Assembly (NCBI GenBank): GCA_030731845.1
Contig: JANQTF010000307.1
Coordinates: forward strand, 1 to 36,264
Length of the DNA stretch: 36,264 nt
DNA from: Bacteroidia bacterium
GTDB taxonomy: Bacteria; Bacteroidota; Bacteroidia; J057
Direction: 5' to 3'
The notes under the pieces are model-generated. The model was not told the origin of the DNA. It searched no databases and was given only the letters and a program-made list of their open reading frames with translations. The translations under genes were made by a program, and so were the position numbers. Shown piece by piece: positions 1 through 36,264 of the stretch. The first letter of the stretch is position 1. Each line of letters begins with the position of its first letter.

Positions 1-3000
1 CGGCTTCGCGTGCTTTTGGAAACAACATCCAGTTCACCTTCGACCTCCGCTACCTTCCTGATGAGCGAGGGCCCTACAACTTTGTGACCGCGCAGAACCG
101 GATTGATCCGGCTACCGGAAAGCTCCTTTTCCCGGATCAAAACTGGGCCGGGATCATGCGCGAGATCGACATCAACAATGACTTTGAAGCCACCAACGTC
201 GAGTTCATCGAGTTCTGGTTGATGGATCCTTACATGGATAACCAAACGCATCAAGGTGGTGAATTTTATTTCAACCTGGGGCTGGTGAGCGAAGATGTGC
301 TGCCCGACGAGGCGCTAAGCCGAGAAAATGGTTTGCCAGGGGCTGGTGATCCAGGCAACCTCAGGCCAACCGCCTATGGGCAAGTTGCCATCGGCAACCC
401 CCCTGTGAATGCATTTAGCAATGACCCGCTTGACAGGGTCCTACAAGATATCGGCCTCGACGGATTGAGTTCCGAGGATGAAAGAACCTTTTTCCAGCAA
501 AATTTCCTCAACCAACTTCAAGGCTTCCTCAGCCCAGCGGCTTTCGCACAGTTGGCCGAGGACCCCAGCTCCGACGACTTCATTCACTTTCGGGGCGAAA
601 CCTTTGAAAATGCAGGGACCGACGTGTCTATTCTCGATCGCTACCTGAAGTTCAACGGTCCGGAGGGCAACTCGCCTGTCAACGAGCAGCAAGACCAGAA
701 CCAAAACTTCACCACAACCGCTACACAGCAACCCGACACCGAAGACCTCAATGGTAATGGTTCGGTGAACTTTGCCGAGCAATACTGGGAATACAAAATC
801 AACCTTCGCCCGGGAGACCTCGTGCCTGGCAAAAATTATATCGTGGACCGTGTGGATACCGTGGTAAATGCCAACAACGTGCCGACTCGGGTAACCTGGT
901 ATCAGTTCAGGATTCCGCTGAACACGGGCCGTGCTGTCAACAACATTCCCAACTTCAAGTCGATCAACTTCATGCGGATGTATCTCTCTGGCTTTAAGGA
1001 AGAGGTCGTTCTGCGTATGACTGAGTTTCAATTTCTCTCTACCCAGTGGAGAAGATTTGCTGGCGACCTGAGTGCGGAGAATGTGGTGGTTTCTCCCCCG
1101 GAGCCTCCTTTTGCTTCCTTTGAGTTGGGTAGCCTTACCATCGAGCAAAATTCAACCAAACTGCCATTTAACTACGTGCTCCCTCCAGGCATTGAGCGGC
1201 AGGCACTCAATGGCAATACCGCTGTAGGATTTTTGCAGGATGAGCGCTCTCTCACCATGAAGGCCTGCGGCCTGGAAGACGGCGATGCAAGGGCCATGTT
1301 TAGAAATGTGAAGCACGACCTGCGCCAATACGATCGCATGCGCATGTTTGTGCACGCAGAACCCATCGAAGACGGCATTTCTCCCTCCAATTTCGAGGAG
1401 CGTGGCGACGCCACCGTGTTCATTCGCCTGGGACTCGACAACGATTTCAACTACTACGAATACGAAATTCCACTGACACCCTCCACACCTGGTCGCCCAT
1501 CAGACCCCTTCAACGTGTGGCTCGACAGCAACGAATTCGACTTTGAGCTACTCCTGCTGGCCCTGGCCAAAGAAGACCGCAACTCTGCTGGAACCGGACT
1601 CATTTACCGCCATGCTTACCGCGACAGCACCATGCCTCCCGGTCACATGATCTATGTAAAAGGAACTCCGAAACTCTCGGATGTGCGCAACATGATGATC
1701 GGGGTAAGAAATCCGGTAGATGGCAACCAAGACAAAGTCTGTCTCGAGGTATGGGTAAATGAACTTCGAATCACTAATTTTTCCAGCAAAAAAGGCTACG
1801 CAGCCAACTTCAACACCTCCATCACCCTGGCAGACCTCGGACGAATCAACGCAAGCGGAGCCTTCAAAACAGCGGGATTTGGGGCACTGGATCAAAAACT
1901 AAGCGACCGATCGCAGGAAGACAGCTATCGCTACGATATATCAGCTAACCTAAACCTCGACAAATTTTTCCCCAAAGACTGGGGCCTCAACCTGCCTGTG
2001 TATGCCACCTATGGTGAGCAGGTGATCAATCCCAAATTTGATCCACAGGAGGCAGACGTGAGCACCGAAAGGCTGCTGGAAAACCTTGATCCAGCTGATG
2101 CAAAGGTTCAACGCAAGGAAATTCAGGACTATCGGTTGACCAGATCAATCAGCATGAATAACTGGCGCCTCCAGCCCGGTGGGGCTGGAGGTGGTGGTGG
2201 TGGTGGCGGTGGCTCTCGTCCAGGCAGCACCGGCGGCAGACCTACCGGAGGCCGTGGAGAAGGCGGCGGCGGCGGTAGCAAAGCCCCCATGCCATGGAGC
2301 CCTGGCAATTTCGACTTTACCTATGCCTACAATGAGCAATTTGCCAGAAATGCCATTACTGCCAAGCGTTTCAATACGACCCACCGCGGTGCAGTCAATT
2401 ATCGCTACAACTTCCCGACAGTGAACCTGCAGCCATTCAAAAACCTAGAAAAGGTACCTGCCTTGAAGCAGCTTTCTATTTCCCCCCTGCCACAGTCATT
2501 TACCGCCAGTATGACTGGCAACCGCCAATTTGAAGAGCGTGCCCTCAGGCCCACGAGTGAGTTTGGAGGAGTGGTAGATCCGATTTTCGCCAAGAACTTT
2601 ATGGTCAACCGGAGCTATAACCTGACCTGGAACCTCATGCGAAGCCTCCAAATCACTTTCAACGCCAACAACGTGTCGAGGGTAGATGAGGTGCAGGGAT
2701 ACTGGGACACCGCCACGCAGCAAGAACGAGATTCTATCGGTCGCCTGATCGACAACCTGATCTACATTGGGAAAAATCCTGCCCTGGGCAAAGACAACCT
2801 GGTGAACATTGGCCGAACAACCAATTATCAGCACACCTTCAATGCCATTTATCAACTGCCATTCAGTCAGATAAAACCTCTAAACTGGATCAGCGGAAAT
2901 GTGAACTACAGCGGGGGATATCAGTGGATGCAAGCACCTGAAGTGAGCCAGGGACTAGGAGGAACGGTAAGCAACAACCAAAATATCCAGGCCAGCGGTC

Positions 3001-4658
3001 GCCTCGACCTCAACAGCCTCTATCGCAAGTCGAAATGGCTCAAGGACGTGATGGACCAAAGCTTGATCAAGCAGCCAGAGCCCGCACGCCCACCGGGCAG
3101 ACCAGCTCCGCGACCCGGTGAGCCGATCACCCGCCCACAGCCACCTGTAGCCGAGCAAGACTCTGTGCCAGATCCTTTCAAATACCTGAAAATCATTGGA
3201 AAAGAGGTGCTCAAGATTGGACTTTCGGTGAGGTCCATTGACCTCAACTACACCTCGAGCAGCTCCACTACCCTGCCTGGCTACCTGCCAAAAACCGACA
3301 ACTTTGGTCTGGACTGGGACTACGTGGACACCATGCAGGGGCGCAGAAGCCCGATTTTTGCGCCCACGCCGGGCTTTGTCTTCGGTAGCCAAAAAGACAT
3401 CAGGGGCCTCGCAGCAGAAAACAGGTGGATCACCCAAGACCCCACCCTCGCCAACGTGTTTCAGCAGATGAACAATGAGCAGTTGACAGGAAGGACCTCG
3501 GTCGAACTGTTCAAAGGATTCAGGATCGACCTGAATGCGACCCGCTCCATGAACCAGAATTTCTCGGAATTCTTCCGTTGGGATCCTACAGAAGGGGAAT
3601 ATGGGTCCTTTGACGAATTGCTCAACGGGGCCTTTACCATGTCATACGTCTTTATCGGGACGGCTTTCGAACCCAATGATGTCGAATCCGCAGTATTCGA
3701 CAAATTCTCCACCAACCGGATCACCATTTCCCGCAGGTTGTCAGAGCAACAATCCTTCACCGACAGCCTCAGCTATGTGGGAATTGTGGATGGTGGATTT
3801 GAGAATGGGTATGTAGGCACGTCTCCAGAGGTGTTGATTCCATCTTTGCTTTCTGCTTATGGCGTGCTGGATGAAAACAGGGTGAGCCTATCGCCCTTCC
3901 CCAAGATTCCGCTGCCAAACTGGTCGGTAAATTACAACCTGGTGAATGGCCTGCCATTCCTCAAAAAAACCTTCACCGCCCTCACGCTCAAGCATAGCTA
4001 TCGAGGAACTTACTCCGTGGGCAACTTTAGCAACAACCTTCGCTTTCAAGACTTCAATGGCGATGGAATCGCCGATGCGCCCAGATCGCTGGGAGAAGAC
4101 AGTCAGGGACGCTTGTTGGAAACCTATGTGTCAAGAGAAAATATCCAGGCGGTGCAAATCTCCGAGCAGTTTGCGCCACTGCTAGGCGTGAACGCTACCT
4201 TAAAAAACGGTGCCACCGCTCAGATTGATTACAAGATGGGGCGTCAGCTGACCTTCAATCTCGGCAACCTCCAAATGACCGAGATGCGCAATCAGGACCT
4301 CGCTGTGATGTTTGGCTACCGCAAAGACAAGGTCAACATTGTGTTTGACTTTGCCGGCAAGACCATCAACATGCAAAACAGCATGAACTTCAACCTGAGA
4401 GCCACCCTCCGTGACACCCGCGAGCGCCTCCGCACCCTGGGACCTACCGGAACGGCTCTTGATCCCGTTCTTCGCTCAGAGTACACGAGAGGAACCCTCA
4501 ACTTCATTCTCTCCCCTTCGATTGACTACACCGTCAATCGAAGGCTAAATGTGACGGTCTTCTTCGAGAAGAACATCAACAATCCCTACGTTTCCAATGC
4601 CTTCCGCACCTCTTTTACGAGTGGTGGTGTGAAGCTGAGGTTTACCCTGTCGAGCTAA
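1..4658 (+). CDS. sprA: SprA, T9SS outer-membrane translocon protein (C-terminal part)
   Basis: The reading frame is open from the left edge (codons begin at base 3), so the gene starts outside the window; about 1550 codons are visible. SprA homologues are usually about 2400 residues, so roughly the C-terminal two-thirds is present. SprA forms the very large single-chain beta-barrel through which T9SS cargo crosses the outer membrane. Seen here: the early LPDERGPYNF motif, SprA_N-like segments (NFMRMYLSGFKEEVVLRMTE, then MMIGVRNP and EVWVNELRIT), many alternating aromatic/polar strands, and a strand-like C-terminus ending FTLSS. Odd: a glycine-rich low-complexity stretch at 2170-2284 and a proline-rich stretch near 3070-3150 sit between barrel-like segments. 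A hairpin follows the stop. The window also encodes a T9SS cargo protein (31070-32713). Family assignment is confident; the true start cannot be seen. Confidence 0.93.
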   Translation, partial: ASRAFGNNIQFTFDLRYLPDERGPYNFVTAQNRIDPATGKLLFPDQNWAGIMREIDINNDFEATNVEFIEFWLMDPYMDNQTHQGGEFYFNLGLVSEDVLPDEALSRENGLPGAGDPGNLRPTAYGQVAIGNPPVNAFSNDPLDRVLQDIGLDGLSSEDERTFFQQNFLNQLQGFLSPAAFAQLAEDPSSDDFIHFRGETFENAGTDVSILDRYLKFNGPEGNSPVNEQQDQNQNFTTTATQQPDTEDLNGNGSVNFAEQYWEYKINLRPGDLVPGKNYIVDRVDTVVNANNVPTRVTWYQFRIPLNTGRAVNNIPNFKSINFMRMYLSGFKEEVVLRMTEFQFLSTQWRRFAGDLSAENVVVSPPEPPFASFELGSLTIEQNSTKLPFNYVLPPGIERQALNGNTAVGFLQDERSLTMKACGLEDGDARAMFRNVKHDLRQYDRMRMFVHAEPIEDGISPSNFEERGDATVFIRLGLDNDFNYYEYEIPLTPSTPGRPSDPFNVWLDSNEFDFELLLLALAKEDRNSAGTGLIYRHAYRDSTMPPGHMIYVKGTPKLSDVRNMMIGVRNPVDGNQDKVCLEVWVNELRITNFSSKKGYAANFNTSITLADLGRINASGAFKTAGFGALDQKLSDRSQEDSYRYDISANLNLDKFFPKDWGLNLPVYATYGEQVINPKFDPQEADVSTERLLENLDPADAKVQRKEIQDYRLTRSISMNNWRLQPGGAGGGGGGGGGSRPGSTGGRPTGGRGEGGGGGSKAPMPWSPGNFDFTYAYNEQFARNAITAKRFNTTHRGAVNYRYNFPTVNLQPFKNLEKVPALKQLSISPLPQSFTASMTGNRQFEERALRPTSEFGGVVDPIFAKNFMVNRSYNLTWNLMRSLQITFNANNVSRVDEVQGYWDTATQQERDSIGRLIDNLIYIGKNPALGKDNLVNIGRTTNYQHTFNAIYQLPFSQIKPLNWISGNVNYSGGYQWMQAPEVSQGLGGTVSNNQNIQASGRLDLNSLYRKSKWLKDVMDQSLIKQPEPARPPGRPAPRPGEPITRPQPPVAEQDSVPDPFKYLKIIGKEVLKIGLSVRSIDLNYTSSSSTTLPGYLPKTDNFGLDWDYVDTMQGRRSPIFAPTPGFVFGSQKDIRGLAAENRWITQDPTLANVFQQMNNEQLTGRTSVELFKGFRIDLNATRSMNQNFSEFFRWDPTEGEYGSFDELLNGAFTMSYVFIGTAFEPNDVESAVFDKFSTNRITISRRLSEQQSFTDSLSYVGIVDGGFENGYVGTSPEVLIPSLLSAYGVLDENRVSLSPFPKIPLPNWSVNYNLVNGLPFLKKTFTALTLKHSYRGTYSVGNFSNNLRFQDFNGDGIADAPRSLGEDSQGRLLETYVSRENIQAVQISEQFAPLLGVNATLKNGATAQIDYKMGRQLTFNLGNLQMTEMRNQDLAVMFGYRKDKVNIVFDFAGKTINMQNSMNFNLRATLRDTRERLRTLGPTGTALDPVLRSEYTRGTLNFILSPSIDYTVNRRLNVTVFFEKNINNPYVSNAFRTSFTSGGVKLRFTLSS
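2170..2284 (+). repeat. Gly-rich low-complexity insert / GGT microsatellite in sprA
   Basis: A run of GGT/GGC codons (densest at about 2187-2212) and a second run near 2266-2277 encode a glycine-rich linker of about 35 residues with scattered Pro, Arg and Ser. It lies just before a typical SprA strand segment (NFDFTYAYNE). Trinucleotide repeats of this kind can change length by slippage without breaking frame. Confidence 0.8.
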
Positions 4659-4693
4659 GAGTCTGTGATCACAAAAGTATGTAGGGGCCCTCA

Positions 4694-4728
4694 AAACGCA
4701 CTCTTTCCGATCTGGGGAGAGTGCGTTT
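4694..4728 (+). terminator. Hairpin downstream of sprA
   Basis: An 11-bp perfect inverted repeat (AAACGCACTCT at 4694-4704, AGAGTGCGTTT at 4718-4728) with a 13-nt loop begins 36 nt after the sprA stop. Only a short T run follows, so it may be a weak intrinsic terminator or a 3'-end-stabilising hairpin. Bases 4729-4924 contain nothing else I can name apart from the presumed promoter of the next gene. Confidence 0.6.
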
Positions 4729-4924
4729 GCGTATGTGGGAGGGATACATAAAACCATTCCTGCCAAAGAATGACGACTCAAGGCCCAGGTAAGATCATAC
4801 ATACCGAATAGTGGACCGATCGGGTTGTTGAAGCTTTTTATCCACCTCCAACAAGCTAGGGATTCACTAAAAGATTATTCAATTTTGTGACGTACCTATC
4901 ACCTGCTTATGCGCAACCTTAATT

Positions 4925-7900
4925 ATGAAGTTCTGGGACGGCATCATTGATGTGAACGAGATCCCCGCCATTTCGCCTCCAAAAAAACAAGACATCTGGA
5001 TCATGCGTGGGCTCATTGGTGTGGGCCTGATCACCATGACAGTTTTCGTCGTCTGGTTTTTTAAGGAACGTCATATTGGGAATCCTTTTTTGTTTTGGGC
5101 CCTGGCCATTGCTATCGGGTTCAAGCTCCTGAGGACCCTTCATGAGTGGTATCACTATGCTGGGGTGAGCGTGCCAGAGAGACCGGAATCAACCCGGGAA
5201 TGGACCGTGGATATGTTCACCACCTTTGTGCCTGGAGAGCCTTACTCCATGATCGTGGAAACCCTGACCGCCATGGTCAAGGTGCGATACCCACACACCA
5301 CCTATTTGTGCGATGAGGGAAATGACCCCTATCTCAAGCAAATTTGCGAAGAGCTTGGAGTGATTCATGTGTATCGGGGAACCAATAAATCGAATGCAAA
5401 GGCTGGAAACATCAATTATGCGCTGAAACAGGCCACCGGCGAAATAGCAGTGGTGCTAGACCCAGACCACGTGCCGGCGGAAGAGTTTCTGCATCAGGTG
5501 TTGCCTTATTTTGAGCAAGAAGACATCGGCTATGTGCAATCGGTGCAGGCCTATCACAATCGGGACGAGAGCTTCATTGCCAAGGGTGCTGCCGAGCAGA
5601 CCTACCATTTTTATGGCCCGATGATGATGTCGATGAATACCTATGGCACGGTGCAGGCCATCGGGGCCAACTGCGCCTTTCGCCGATCGGCGCTCGACTC
5701 TATCGGTGGCCACGCCGCCGGACTATCCGAAGACATGCACACCGCAATGCAGCTTCATGCCAAGGGCTGGAAATCGACCTATGTGCCCGAGGCACTCACA
5801 CGCGGGCAAGTGCCTGCCACCCTCAGCGCCTACTATCAGCAGCAGCTCAAGTGGACCCGGGGCTCTCTTGATCTGCTTTTCCACACAGTGCCAAAGCTCG
5901 TCAGAAACTTCACATGGCGGCAAGCGCTCCATTATTTCACGCTGCCTCTTTATTTCCTCTTTGGCCTGATCGCACTCATTGATTTGTCTATCCCGATCAT
6001 TTCGCTATTCACTTCAGAGGTACCTTGGCTGGTGGAGATGGATTTGCTACTGCAATATTCCTTGCCGCTTCTGGCCATTATCCTGGTGATCAGGCAATTT
6101 GCCCAGCGGTGGCTCCTTGAGCCTCACGAGCGTGGGATGCACGTGCTGGGAGGAACCCTCATGCTTGGTACCTGGTGGATTTTCCTGATCGGATTTATCT
6201 ACACCGTGATCGACAAAAAAGTTCCCTACATCCCAACGCCCAAAAATGATGACCCCAAAAATGAGCTTCGCCTCAGCATCCCCAACATAGCGGTCATGAT
6301 CATTTCGCTGGCTGCGATAGCCTACGGCCTGTCTCGCGACTGGAGCCCTTATATGCTGATGATGGCGGCTTTTGCCATGTCAAATGTATTGATGCTGGGG
6401 CTTGTGGTGCTCATGAGCCAGCAAAAAACCATGATGAAAGCCTATCAGGCGTTGTATGGCGGTGCATTTAACCCTTTGCGGGTAAACTGGTATGTATTTC
6501 GCCAACGATTTATCTATCAGCCATTGGGAAGTGCCTATATGGGGCTGGCGGTTGTTTTGTTGATCACCTTAGGGGTCACAGCCTTGCCTGCTCTTACCAA
6601 ATTCGACCCCGAAGACCTGAAGCCACCACGCATAAAAGAATCGGAGGGACGATATGTGGGATTAGGCAGCGCCGAAAAAATCGGGGATATCTCTTCTCAA
6701 CTTATCTCGATAGACCTCCCCCCAGATCCTGCCACCTGGGCCACGATTCCCACACAGACCACAAGCCTTCCTGTCAGAATTCCCCTGGTGTCGTGGAAGC
6801 CATGGGAAACCGATTCCTTGCCCAATGGCCAGTGGGCGAGCTACCAATCCATTGCAGAAGGAAACTGGGATGAGGTGTTTCTTCAAGGGTTTGAGGCACT
6901 CAACAGCCTCGGACTGCCTGTATATGTGGTGTTTGCGCCTGATCCCGACCGAATGAGGAAGGGCTGGACAGAGCTGCCAGAAAATGCTCCCAAATACTAC
7001 CTGCTTGCCTGGCAGCATCTGCGAAGCATGGCGCAAGCCGAAGGTCTGTATCAGCTCGTTTGGTTTCAGCAGGTATTTGGCAATGAAGCCATGTCGCGTT
7101 ACCTCTCCAAAGGAAAATATGCGGATGTAATCGCACTTTCGGGTGCCGCATCTGCGCCGGACGAAGTCTCTTTTGAAGGCAGGCTGCAAATCTTCCATCG
7201 CTTGTTTGGCCAGGATCCTACCTGGATCATGGATTTACAGCCAGGCAAGGACGCTGAGCTTGTTGTTGCCATGCTCGATCAGCAGACCCTGCAAGGTGTT
7301 AGTTGGAGTGGCGAGACAGCCATGGAAGAAAAAACGTGGAAGGATTATTTTTCTGACAAACATGCAGCCCCACGCCCACCCTTGGTAGCAGCCACCGCCG
7401 AAGGTGACCTTCATTTACCACTCGTCAAAACGTCAACGGCCACCGCTACCAAACGCTTGGTAGAAGTTTCGGAGGACACCTATTCTTTGGTAGTAAATGG
7501 AGAGCCATTTTACATCAAAGGCATTGCCTACAATCCCTCGCACGATTGGCGGGATGGATTTTATCCCCTCACCCGACCAGTATTAGAGGCTGATTTCCAC
7601 AAAATAAAAGCCCTGGGAGCCAATACCATCAGGCGCTATAGCCCAAGGATTTATGACTACAACCTGTTGCAAATTGCGGAAGAGCAAGAGCTCAAGGTGC
7701 TCTATGGCTTCTGGTTTGACCCAGAGGTGGACTATTTCCGCGATGTGGCCCAGGTGAAAAAATATAAACGCGAGGTGATCGACCGGGTGAAAGAGCTCAA
7801 AGATCGCAAAGCTGTGCTCGCATGGGGGGTCGGCAATGAGACCTGGGGGCTACTCAAGCATCATTTCCGAAAAACCTATTTGCCAACCGTGCGCATGGCC

Positions 7901-8704
7901 TATCTTCAGATGATCGAGGAAATTGTAGCAGAAATCCAGGAAATCGATCCGGCACGTCCCGTTTTTTCCAGTCTTGAGCACTCCGAGGATCTTCCCATGG
8001 GGCTCGCCTCTTATCGAGATCGGGTTCCATCTCTGGATTTCATTTCAGTGAATTCTTATTACGAAGGGCAACTCAAAGATCTTGATTCTCTGTGTGCTGC
8101 TCACTACCCCGACAAGCCCTACCTCGTGTCTGAGTTTGGACCAGAAGGCTATTGGGACCCCCGCTTCACTGCATTCAACGCGCTTGAGATGCCGCTTGAG
8201 CCTAGTTCCTATGAAAAAGCCGCTTCCTATCACGAGGACTGGACCCAATATGTGCTTCCCCACGCTGGAAAAAATCTTGGAGGCGTAGCATTCTGCTGGA
8301 TGGATAGAATGGAAGAAACCCTGACCTGGTTTGGTCTCACTGACAGTAAGGGCCGGATCAGGCCAGCTTACTACGCCCTGAAAAGTGCCTGGGCCGGGCA
8401 GGAGGAGTGGAGCTTCCCAGTACCGGAGGTGTTTCTGCCACAGACACAATACCCCTATGAAGGATTTGTGCTTCAGGGCACCATGGCGGAAAAATCCTTA
8501 TCTGGCCTGAATGTGGAGTGGGAAGTGAGAGAGGATCACATCCTTGCCCCGATTGAAGGGATCGAATATGGAGCCGGAAGCCTGCGCGCATGGCTTCCCG
8601 GTGATCAGCTCACACACGAGAAAGCCTACAGGGTCTATCTCACCCTCGTAGATTCCACCGGCACGTTTTCCACCTCCGCTTCATTGCCCATTTACTACCC
8701 ATGA
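4925..8704 (+). CDS. GT2 processive synthase fused to GH26-like and retaining GH TIM-barrel domains
   Basis: A 1259-residue membrane protein. Residues about 25-70 hold two membrane helices. Residues about 90-320 are a GT2 domain with cellulose-synthase-type signatures: D130 (LCDEGN), DPD at 179-181, SED at 268-270 and QQLKW at 306-310, the last a variant of Q(Q/R)xRW with Lys for Arg. Six or so membrane helices follow to about residue 560. Residues about 600-790 resemble a GH26 fold (SWKPWE, later a Tyr/Trp-rich AWQHL segment), but the expected catalytic Glu positions are not Glu. Residues about 850-1160 form a clan-A TIM barrel with acid/base E972 (GVGNETW) and nucleophile E1070 (LVSEFGPEGYW), followed by a beta-sandwich tail. 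Likely role: polymerise and export a beta-glycan, then trim or transglycosylate it in the periplasm. No PilZ domain is visible. The stop overlaps the next start as ATGA. The polymer made is unknown. Confidence 0.85.
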   Translation: MKFWDGIIDVNEIPAISPPKKQDIWIMRGLIGVGLITMTVFVVWFFKERHIGNPFLFWALAIAIGFKLLRTLHEWYHYAGVSVPERPESTREWTVDMFTTFVPGEPYSMIVETLTAMVKVRYPHTTYLCDEGNDPYLKQICEELGVIHVYRGTNKSNAKAGNINYALKQATGEIAVVLDPDHVPAEEFLHQVLPYFEQEDIGYVQSVQAYHNRDESFIAKGAAEQTYHFYGPMMMSMNTYGTVQAIGANCAFRRSALDSIGGHAAGLSEDMHTAMQLHAKGWKSTYVPEALTRGQVPATLSAYYQQQLKWTRGSLDLLFHTVPKLVRNFTWRQALHYFTLPLYFLFGLIALIDLSIPIISLFTSEVPWLVEMDLLLQYSLPLLAIILVIRQFAQRWLLEPHERGMHVLGGTLMLGTWWIFLIGFIYTVIDKKVPYIPTPKNDDPKNELRLSIPNIAVMIISLAAIAYGLSRDWSPYMLMMAAFAMSNVLMLGLVVLMSQQKTMMKAYQALYGGAFNPLRVNWYVFRQRFIYQPLGSAYMGLAVVLLITLGVTALPALTKFDPEDLKPPRIKESEGRYVGLGSAEKIGDISSQLISIDLPPDPATWATIPTQTTSLPVRIPLVSWKPWETDSLPNGQWASYQSIAEGNWDEVFLQGFEALNSLGLPVYVVFAPDPDRMRKGWTELPENAPKYYLLAWQHLRSMAQAEGLYQLVWFQQVFGNEAMSRYLSKGKYADVIALSGAASAPDEVSFEGRLQIFHRLFGQDPTWIMDLQPGKDAELVVAMLDQQTLQGVSWSGETAMEEKTWKDYFSDKHAAPRPPLVAATAEGDLHLPLVKTSTATATKRLVEVSEDTYSLVVNGEPFYIKGIAYNPSHDWRDGFYPLTRPVLEADFHKIKALGANTIRRYSPRIYDYNLLQIAEEQELKVLYGFWFDPEVDYFRDVAQVKKYKREVIDRVKELKDRKAVLAWGVGNETWGLLKHHFRKTYLPTVRMAYLQMIEEIVAEIQEIDPARPVFSSLEHSEDLPMGLASYRDRVPSLDFISVNSYYEGQLKDLDSLCAAHYPDKPYLVSEFGPEGYWDPRFTAFNALEMPLEPSSYEKAASYHEDWTQYVLPHAGKNLGGVAFCWMDRMEETLTWFGLTDSKGRIRPAYYALKSAWAGQEEWSFPVPEVFLPQTQYPYEGFVLQGTMAEKSLSGLNVEWEVREDHILAPIEGIEYGAGSLRAWLPGDQLTHEKAYRVYLTLVDSTGTFSTSASLPIYYP

Positions 8705-10053
8705 CAAGCATCTTATCCTTCAAGGCCTTCTCCCCTCAACATCGCTTGCTACATAGATTTGCCGCGCTGCTGCTCCTTTGCTTGTTAGGGGCTTGCAGTT
8801 CTGAAAACGGAAAAAATACCTGGAAAACAGCGATAACCGGGACAGGTGTAGAAATCCTGCAAACGGAAAACGGCTTCCAACTTTTTCGCGAAGGCAAGCC
8901 CTTTGTGATCAAGGGGGCATCGGGCTACCTCTACTGGGAAGAACTGGCCCGGCAGGGGGCCAATACCGCCAGAACCTATGACAGCTTTCGGCTCGACAGC
9001 CTGCTCGACCATGCCGATACCCTCGGCCTCGCCGTTATCGCCGGGATGGATGTGCCCAAGATCAGGGACGGATTCGATTTCAGCAGACAGGAAGCCACTG
9101 ATGCACTCACCGATTCCCTGCTTCAAACTGTGAAGCAATATAAAAATCATCCTGCTCTCCTTTGCTGGGCACTGGGAAACGAGGTGAATCTCCTGCACTT
9201 TGACAACAAGGATTACTGGACATGGACCAACCAAATGGTGCAAGCCATTCATGCCGCAGATCCTGCTCATCCTGTGATTGTGAGTGTGAATGAACGAAGG
9301 AGAAACTACGAATTGGCCCAAAAACTGGCACCCTCAATAGACATTCTCGGGGTCAATGTATTTGCCAATATGGAGCAAATGATCGGTGATCTGGACGCGG
9401 AAGATACCTGGAGAGGCCCTCTTCTTGTCACAGAATGGAGCCCCATTGGGTATTGGGAGGCCGAGAGAACCCAATGGAATGCCCCGGTAGAATCCAGTGA
9501 CCTGAAAAAAGCAGCCCTCTATGAATGGTATTATCAGACCTATCTCTCTGAGCAAAACCCTCGCTTGCTGGGTTCGCTTGTATTTTATTGGGGGCAAAAA
9601 TTGGAGCGCACCGATACCTGGTTCAGCCTTTTTTCCATTGAAAGTGAAAAAACAGCCGTAGTGGACGCCATGGGGAAAGTATGGGGAGCCCCCCAACCAG
9701 ACAATCATGCTCCAACCGTAGGAGCCCTCTTTTTTGATGGACCGGAAGTTGCCCGCGATGTCTTCCTGCCGGCAGGAGATCAAGTCAGGGTGCAGGCTTT
9801 TCCAGAAGACCTTGATGGAGACGAGATCGTGCTGACCTGGGAGATTTTACCCGAAGGCGATTATATGTATATCACTGGCGGAGATGCGGAAATCAGGCCT
9901 GAGCCCGTGGAGACGGAAATAGCTACAGAAGGGAATTTTGCCAGCTTTCAGGTCCCTGAAAAAACAGGAGCCTATCGAATCTTCGCTTACGCCAGAGACG
10001 CAAAAGGAGGCTTTGGCTATCACAACCTCCCTTTTTATGTGGTCAATAAATAA
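8701..10053 (+). CDS. Lipoprotein glycoside hydrolase, TIM barrel plus beta-sandwich
   Basis: A 450-residue protein starting at the ATG that overlaps the upstream stop (ATGA, 8701-8704), so the two genes are probably translationally coupled. A long n-region and hydrophobic stretch end in a lipobox (LLGAC, Cys32), predicting a periplasmic lipoprotein; no acidic surface-export signal follows the Cys. Residues about 50-330 are a retaining clan-A barrel with acid/base E161 (CWALGNEVN) and nucleophile E245 (LLVTEWSPIGYW). Residues about 335-450 look like an Ig/PKD-type beta-sandwich. The barrel and tail align segment by segment with residues about 850-1259 of the upstream synthase fusion, so this is a paralogous copy of the same module. 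It most likely acts on the same polysaccharide, as hydrolase or transglycosylase. The exact GH family (GH2-like versus GH72-like) cannot be decided by eye. Confidence 0.85.
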   Translation: MTSILSFKAFSPQHRLLHRFAALLLLCLLGACSSENGKNTWKTAITGTGVEILQTENGFQLFREGKPFVIKGASGYLYWEELARQGANTARTYDSFRLDSLLDHADTLGLAVIAGMDVPKIRDGFDFSRQEATDALTDSLLQTVKQYKNHPALLCWALGNEVNLLHFDNKDYWTWTNQMVQAIHAADPAHPVIVSVNERRRNYELAQKLAPSIDILGVNVFANMEQMIGDLDAEDTWRGPLLVTEWSPIGYWEAERTQWNAPVESSDLKKAALYEWYYQTYLSEQNPRLLGSLVFYWGQKLERTDTWFSLFSIESEKTAVVDAMGKVWGAPQPDNHAPTVGALFFDGPEVARDVFLPAGDQVRVQAFPEDLDGDEIVLTWEILPEGDYMYITGGDAEIRPEPVETEIATEGNFASFQVPEKTGAYRIFAYARDAKGGFGYHNLPFYVVNK

Positions 10054-10062
10054 TCTCGTCCG

Positions 10063-10662
10063 CTATTCAGATACCCACGACACTTTTTCGGACCAGTCAA
10101 CGACGCGGCGCCCGGGAGGAATGATGCCTGTGGGCACGCCGAGATAGAAAAATCCCAGACATTTGTCTTGTGGCCCGAGCCCAAGCCATTCTCTCAACGC
10201 ATCGCGATAGGTGAACCCTCCGGTGCTCCAATAGCCACCAAGCCCGAGGGCCGTGGTCATGAGCCACATATTTTGGACCGCACAGGCCACCGCTTCAATC
10301 TCCTCGATTTCGGGGATGTTGGCGTTGCTACCGCGCTTCATGCAGATCGCTATTACATGGGCGGCTTCTGTGGGGCGGCTGGCGAGGCTGTCGTATTTGG
10401 CCTGCTGAAACAGCTCGGGAGGCGTTTCGCTCTGGTAAATATCTGCCTGTGCTTTGCCAAGGCGTGCACGCGCATCGCCCGAAAACACCTGAAAAAACCA
10501 GGGCTCCGTGCGCCCATGATTGGGCGCCCAATGCGCCGCTTCGATGAGCTTCCCCACCATGTCGAGGGGGATATCATCGCCAGAATACTGTTTCGGATAC
10601 ACAGAGCGACGGCTCAGAATGAGGTCGCGCAAAGCTTCAGCAGAAAAGGTGTCAATGGCCAT
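10063..10662 (-). CDS. Nitroreductase family FMN-dependent oxidoreductase
   Basis: A 199-residue protein. The start is set at the ATG giving MAIDTFSAEALRDLI; a longer in-frame extension to 10776 would run into the divergent peroxidase gene. Family signatures are the N-terminal SRRSVYPKQY segment (phosphate and flavin contact), AAHWAPNHGRTEPW, and the later GLGGYWSTG and LGFFYLGVP segments typical of the NfsA/NfnB fold. Such enzymes are homodimeric, bind FMN and reduce nitro compounds or quinones with NAD(P)H; the physiological substrate is usually unknown. The stop lies only 9 nt from the convergent stop of the lipoprotein glycosidase, with no terminator hairpin between them. The upstream neighbour on the other strand is a glutathione peroxidase, so a redox-defence pairing is possible but is inference. 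Confidence 0.88.
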   Translation of the reverse strand: MAIDTFSAEALRDLILSRRSVYPKQYSGDDIPLDMVGKLIEAAHWAPNHGRTEPWFFQVFSGDARARLGKAQADIYQSETPPELFQQAKYDSLASRPTEAAHVIAICMKRGSNANIPEIEEIEAVACAVQNMWLMTTALGLGGYWSTGGFTYRDALREWLGLGPQDKCLGFFYLGVPTGIIPPGRRVVDWSEKVSWVSE

Positions 10663-10767
10663 ATCACAGAATTGAGCGTGAAGTTGGCTGATTTTTCTCA
10701 AGAATCCTGAAGTTGAGGAACAAATCAGGCCAAAGTTCTGTTCAACATTCTGATTGATCTTTATCCA

Positions 10768-11328
10768 ATGAAACATCGCATCCTCACAATTCTCCCCTGT
10801 TTCCTTTTCCTCTTGTCAATTTCTCCCCTCATGGCACAAACAGACAGCCTATCAGCATCGGTTCATTCCTTCACCATGACTTCGCTCCAGGGCGAGGAAG
10901 TGTCTCTGGGCGACTACGCCGGAAAGGTAGTGGTGATTGTGAATGTGGCCTCTAAATGTGGGCTCACGCCGCAGTATGAAGACCTTCAGCGCTTCTACAC
11001 CGAGTATGCAGATCGTGGGGTCGTGGTGCTTGGCTTTCCTGCCAATAATTTTGCCGGACAAGAGCCCGGTACCAACGAGGAGATCGCACAGTTTTGCAGC
11101 GCCAATTATGGCGTTTCCTTCCCGATGTTTTCCAAAATATCTGTCAAAGGCAAAGAGCAGCACCCGCTCTATCAATTTCTCGAAGAAGCCACAGGCGAAA
11201 AACCCGGCTGGAATTTTCACAAATACCTCATTAACCAGGAAGGTCAGGTCGTTGCCTCCATTTCTCCCCAAACCGGCATCTACGACCCCAAAGTGATGGC
11301 CATGCTCAAAGAGCTGGGGATTGAGTAA
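10768..11328 (+). CDS. Secreted glutathione peroxidase-like thiol peroxidase
   Basis: A 186-residue protein with an N-terminal signal peptide ending near LMAQ (about residue 23), so it should act in the periplasm. The thioredoxin-fold GPx domain has the three classic blocks: NVASKCGLT with peroxidatic Cys64 (not selenocysteine, codon TGT), FPANNFAGQEPG with Gln98, and PGWNFHKYL with Trp148 and Asn149. Together these give the Cys-Gln-Trp-Asn active site. Bacterial cysteine GPx proteins normally reduce hydroperoxides using thioredoxin rather than glutathione. The length fits the family plus signal peptide. It is divergent from the nitroreductase, with 105 nt between the start codons that must hold both promoters. 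Confidence 0.93.
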   Translation: MKHRILTILPCFLFLLSISPLMAQTDSLSASVHSFTMTSLQGEEVSLGDYAGKVVVIVNVASKCGLTPQYEDLQRFYTEYADRGVVVLGFPANNFAGQEPGTNEEIAQFCSANYGVSFPMFSKISVKGKEQHPLYQFLEEATGEKPGWNFHKYLINQEGQVVASISPQTGIYDPKVMAMLKELGIE

Positions 11329-11426
11329 TACTGGACTCTAGCTCTCACGAGCCGGATTCATGACTTCGAATAAAACATACCACAGAATAAGGATTACTGC
11401 GCCTCTCTTTTTGTGGACAGGGTGTA

Positions 11427-11574
11427 CTTTCTTCCAACCACGGATTACTCAGATTTTCACAGATTTTTCTATATGTAAAATGAGGAATTTGTGATGCCCT
11501 TTCTTTCAACCACAGATTACTCAAATCTACTCCGTGTTAATCTGTGAAATCTGTGGTGTACTTTCTTTCGACCA
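11427..11574. repeat. Intergenic imperfect direct repeats with internal inverted repeat
   Basis: A 27-nt unit at 11427-11453 recurs at 11499-11525 with three mismatches, and its first 14 nt recur at 11561-11574 with one mismatch. Units begin CTTTCTT and contain CCACRGATTACTCA. Inside, ACCACAGATT (11509-11518) is a perfect inverted match to AATCTGTGGT (11548-11557), so the region can fold as a hairpin. This type of CACAGATT-rich intergenic repeat is widespread in bacterial genomes; it may be a small non-autonomous element. Confidence 0.7.
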
Positions 11575-11663
11575 TTGATACCATCCTGAAAGTATTCAAG
11601 GCACTCAACGCGGACATCAGCTTCCGCATCAAACTGGAGGATCAGTTTCTCTCCCTTCCCTGA
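11571..11663 (+). pseudogene. 3' relic of an XRE/HipB-like antitoxin or regulator gene
   Basis: The frame ending at TGA 11661-11663 reads as about 30 codons with the pattern TIDTILKVFKALNADISFRI. That closely resembles the last helix and C-terminal strand of XRE-family antitoxins, where the helix-turn-helix is followed by a 'pTLdTLlkvlkAL' helix. There is no start codon and no DNA-binding helices upstream in frame; the sequence immediately 5' is the repeat cluster, whose third partial unit overlaps the first codons. Most likely an older toxin-antitoxin gene was truncated here. A chance reading frame is possible given the short length. Confidence 0.45.
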
Positions 11664-11670
11664 GCCGGAC

Positions 11671-12738
11671 TCACTCCAGTCCATACCACCACCCCCAAAG
11701 CCAGGCGGCTTTGCCGCTGAGGACAGAGCTTTCGCTGAGCGAGGACCAGCTCGTTTCGGGAAGTTCTTCTTCCATCTGCTCGCCGTTGGGTCGGGTGAGA
11801 ATCACCCGATATCGAGCAGCTCGCTCCCCTTCTTTCACATCGGCCATGCCGTTGTAGCGCGAAGGATCAGGCCACTGTGGCTCGTGGTCTTGTCCGCTGC
11901 TAGTGAGCAGATAGTCTTTGCGGGCTACCCATTCCCACAATTTGTAGCGATACTTGGTGGCATACACGGGCACCTGATCGTAGATTTCTTCCTGATATTC
12001 CACCTGCCGGCTTTCATACACGGGCTCGTTGCAATATTGCGTTTCGAAGTAGCCGTTTCCCTTGTCGATGGTGCCGCAGGCCACACGACGAGAGCCTGTC
12101 TGCACCCGCTCGGTGCGCGTGCGGGTCTCGTAGCCCCTGAATACTTTGTTGTAGTGGTGAATGTCCTGAAAAGAACTCACTTCAAATGCACCCGCAGGTG
12201 TACTCCAATCCTCGTGGGCCACGGCCTCTTTGTGTAGCATTTGAATGCTGCGCTCCCAGCGAAAGCCATCTACCTGCACCTCCACAGTGCGCGGGATCGC
12301 GCCACCACCTACCACCGCAGCTATGAGCAGGAGAATAGGCAGAAAAAAGCTGCGCTTTTTCCGGGGTTTATTCCGCTCGATTTCTTCTGGGTGAAGGGTG
12401 CGCTTGCGGGTTTCGGGCGAAACGGGAATTTCCTGCTGCGAATATCGGCGCTCTTGCAGCGCCACATCCTCGCTTTCTTCGTCGCGAGGATTTCCGCAGG
12501 ATTGGCAAGTGTCTTGTGAAGCTTTATTTTGACCGTGACAATGGCCACAGATCCAGTCGGCACCGGCCCGTGCCGCGCGAATACTCGCTTCATCCCGAAG
12601 CTCCTCAGCATCTGAGGGCAGATAAAAGCGTACGTCGCGAGGGCGGCTCGCACCACAGTTTGGGCACCGGGTCTCTGGTCCCAGCACGCCACGCTGCCCA
12701 CAACTAGGGCAATCCCACCTTCCGATTTTGACCGCCAT
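11671..12738 (-). CDS. Membrane protein with zinc ribbon and RanBP2-type zinc finger
   Basis: A 355-residue protein. The ATG at 12738 is preferred over an in-frame TTG at 12762. Residues 10-28 form a four-Cys zinc ribbon (C10, C13, C25, C28). Residues 62-81 match the RanBP2-type finger exactly: W-x-C-x2-C-x3-N-x6-C-x2-C, with W62, C64, C67, N71, C78 and C81. A basic stretch (KPRKKR, about 124-129) precedes one membrane helix (about 130-148). The remaining roughly 200 residues are rich in Tyr, Arg and Glu, contain two more Cys, and end in a Trp-rich tail. By the positive-inside rule the zinc fingers should be cytoplasmic and the large C-terminal domain periplasmic. Function unknown; it resembles uncharacterised zinc-ribbon proteins. 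Nothing in the neighbourhood points to a role. Confidence 0.8.
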   Translation of the reverse strand: MAVKIGRWDCPSCGQRGVLGPETRCPNCGASRPRDVRFYLPSDAEELRDEASIRAARAGADWICGHCHGQNKASQDTCQSCGNPRDEESEDVALQERRYSQQEIPVSPETRKRTLHPEEIERNKPRKKRSFFLPILLLIAAVVGGGAIPRTVEVQVDGFRWERSIQMLHKEAVAHEDWSTPAGAFEVSSFQDIHHYNKVFRGYETRTRTERVQTGSRRVACGTIDKGNGYFETQYCNEPVYESRQVEYQEEIYDQVPVYATKYRYKLWEWVARKDYLLTSSGQDHEPQWPDPSRYNGMADVKEGERAARYRVILTRPNGEQMEEELPETSWSSLSESSVLSGKAAWLWGWWYGLE

Positions 12739-12826
12739 TGTCTTTTCTAGTAGTTCAGCCAAAAGATACAGAATTGCCCGTCAGGAGAAAACTGAGGAGG
12801 GGAAATTGTTGAATGAGGGAATGGGT

Positions 12827-12844
12827 GAAAGAAAGAAAGAAAGA
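12827..12844. repeat. GAAA microsatellite within a purine-rich spacer
   Basis: About four and a half GAAA units lie in the 250-nt spacer between the zinc-ribbon gene and gcvH. The flanks are G-rich on the plus strand to the left (about 12794-12826) and C-rich to the right (about 12865-12906), so they are roughly inverted to each other. Confidence 0.65.
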
Positions 12845-12919
12845 ATCGCACCTTATACCTTTATTCCCATTATACCCTAATTCCCCATCAACCCATCCCC
12901 TTCACCTCCAAACATACCA

Positions 12920-12964
12920 AGAGCCAGAGGCTACAACCCTGTCTGAGTGGCAGCTTCTGGCTCT
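12920..12964 (-). terminator. Hairpin downstream of gcvH
   Basis: A 13-bp inverted repeat with one wobble position (AGAGCCAGAGGCT at 12920-12932, AGCTTCTGGCTCT at 12952-12964) lies 25 nt past the gcvH stop on the minus strand. There is no strong U-run after it, so it is a candidate terminator or 3'-end hairpin only. Confidence 0.5.
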
Positions 12965-12988
12965 GTATCAAAGTTCCAAAGGAATTTC

Positions 12989-13372
12989 TCAGGCATTCTC
13001 TACCTGGGCCTCGTAGTCGGCGGCGCTCAGCAGTGCAGACCTGTCAGCACCTTCGCTGATCTGCACCTTGATCATCCAACCTGAGCCGTAAGGTTCTTCA
13101 TTTACAAACTGTGGATCGTCTTCCAGTGCGGCATTCACCTCCAGGATGGTGCCTGTAATCGGCATAAAGAGATCAGAAACAGTTTTAACCGCCTCTACTG
13201 AGCCAAATACGTCGTTGGCTTCGACCTCATCGCCCACCGTTTCAATGTCCACGTACACAATGTCTCCCAATTGAGACTGTGCAAAATCGGTAATACCAAT
13301 CACCGCAATGTCTCCTTCAATTCTTACCCATTCGTGCTCGCTGGTATAAAGAAGGTCCTGTGGAATGTTCAT
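12989..13372 (-). CDS. gcvH: Glycine cleavage system H protein
   Basis: A 127-residue protein from the ATG giving MNIPQDLLYTSEHEW, the standard GcvH beginning; the longer open frame to 13468 is rejected. It has the conserved start YTSEHEWV, the DFAQSQLGDIVYV segment, and the lipoyl site GSVEAVKTVSDL with Lys63 as the lipoylated residue. The C-terminal part (NEEPYGSGWMIKV) also matches. H protein carries the aminomethyl group on its lipoyl arm between the P, T and L proteins of glycine cleavage in the cytoplasm. Length fits the family. A TATCTTTG box 55 nt upstream of the start suggests its own promoter. In flavobacteria gcvH is, from memory, often next to sprA; here it is about 8 kb away. Confidence 0.96.
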   Translation of the reverse strand: MNIPQDLLYTSEHEWVRIEGDIAVIGITDFAQSQLGDIVYVDIETVGDEVEANDVFGSVEAVKTVSDLFMPITGTILEVNAALEDDPQFVNEEPYGSGWMIKVQISEGADRSALLSAADYEAQVENA

Positions 13373-13426
13373 GTGACTTAAAATTGAAGGGGAATCCTTG
13401 ATAAAAATTATGTGTCTGCTACTTTT

Positions 13427-13434
13427 CAAAGATA
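13427..13434 (-). promoter_or_regulatory. Candidate Bacteroidota -7 box upstream of gcvH
   Basis: On the minus strand this reads TATCTTTG, an exact match to the TAnnTTTG box used by the Bacteroidota primary sigma factor. It lies 54 nt before the gcvH start. The -33 TTG element is poor (a TTC at about the right spacing), so confidence is moderate. Confidence 0.5.
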
Positions 13435-13476
13435 ACTCACCCTCGGGTAAGCTATCTGAAGAAAACACAGCGAAAT

Positions 13477-14715
13477 CTACAAAGTTTTTTGAGCCCCTGC
13501 ACGAAACTCCTCAAGGAGAATATGCGCCTTATGAACAAATTCCTGCATATTCACAGAAAGCATCGCCTCCTCTTCCACCCATTCCCGGTTTTGCCTGGCG
13601 GAATGAGCCTTCCATTGATCCAGGCTTTCCCAAATTTCTTTGATAGAAAGTGCCAAATTATCAGGGGTAAATGGCTGCACGACCCGCCCATGCAACCCGT
13701 CCTGCATCACTTCTCTCGTGGCGGGGGTGTCATTTACCACTGGAATCGCCCCGATATAGCGCCCTTCGCTCAAGGCATTGGAATATCCGTCATAAACAGG
13801 AGCCGAGACAAACACGTCGGTAAAATTCCACAACAAGCACATGTCTTCGCGGGGAATCACCTCTCTGATGAGTGAAAACTGAGGAAACGCGCTTTCGAGC
13901 GCCTTTGCCTCGCGGTCCATGGCCACGGGCACCGCATAGCCTGCGCTTAGCATGATCACACGTGTGTGGCCAAGTGCACCGCTTCGCAGCAGCATAGCAA
14001 ATGCTTCCAAAATGATATCGCCCTGATAAATGGGCTTGATGCCACGAGGGCTGAGCAAGAGCCCTTGCCCGGGTGCGAGGCCATAGGTCTGCCGAATTCT
14101 TTGCTCCTGCTCCTCGCTCATCTCAAATAATGCGGGTTCAACGCCCCAACGGTTGAGATATGACTTGTGTGCTGGCACAGCAAACCATTGCCGCATGGCA
14201 TCCACGAGCACGCGATTATCGCCGCTCACCATATCGGCAGCATGCAGAGCCTTGAAGACTTCTCTGCGAAATAGCCATTGCTTGAGTGGGTATTGGAGTC
14301 GCTCTTTCCAGGTGGCTTTCCCACTCAGGCTCCGGCTCCACAGCCGCTCAGGGGCCACTTCTTCTCCATCTCTGGGCGAATACTCCAAAATATCGGCTCC
14401 CATGGCCACGGCCATGATCGGGTGCAGGCCCGCACGCCGCGCCCAAACGCCAAATGGCGTCACGTCAATGGGATTCACGATATCGATTCTGTGGGCCAGG
14501 AGCGCCTCTCTCAATCTGTCGCCGCTACTCAGGTAGCTAAAGTAGCTGAGCTTGCCACGCCAGCTGAGTCTCGGCTTCACCTGCACACAGGGCACGTGGG
14601 GCAACTGATACTCAGAAAAACTGAATACCGTTACTTTCAGCCCAAGTGCCAGCAGGGCGCTTGTCCATTTACGGGTATGAAAACTATCGGGCTCAGCAAG
14701 TACAGCGATGTGCAT
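13477..14715 (-). CDS. Glycosyltransferase family 4
   Basis: A 412-residue GT-B fold glycosyltransferase. The N-terminus (HIAVLAEPDSFHTRKWTSAL) is the usual first strand and helix of GT4 acceptor domains. The C-terminal nucleotide-sugar domain shows WGVEPALFE, SPRGIKPIYQG and the signature DGYSNALSEGRYIGAIPVV, which corresponds to the ExxxxxxxE donor-binding motif with Asp in place of the first Glu. Retaining transfer of a sugar from a nucleotide donor is expected, in the cytoplasm, probably for LPS or exopolysaccharide. Acceptor and sugar are unknown. It lies 104 nt upstream of the gcvH start on the same strand, with a separate promoter candidate, so it is probably its own transcription unit or cotranscribed with the gene upstream. 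Confidence 0.88.
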   Translation of the reverse strand: MHIAVLAEPDSFHTRKWTSALLALGLKVTVFSFSEYQLPHVPCVQVKPRLSWRGKLSYFSYLSSGDRLREALLAHRIDIVNPIDVTPFGVWARRAGLHPIMAVAMGADILEYSPRDGEEVAPERLWSRSLSGKATWKERLQYPLKQWLFRREVFKALHAADMVSGDNRVLVDAMRQWFAVPAHKSYLNRWGVEPALFEMSEEQEQRIRQTYGLAPGQGLLLSPRGIKPIYQGDIILEAFAMLLRSGALGHTRVIMLSAGYAVPVAMDREAKALESAFPQFSLIREVIPREDMCLLWNFTDVFVSAPVYDGYSNALSEGRYIGAIPVVNDTPATREVMQDGLHGRVVQPFTPDNLALSIKEIWESLDQWKAHSARQNREWVEEEAMLSVNMQEFVHKAHILLEEFRAGAQKTL

Positions 14716-14732
14716 GGAAGAGGTCTGAGCGA

Positions 14733-14740
14733 CAAAACTA
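14733..14740 (-). promoter_or_regulatory. Candidate -7 box upstream of the GT4 gene
   Basis: The minus strand reads TAGTTTTG, matching TAnnTTTG, 17 nt before the start codon. A TTG lies 24 nt further upstream, slightly longer than the usual spacing. The implied leader is very short, which lowers confidence. Confidence 0.35.
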
Positions 14741-14807
14741 AGAGATTTGCCTTTCGGAAACGATCAAGATTTCATAATCTCTGACAAGCAGGGATTCATT
14801 GTCCAAG

Positions 14808-17800
14808 CTAAAAATTCTTACCCAAGGACATCATGATCATCGGACTGGTCAGGGTCTGATCGTCGATGCCCCAAGCCATGTCTCCGCGCAGTGAATAACT
14901 GAGAATATTCATCCGAACCCCCGACCCAAATCCCATGAGAAACGGGCTTTTGAGAGTCTGAAGCTGCACCGTCACGTTGCCCGAGGTGACTACGCGGGTG
15001 TCGGTGGGCTTTTTCTGGCTAAAGGGGTTTCCTTCTGTCCACACAGCACCCAAATCAAAGAACGGAATGAATTCGAGGCTATAGAGAGAATTTGAGTTGA
15101 GTCCGTGGCGCATCATGCGCGAGATGGGAAATCTGATTTCGAAGTTTCCAGCAAGATATCGAGATCCATCTCTGGCAATGGGTCGGAAACCACGCACTGC
15201 GGTCACAAACTCCTGATACTGGAAGCTATAGAGGCTCGTGTCAACAGAATTGGAGGCTACGGAGTTTTGCTCGGTGTTTTGCAGGTTAAATACCAGAAGC
15301 TGATCATTCACACCCCCGAGATAATACTGGTTCACGGTATTAGGCAGGGTAAAGGAAGCTCCCAGACGCGAGGCAAACACAATTTTCTTGTAGAGAGGCA
15401 CGTATTTCTTCACCTCACCCTGGAGGCGGTGAAAAGCAAATTGCTGATTCGTAAGAGAATAATAGCTATCCCAGCCGAGTCGGCCCTCCCAGCCTGCATA
15501 GCGGTATTTGCCCTGATACTTCACCTGATTGTGAACGAGCTTGGCGCCTGCGTGGAGCATTTGCCCCGATTCATCGAGCAGCGACTGCCTGCGAACCTGC
15601 TGGTCTATCCGGCTGAGATAGTGCCACCCGACCTTCATATCGAGCAGGGTGGATGCGCTGATCGGCACCAGCATTCCGCCAGATATTCTTGTTTGCGAGT
15701 AATTGAACAGGAGGGAATCGGACAAGAGCTGGGTTTGGTGCCGAAACTGCCTGTTCATGTAACTTGCTTCCCCATACCAATCGATTTTCCCGGGCTGATA
15801 GGTATAGCGAAGGGTAGAAAACGTGTTGCGGGGAAAAGGCTGTAGGGAAAACTGAATGTTATGCCGATTGAGAACATCAGAAAACCCTACCCCGAGGTTG
15901 AGTCCAAGCTTGGCGAGGGGGTCGTAGCTAAATCCAAGTTGGAGATAGTCGGCAGAAAATCCTCCGCGAGCGGGTGAAGCACTGCTTACCTCTAGCTTAT
16001 CAAGGTCAGGCGCGGGCTGGGTGACTCGGGCGCTTGATCCAGTGGACCAGCGGCGAGGCTGTGTTGGGGATCCCGAAGAAGGATTGTCGGGGTTGGCAGG
16101 GGTAGGTCGCTTAATATCGTAAGGCTGATCTTCTTCGTCGAAGATATAGTATCGCACTGGCTCCGACTTTTTAGGCGCCTCTTCAGTTTTGGGTGAATCA
16201 ACAACCTGAGCAGGATCTGGAGCAGGAGGCAATACGGGTTCTGGTTCTGCTAGTTGTGCAGCGAGGGTTTCAGCTTTTCGCTTTTTACGCTCCTTTGCCT
16301 GAAAAGAGGCAATCTGCTCCAACCTCAGCAGGGTAAGCTCAGGGGTAGCGGGCGCAGTGAGCAAGGCTGTTTCCATTCGAAAAAGGTGCATTTTCCCCTC
16401 ATAGGGTGAGGCCAGGAGCACCGTCTCGTCGTCTCCAGACCAGGCGTTGAGGCCTAGGTCCACATTCGATACTGCTTCCCGATCTTTGAGAAAAATATTG
16501 AGCCCATGAAGGTTCCAGATTCCTGATTCGTCTGTGAGAAACTTCAGCAGGAAACTGGTCGTAGCAACCGGGTTTCGCTCATTGCTAAAGGAGGTCTTGG
16601 TGAGTCGTTCAAACGCGCCTCCGTTTTCGGCAGATCTGCTGTATATGTCAAAGGTAGATTCTGTCAAGAGCCAGGGTGAGGCCTGATCATGGTGGCTGCT
16701 GTCGCGGTTGCTGGAAAAAAACAGGAGTTGATCATCCAGGCTCCAGGATGGGTCGAGATCATCAAAGTTGTCATCTGTGATGGCTTTGAAAGCGGCTTCA
16801 CCGGCACGGGTGCTATACAAGTCAATTTTTCCTTCGCGCAAGACAGAGGCGACAATACTTTTGCCATCATGGGACCATGCAAGGTCCCAAATGGCTCTAT
16901 CAGAGGCATCTAGTGCCTGGGACTCTATCTCGCCTTGTCCGGGCGAGAAATAGACCAACGCATTGGCTCCTTTGGGTGAATACATCACCGTCACCAACTG
17001 ACCGCCAGTTGGGCTCCAGCTGATGGGGATTTCAGGGAGCTCCAGGTGAAAATAATTGGCGGAACGCAGTCCCATTTTCAAGGGAGTTGCTTCCCAATTT
17101 CTGTTTTCGGGGTTATAGAGGAATAACTTGAGCAGCCCTTCCTTAGTCATCCAGGCGGCGATTTGCCCACTCATCTTATTCCAGGCAAAGCTATTGAGCT
17201 CATATCCAGCTGGCAGGGTGAGGTCATCAATATCGCTCCATTCGGAGAGGTTCACGCGGCGCTGCCGCTGTGTGTTGGCTCGTGTGACCACATAGTCGCG
17301 CCACCGTGAGGTGACTGTGTTGAGCGTAATGCCCAGCACCGAGACGATCCCCGACTCGATCGAGTTGGAAATATTCATCAGATACACGATCTCCGATAGC
17401 TTTTGCTCCCCATATTCATGGGCGATAAAGTACCAGATTGATTTTCTAACTGTACGGTTCAATTGCCCCTCCCCTTCGAGGGCGAGATCGAGCAGTTCTG
17501 AGCTACTGAGGCTATTCACCCACATTTCATCCGTAAAGGTCCAGCCTTCAGATACATAGGCCTCCAAGCCTTCGGAAAACCATGCCGCGTCGTGCAAGAG
17601 CAGTTTGGTTTGGATGGTGCCTCCTACCCGATTTCCAAAGGCAAATTCCTGGAGAACGGCAGTGGTCACCTCTTTCTTCACATTCTGATAAAGGCCTTCG
17701 GTAGTACCGGGATGCACTACCACGCCACGCAGGGTGGGCAAGGAAAATAGTCCGGGTGACTCCTCTGGCTTGGACAGTTGCAGGTTGGAATATAAAAGAT

Positions 17801-18059
17801 CCACGGCCTGTGGAAAATAAATCAATGTGTAGCGCCCCTCAGGCCTCACATCAAAAAGCGCAAGGGCTTCATGTCGTGCCTTTTCGGCAAACTTGGCTAC
17901 AATTTGAGCAGAGATCTCGTCTGGAGCCTGATGATACACATCAAAATGGTTCGTGGAAACCATCTGCCAATTGGCAGATTGAGCGTTGGGCTGAAATGAC
18001 TGACCGACCAAGACGGTTGGCAGCATCAATAAGGCGCTCAGAAAGGTGCGCAGATTCAT
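14808..18059 (-). CDS. Peptidase-MA-like / TolB-like propeller / outer-membrane barrel fusion
   Basis: A 1083-residue exported protein with a signal peptide (cleavage near VGQ, about residue 20). Residues about 30-260 resemble the peptidase MA-like (gluzincin) domain: WQMVSTNHFDVYH at the start and WFSEGLEAYVSEG at 160-172. However, the HExxH zinc motif position reads LQEFAF (136-141), so the catalytic His residues are gone and proteolysis is unlikely. Residues about 280-570 are WD40/TolB-like propeller blades (IWDLAWSHDGKSIVAS, LDPSWSLDDQLLFFSSNRD). A Pro- and charge-rich linker (about 575-690) follows. Residues about 690-1083 look like a BamA/surface-antigen beta-barrel ending in Phe, the usual signal for the BAM machinery. 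Probably an outer-membrane protein with a large periplasmic sensing or scaffold part; function unknown. Confidence 0.82.
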   Translation of the reverse strand: MNLRTFLSALLMLPTVLVGQSFQPNAQSANWQMVSTNHFDVYHQAPDEISAQIVAKFAEKARHEALALFDVRPEGRYTLIYFPQAVDLLYSNLQLSKPEESPGLFSLPTLRGVVVHPGTTEGLYQNVKKEVTTAVLQEFAFGNRVGGTIQTKLLLHDAAWFSEGLEAYVSEGWTFTDEMWVNSLSSSELLDLALEGEGQLNRTVRKSIWYFIAHEYGEQKLSEIVYLMNISNSIESGIVSVLGITLNTVTSRWRDYVVTRANTQRQRRVNLSEWSDIDDLTLPAGYELNSFAWNKMSGQIAAWMTKEGLLKLFLYNPENRNWEATPLKMGLRSANYFHLELPEIPISWSPTGGQLVTVMYSPKGANALVYFSPGQGEIESQALDASDRAIWDLAWSHDGKSIVASVLREGKIDLYSTRAGEAAFKAITDDNFDDLDPSWSLDDQLLFFSSNRDSSHHDQASPWLLTESTFDIYSRSAENGGAFERLTKTSFSNERNPVATTSFLLKFLTDESGIWNLHGLNIFLKDREAVSNVDLGLNAWSGDDETVLLASPYEGKMHLFRMETALLTAPATPELTLLRLEQIASFQAKERKKRKAETLAAQLAEPEPVLPPAPDPAQVVDSPKTEEAPKKSEPVRYYIFDEEDQPYDIKRPTPANPDNPSSGSPTQPRRWSTGSSARVTQPAPDLDKLEVSSASPARGGFSADYLQLGFSYDPLAKLGLNLGVGFSDVLNRHNIQFSLQPFPRNTFSTLRYTYQPGKIDWYGEASYMNRQFRHQTQLLSDSLLFNYSQTRISGGMLVPISASTLLDMKVGWHYLSRIDQQVRRQSLLDESGQMLHAGAKLVHNQVKYQGKYRYAGWEGRLGWDSYYSLTNQQFAFHRLQGEVKKYVPLYKKIVFASRLGASFTLPNTVNQYYLGGVNDQLLVFNLQNTEQNSVASNSVDTSLYSFQYQEFVTAVRGFRPIARDGSRYLAGNFEIRFPISRMMRHGLNSNSLYSLEFIPFFDLGAVWTEGNPFSQKKPTDTRVVTSGNVTVQLQTLKSPFLMGFGSGVRMNILSYSLRGDMAWGIDDQTLTSPMIMMSLGKNF

Positions 18060-18192
18060 AGAAGAAGAGGTTTCAACATCCGGGGGCAGATCGCGGGAAG
18101 GTCAGGTTTACTAACGAAGAATCTGCCTATCTGGTTTAAGCATAGAATGTACGCAAAATCTTGCGGTCTCCCACATGGATTTCAAGAGAAAC

Positions 18193-19260
18193 TTACGTTG
18201 GGCGAAAAGCCTTGAACTGGGTAATCCTAAGTTCCTCAGGTACTTCTGCACCTTCCAAGATGTGAGCTGTCATGAGCCTGCTGCAATACGGGGCTGCAAG
18301 CATGCCTTTGGTCCCAAATCCGCTGAGGGTGTAGAGAAATGGCCACTGCGGATGGCTGCCGAGAATCGGCCTGCGATTGGGCGTGGTGGGCCGAATGCCA
18401 GCCCGATGACCTACCACCTTGTAGGGCACTTTGAGCACGAGCCTCAACTGCTCCTCGATCTGCGCCCTTCCAGCCTCCGTTGGGCCCGGATCATCAAATA
18501 GATGCTCATAGGTGGAGCCCACGATCCACCTGCCAGATTCGCCCGGCACCATATATACTTTTTTCGTGATTACAAATGGCAGCTGATCAAGTCCCTCTGA
18601 TTCGATCTCCAGAATTTCCCCTTTATTCGGCTGAACAGGAAGTTTCTCAAACCAGGGATTCTGCCGGATTCGATACCCTTCACAACAAATCATCTGATCA
18701 AAGCCCAAAGGCTCGCCTTTCCAGGTCAGCGTCTTTTGGCCCATGTTGATCTGATCATAGGGAATGCTGCCCTGCAAAACCACTCCCCCATTCGACCTGA
18801 AAATATCCTGCAGTCGGTCAATGAGGCCTCCAATATTCACCCAGCCACAAGGCAGGATTCTAATCCCGCCGAGCGGATTGTGAATCACCTCAGGAAAGAG
18901 CGGGCGCTCCTCAAATTTCACCAACTGATGATACGCTGGCTCAGCCGACCAACCGCTCCATTGGTTATATTCTTCCACATCTTTGAAAGGCCGATAGATG
19001 TGAATGGGGTGAATAAACTGCGATACGCCCTGAAAAAAAGGGTCCTTCAGCACGGCATCGAGCTCTGCGAGCAAGGTTTCGGCTTTCCAGGTTTTGGAGC
19101 CAAATCTCCCGGTGATTACATTGTAGAGCCCTGCAGCTACGCGCGAGGCACTCATCGGGGCCCGATCATCAATCAAGGTGACGTGGCAGCCTTGTCGAAG
19201 GAGTCTGCAGGCCAGGAAGCTTCCGGCCAGGCCAGCGCCAAGCACAATCACTTGTCTCAT
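18193..19260 (-). CDS. FAD-dependent oxidoreductase, DAO family
   Basis: A 355-residue protein. The N-terminus VIVLGAGLAGSFLACRLL is a Rossmann dinucleotide-binding motif (GxGxxG) for FAD. The middle and C-terminal parts (RRPILGSHPQ, LYTLSGFGTKGMLAAPY) match the D-amino-acid-oxidase fold, in which the late Gly-rich loop contacts the flavin. Substrate unknown: amino acid, amine or tRNA-side-chain oxidation are all seen in this family. The start codon overlaps the lpxB stop by four bases (19257-19260), making it the last gene of the surE-GNAT-lpxB operon. No functional link to lipid A is evident, so the coupling may only reflect operon packing. Confidence 0.85.
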   Translation of the reverse strand: MRQVIVLGAGLAGSFLACRLLRQGCHVTLIDDRAPMSASRVAAGLYNVITGRFGSKTWKAETLLAELDAVLKDPFFQGVSQFIHPIHIYRPFKDVEEYNQWSGWSAEPAYHQLVKFEERPLFPEVIHNPLGGIRILPCGWVNIGGLIDRLQDIFRSNGGVVLQGSIPYDQINMGQKTLTWKGEPLGFDQMICCEGYRIRQNPWFEKLPVQPNKGEILEIESEGLDQLPFVITKKVYMVPGESGRWIVGSTYEHLFDDPGPTEAGRAQIEEQLRLVLKVPYKVVGHRAGIRPTTPNRRPILGSHPQWPFLYTLSGFGTKGMLAAPYCSRLMTAHILEGAEVPEELRITQFKAFRPT

Positions 19261-20375
19261 GGCCGATCCGTTTTCTGCGTAACAAGCGCCAAAAGGACCT
19301 CGGCAGCGCGAGCCGAGGCGCCAGATTCTCCGAGCTTCTGCCGCAAGGCATCGTAGTCCTGGGCAAGCTTCGCCTGTCTTTCGGATGTCAGGAGGGCTTC
19401 GACCTCCGCGCAGAGGCGCGCTTCGGTGAAGTCATGCTGGATCAATTCTGTCACCGCTTCCCACCCCAGAATCAGGTTGACCAGCGAAATGAAAGGCACC
19501 TTCACCAGCCGCTTCCCGATGGCAAAGGAAATGGGAGAGCCTTTATAGCACACCACTTCCGGCACCCCAAACAAGGCGGTTTCCAGAGTAGCCGTGCCGG
19601 AGGTCACTGCCGCCGCAGATGCCTGCGCCAGCAATTCATAGGTGCGGTTCATCCAAATTTCTACCCGGGCATTGCCGACGATTGCTTCATAAAATGCCCT
19701 TGGCTGAGAAGGCGCTCCCGCCACCACAAATTGATGATCCGGAAACTTTTCTATCAGGCTCAGCATGACAGGCAGCATTCGCTGAATTTCCTGCCTACGC
19801 GAGCCCGGAAGCAGCGCAATGGTAGGTGGAGTGGGGCTTGTCTTGGTGATTTCGCCGATAGCATCGAGCAATGGGTGGCCAACAAATTCTACCTCTACTT
19901 CCTCTTTTTCATAAAACTCCTTCTCAAATGGAAGGATGACAAACATACGGTCCACATACTTGCGAACCAGCTTCACACGTCCTTTTTTCCAGGCCCAAAG
20001 CTGGGGCGAAATGTAGTAGTAAACCGGAATGCCCAGGGAGCGAAAAAAGGGAGCCAATCTCAGGTTGAAGGCGGGATAATCCACCAATACCACGGCATCA
20101 GGATGCCAGGCAGCTGCGTCTTTCTTAATCCGCTGAAAGAGTTCCCGGATTTGACCGAGGTTTTTCAGCACCTCCAGAAATCCCATGAAATTCCCTTCGG
20201 AAAGGTGGGCCACAAGGTGACAGCCAGCAGCTTGCATCTGATTGCCGCCCATGCCCCTCACGAGCAGGTCAGGCTGGCGCTGCATCAGCTGCCGCAGGAG
20301 GTTTGCGGCGTGTAAGTCACCAGAATCTTCCCCAGAAATGATATAGAGCTTTTTTAGCTCTTTAGGGCTAGCCAT
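19257..20375 (-). CDS. lpxB: Lipid-A-disaccharide synthase LpxB
   Basis: A 372-residue GT19 enzyme that condenses UDP-2,3-diacylglucosamine with lipid X to make the beta-1,6 lipid A disaccharide at the inner membrane's cytoplasmic face. Diagnostic motifs: YIISGEDSGDLHAANL at the N-terminus, RGMGGNQMQAAG, DYPAFNLRLA, YYISPQLWAWKKGR, FVGHPLLD, LLPGSRRQEI and TSGTATLETAL. Length fits. The start must be at or near 20375 because the first strand begins ten residues later; this places it 22 nt inside the 3' end of the GNAT gene. Its stop overlaps the FAD oxidoreductase start. It shows that the organism makes lipid A, consistent with the O-antigen ligase-like gene at the right end. Confidence 0.96.
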   Translation of the reverse strand: MASPKELKKLYIISGEDSGDLHAANLLRQLMQRQPDLLVRGMGGNQMQAAGCHLVAHLSEGNFMGFLEVLKNLGQIRELFQRIKKDAAAWHPDAVVLVDYPAFNLRLAPFFRSLGIPVYYYISPQLWAWKKGRVKLVRKYVDRMFVILPFEKEFYEKEEVEVEFVGHPLLDAIGEITKTSPTPPTIALLPGSRRQEIQRMLPVMLSLIEKFPDHQFVVAGAPSQPRAFYEAIVGNARVEIWMNRTYELLAQASAAAVTSGTATLETALFGVPEVVCYKGSPISFAIGKRLVKVPFISLVNLILGWEAVTELIQHDFTEARLCAEVEALLTSERQAKLAQDYDALRQKLGESGASARAAEVLLALVTQKTDRP

Positions 20376-20902
20376 TTCTCGCAGGTTAGTTTATAACGGA
20401 TGTACTGAAGCTCTTGCTGCGAAGCCCAATCTGGCCCCTGCACAAATCCGCCCTTTTCAAACCCAATTGCTCGGAGAAGGTTTTGAGAAGGGGAATTGGT
20501 TTGGGCGCATTGTGCCTGCACCTCTTTCATGTTCATCGCTTCAAATCCGTGAGTGAGCAGGGCCTTGCAGGCTTTTCTCATCCATCCTTGTCCATGTTTG
20601 TCCTGATCGAGCCAATATCCCAAACTGGCTTTTTGCCTGAGCGGATCGATGTGCACAAAGCTGACCATGCCGCTCAGTTCTTCACCGATCCAAATGCCGA
20701 GATTGAGAGAGATGCCTTCCCGGGCTTGCTCCTGATGCTTGGTAATGCTCAGCCGGGCATCCATCTCGCCGTTATAGCTATGCACCCAGGGCAAAAAAGG
20801 CGCGAGAAGATCCCTGTTTTTGCTCACAAGGCGCGCCATTTCGGCAGCATGATGTGCTTCCCGCAGGGCCAAATGACCTTCAGTGCCAAGCATCAGCTTC
20901 AT
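20354..20902 (-). CDS. GNAT acetyltransferase, RimJ/RimL-like
   Basis: A 182-residue protein. The ATG at 20902 is chosen because it overlaps the surE stop as ATGA (20899-20902); an ATG eight codons upstream is less likely. The sequence resembles RimL-type protein or ribosomal-serine acetyltransferases: LALREAHHAAEMARLV at the start, IGEELSGMVSFVHID, SLGYWLDQDKHGQGWMRKAC (the acetyl-CoA pyrophosphate loop, with QGWMRKA in place of Q/RxxGxA), and NSPSQNLLRAIGFEKGG. It should acetylate an N-terminal amine or a small amine with acetyl-CoA in the cytoplasm; the target is unknown. Its 3' end overlaps lpxB by 22 nt. surE and lpxB are often adjacent in Bacteroidota (from memory), so this gene may have inserted between them. 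Confidence 0.87.
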   Translation of the reverse strand: MKLMLGTEGHLALREAHHAAEMARLVSKNRDLLAPFLPWVHSYNGEMDARLSITKHQEQAREGISLNLGIWIGEELSGMVSFVHIDPLRQKASLGYWLDQDKHGQGWMRKACKALLTHGFEAMNMKEVQAQCAQTNSPSQNLLRAIGFEKGGFVQGPDWASQQELQYIRYKLTCEKWLALKS

Positions 20903-21681
20903 GAGGCAGGCAGTTCCCATGGCCATTCGGTGAGAGCAGGCAATTGGTGGTGAGCGGTGAGGTCGTGGCTCATGGGCGTAATGGACACGTAGCCTTCTGC
21001 GAGGGCGTGCTCATCGGTATCCACGCCTTTATCTTGAAGGATAAATTTTCCGGTCAACCAGTAATATTTCCGACCATAGGGATCTGTGCGTTCATCAAAC
21101 TCTTCCATCCATCGCCCCATGGCTTGACGGGTAATTCTGATGCCTTTTATTTTCTCGATCGGCAGATATGGGATGTTCACGTTGAGGCATTGTCCTGGGA
21201 GCAGCTTGCTGGTGAGGGCATGCTCAATCACTGTTTTGGCCACGATTTTGGCGGCACTCATGTCCCCTTCGTGAGGAAAGTGGCAAAGGGAAAAGCCAAT
21301 GGCTGGCAATCCCTGTAGGGCACCTTCACGCGCAGCAGAGAGAGTTCCACTGTAGATGGCGCTAACCGAAGAGTTGGCGCCGTGATTGATTCCGGAGAGA
21401 ATCAGGTCCGGCTGGGTCTTCATCACCACACCGGTGGCGATTTTCACACAATCGGCGGGGGTGCCGCTCACTGCATGGCCAATGAGGCCACCGGGAAGTT
21501 CTTCTTGATAAATGCGTAGGGGCTTGCCAATGCTGATGGCATGGCCCATGGCACTCTGCGCGCTGTTGGGCGCAACCACAGTAGTTTCTCCCAGTTCACG
21601 GGCCACTTCCAGAAGGGCCATGATGCCGGGGGCGTGGATGCCGTCGTCATTGGAGATCAAAAAATGCGGGCGCTTTGCCAT
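20899..21681 (-). CDS. surE: 5'/3'-nucleotidase SurE
   Basis: A 260-residue protein from the ATG giving MAKRPHFLISNDDGIHAPG; the open frame continues to 21735, but family members begin right at this strand. Motifs: SNDDGIHAPG (metal-binding Asp pair), PNSAQSAMGHAIS, SGTPADCVK, SGINHGANSS and YSGTLSAAREG, all classic for SurE. It is a metal-dependent phosphatase acting on nucleoside 5'- and 3'-monophosphates, associated with stationary-phase survival. It is the first gene of the overlapping operon with GNAT, lpxB and the FAD oxidoreductase. It begins 47 nt after the aldo/keto reductase stop, so readthrough from that gene is possible. Confidence 0.95.
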   Translation of the reverse strand: MAKRPHFLISNDDGIHAPGIMALLEVARELGETTVVAPNSAQSAMGHAISIGKPLRIYQEELPGGLIGHAVSGTPADCVKIATGVVMKTQPDLILSGINHGANSSVSAIYSGTLSAAREGALQGLPAIGFSLCHFPHEGDMSAAKIVAKTVIEHALTSKLLPGQCLNVNIPYLPIEKIKGIRITRQAMGRWMEEFDERTDPYGRKYYWLTGKFILQDKGVDTDEHALAEGYVSITPMSHDLTAHHQLPALTEWPWELPAS

Positions 21682-21728
21682 ATTGAGGGAGCTGTATTGG
21701 GCGAATGTCAGAGAATAAAAAAAGTGAT

Positions 21729-22712
21729 TTACCACAGATCGTGAACCGAAGGCCTCACAAACTTGTCATACACAGCCTGGGCATCGCGCATGGCCATTTC
21801 TGGCAGTGCTGGCAAAGCCGATGCCTGCACGTTGGAGGCGACATGCTCCGGGCTGCTGGCGCCGGGAATCACGCAGGAAATGGCTTCGTGCATCAAAATC
21901 CACTGGAGAGCGTGCTGCACAAGAAAGTCTTCGCCAAAGAGGCGCTTGTATTCCTTGACCGCCCGCAATCCCTGCGCGTAGGGTACACCTGAAAATGTTT
22001 CTCCTTTATCAAATGCCTCGCCCTCGCGGTTGAAGTGGCGGTGATCTTCTTCGCCAAATACAGTCTCGGCTGAAAATTTTCCGGTGAGCAAGCCACTTGC
22101 GAGTGGCACGCGGGCAATGATGCCGACATTGGCATTTTTAGCAGCGGGGAAGAAGACTTCCGCTGGCTTGAGCCTCATGAGATTGAAAATAATCTGTACC
22201 GTGGCCACCCCGGGATACTCAATCGCTTTGAGCGCTTCGTCCACGGTCTCTACGCTTACACCATACTGGCGAATTTTTCCCTGAGCCCGCAGGTCATCCA
22301 TCACGCCAAAGACTTCGGCGTGATCATAGACCGCCGAAGGCGGACAATGCAGTTGCACCAGATCAATGGCATCGCGATTCATGTTCTGAAGAGCTTCCTC
22401 CACGAATCTGGTCAGGTTCTCGCGGTTGTAGCCTTCGGCGGTATGAGGATGAAGTCGGCGTCCGATTTTTGTGGCAACAATCACACGCTCCGTGCGGCTT
22501 TTCACTACTTTTGCTACGATGTTTTCGCTGAGTCCACCACTATACACATCAGCGGTGTCGATGAAATTCACCCCTGAATCTATGGCTTTGTGGATGATGC
22601 GCTCTGCGAGGGATGCGTCGAAATCGGAGCCCCATTTGCCGCCAATCTGCCAGGCACCCAGTGAGACTTCGGAGACTTTCCATCCGGTTTTTCCAAGCGT
22701 GCGATATTTCAT
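21729..22712 (-). CDS. Aldo/keto reductase
   Basis: A 327-residue protein from the ATG giving MKYRTLGKTGWKVSEVSLG, the usual AKR opening; the 12-codon upstream extension is rejected. The catalytic tetrad is visible: Asp and Tyr in NFIDTADVYSGG, Lys in IVATKIGRR, and His in LVQLHCPP. It is a (beta/alpha)8 NADPH-dependent reductase of carbonyl compounds, of the general-stress YajO/YhdN-like type; the substrate is unknown. Length is normal. It lies between the small outer-membrane protein gene and surE on the same strand with short gaps, so it may share a transcript with either. Confidence 0.9.
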   Translation of the reverse strand: MKYRTLGKTGWKVSEVSLGAWQIGGKWGSDFDASLAERIIHKAIDSGVNFIDTADVYSGGLSENIVAKVVKSRTERVIVATKIGRRLHPHTAEGYNRENLTRFVEEALQNMNRDAIDLVQLHCPPSAVYDHAEVFGVMDDLRAQGKIRQYGVSVETVDEALKAIEYPGVATVQIIFNLMRLKPAEVFFPAAKNANVGIIARVPLASGLLTGKFSAETVFGEEDHRHFNREGEAFDKGETFSGVPYAQGLRAVKEYKRLFGEDFLVQHALQWILMHEAISCVIPGASSPEHVASNVQASALPALPEMAMRDAQAVYDKFVRPSVHDLW

Positions 22713-22790
22713 TGTGGTATAAATGACTTGTCTGAATAGGTGCGACAAGTTACGCCAAAGCCAGCGGGAATGCCAAGCGGCAGGTCCCTC

Positions 22791-23441
22791 TTACAAGCGA
22801 TAATAGAGGGTGAGTCCTGGAGAAAAAGGAGTAAAGGAAAAAAAGGTCCTCCCATTTAACCCGCTGAATCCTTGAGTTTGGTTCGTATTGTAAAAATACC
22901 CCAGCCTCAAGGGGGTGAAATCTACTGCCAAATGACGGGTGAGCAAGACCGTGATGCCTCCGGCTCCCGCGAGGCTATATTCCTGACTGCGAGATTCCTG
23001 CACATTGACATTGGCCGGGGGATCAAAGGCACGCGCCCGGCTGTAGGCAAATCCGCCTGAGAGTGTAGCCTGACCAAAGAGGTAAAAGTTTGCATTCAAC
23101 GGATAATAATACCGCAAGCCCGGAACCAATGCCACCCGCCATGTGAGATTTTCTCTTCGAGATGCCTGAAAAGCAAAATCTGTGGAAGAGGATGCGTAGG
23201 ATAGCCCAACCGACATGATAAATGCCATTCTATCACTTAAAAACACATGTGTCTGAGGAGAAAAATTGGCCCCCAGATCGCGTCGCGAGTTTTCGAATGG
23301 AATCTGAGACGCCGACTGATTCAGCGACAGGCTACCCCCGATCCACCACTGCCCGATGGTCATGGGAGCGGGATCTGAGAAGAGTTGAGAAAAGGCAGAG
23401 ATGGGACAAAGAATACCCAGAAGGAGGAAAATAGATTTCAT
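22791..23441 (-). CDS. Small outer-membrane beta-barrel protein
   Basis: A 216-residue protein from the ATG giving MKSIFLLLGILCPISAFSQ, a clear signal peptide cleaved after about residue 19. The rest alternates polar and hydrophobic or aromatic residues in about eight strands (WIGGSLSLNQSA, AFIMSVGLSYAS, FYLFGQATLSGGFAY, LAVDFTPLRLGYFY, SPGLTLYYRL), the pattern of OmpA-like or OmpW-like barrels annotated as 'outer membrane beta-barrel protein' in Bacteroidota. The C-terminus is YYRL rather than Phe. No enzymatic motif is present. Its role is unknown; porin or surface-adhesion functions are guesses. It stands alone, downstream of the DUF58 operon terminator. Confidence 0.8.
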   Translation of the reverse strand: MKSIFLLLGILCPISAFSQLFSDPAPMTIGQWWIGGSLSLNQSASQIPFENSRRDLGANFSPQTHVFLSDRMAFIMSVGLSYASSSTDFAFQASRRENLTWRVALVPGLRYYYPLNANFYLFGQATLSGGFAYSRARAFDPPANVNVQESRSQEYSLAGAGGITVLLTRHLAVDFTPLRLGYFYNTNQTQGFSGLNGRTFFSFTPFSPGLTLYYRL

Positions 23442-23503
23442 AATCAGCAAGTGTTTGTTGTCTGCTAATGGGCTTCCTCGGCCTTTATTGGTTGTGCCAT
23501 CCG

Positions 23504-23544
23504 AAAAAAAATGGTTAAATCCGAGCTATTAAATCAGTGCTCGG
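23504..23544 (-). terminator. Intrinsic terminator of the MoxR/DUF58 operon
   Basis: On the minus strand a stem CCGAGC/GCTCGG (23544-23539 with 23526-23521, 12-nt loop containing the DUF58 stop codon) is followed nine nt later by eight consecutive T residues (23511-23504). It lies at the very end of the leftward operon. The stem is short, so confidence is moderate. Confidence 0.55.
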
Positions 23545-24854
23545 GCCTTGATTTCGAGGTACTTGTTGATCGTATTGACGGTAAGATTTTGAGGTGGCGT
23601 GAGAATACTCTGGATACCATATTGAGCCAACTCTTTCACAATCAGCTTTTTGTCGAGCGCAAATTGCTCTCCAACTGCTTTGATATAGATCTCTTCTGTA
23701 TTTGCTGGCTGTGTGGACAGGAGTTCTTTCAGTTCTGTATTTTCAAATAACACGACGATTAAGAGGTGCTGCTTCGCAATTCGTTGCAAAAATGGTAGCT
23801 GTCGGCGCATCGCAGATTGTGACTCGAAATTGGTGAACAAGACCAGTAAACTCCGATGGGAGATTCTCCGACTGATATGAGCATACAGCCGCTCGTAATC
23901 AGACTCCTGAAAATCTGTTTCCTGCCGATAGAGCAATTCCTGAAAATTGCGCATGTGTCTGGGCTGATTGCTCGCTGGCAAAAAGTGGTCGATGCCATTG
24001 GCAAAGGTGACGAGGCCGCTGCGGTCATGCTTGTACATGGCAATATTGGCCAGCACAAGGCTGGCATTGATCGCATAGTCGAGCAAGCTCATCCCTTCAA
24101 AAGGCATTTTCATGGTGCGGCTCTTGTCGATCAGGCAATAGATCTGCTGCGAGCGCTCATCCATGTACTGATTCACCATGAGCTTGCTGCTGCGGGCAGT
24201 CGCTTTCCAATTGATGGTGCGATAGTCGTCTCCGCGCACGTATTCTTTGATCTGCTCAAACTCGGTGGTGTGCCCGAGTCGGCGGATGGGCTTCACGCCC
24301 AGCTCTGTGAGGCGATTGGAGACAGCGAGCAACTGATATTTCTGCATTTGCAGGTAGGAGGGATACACAGCAATATTGGTAGCTAGCTCGTATCGATTGC
24401 GCAAGATGATCATTCCAATGGGTGAACGCGCCAACAGGATCAGCCTTCCAAACTCATATTCCCCTCTCGTCACAGGCCTTAGCTCGTAGCTCATGTTTGC
24501 CTCGCCACCTGCTCCGATGCGGACCCGTTTTTTCATGTCCCGCCATTGAAACTGATGAGGCACTTCATCAATTACCTCCACCAAGAGCGGAAATCGATAG
24601 TAGCTCTTGATGTGAATGTGAACCGGGTTCATGTCTCCGTTGGAAAAGCGATCTGGCAAAACCCGTAGGGCCTGAAGTCCTGCTTTTTTTTGCTGAAACA
24701 GCAAAAAAGTATCGAGCCCTACTGCCACGAAAAAGACTGCCAGTGCCATGTAGGCCAAAGGCAACATCCCAGGCAGCAGATATGCCGTCATGAAGAGGCA
24801 AATCAAGCCACCAAGGACCAAAAACAGCCGTACATGAACGAAGAGGTCTTTCAT
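23529..24854 (-). CDS. DUF58 domain protein
   Basis: A 441-residue membrane-anchored protein. Two N-terminal hydrophobic segments (LFLVLGGLICLFMTAYLL and LAYMALAVFFVAVGL) are followed by a beta-rich region and the DUF58 signature VRGDDYRTINWKATARSSKLMVNQY (about 205-232). Next comes a von Willebrand A-like half with LIDKSRTM, a MIDAS-like DxSxT/S site. DUF58 proteins are regularly paired with MoxR ATPases and are thought to work in envelope stress or in assembling metal-containing complexes. Its start codon directly abuts the MoxR stop (24854/24855), so translation is probably coupled. The terminator overlaps its stop codon. Family confident, precise role unknown. Confidence 0.92.
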   Translation of the reverse strand: MKDLFVHVRLFLVLGGLICLFMTAYLLPGMLPLAYMALAVFFVAVGLDTFLLFQQKKAGLQALRVLPDRFSNGDMNPVHIHIKSYYRFPLLVEVIDEVPHQFQWRDMKKRVRIGAGGEANMSYELRPVTRGEYEFGRLILLARSPIGMIILRNRYELATNIAVYPSYLQMQKYQLLAVSNRLTELGVKPIRRLGHTTEFEQIKEYVRGDDYRTINWKATARSSKLMVNQYMDERSQQIYCLIDKSRTMKMPFEGMSLLDYAINASLVLANIAMYKHDRSGLVTFANGIDHFLPASNQPRHMRNFQELLYRQETDFQESDYERLYAHISRRISHRSLLVLFTNFESQSAMRRQLPFLQRIAKQHLLIVVLFENTELKELLSTQPANTEEIYIKAVGEQFALDKKLIVKELAQYGIQSILTPPQNLTVNTINKYLEIKARALI

Positions 24855-25895
<1,041 letters not shown>

Positions 25896-25901
25896 GGCTG
25901 G

Positions 25902-27143
25902 TTAAGATAGCGTTTTGAGTCTAAAAAATTCAATCATTCTGCTCAGTTCAAGAAGTTCTGATTCGGTTACTATCGTTGCTTTTTCTGTTCGGATGATGGT
26001 TTTGATCAGTTGGTTCACAAATGGGACTTCATGACCGCTTTTGGCTGCCAACACCTGGATAAAAACAGACGATCCCCAAGGATCTGGAAGTAGGTAGAGC
26101 TCTTTGAGCTGTTCTTTGAACACCAGGATGCGTTTTAGCGCCAACTGATGATGATTCTCCTGCTGAAAGGTAAGTCTGCCTATTGTTTCCACAAAGTCGA
26201 GGGTCATATTGGGAAGGGGAGCTCTCACAGGAATGATGCGTTGCACCCTTCTTGTTTGGAAAACTCCCACAAGGAGCAGGCCTAAGAGAGAAAGTAGGAG
26301 CGCCATTCGCAGGGCTTCATGTTGCCAGATATAGCTGAGCGGGCCTGGACTTTCATCTTCTAACTCGTCCTGGCTATCACGTCTTCTGTTGCCAATCTTG
26401 ATCCATTCATCCCAATAAATGGTTTCGATACCCTGTGGAATCACGGAGAGTAATCCAGACACGAGGGTTTCGTATTCAGGGCGCAGGAGTCCATAGTTGG
26501 TGATGATGGTAGGGAATGTGGAAACAAACATACCGCCGTCTCCCATGGGAAACCAGACCGCTACGGGCTGCCCTCCGGCAGTGCTAGCCAACACCTCAGC
26601 GTCATGATTCAGACTGCCGGAAGGCAGTCGATAGAGATAGCGAAGCGGGATTTTATACTCCTCCTCTGGCCAATGATCCCGAACAAAAAATACTGAGATG
26701 CTGTCCTGCATGTCGAGCCACTCTCCTTGCTCATGGCTGGCATCCATGGTGTTCATTTCAAGTTCTTCTTCCAGGTATTCGGAGAAATTTTCTGTAGCAA
26801 GCCAGATCAGGTTGCCATCATAAGCGAAATCTTCCAGGGCTTGCCACTCGTCTGACGAAGGATTAAACTCGTCATTCACAAATACATAAGCAGAAAAACT
26901 GCCATCTGCTTCCTCCAGCACATCAAGGGGAGATTCCTCCGCGATGACAAAGGTGGCGGGTTTGAGGAAGTCGCGTGCGGCTTCTCGCAGCACTTCCGCA
27001 CCAAAAGGCTGCTCATCGGCGCCGGACCAGGTTTGCTTCCAATTTGTGCCCATGCCTCTCCATATCAAGCTACCCACATAGAGAATCAGGATCAGGACAA
27101 CCACGATCATAATGATTCTATTGAAGGAGGAGGAGAAACGCAT
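25902..27143 (-). CDS. DUF4350 domain membrane protein
   Basis: A 413-residue protein with an N-terminal membrane helix (FNRIIMIVVVLILILYVGSL), a periplasmic-type region of about 230 residues beginning PFGAEVLREAARDF (the DUF4350 / GATase-like fold), and a second membrane helix (about 275-293, LRMALLLSLLGLLLVGVF) followed by a cytoplasmic tail. It has no visible catalytic motif. DUF4350 proteins occur next to DUF4129, MoxR and DUF58 genes, which is the arrangement here. Spacing is 21 nt to the DUF4129 gene and six nt to moxR. A role in envelope stress sensing or substrate presentation to the MoxR partner is inference from context. Confidence 0.82.
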   Translation of the reverse strand: MRFSSSFNRIIMIVVVLILILYVGSLIWRGMGTNWKQTWSGADEQPFGAEVLREAARDFLKPATFVIAEESPLDVLEEADGSFSAYVFVNDEFNPSSDEWQALEDFAYDGNLIWLATENFSEYLEEELEMNTMDASHEQGEWLDMQDSISVFFVRDHWPEEEYKIPLRYLYRLPSGSLNHDAEVLASTAGGQPVAVWFPMGDGGMFVSTFPTIITNYGLLRPEYETLVSGLLSVIPQGIETIYWDEWIKIGNRRRDSQDELEDESPGPLSYIWQHEALRMALLLSLLGLLLVGVFQTRRVQRIIPVRAPLPNMTLDFVETIGRLTFQQENHHQLALKRILVFKEQLKELYLLPDPWGSSVFIQVLAAKSGHEVPFVNQLIKTIIRTEKATIVTESELLELSRMIEFFRLKTLS

Positions 27144-27164
27144 AAAATATGGGCTAACAAGGCG

Positions 27165-27815
27165 TTATTGGAATGGGTGAATCTGATTGGAAATGGCATC
27201 GTACTGCTCTTGCGAGATCGCTCGCTCGCCATACCACACGTAGGCAAAAGACCTCGATAGCGCGGCAAATGCCTGCTGCAGAGCCTGATCTTTGATCTCC
27301 AGGAGATAATCGGCGTCGGTTTTGTGCGCGTGCCAGTCGATTTGCTTGCGTGCCTGGAGCAATTGCAATGCCCGCAGATGATGGTAGCGAAGAGCGAGAC
27401 GCCAATCGGAATTTGACTCCGCTTCCTGAATCAGGCTGCTATAATTGGCTTTTGTGAGCGTCTCAACGTTTTCTGGGAGCTGCGCAAAACCAGGGGCAAC
27501 GCGCTTGCCTTCCGATCCGGCAAATTGCCGGATCACCAAAAAAGCCACCACGATCAGGAGTCCTCCCAAGAGAAAATACATGATGATCTGGATGGCTTGA
27601 GAATAGGCTGGCGGCCCCTCCTCTTCGATTTGTATATTTTCCGACTCATCGCGCGCATTTTTTTCGACAGGCTCCAGCCCATATTGATATTCCTTCACCT
27701 GCCGCAAGGAGTCGATTTGCCGGGCCGAAAAGCTGCGCGGGCTGTCGGATAACTGGGCAAATGCCAGGGAGGAAGCCAAAATAAGCCCCAAACACATGAC
27801 GATTCGCTGGATCAT
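27165..27815 (-). CDS. DUF4129 domain membrane protein
   Basis: A 216-residue protein. The ATG at 27815 overlaps the SpoIIM stop as ATGA (27812-27815), which decides the start. A signal-like hydrophobic segment (IVMCLGLILASSLAFAQ) is followed by a charged region, a membrane helix (IIMYFLLGGLLIVVAFLVI, about 86-104) and the C-terminal DUF4129 helical block, recognisable from DWRLALRYHHLRALQLL, ADYLLEI and AYVWYGERAIS. DUF4129 is usually fused to transglutaminase domains or stands alone beside MoxR/DUF58 genes; here it stands alone. No enzymatic residues are seen. Likely a membrane partner in the same complex. Confidence 0.83.
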   Translation of the reverse strand: MIQRIVMCLGLILASSLAFAQLSDSPRSFSARQIDSLRQVKEYQYGLEPVEKNARDESENIQIEEEGPPAYSQAIQIIMYFLLGGLLIVVAFLVIRQFAGSEGKRVAPGFAQLPENVETLTKANYSSLIQEAESNSDWRLALRYHHLRALQLLQARKQIDWHAHKTDADYLLEIKDQALQQAFAALSRSFAYVWYGERAISQEQYDAISNQIHPFQ

Positions 27816-28834
27816 GATTGCTGCATTTCGAGCCAATGTTGATCAGCTGATGAAGGAAGGGAAATGCTGAGGCCTTGTTGTCTTTTTTTCCACAAATATG
27901 GATAGACCAAGTAGTAACCAACGATGAAGCACAACGACATGAGGATGATCATCAACTTGGCCGCAAGCGGCCACGCGGTGAGACGTGTCACATATCCCTC
28001 CAACCACGCCGCGAGTAAAAACACCGGAATGAGCCCGACGATAATTTTTACGCCTTTTTTTGCTTCTGACTGCAAGGATTGCCTGCGGGTGAGGGTGCCG
28101 GGAAACAAGATGCTGTTGCCAAGTTTGATCCCAGCAGCACCTGCAATCACGATGGCAGATAATTCAAGCGTGCCATGAATATAGATCACAGGCAAGGCTT
28201 CCCATAGATTGCCATGGAGGTGAAAGAGGCCGAAGAAAGCACCAAGCATAAGGCCATTGTTAAAAAGGACATACATCGTTCCTACAGAAAGGAACATCCC
28301 GGCAGCAAAGGCGAAGAAAGACACCCGGATGTTGTTCACCGCGATTTCGAGAAACATCGGCAGGGAAGGCTGCCTTTTATACACCCCCATGGGATCGCCA
28401 TCCTTGATATTTTCGATGGTCATATTGACATACCTGTCGCCGAGAACCGAGCGGATGAAGGTATCTCCATTCAAAGCGGCAAGAATGCCGATGATAAATA
28501 CAAAGGTAAAGATGCCGAAAGCATAGAGAAGCTCCTTGCGAGAATCCGCGAGGATCTCGGGAAGTTCTTCGGTCCAAAAGGAGAGGAGGCGCTGTTTTTT
28601 GCTTCGTTTGTTTTGATAGATCTGCAAATGGGTGCGTGCAGCAAGGCCATTGAGATACTTGACGGTTTGGCTCCTGGGATAAAAGGTTCGCGCATAGGCG
28701 AGGTCGTCGGTTAGCTGCACGTAGAGCTCTGCCAGCCGATCCGGATCAGTGGCAGAGCTGGCCGATTGGGTGAGCAGTTGCTCATATTCCAGCCATTTAT
28801 CTTTGTTCTTTCGCAGAAATGCGGGTTCTCTCAC
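27812..28834 (-). CDS. SpoIIM-family (DUF95) membrane protein
   Basis: A 340-residue protein. The start is a GTG at 28834, chosen because the family opening 'MREPAFLRKNKDKW' begins there and no suitable ATG is near. The N-terminal soluble part (about 1-95) is followed by about five to six membrane helices, with the conserved segments NNIRVSFFAFAAGMFLSVGT, NGLMLGAFFG, IYIHGTLELSAIVIAGAAG and PVFLLAAWLEGYVTR typical of SpoIIM/DUF95. In non-sporulating bacteria this family travels with RDD and MoxR/DUF58 genes, as here. It is the first gene of the leftward operon and overlaps the DUF4129 gene. An RDD gene is divergent 104 nt away. Role in envelope remodelling is inferred, not shown. Confidence 0.9.
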   Translation of the reverse strand: MREPAFLRKNKDKWLEYEQLLTQSASSATDPDRLAELYVQLTDDLAYARTFYPRSQTVKYLNGLAARTHLQIYQNKRSKKQRLLSFWTEELPEILADSRKELLYAFGIFTFVFIIGILAALNGDTFIRSVLGDRYVNMTIENIKDGDPMGVYKRQPSLPMFLEIAVNNIRVSFFAFAAGMFLSVGTMYVLFNNGLMLGAFFGLFHLHGNLWEALPVIYIHGTLELSAIVIAGAAGIKLGNSILFPGTLTRRQSLQSEAKKGVKIIVGLIPVFLLAAWLEGYVTRLTAWPLAAKLMIILMSLCFIVGYYLVYPYLWKKRQQGLSISLPSSADQHWLEMQQS

Positions 28835-28912
28835 TGGAAAGTGTATCTTTCTGCCAGAGCCTGAGGCTGCCGATTGGGCAGATCTATTCCCTCATGCCAT
28901 CTGGATGTTTAG

Positions 28913-28920
28913 CAAACTAA
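28913..28920 (-). promoter_or_regulatory. Weak candidate -7 box for the SpoIIM operon
   Basis: The minus strand reads TTAGTTTG, seven of eight positions of TAnnTTTG, 79 nt upstream of the GTG start within the 104-nt divergent spacer. No convincing -33 element was found. Confidence 0.2.
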
Positions 28921-28938
28921 GTTAACCATTTTTAAGGG

Positions 28939-29679
28939 ATGAACACGATTATCATTCCAACTACTCAAAATATTGAGCTTGAATACCCTGTCGCCCATAT
29001 TGGCGACCGCATCCTGAGCGGCCTCATCGACCTGGGTGTGCTGGTCGCTTACACTTGGTTTTGGATCTGGTTATTACAAAATTATCAGACCCATGACAAC
29101 TGGGAGGATTATGCCACTGATACCATCTATCTGCTTGCGCTGCTGCCCGCTATGACTTATTCTCTGTGGACCGAAAGCTGGTTTCAGGGGCGCACACTCG
29201 GCAAAAAATTGATGAACCTTCGCACCATTCGCCTAGATGGTGCTTCGCCCGGCTTTTCTGAATACGCCTTGCGATGGATGCTCCGGATTGTGGATATTTG
29301 GGTGACTGCGTCTGTGCTCCTACCTGGATTGATTGGCATGATTACCATTTCCACAGGAAAAAAAGGGCAGAGATTGGGGGACATTTCCGCAGGAACATCG
29401 GTGGTCAAAATGCGGCTTGTCACCACCTTTTCTGATACCATTTTTGTGGAAACCCAAGCCAGCTATCAGGTGAATTTTCCTGAAATCAGTCGCCTCTCCG
29501 ACCGGGATATTTCAATCCTAAAAGAAGTGCTTGACGCGGGCACAAAGAATGACAACCCCGTGCTGATCCAAAAGCTGGCAAATAAGGTTCAAGCAGTTAT
29601 AGGCGTGCAATCAACGCTTCCTCCTGATCAGTTTTTGGCCATTGTGCTCAAAGATTATAACTTTTTGTTTCGCGACTAA
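28939..29679 (+). CDS. RDD family membrane protein
   Basis: A 246-residue protein. The N-terminal two-thirds contains the RDD domain: IGDRILSGLIDLGVLVAYTWF (in parts, DRILSGLIDLG), a second helix (YLLALLPAMTYSLWTE), the GRTLGKKLMNLRTI motif, and GKKGQRLGDISAGTSVV. Three to four membrane helices are predicted, and a soluble tail of about 75 residues follows. RDD proteins are of uncertain function; some are implicated in ion exchange. The gene is divergent from the SpoIIM-DUF4129-DUF4350-MoxR-DUF58 operon, a recurring neighbour relation that suggests shared function. No terminator is evident after it. Confidence 0.9.
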   Translation: MNTIIIPTTQNIELEYPVAHIGDRILSGLIDLGVLVAYTWFWIWLLQNYQTHDNWEDYATDTIYLLALLPAMTYSLWTESWFQGRTLGKKLMNLRTIRLDGASPGFSEYALRWMLRIVDIWVTASVLLPGLIGMITISTGKKGQRLGDISAGTSVVKMRLVTTFSDTIFVETQASYQVNFPEISRLSDRDISILKEVLDAGTKNDNPVLIQKLANKVQAVIGVQSTLPPDQFLAIVLKDYNFLFRD

Positions 29680-30082
29680 CATGGAGAGCGACTCACCGGG
29701 AGCGCGGAAATATCTAATATTTGTGGCATTTTGCTACCACGGGTAGTTTATGAAGATCGAATGATTAGGAAAACCGTACAATTATCGTAGGAAGTCAACT
29801 TTTTCACCAAAAACAAGGGTAAGAGTTGAGATTTAGCTTCTAACTTCACTATATTCAAACACGAATTGGGCGTTTTTCTTTCAACCAGCATTGTCTGAGC
29901 AAAAGAGATTGGAAAAACCATCTCTACTTGATTAGCATTGTATTCATCCAGAATCTGAGCGTTCAGATACCTGTAGATGTGCCATACGTTGAAGGCTGCC
30001 CCCAAGCGAAGTTCTTTCTTGAAATTCCTACACAGCCATAAAAACTCTTCCAGCGTCACACTGTCTTGTAATCTATTCACGC
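29680..30082. other. AT-rich gap without a convincing gene
   Basis: By my count 29761-30000 is about 38% GC (92 of 240), well below the coding DNA around it. The only sizeable frame is on the minus strand, stopping at 29748. From a GTG at 30080 it would give about 110 residues (TLEEFLWLCRNFKKELRLG and onward) that I do not recognise. That start lies two bases from the divergent ATG at 30083, leaving no room for promoters. It may be a decayed gene or a recently acquired fragment. No tRNA, terminator or clear promoter was seen. Confidence 0.5.
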
Positions 30083-30964
30083 ATGAAGCGTTTTTACCTG
30101 CTCTGCCTTCTCCTCCCATTGTATTCTCTGTCCCAAGCTCAGTCGTTTTCCCTTCTGGTAGAAGGTCTGAATTCAGTTCCTGAGTTTTCTGTACCATATC
30201 TCATTCAGAATGAGGTAAAAGCTTTGCAAGTCAAAACCCAAAAAGTCCTGAGACCCGGTGTCGTGGTTATGGAATCAACCCTCATTCGGGAATTTACCGA
30301 TGAAGGGCTCATGTCCAGAGAAATAGAAGTTCGTGCCGGAGCCGACACCTCCCGGATCGCGTCTTTTCATTACAATCCCAACGGCTACCTCGGCTGGAAA
30401 CAAACCACCGATATTCGCTGGGGAAAAACCTACCGAACCGGCTACCGGTTCAACAATGGAAAGCAGGTATTTCAGGTAAGGGATTATGAGATGCTTGCCA
30501 ATGAGCAGGTGATGCTTCTCGAAACAAGACAATACATCTACAATGTGGACAGCCAACTGATCGCGATCAGATGGAAACAAGGAAGCAAGACCATCAAGGT
30601 GCAGCACTATGCCTACTATGACAATGATTTCCTGGCAGAGGAAAAATTTGAAAACGGCGCTGGCATCATTGAGAAAGTCGTCAACTACGAATATTATGAC
30701 AACGGCGCAGTCAAAAAAGTGAAACACACAGATGCTGAAGGCAAAGTAAAATCCTATGGCTATGTGTATGACAACAACGGCCTGCCCAGCAAAATCGAAT
30801 GGACCGAAGGCCCTGACCTCTCCGGCACCATCGCCTATGAATTCAACAATGACGGACTCCTTCTCGCCATTGAGCGTAGCGCTACCAATAGCCCGCTCAT
30901 TCGTCAGGAGTTTACCTACGAGAAATTCCAACAGTCCTCAGCCGTGAATCTGGCCGAGAGATAA
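30083..30964 (+). CDS. Secreted protein with YD-repeat-like beta repeats
   Basis: A 293-residue protein with a strong signal peptide (KRFYLLCLLLPLYSLSQAQ, cleavage near residue 20). From about residue 95 it consists of degenerate 20-25-residue repeats with a Tyr-x-Tyr-(D/N)-x-(N/D)-G pattern: FHYNPNGYL, YRFNNGKQ, YAYYDNDFL, YEYYDNGAV, YVYDNNGLP, YEFNNDGLL. This resembles the YD/RHS-type beta-strand repeats found in many Bacteroidota exported proteins. No lipobox and no T9SS sorting tail are visible, so a periplasmic or outer-membrane-associated location is likely. No enzymatic motif. A strong palindromic terminator follows 33 nt after the stop. Function unknown. Confidence 0.82.
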   Translation: MKRFYLLCLLLPLYSLSQAQSFSLLVEGLNSVPEFSVPYLIQNEVKALQVKTQKVLRPGVVVMESTLIREFTDEGLMSREIEVRAGADTSRIASFHYNPNGYLGWKQTTDIRWGKTYRTGYRFNNGKQVFQVRDYEMLANEQVMLLETRQYIYNVDSQLIAIRWKQGSKTIKVQHYAYYDNDFLAEEKFENGAGIIEKVVNYEYYDNGAVKKVKHTDAEGKVKSYGYVYDNNGLPSKIEWTEGPDLSGTIAYEFNNDGLLLAIERSATNSPLIRQEFTYEKFQQSSAVNLAER

Positions 30965-30997
30965 GAATGGTCTTCACAGAATAATTGATCCTACGGA

Positions 30998-31035
30998 AAA
31001 TCCCCACTTCAGCTGAAGTGGGGATTTCTGTTTTT
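30998..31035. terminator. Palindromic, probably bidirectional terminator
   Basis: A perfect 30-bp palindrome (arms 30998-31010 and 31015-31027 around AGCT) starts 34 nt after the stop of the secreted YD-repeat-like gene and ends 43 nt before the stop of the convergent SprB-repeat gene. It is followed by TTTTT on the plus strand (31031-31035) and by a TTTT on the minus strand, so it can end transcription from both sides. Confidence 0.85.
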
Positions 31036-31069
31036 CGTCCTTATTTGAATCAGCCAACATCTTCTTTGG

Positions 31070-32713
31070 CTATTTCACCATCAGCTTTCTGTAGCCGCTT
31101 CCCGCTTCCGTCTTCAACTCTATCAGATAAAGCCCGGCAGGCAAGCTGAGCTGCACATCCATCTCGCCAACAACATCTACAGACCCAAGCTCCTGAAGAA
31201 GGGCGCCACGCAGATCAAGAAGACGAAGGGTAGCACTTTTGCTCCCAAGATCCCAGGCGATTCTCACAAATCCATGGCTAGGATTAGGAGCGATCTCAAA
31301 AACGTGGATCCCAAGTTGATCTTCGATCGCCAAGGCAGCAGCAGGCGTTTCTACAGAATCTACCAACACACAACCATTGGCATCGGTGATCGTGAGTACA
31401 TAAACCGCTGGAGCCAGCCCCCCGATCGAATCAGTGGTAGCCCCATTGCTCCAGGCATAGGTGTAGGGCATTGTGCCGCCACTCACCGAGGCTATGACCG
31501 TACCGTCTTGCTGTCCGAAGGCAGTTTCTCCGGTAAATGTGAGGTTCACAGCAAGCACAGCCGGCTCTGTGAGGGTATTCGTCACTGTTTTCTGGCATCC
31601 GGCTTCGTCTTCTACCAGCACATCGTAGCTACCCGCAGGAAGATTATCGACCAAGGGGCCAGTTTCATTGGGCAATCCAGTCCAGGTATAGGTGAGAGTG
31701 CCCAGCCCACCTGTGGCCGAAATCTCAATTAATCCAGAATTGTCACCGTTACAGGCAAGGCTCATTTCATTGATGGTAGCTACACTGAGCTCGGCAGGTG
31801 CAGTGACCGTAATGGTCTCAAAATCCTGACATCCAAGTCCGTCGCTCACCGTAACGGTGTAGCTACCTGCCGGAAGCCCGCTCACCGAGGCAGTGGTAGC
31901 ACCATTGCTCCAGATATAGGAATAGCTACCATCTCCACCAGTCGAAGACACTGACACAGAGCCTCCTCCGGTAGATGCACATCCAACCCAGGTATTGGTA
32001 TCGGTACTCAGCGTTGGATTAGAGCCGCTTGTAGAGATATTCACTGTATCGGTTTTGCTACAGCCGGTGCCATCGGTAGTGACCACGGTGTAGATACCAG
32101 CAGCGAGGTTGGCCACACTACTCGTGGTATCCCCATTGCTCCATGCATAGGTGAATACGTTGGCCCCACCGCTTGCAGCCACCATGGCTGAGCCATCGGC
32201 AGTACCGCAGGCCGCGTCTGTCTTGGTGACTGTGGTAGTGAAACCTGGATTAATGAAGAGGGTGAAAAAGCCTGCAACGGTATCCTTTTGCTGCAATGGC
32301 CCGAAAGGAGTCACCAGATAAATGGTAATGGCAACCTCCAGATCGATGGTATCGGCCATCGTAGGAGTTCCTGAGATATTGATACAGCCTGAGGCACCAC
32401 CTGCTACTCCACAAGAGGAAGGATTGCACCCAAGAGTGAACCCAGCTGGCAAGCCGAGAATATTATCCAAAACGATGGAATCGATCGGAAGGGTGAAGGT
32501 ACCAAATGGAGGCAAAGCCACTGTGGTGTCAACAGGTACGACCAAGGTGAGACTCGTGTTGTAGGGCAAGCCTACGCAGGCAGCCGGCAAGGTAGGAGGA
32601 TAAATCCCGGGAGCAGTGAATGCCGGATCGGGCACGCAAACCTGGGCTGAGCCCAGCATAGGGAGGGTCAGTAGAAATACCAGCATCCCTAGCAGGTTGT
32701 AGCGAATGTTCAT
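31070..32713 (-). CDS. T9SS cargo protein with four SprB-type repeats and sorting domain
   Basis: A 547-residue protein from the ATG giving MNIRYNLLGMLVFLL (signal peptide to about GSAQ, residue 24); the longer open frame to 32884 is rejected. Residues 26-155 form a Cys-containing beta domain common in Bacteroidota exported proteins (GLPAGFTLGCNPSSC). Four SprB-like repeats follow (about 160-228, 233-306, 308-384, 386-457), each with C or a Gly-rich opening, an aromatic YxWSNG or YTW core, LPAGSYxVxVxD and a closing GC. Residues about 470-547 are a type A T9SS C-terminal sorting domain (IAPNPSHGFVRI, LLDLRGALL, LPAGLYLIEL, YRKLMVK). It should be exported by Sec, passed through the SprA pore and attached to the surface. 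SprB is the gliding adhesin of flavobacteria; this protein is far smaller, so an adhesin role is only suggested. Confidence 0.92.
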   Translation of the reverse strand: MNIRYNLLGMLVFLLTLPMLGSAQVCVPDPAFTAPGIYPPTLPAACVGLPYNTSLTLVVPVDTTVALPPFGTFTLPIDSIVLDNILGLPAGFTLGCNPSSCGVAGGASGCINISGTPTMADTIDLEVAITIYLVTPFGPLQQKDTVAGFFTLFINPGFTTTVTKTDAACGTADGSAMVAASGGANVFTYAWSNGDTTSSVANLAAGIYTVVTTDGTGCSKTDTVNISTSGSNPTLSTDTNTWVGCASTGGGSVSVSSTGGDGSYSYIWSNGATTASVSGLPAGSYTVTVSDGLGCQDFETITVTAPAELSVATINEMSLACNGDNSGLIEISATGGLGTLTYTWTGLPNETGPLVDNLPAGSYDVLVEDEAGCQKTVTNTLTEPAVLAVNLTFTGETAFGQQDGTVIASVSGGTMPYTYAWSNGATTDSIGGLAPAVYVLTITDANGCVLVDSVETPAAALAIEDQLGIHVFEIAPNPSHGFVRIAWDLGSKSATLRLLDLRGALLQELGSVDVVGEMDVQLSLPAGLYLIELKTEAGSGYRKLMVK

Positions 32714-32920
32714 GAGCAAAATTGTTTGTGGTTTTGATAAGTAAATGATGCAAAGGGGTGTTCTTGTCTTAAAGCCGACATAACTGCCCCATGTTCTCAG
32801 CGTAATAATACAAGTCATAAGCGAGAAAATATCTGATACTCGCCCAGCAGGACCGAAAGTATTCTTCAAAGTTCCGGATCTCACCTCCGGGTTAAAAACG
32901 TTAAAATCAGGATAAAAGTC

Positions 32921-33643
32921 ATGAATCTACGATTGTTGTTCACACTTTCCCTCTTCACAGCTCTTCAGGCTTCCACCATTTCTCTTGCACAATCTGCCCC
33001 TTCTCATGATTTGTGGCAGGCGCAGTTGCAAAAATATGTCTCCGCCAGCGGAAGCGTCAATTACACCGCATGGAAACAGAACATGACTGAACTCCAGCAA
33101 TATCTCACTGTGCTGGAGGCTGCTGCGCCACAAAGCTCATGGTCACACAATGAGCAACTCGCCTACTGGATCAATGCCTACAATGCCTACACCGTCAAGC
33201 TCATCCTCACCCATTTTCCAGTCAGCAGCATCAAGGAGGTGGAACAACCTTGGGACAAAAAATTCATCACAATCGCGGGTACTGCCTACAGCCTCAATGA
33301 GATTGAGAACACCATTCTTCGTGGCAAACTCAAAGAACCCCGTATTCACTTTGCTGTGAACTGCGCCGCCAAATCTTGCCCACCCCTCCTGAACAAAGCC
33401 TACACAGCCACCAACGTCCAAGCTCTCCTTGAGCAACAGGCACGCAAGTTTGTCGGTGACACCCGATTCAACAGCATCGCTGCCTCCGAAGTGGCTCTCT
33501 CCAATATATTTAATTGGTACCGAAGTGATTTCGAACAAAGCGGAAGCTTGATCGACTATCTCAACAAATATTCTCAGACCCCCATTTCCAGCTCTGCCAG
33601 CATTTCCTTCAAGGAATATGATTGGAGATTGAATGGGAAATAG
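32921..33643 (+). CDS. Secreted DUF547 protein
   Basis: A 240-residue protein with an N-terminal signal peptide (LLFTLSLFTALQASTISLAQ, cleavage near residue 24). The DUF547 domain fills the rest: QLAYWINAYNAYTVKLILTH, SLNEIENTILRG, and PRIHFAVNCAAKSCPPLLNKAY with two conserved Cys and a His, then FNWYRSDF. DUF547 has a papain-like/circularly permuted thiol-protease fold suspicion in the literature but no proven general activity. It is divergent from the T9SS cargo gene, with 207 nt between the starts. No operon partner; ruvB is convergent downstream. Periplasmic location predicted. Confidence 0.9.
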   Translation: MNLRLLFTLSLFTALQASTISLAQSAPSHDLWQAQLQKYVSASGSVNYTAWKQNMTELQQYLTVLEAAAPQSSWSHNEQLAYWINAYNAYTVKLILTHFPVSSIKEVEQPWDKKFITIAGTAYSLNEIENTILRGKLKEPRIHFAVNCAAKSCPPLLNKAYTATNVQALLEQQARKFVGDTRFNSIAASEVALSNIFNWYRSDFEQSGSLIDYLNKYSQTPISSSASISFKEYDWRLNGK

Positions 33644-33741
33644 GGCAATTGCCCACACCGCGCTTCCTCTTTCGCTTGTCTCAGTGAAAACATGGCGAAA
33701 AGATGATAGCAGAGCGGAGTAAAACAAGAGGACCGAGCTCC

Positions 33742-34764
33742 TTAAAAAAGCGCAGCCTGACCGGGATCCTTCCCTTCTGGAAAACGGCCATAGTGCTTGT
33801 ATGCCCGCTCTGTGGCCATGCGCCCACGTGCTGTGCGTGTGAGGAAGGCCTCCATCACAAGGTATGGCTCATATACCTCTTCGATGGTTTCGGCCTCTTC
33901 GCCCACCGCCGCGGCAAGGCTGTTGAGGCCCACAGGGCCGCCTTTGAATTTATCGATCAGCGTCAGGAGAATTTTATTGTCCATGTCATCAAGGCCAGCC
34001 TCATCTACTTCGAGGGCTTTGAGGGTCATTTTGGCAATGTCCATGGTGATGATCCCCTCTCCTTTGACCTGGGCAAAGTCGCGGGTTCGTCGTAGCAAGC
34101 GATTGGCGATGCGTGGAGTGCCGCGGCTGCGCCGCGCAATTTCAAAGGAAGCTTCCCTCACAATTTCCACATTGAGCACCCCGGCAGAGCGTGTCACGAT
34201 CCGCGCCAGGGTCTCGGCGTCATAATATTCCAGCCTGGCGTTGATCCCAAATCTTGCCAACATGGGCGAAGTGAGCAGACCGGCCCGTGTGGTGGCTCCC
34301 ACCAGGGTAAAAGGGCTCAGGCCAATCTCAATGCTACGGGCATTGGGCCCGGTCTCCACCATGATGTCGATCTTGAAGTCCTCCATAGCCGAGTAGAGGT
34401 ATTCCTCAATCACGGGCGACAATCGGTGGATTTCGTCGATAAATAAGACATCCCCTTCACCAAGGTTGGTGAGCAGACCGGCAAGATCTCCGGGTTTTTC
34501 CAGCACAGGACCTGAGGTGGTCGTAATTCCTGCACCAAGCTCTTGGGCGATGATAAACGAGAGCGTCGTTTTTCCCAATCCCGGCGGGCCATGCAGCAGC
34601 ACGTGATCCAGGGCATCACCTCGCATTTTAGCTGCCTGGATAAAGATCTTCAGGTTGTCGGTCAGTTTTTTTTGCCCCGTAAAATCCTCCAATTCCTTTG
34701 GACGAAGCATTTTTTCTTCGTCGTTTGGGTTTTGCAGAGAAGGATCGAGCATTTCGTTGCGCAT
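33742..34764 (-). CDS. ruvB: Holliday junction branch migration ATPase RuvB
   Basis: A 340-residue AAA+ ATPase. The start is placed at the ATG giving [11 protein letters not shown], about 20 residues before the conserved [11 protein letters not shown]; the 32-codon upstream extension is not typical. Walker A is [10 protein letters not shown] (59-66), Walker B is LFIDEIHRL (Asp110, Glu111), sensor 1 is [13 protein letters not shown], and the C-terminal winged helix shows [13 protein letters not shown] and [17 protein letters not shown]. RuvB hexamers drive branch migration with RuvA on Holliday junctions before RuvC cleavage. Length and all motifs fit. It is downstream of the O-antigen ligase-like gene on the same strand by 114 nt. 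Confidence 0.97.
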
Positions 34765-34878
34765 GAAGGTGGGTGATTCTGGGCCTTCCTTCATCCAAAA
34801 ACAGAAAGAAAGCCTAAGATTGGGACGAAAAATACTATTTTCTGCTATATTTTTCAGCAAAAAATCCCAACATAATGA

Positions 34879-36111
34879 TCACAACTCTTCTTCGCGCAAA
34901 AGCCACATCGTAAAGGCGGCAAAAAAGGTCATACCAATTTGCCTCTCCAGCATACTTTCAAAACACATGGCAACCAGCATCGTCATGGCAAAAGCCAGAA
35001 CCAAAGGCGGCACTTTTTTGCGGGTTTCCCAGATTGGTTGGCCTATTGCCAGAAGAAGCACGAGCAAGCCAGCAAGTCCGGCGCCTGCCCACTGTTTCAG
35101 GTATTGATTGTGAGGATTGGTGAGCAATCCCTCCGCACGGCTATCGAGCCCCTGGGCTTCATATTGTTGGAGCATTTCGTCTCCTACATCCTCGATTCCT
35201 ACACCGAGTAGCGGGTGTTCCTTCACAATTCCCCAACTCGATTTCCAGGCTAATAAGCGCAAAGAGAGAGAATTGTCCGTGAGATCAGCTTCCGATTGTT
35301 GGTATTGCTGCCAATCCCACAGGGTGACTTCCATTCGTAGCCGAAAGGAAGGAACCGTATAAAAAGCCATGACCGGCCCCAGCATCAGCAGGGCTGATAG
35401 CCCGATGAGCACCCAGCGATGGCCACGCTGCCATAGCCACACAAATCCATAGCTCGCAATTCCTGCATAGAAGCTCAACAGCCCGGTGCGTGATACCAGG
35501 ATGTGAATGGCTATCGCATTCACAATTACCATCGCAAGAATGATCCAGCGCAGCACAAGGCTCCATTTCCCCACCGATTTCTCCCACAGGGAGAGCCCAA
35601 TCAGCACGGACCAACCGAGCAGCAATCCAAAGTATATATGACTGATACTTCCTACTACGTCGATATAAGAGTTCTCCGCAACCCTCGTCATTTGCTCTTT
35701 GTAAGTAAAAATGAACTTCACCAGTGTGACAATGGCTACAAAACTTTGGGTTGCCAGGAAGAGGAGCTTCAGCCAGCGCCATTCGACTTGAGCAAATTTC
35801 GGAAGAAGATAAATCGCCAGTGGAATCAGAAGAAACGGAATTTTGCCATAAACATCCTTGGCCCACAGGGCACTGTTCTCCGTCCAAATGCCACTTAGCA
35901 AAGCAACCAGCAAAATCCCGATCAACCAGATCACCGTTTTGGTTTCTTTGGTGCGAAGGCGAGGGAAGCCATTTAGGACGCAATTCCATGCAGCGGCAAA
36001 CGCCAACGCCACCGTGGAGATGCTTAGCAAGGCTTTGCCAGTGCTCAGCCCGATCACAAGGACCACAGAGGCCAAAAATGCGAGGGTACGTGGCGTGAGA
36101 TAGGATTTCAT
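34879..36111 (-). CDS. O-antigen ligase / polymerase family membrane protein
   Basis: A 410-residue polytopic protein with about ten to twelve membrane helices and a large periplasmic loop between about residues 250 and 335. The Wzy_C/WaaL-type signature is present: SRTGLLSFYAGI before the loop, then LLAWKSSWGIVKEHPLLGVG and NPHNQYLKQWAGAGLAGLL after it; the late loop His and Arg residues are typical of the catalytic region. Such proteins either join O-antigen to lipid A-core (WaaL) or polymerise polysaccharide repeats (Wzy); the two cannot be told apart by sequence alone. The upstream partial gene on the same strand stops 52 nt before it, so they may form a polysaccharide operon. Confidence 0.87.
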   Translation of the reverse strand: MKSYLTPRTLAFLASVVLVIGLSTGKALLSISTVALAFAAAWNCVLNGFPRLRTKETKTVIWLIGILLVALLSGIWTENSALWAKDVYGKIPFLLIPLAIYLLPKFAQVEWRWLKLLFLATQSFVAIVTLVKFIFTYKEQMTRVAENSYIDVVGSISHIYFGLLLGWSVLIGLSLWEKSVGKWSLVLRWIILAMVIVNAIAIHILVSRTGLLSFYAGIASYGFVWLWQRGHRWVLIGLSALLMLGPVMAFYTVPSFRLRMEVTLWDWQQYQQSEADLTDNSLSLRLLAWKSSWGIVKEHPLLGVGIEDVGDEMLQQYEAQGLDSRAEGLLTNPHNQYLKQWAGAGLAGLLVLLLAIGQPIWETRKKVPPLVLAFAMTMLVAMCFESMLERQIGMTFFAAFTMWLLREEEL

Positions 36112-36163
36112 GCAGGGAAAAACAAAATGCTAGCGAATGTGGGCATATTTTCTTGAAATCCCC

Positions 36164-36264
36164 TCACATCCACCATACCACAATTTCGCGGTCCTGCACC
36201 TGGCGAATCTCCTTGCGGATGCGCTCCTCCCAGGGGAGCTCTGAGGAATGCTTTTTCTCGAAAA
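36164..36264 (-). CDS. Unidentified protein, C-terminal end only
   Basis: A minus-strand frame is open from the right edge to a TGA at 36164-36166, giving the last 33 residues. They contain LPWEERIRKEIRQVQDRE and end in a short hydrophobic VVWWM. Codon use and the charged helix look like real coding sequence, and it lies 52 nt upstream of the O-antigen ligase-like start on the same strand. The LPWEERI motif occurs in bacterial sugar transferases, but here it is followed by a stop almost at once, so I do not assign a family. Confidence 0.55.
   Translation of the reverse strand, partial: FEKKHSSELPWEERIRKEIRQVQDREIVVWWM

Follow-up and report, generated by a model that had tools for sequence, protein, structure and literature searches.

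The window, the whole stretch of 36,264 nucleotides analysed here, holds two overlapping genes that probably form a synthase-dependent β-glucan system, in which a GT2 synthase carries a tethered module of glucanase fold and acts together with a free GH158 partner. The features of the two genes are as follows.

4925..8704, + strand: GT2 - TM - GH26-fold - GH158-like fusion protein, 1259 aa, single ORF
5201..5821, + strand: GT2 catalytic domain, residues 93-299
5312-5314, + strand: D130 of GT2, D motif
5459-5467, + strand: DPD 179-181 of GT2, DxD motif
5726-5734, + strand: SED 268-270 of GT2, ED motif
5840..5854, + strand: QQLKW motif, residues 306-310, with K in place of R of the usual QxxRW
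5915..6601, + strand: membrane helices C-terminal to GT2, from helix count and the positive-inside rule
6218..6244, + strand: KVPYIPTPK, residues 432-440, putative counterpart of the BcsA gating loop (FxVTxK)
6647..7429, + strand: GH26-fold domain, about residues 575-835, from profile and predicted fold
6941-6943, + strand: D673, replacing a GH26 catalytic Glu in the alignment
7232-7234, + strand: D770, replacing a GH26 catalytic Glu in the alignment
7460..8404, + strand: GH158-like TIM barrel, about residues 846-1160, with N971
7838-7840, + strand: E972 of the GH158-like barrel, catalytic pair
8132-8134, + strand: E1070 of the GH158-like barrel, catalytic pair
8417..8701, + strand: C-terminal region of the fusion, residues 1165-1259; the BuGH158 profile match runs to chain residue 405
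8701..10053, + strand: P0002, GH158 lipoprotein, 450 aa, lipobox LLGAC; 4-bp overlap with the fusion stop (ATGA)
9181-9183 and 9433-9435, + strand: catalytic residues E161 and E245 of P0002; N160 adjoins E161

The fusion and its synthase domain

The fusion occupies a single frame, in which D130, DPD, SED, QQLKW, E972 and E1070 all lie where the original prediction had placed them. Because the source genome is a 390-contig draft, one might suspect that an assembly or gene-calling artefact has joined separate genes. There is practically no chance of this, as a full-length, colinear ORF with the same domain order is found in all of the best 80 relatives (of 295 found) that were examined for fusion and neighbourhood, isolates included. 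A genome belonging to a different class of the phylum carries it as well, and fusions of this kind are spread over many Bacteroidota.

The GT2 part matches BcsA both in sequence (PDB 5ej1, E 4e-38) and in fold (E 3.6e-24), and combines the D, DxD and ED motifs of a processive, BcsA-like GT2 with channel helices. Residues D130, D179, D181, E269, D270, Q306, Q307, K309 and W310 are invariant in 87/87 aligned family members, as are T438 and K440 of the gating-loop-like motif, and the GT2 assignment made in the original prediction is thereby borne out. The protein is not a BcsA in the strict sense, with a TIGR03030 score of 168.7 against a cut-off of 699.1. No PilZ or BcsB is matched anywhere in the genome, which is ~94% complete, so that the absence of such partners first remarked beside the fusion extends to the whole genome.

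The GT2 domain is about as far from cellulose synthases as from GT2 synthases of other kinds, at 25-29% identity. An attempt to assign the linkage from its sequence failed, a plasmid search giving only cellulose-synthase-like and unnamed GT2 proteins in that same range of identity. The position of BcsA E299, the one published diagnostic residue checked, is E/D in BcsA and Arg in CrdS and BgsA (PMC6821405); its equivalent is Tyr/Phe in all 87 members of the fusion family, which fits none of the three. Given this residue and the equal distance to the different synthase types, the GT2 itself does not tell the linkage.

The AlphaFold model of residues 1-1200 (pLDDT 81, pTM 0.78) has helices at 331-363, 372-397, 448-471, 475-498 and 537-559 and an interface helix at 407-428, the last membrane helix being extra relative to BcsA. 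Helix count and charges (positive-inside rule) agree in predicting a periplasmic C-terminus for the fusion, as had been proposed for its C-terminal domains. The module may sit at the channel exit, but model confidence is low for the linker that leads into the GH26 domain and for the C-terminal part of that domain.

The two tethered barrels

The region described earlier as GH26-like is GH26 by both family profile and its own predicted fold. The best GH26 match of the profile is the lichenase CtLic26A (PDB 2bv9, E 1.8e-40), with a mannanase at 9e-12 and a β-1,3-xylanase at 6e-11. The GH26 domain matches PF02156 in 28/31 relatives; the window's own copy is undetected by Pfam by itself, and its predicted fold is closest to CtLic26A (E 3.2e-8). 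Homology and fold thus place it in GH26, but neither catalytic Glu is there: HE of the acid/base has become PD (P672-D673) and AEF of the nucleophile has become MDL (D770), and from its residues the barrel looks dead. The automatic alignment put a Glu at the nucleophile position of the window, and a second alignment, which is the one used here, put D770 there. In this second alignment, five members (L041, L042, L045, L068 and L110) have Glu in the nucleophile column and not in the acid/base column. The GH26 family also includes mannanases and xylanases.

The second barrel, originally called a clan-A barrel with E972 and E1070, can now be named a GH158-like domain. It matches BuGH158 (PDB 6pal) in sequence with E 2.5e-19, and BuGH158 is also the best fold match of the fusion's model outside BcsA proteins (E 4.6e-16). 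Both glutamates align with E137 and E220, the catalytic residues of BuGH158 (PMC7157763). Residues 1165-1259 probably form an Ig-like domain, to judge from the sequence, like the one that follows the barrel in BuGH158 (PMC7157763). The predicted glycosidase module therefore does consist of two barrels, but only the GH158-like one retains its catalytic pair.

The free GH158 gene and decay of the fused barrels

The gene that overlaps the end of the fusion had been overlooked. Its product, P0002, is homologous to the BuGH158 endo-laminarinase over the whole domain (E 2e-60, residues 49-448), with E161/E245 on E137/E220 and the Asn-Glu / Glu residues of GH158. N160, E161 and E245 are invariant in 79/79 free GH158 proteins. 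A P0002-type gene is present in 74/80 loci and lies <=500 bp from the fusion in 70/80, in four arrangements; that the two genes stay neighbours through such rearrangement speaks for a functional link. In the genomes of two relatives (L051 and L060), both draft MAGs, no free GH158 with E < 1e-30 is found. No third gene recurs universally in the relatives' loci, where other neighbours are confined to minorities, and the upstream SprA was rejected as a partner, since none of the other seven loci compared has a SprA homologue beside the fusion. The original contrast with cellulose-type synthases, which use separate BcsZ-type hydrolases, is thus half right: the covalent fusion is real in 80/80, but a separate, conserved GH158 gene adjoins it.

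The catalytic sites of the fused barrels decay reciprocally, the window having lost that of GH26 and kept E972/E1070 of the GH158-like barrel. The residue states come from one automatic alignment, and the counts are approximate. Both Glu are retained by 34/36 fused GH158-like barrels in the window's clade, while a large clade has 46 GH158-like domains, every one of them without the catalytic pair, and most of its members retain GH26. The GH158-like pair is missing from somewhat more than half of the family members aligned; all four catalytic Glu are intact in 19 members, and some members are without both pairs, which rules out that one or more fused barrels must remain active. Mean pairwise identity falls after catalytic loss from 0.51 to 0.25 for GH26 and from 0.58 to 0.36 for the GH158-like domain, with GT2 constant near 0.74. 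In one genome (G127), the fused GH158-like domain is wholly absent and the free GH158 is present.

The repeated degradation of the fused pairs next to an invariant free GH158, together with the G127 arrangement, would suit fused barrels that are non-catalytic throughout and bind glucan or give structural support, with all cutting left to the free GH158, which would set chain length or release the chain in the manner of BcsZ. This is unlikely, as drift alone would not preserve both Glu almost throughout the window's clade, or all four in 19 members. A Bacteroidota-wide family of β-1,3-containing glucan synthases, whose tethered barrels are reciprocally pseudo-enzymes that guide the chain while the free GH158 performs catalysis, can be put forward tentatively.

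Product, known systems and significance

In the favoured two-gene system, the GT2 would use cytosolic UDP-glucose to build a glucose polymer and, like BcsA, extrude it across the membrane by a channel of its own. From the predicted topology, the chain would come out at two periplasmic clan GH-A barrels, the GH26 fold and then the GH158-like one, which form a C-terminal module tethered by the extra helix. Trimming, release or rearrangement of the chain would fall to the free GH158 lipoprotein, the one glucanase that is constant and active. In the window's lineage, cleavage or transglycosylation probably persists in the fused GH158-like barrel, and the fused GH26 barrel probably survives without catalysis, its fold binding or guiding the chain; trimming, branching or transfer by the module, as first suggested, may occur.

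The polymer had been called unknown. The GT2 alone gives no linkage, but both hydrolase families indicate a β-1,3-containing glucan. As the GH26 relatives are most like CtLic26A, the product is probably a glucan with β-1,3 links, and family specificities point to β-1,3-glucan or mixed β-1,3;1,4-glucan. Cellulose, β-mannan or another GT2 polymer, with the GH26 and GH158 domains acting on a different substrate, is quite improbable: cellulose synthase is the best GT2 match and GH26 has the breadth of activities noted above, but the nearest GH26 is a lichenase by a wide margin, the GH158 enzymes described in PMC7157763 are β-1,3-glucanases, and BcsB and PilZ are not found in the genome.

Covalent attachment of a hydrolase was considered rare, and a precedent exists in the pseudomonad NdvB/'Orphan' cyclic-β-glucan synthases (GH17-TM-GT2; PMC10237404). 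Like the fusion, these join a BcsA-like GT2 to a periplasmic clan GH-A domain and are associated with β-1,3-glucan. They differ in that the fusion has two barrels, a GH26 fold and a GH158-like domain rather than GH17, placed C-terminally, with a separate GH158 gene; the Pfam scan of the fusion gave no match to GH17. By analogy, the GH158 domains, tethered and free, could be mainly transglycosylases that close or branch short periplasmic β-1,3-glucans. Transfer is chemically possible in a retaining clan GH-A family such as GH158 (PMC7157763), cyclisation has been proposed for the covalent GT2-GH proteins of pseudomonads (PMC10237404), and the fused barrel in some members weakly matches the Pfam family of GH72 glucanosyltransferases (L044, 2.7e-9). 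Yet the GH158 enzymes that have been characterised are reported to be endo-hydrolases (PMC7157763), more than half of the aligned members lack the fused pair, and the search found no cyclic product reported for the host organisms, which makes this reading improbable.

The likeness to BcsA with BcsZ lies in the GT2 core (DxD, ED, QQLKW for QxxRW), the channel helices, the gating-loop-like motif and a separate hydrolase next door. BcsZ is a GH8 enzyme, whereas the hydrolase here is GH158; the fusion has C-terminal periplasmic barrels in place of a cytosolic PilZ, and there is no BcsB. CrdS and BgsA probably share the kind of product (β-1,3 or β-1,3;1,4-glucan), but they have Arg where the fusion has Tyr/Phe, and the accessible part of the literature on them describes no glycosidase fusion. 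P0002 is homologous to BuGH158 over its full length and has the Asn and both catalytic Glu; the same residues occur in the fused barrel, whose homology to BuGH158 is more distant. BuGH158 is part of a glucan-degrading PUL, whereas GH158 is here paired with a synthase. Unlike CtLic26A, its best match by profile and fold, the window's GH26 is membrane-tethered and without both catalytic Glu. A literature search for GT2 fusions with GH26, GH158 or GH17 and for GH158 with a synthase, with most subscription journals outside its reach, found no description of the fusion.

If the two-gene reading is true, it gives a concrete prediction of the product and a case of reciprocal catalytic-site decay in tethered enzyme domains. 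Many Bacteroidota, among them culturable Chitinophaga, Pedobacter, Algoriphagus, Dyadobacter and Pontibacter, would produce an endogenous β-1,3-containing glucan by means of two dedicated genes, and this in a phylum known above all for breaking such glucans down.

Domain identities of the fusion and its neighbour

The fusion gene ends within the start of a second gene (stop codon 8702–8704, start 8701), overlooked in the original prediction, which encodes a free GH158 protein. These two genes and three further features of the contig are:

84–4658, + strand: SprA/Sov, the outer-membrane translocon of the T9SS, apparently truncated at the contig start
4925–8704, + strand: fusion ORF, 1259 aa, uninterrupted frame
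8701–10053, + strand: free GH158, 450 aa, lipoprotein signal LLGAC
23529–29679: cluster of MoxR-type AAA ATPase, DUF58, DUF4350, DUF4129, SpoIIM and RDD-domain proteins
31070–32884, − strand: protein carrying SprB repeats and a C-terminal sorting domain of the T9SS type

Between the end of SprA/Sov and the fusion gene downstream lie 266 bp, and the two are not conserved as neighbours. The 31070–32884 protein, given its SprB repeats and sorting domain, is likely a T9SS substrate encoded on the same contig as SprA.

Every motif listed in the original prediction is present in the translated frame at the residue named. Pfam and NCBIfam detect GT2 domains, a distant cellulose-synthase match and, C-terminally, a weakly matching GH2-type barrel. 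In Protein Data Bank searches, the N-terminal half matches BcsA (5ej1, E 3.9e-38) and the C-terminal barrel matches GH158 (9oro, E 3.5e-22; BuGH158 6pal, E 2.5e-19). The proposed clan-A barrel is therefore GH158-like, with E972 and E1070 aligned on the catalytic glutamates of BuGH158 (published as E137 and E220), a retaining endo-beta-1,3-glucanase that is inactive when mutated at N136, E137 or E220 (PMC7157763). The free GH158 matches the family along its length (9oro, E 1.4e-69; 6pal, E 2.0e-60); its E161 and E245 fall on the catalytic positions in the alignment, and neither the Asn nor either Glu varies among 79 free GH158 proteins.

The region described as GH26-like is confirmed as such by the family profile, which matches the GH26 lichenase CtLic26A (E 1.8e-40) far better than a GH26 mannanase (9e-12) or a beta-1,3-xylanase (6e-11), and by its own predicted fold. 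Modelled alone, the window's domain has a pLDDT of 67 and is good only to about residue 205 of 285, and CtLic26A ranks first in a fold search with this model (E 3.2e-8). Pfam GH26 is matched by 28 of 31 family members and not by the window's copy, in which the acid/base motif is VFAPD (D673) versus RFAHE in relatives and the nucleophile motif IMDL (D770) versus AEFG. Because both motifs are altered, this barrel is probably inactive.

Membrane topology

The AlphaFold model of residues 1–1200 (37 sequences, mean pLDDT 81.1, pTM 0.78) has BcsA (3.6e-24) and then BuGH158 (4.6e-16) as its best fold matches. Helices 21–45 and 54–78 precede the GT2 domain, while 331–363, 372–397, 448–471, 475–498 and 537–559, with an interface pair at 407–428, follow it. 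With the GT2 domain in the cytosol, these five crossings are predicted to place residue 560 onward outside, in keeping with the periplasmic C-terminal domains originally proposed. In BcsA, four crossings follow the GT2 domain, so the one extra helix would shift the C-terminus from cytosol to periplasm. A crossing at 407–428 would make the C-terminus cytosolic; by analogy with BcsA, this segment is read as an interface helix. The cytosolic segment 499–536 carries five K/R and zero D/E, and the fusion sequence has no strongly hydrophobic segment beyond residue 560. Model confidence is low for the linker and for some of the GH26 domain, so a position of the module over the channel is only tentative.

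Conservation of the gene pair

Among 60 relative genomes, the fusion occurs in six others of the window's own family and one of another family, with a second GH158 gene adjoining it in all seven. Of 148 genomes sampled from the phylum, seven gave a strong match, the window's own counted, and another a weak one (E 5e-41, restricted to the GT2 part). A scan in which each species was represented by one genome gave 295 relatives, and architecture was read for the best 80. Each of the 80 has the fusion as one ORF, truncated in L069 by the end of its contig; isolates of Pontibacter, Algoriphagus, Chitinophaga, Pedobacter, Dyadobacter, Confluentibacter and Mariniphaga are among them. The covalent fusion proposed earlier is thereby upheld, an assembly artefact is ruled out, and the same domain order is found elsewhere in the phylum, including a complete fusion with an adjoining free GH158 in a genome of a different class (G159).

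The free GH158 is present in 74 of these 80 loci and lies less than 500 bp from the fusion in 70, on the same strand upstream (45) or downstream (6), or on the opposite strand, upstream divergent (17) or downstream convergent (2). Two fusion-bearing draft MAGs (loci L051 and L060) have none at E < 1e-30 and keep all four fused Glu intact, a coincidence that is suggestive only. Two copies of a shorter form, a GT2 with a degenerate GH26-like domain, occur in one genome (G127); both lack the fused GH158-like barrel, and each adjoins a divergent free GH158. The domain identities and the conserved gene pair are firm.

Several loci show further arrangements. In Chitinophaga japonensis (L098, 7926–18170) the two-gene module is tandemly duplicated (GH158, fusion, GH158, fusion). 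Locus L109 has an extra gene (12989–14695) overlapping the fusion end by 4 bp, whose 568-aa product has a hydrophobic segment at its N-terminus and matches GH26 only below threshold; related proteins occur in 11 other loci. About ten loci (L050, L065 and others from Cytophagales) have Wza-like (Poly_export) and Wzc-like genes close to the module, suggesting a tie to polysaccharide export there.

Reciprocal decay of the fused sites and the likely product

The GT2 catalytic residues do not vary in any of 87 members, whereas at the fused GH158-like positions Glu is found in only 39 (E972) and 46 (E1070). A quick tree of the GT2 and membrane region, supported by SH-aLRT only and not firmly fixing the window's exact place, has two sides. 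On the window's side (36 rows) the GH158-like pair is kept in 34, and a mainly Cytophagales group still has an intact GH26, which the window and its neighbours have lost; on the other (46 rows) the GH158-like pair is lost in all 46 and GH26 kept in 40. In groups without the catalytic pair, mean pairwise identity falls from 0.51 to 0.25 for GH26 and from 0.58 to 0.36 for the GH158-like barrel, with GT2 steady near 0.74. Some members lack both fused pairs; catalysis by the tethered barrels is therefore not essential in every member. Locus L036 (G005:C1, ~8327–12315) has an in-frame TAA near the 3' end of the fusion gene and Ala at the fused GH158-like nucleophile; the adjoining free GH158 keeps its catalytic residues.

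The position equivalent to BcsA E299 is Tyr or Phe in 87 of 87 members; it is reported to be E/D in BcsA itself, and both CrdS and BgsA have Arg there (PMC6821405). The GT2 sequence thus does not settle the linkage. Since both hydrolase types, lichenase-like GH26 as well as GH158, act on glucans containing beta-1,3 linkages, the product would most likely be a beta-1,3-glucan or beta-1,3;1,4-glucan. PilZ and BcsB were not found anywhere in the window's genome, in line with the earlier remark that no PilZ domain or other Bcs-type partner adjoins the gene, which makes c-di-GMP control via PilZ unlikely.

The nearest described architecture is pseudomonad NdvB, which combines a periplasmic GH17, a membrane region and a cytosolic GT2, and for which cleavage and cyclisation of beta-1,3-glucan have been proposed (PMC10237404). 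The fusion family resembles NdvB in logic but has other hydrolase families, at the opposite end of the GT2, and a free partner. No description of it was found in the literature searched, whose coverage excludes most subscription journals. We infer the product and mechanism; the fusion itself is a real, conserved and apparently so far undescribed variant of GT2-glycosidase fusions.
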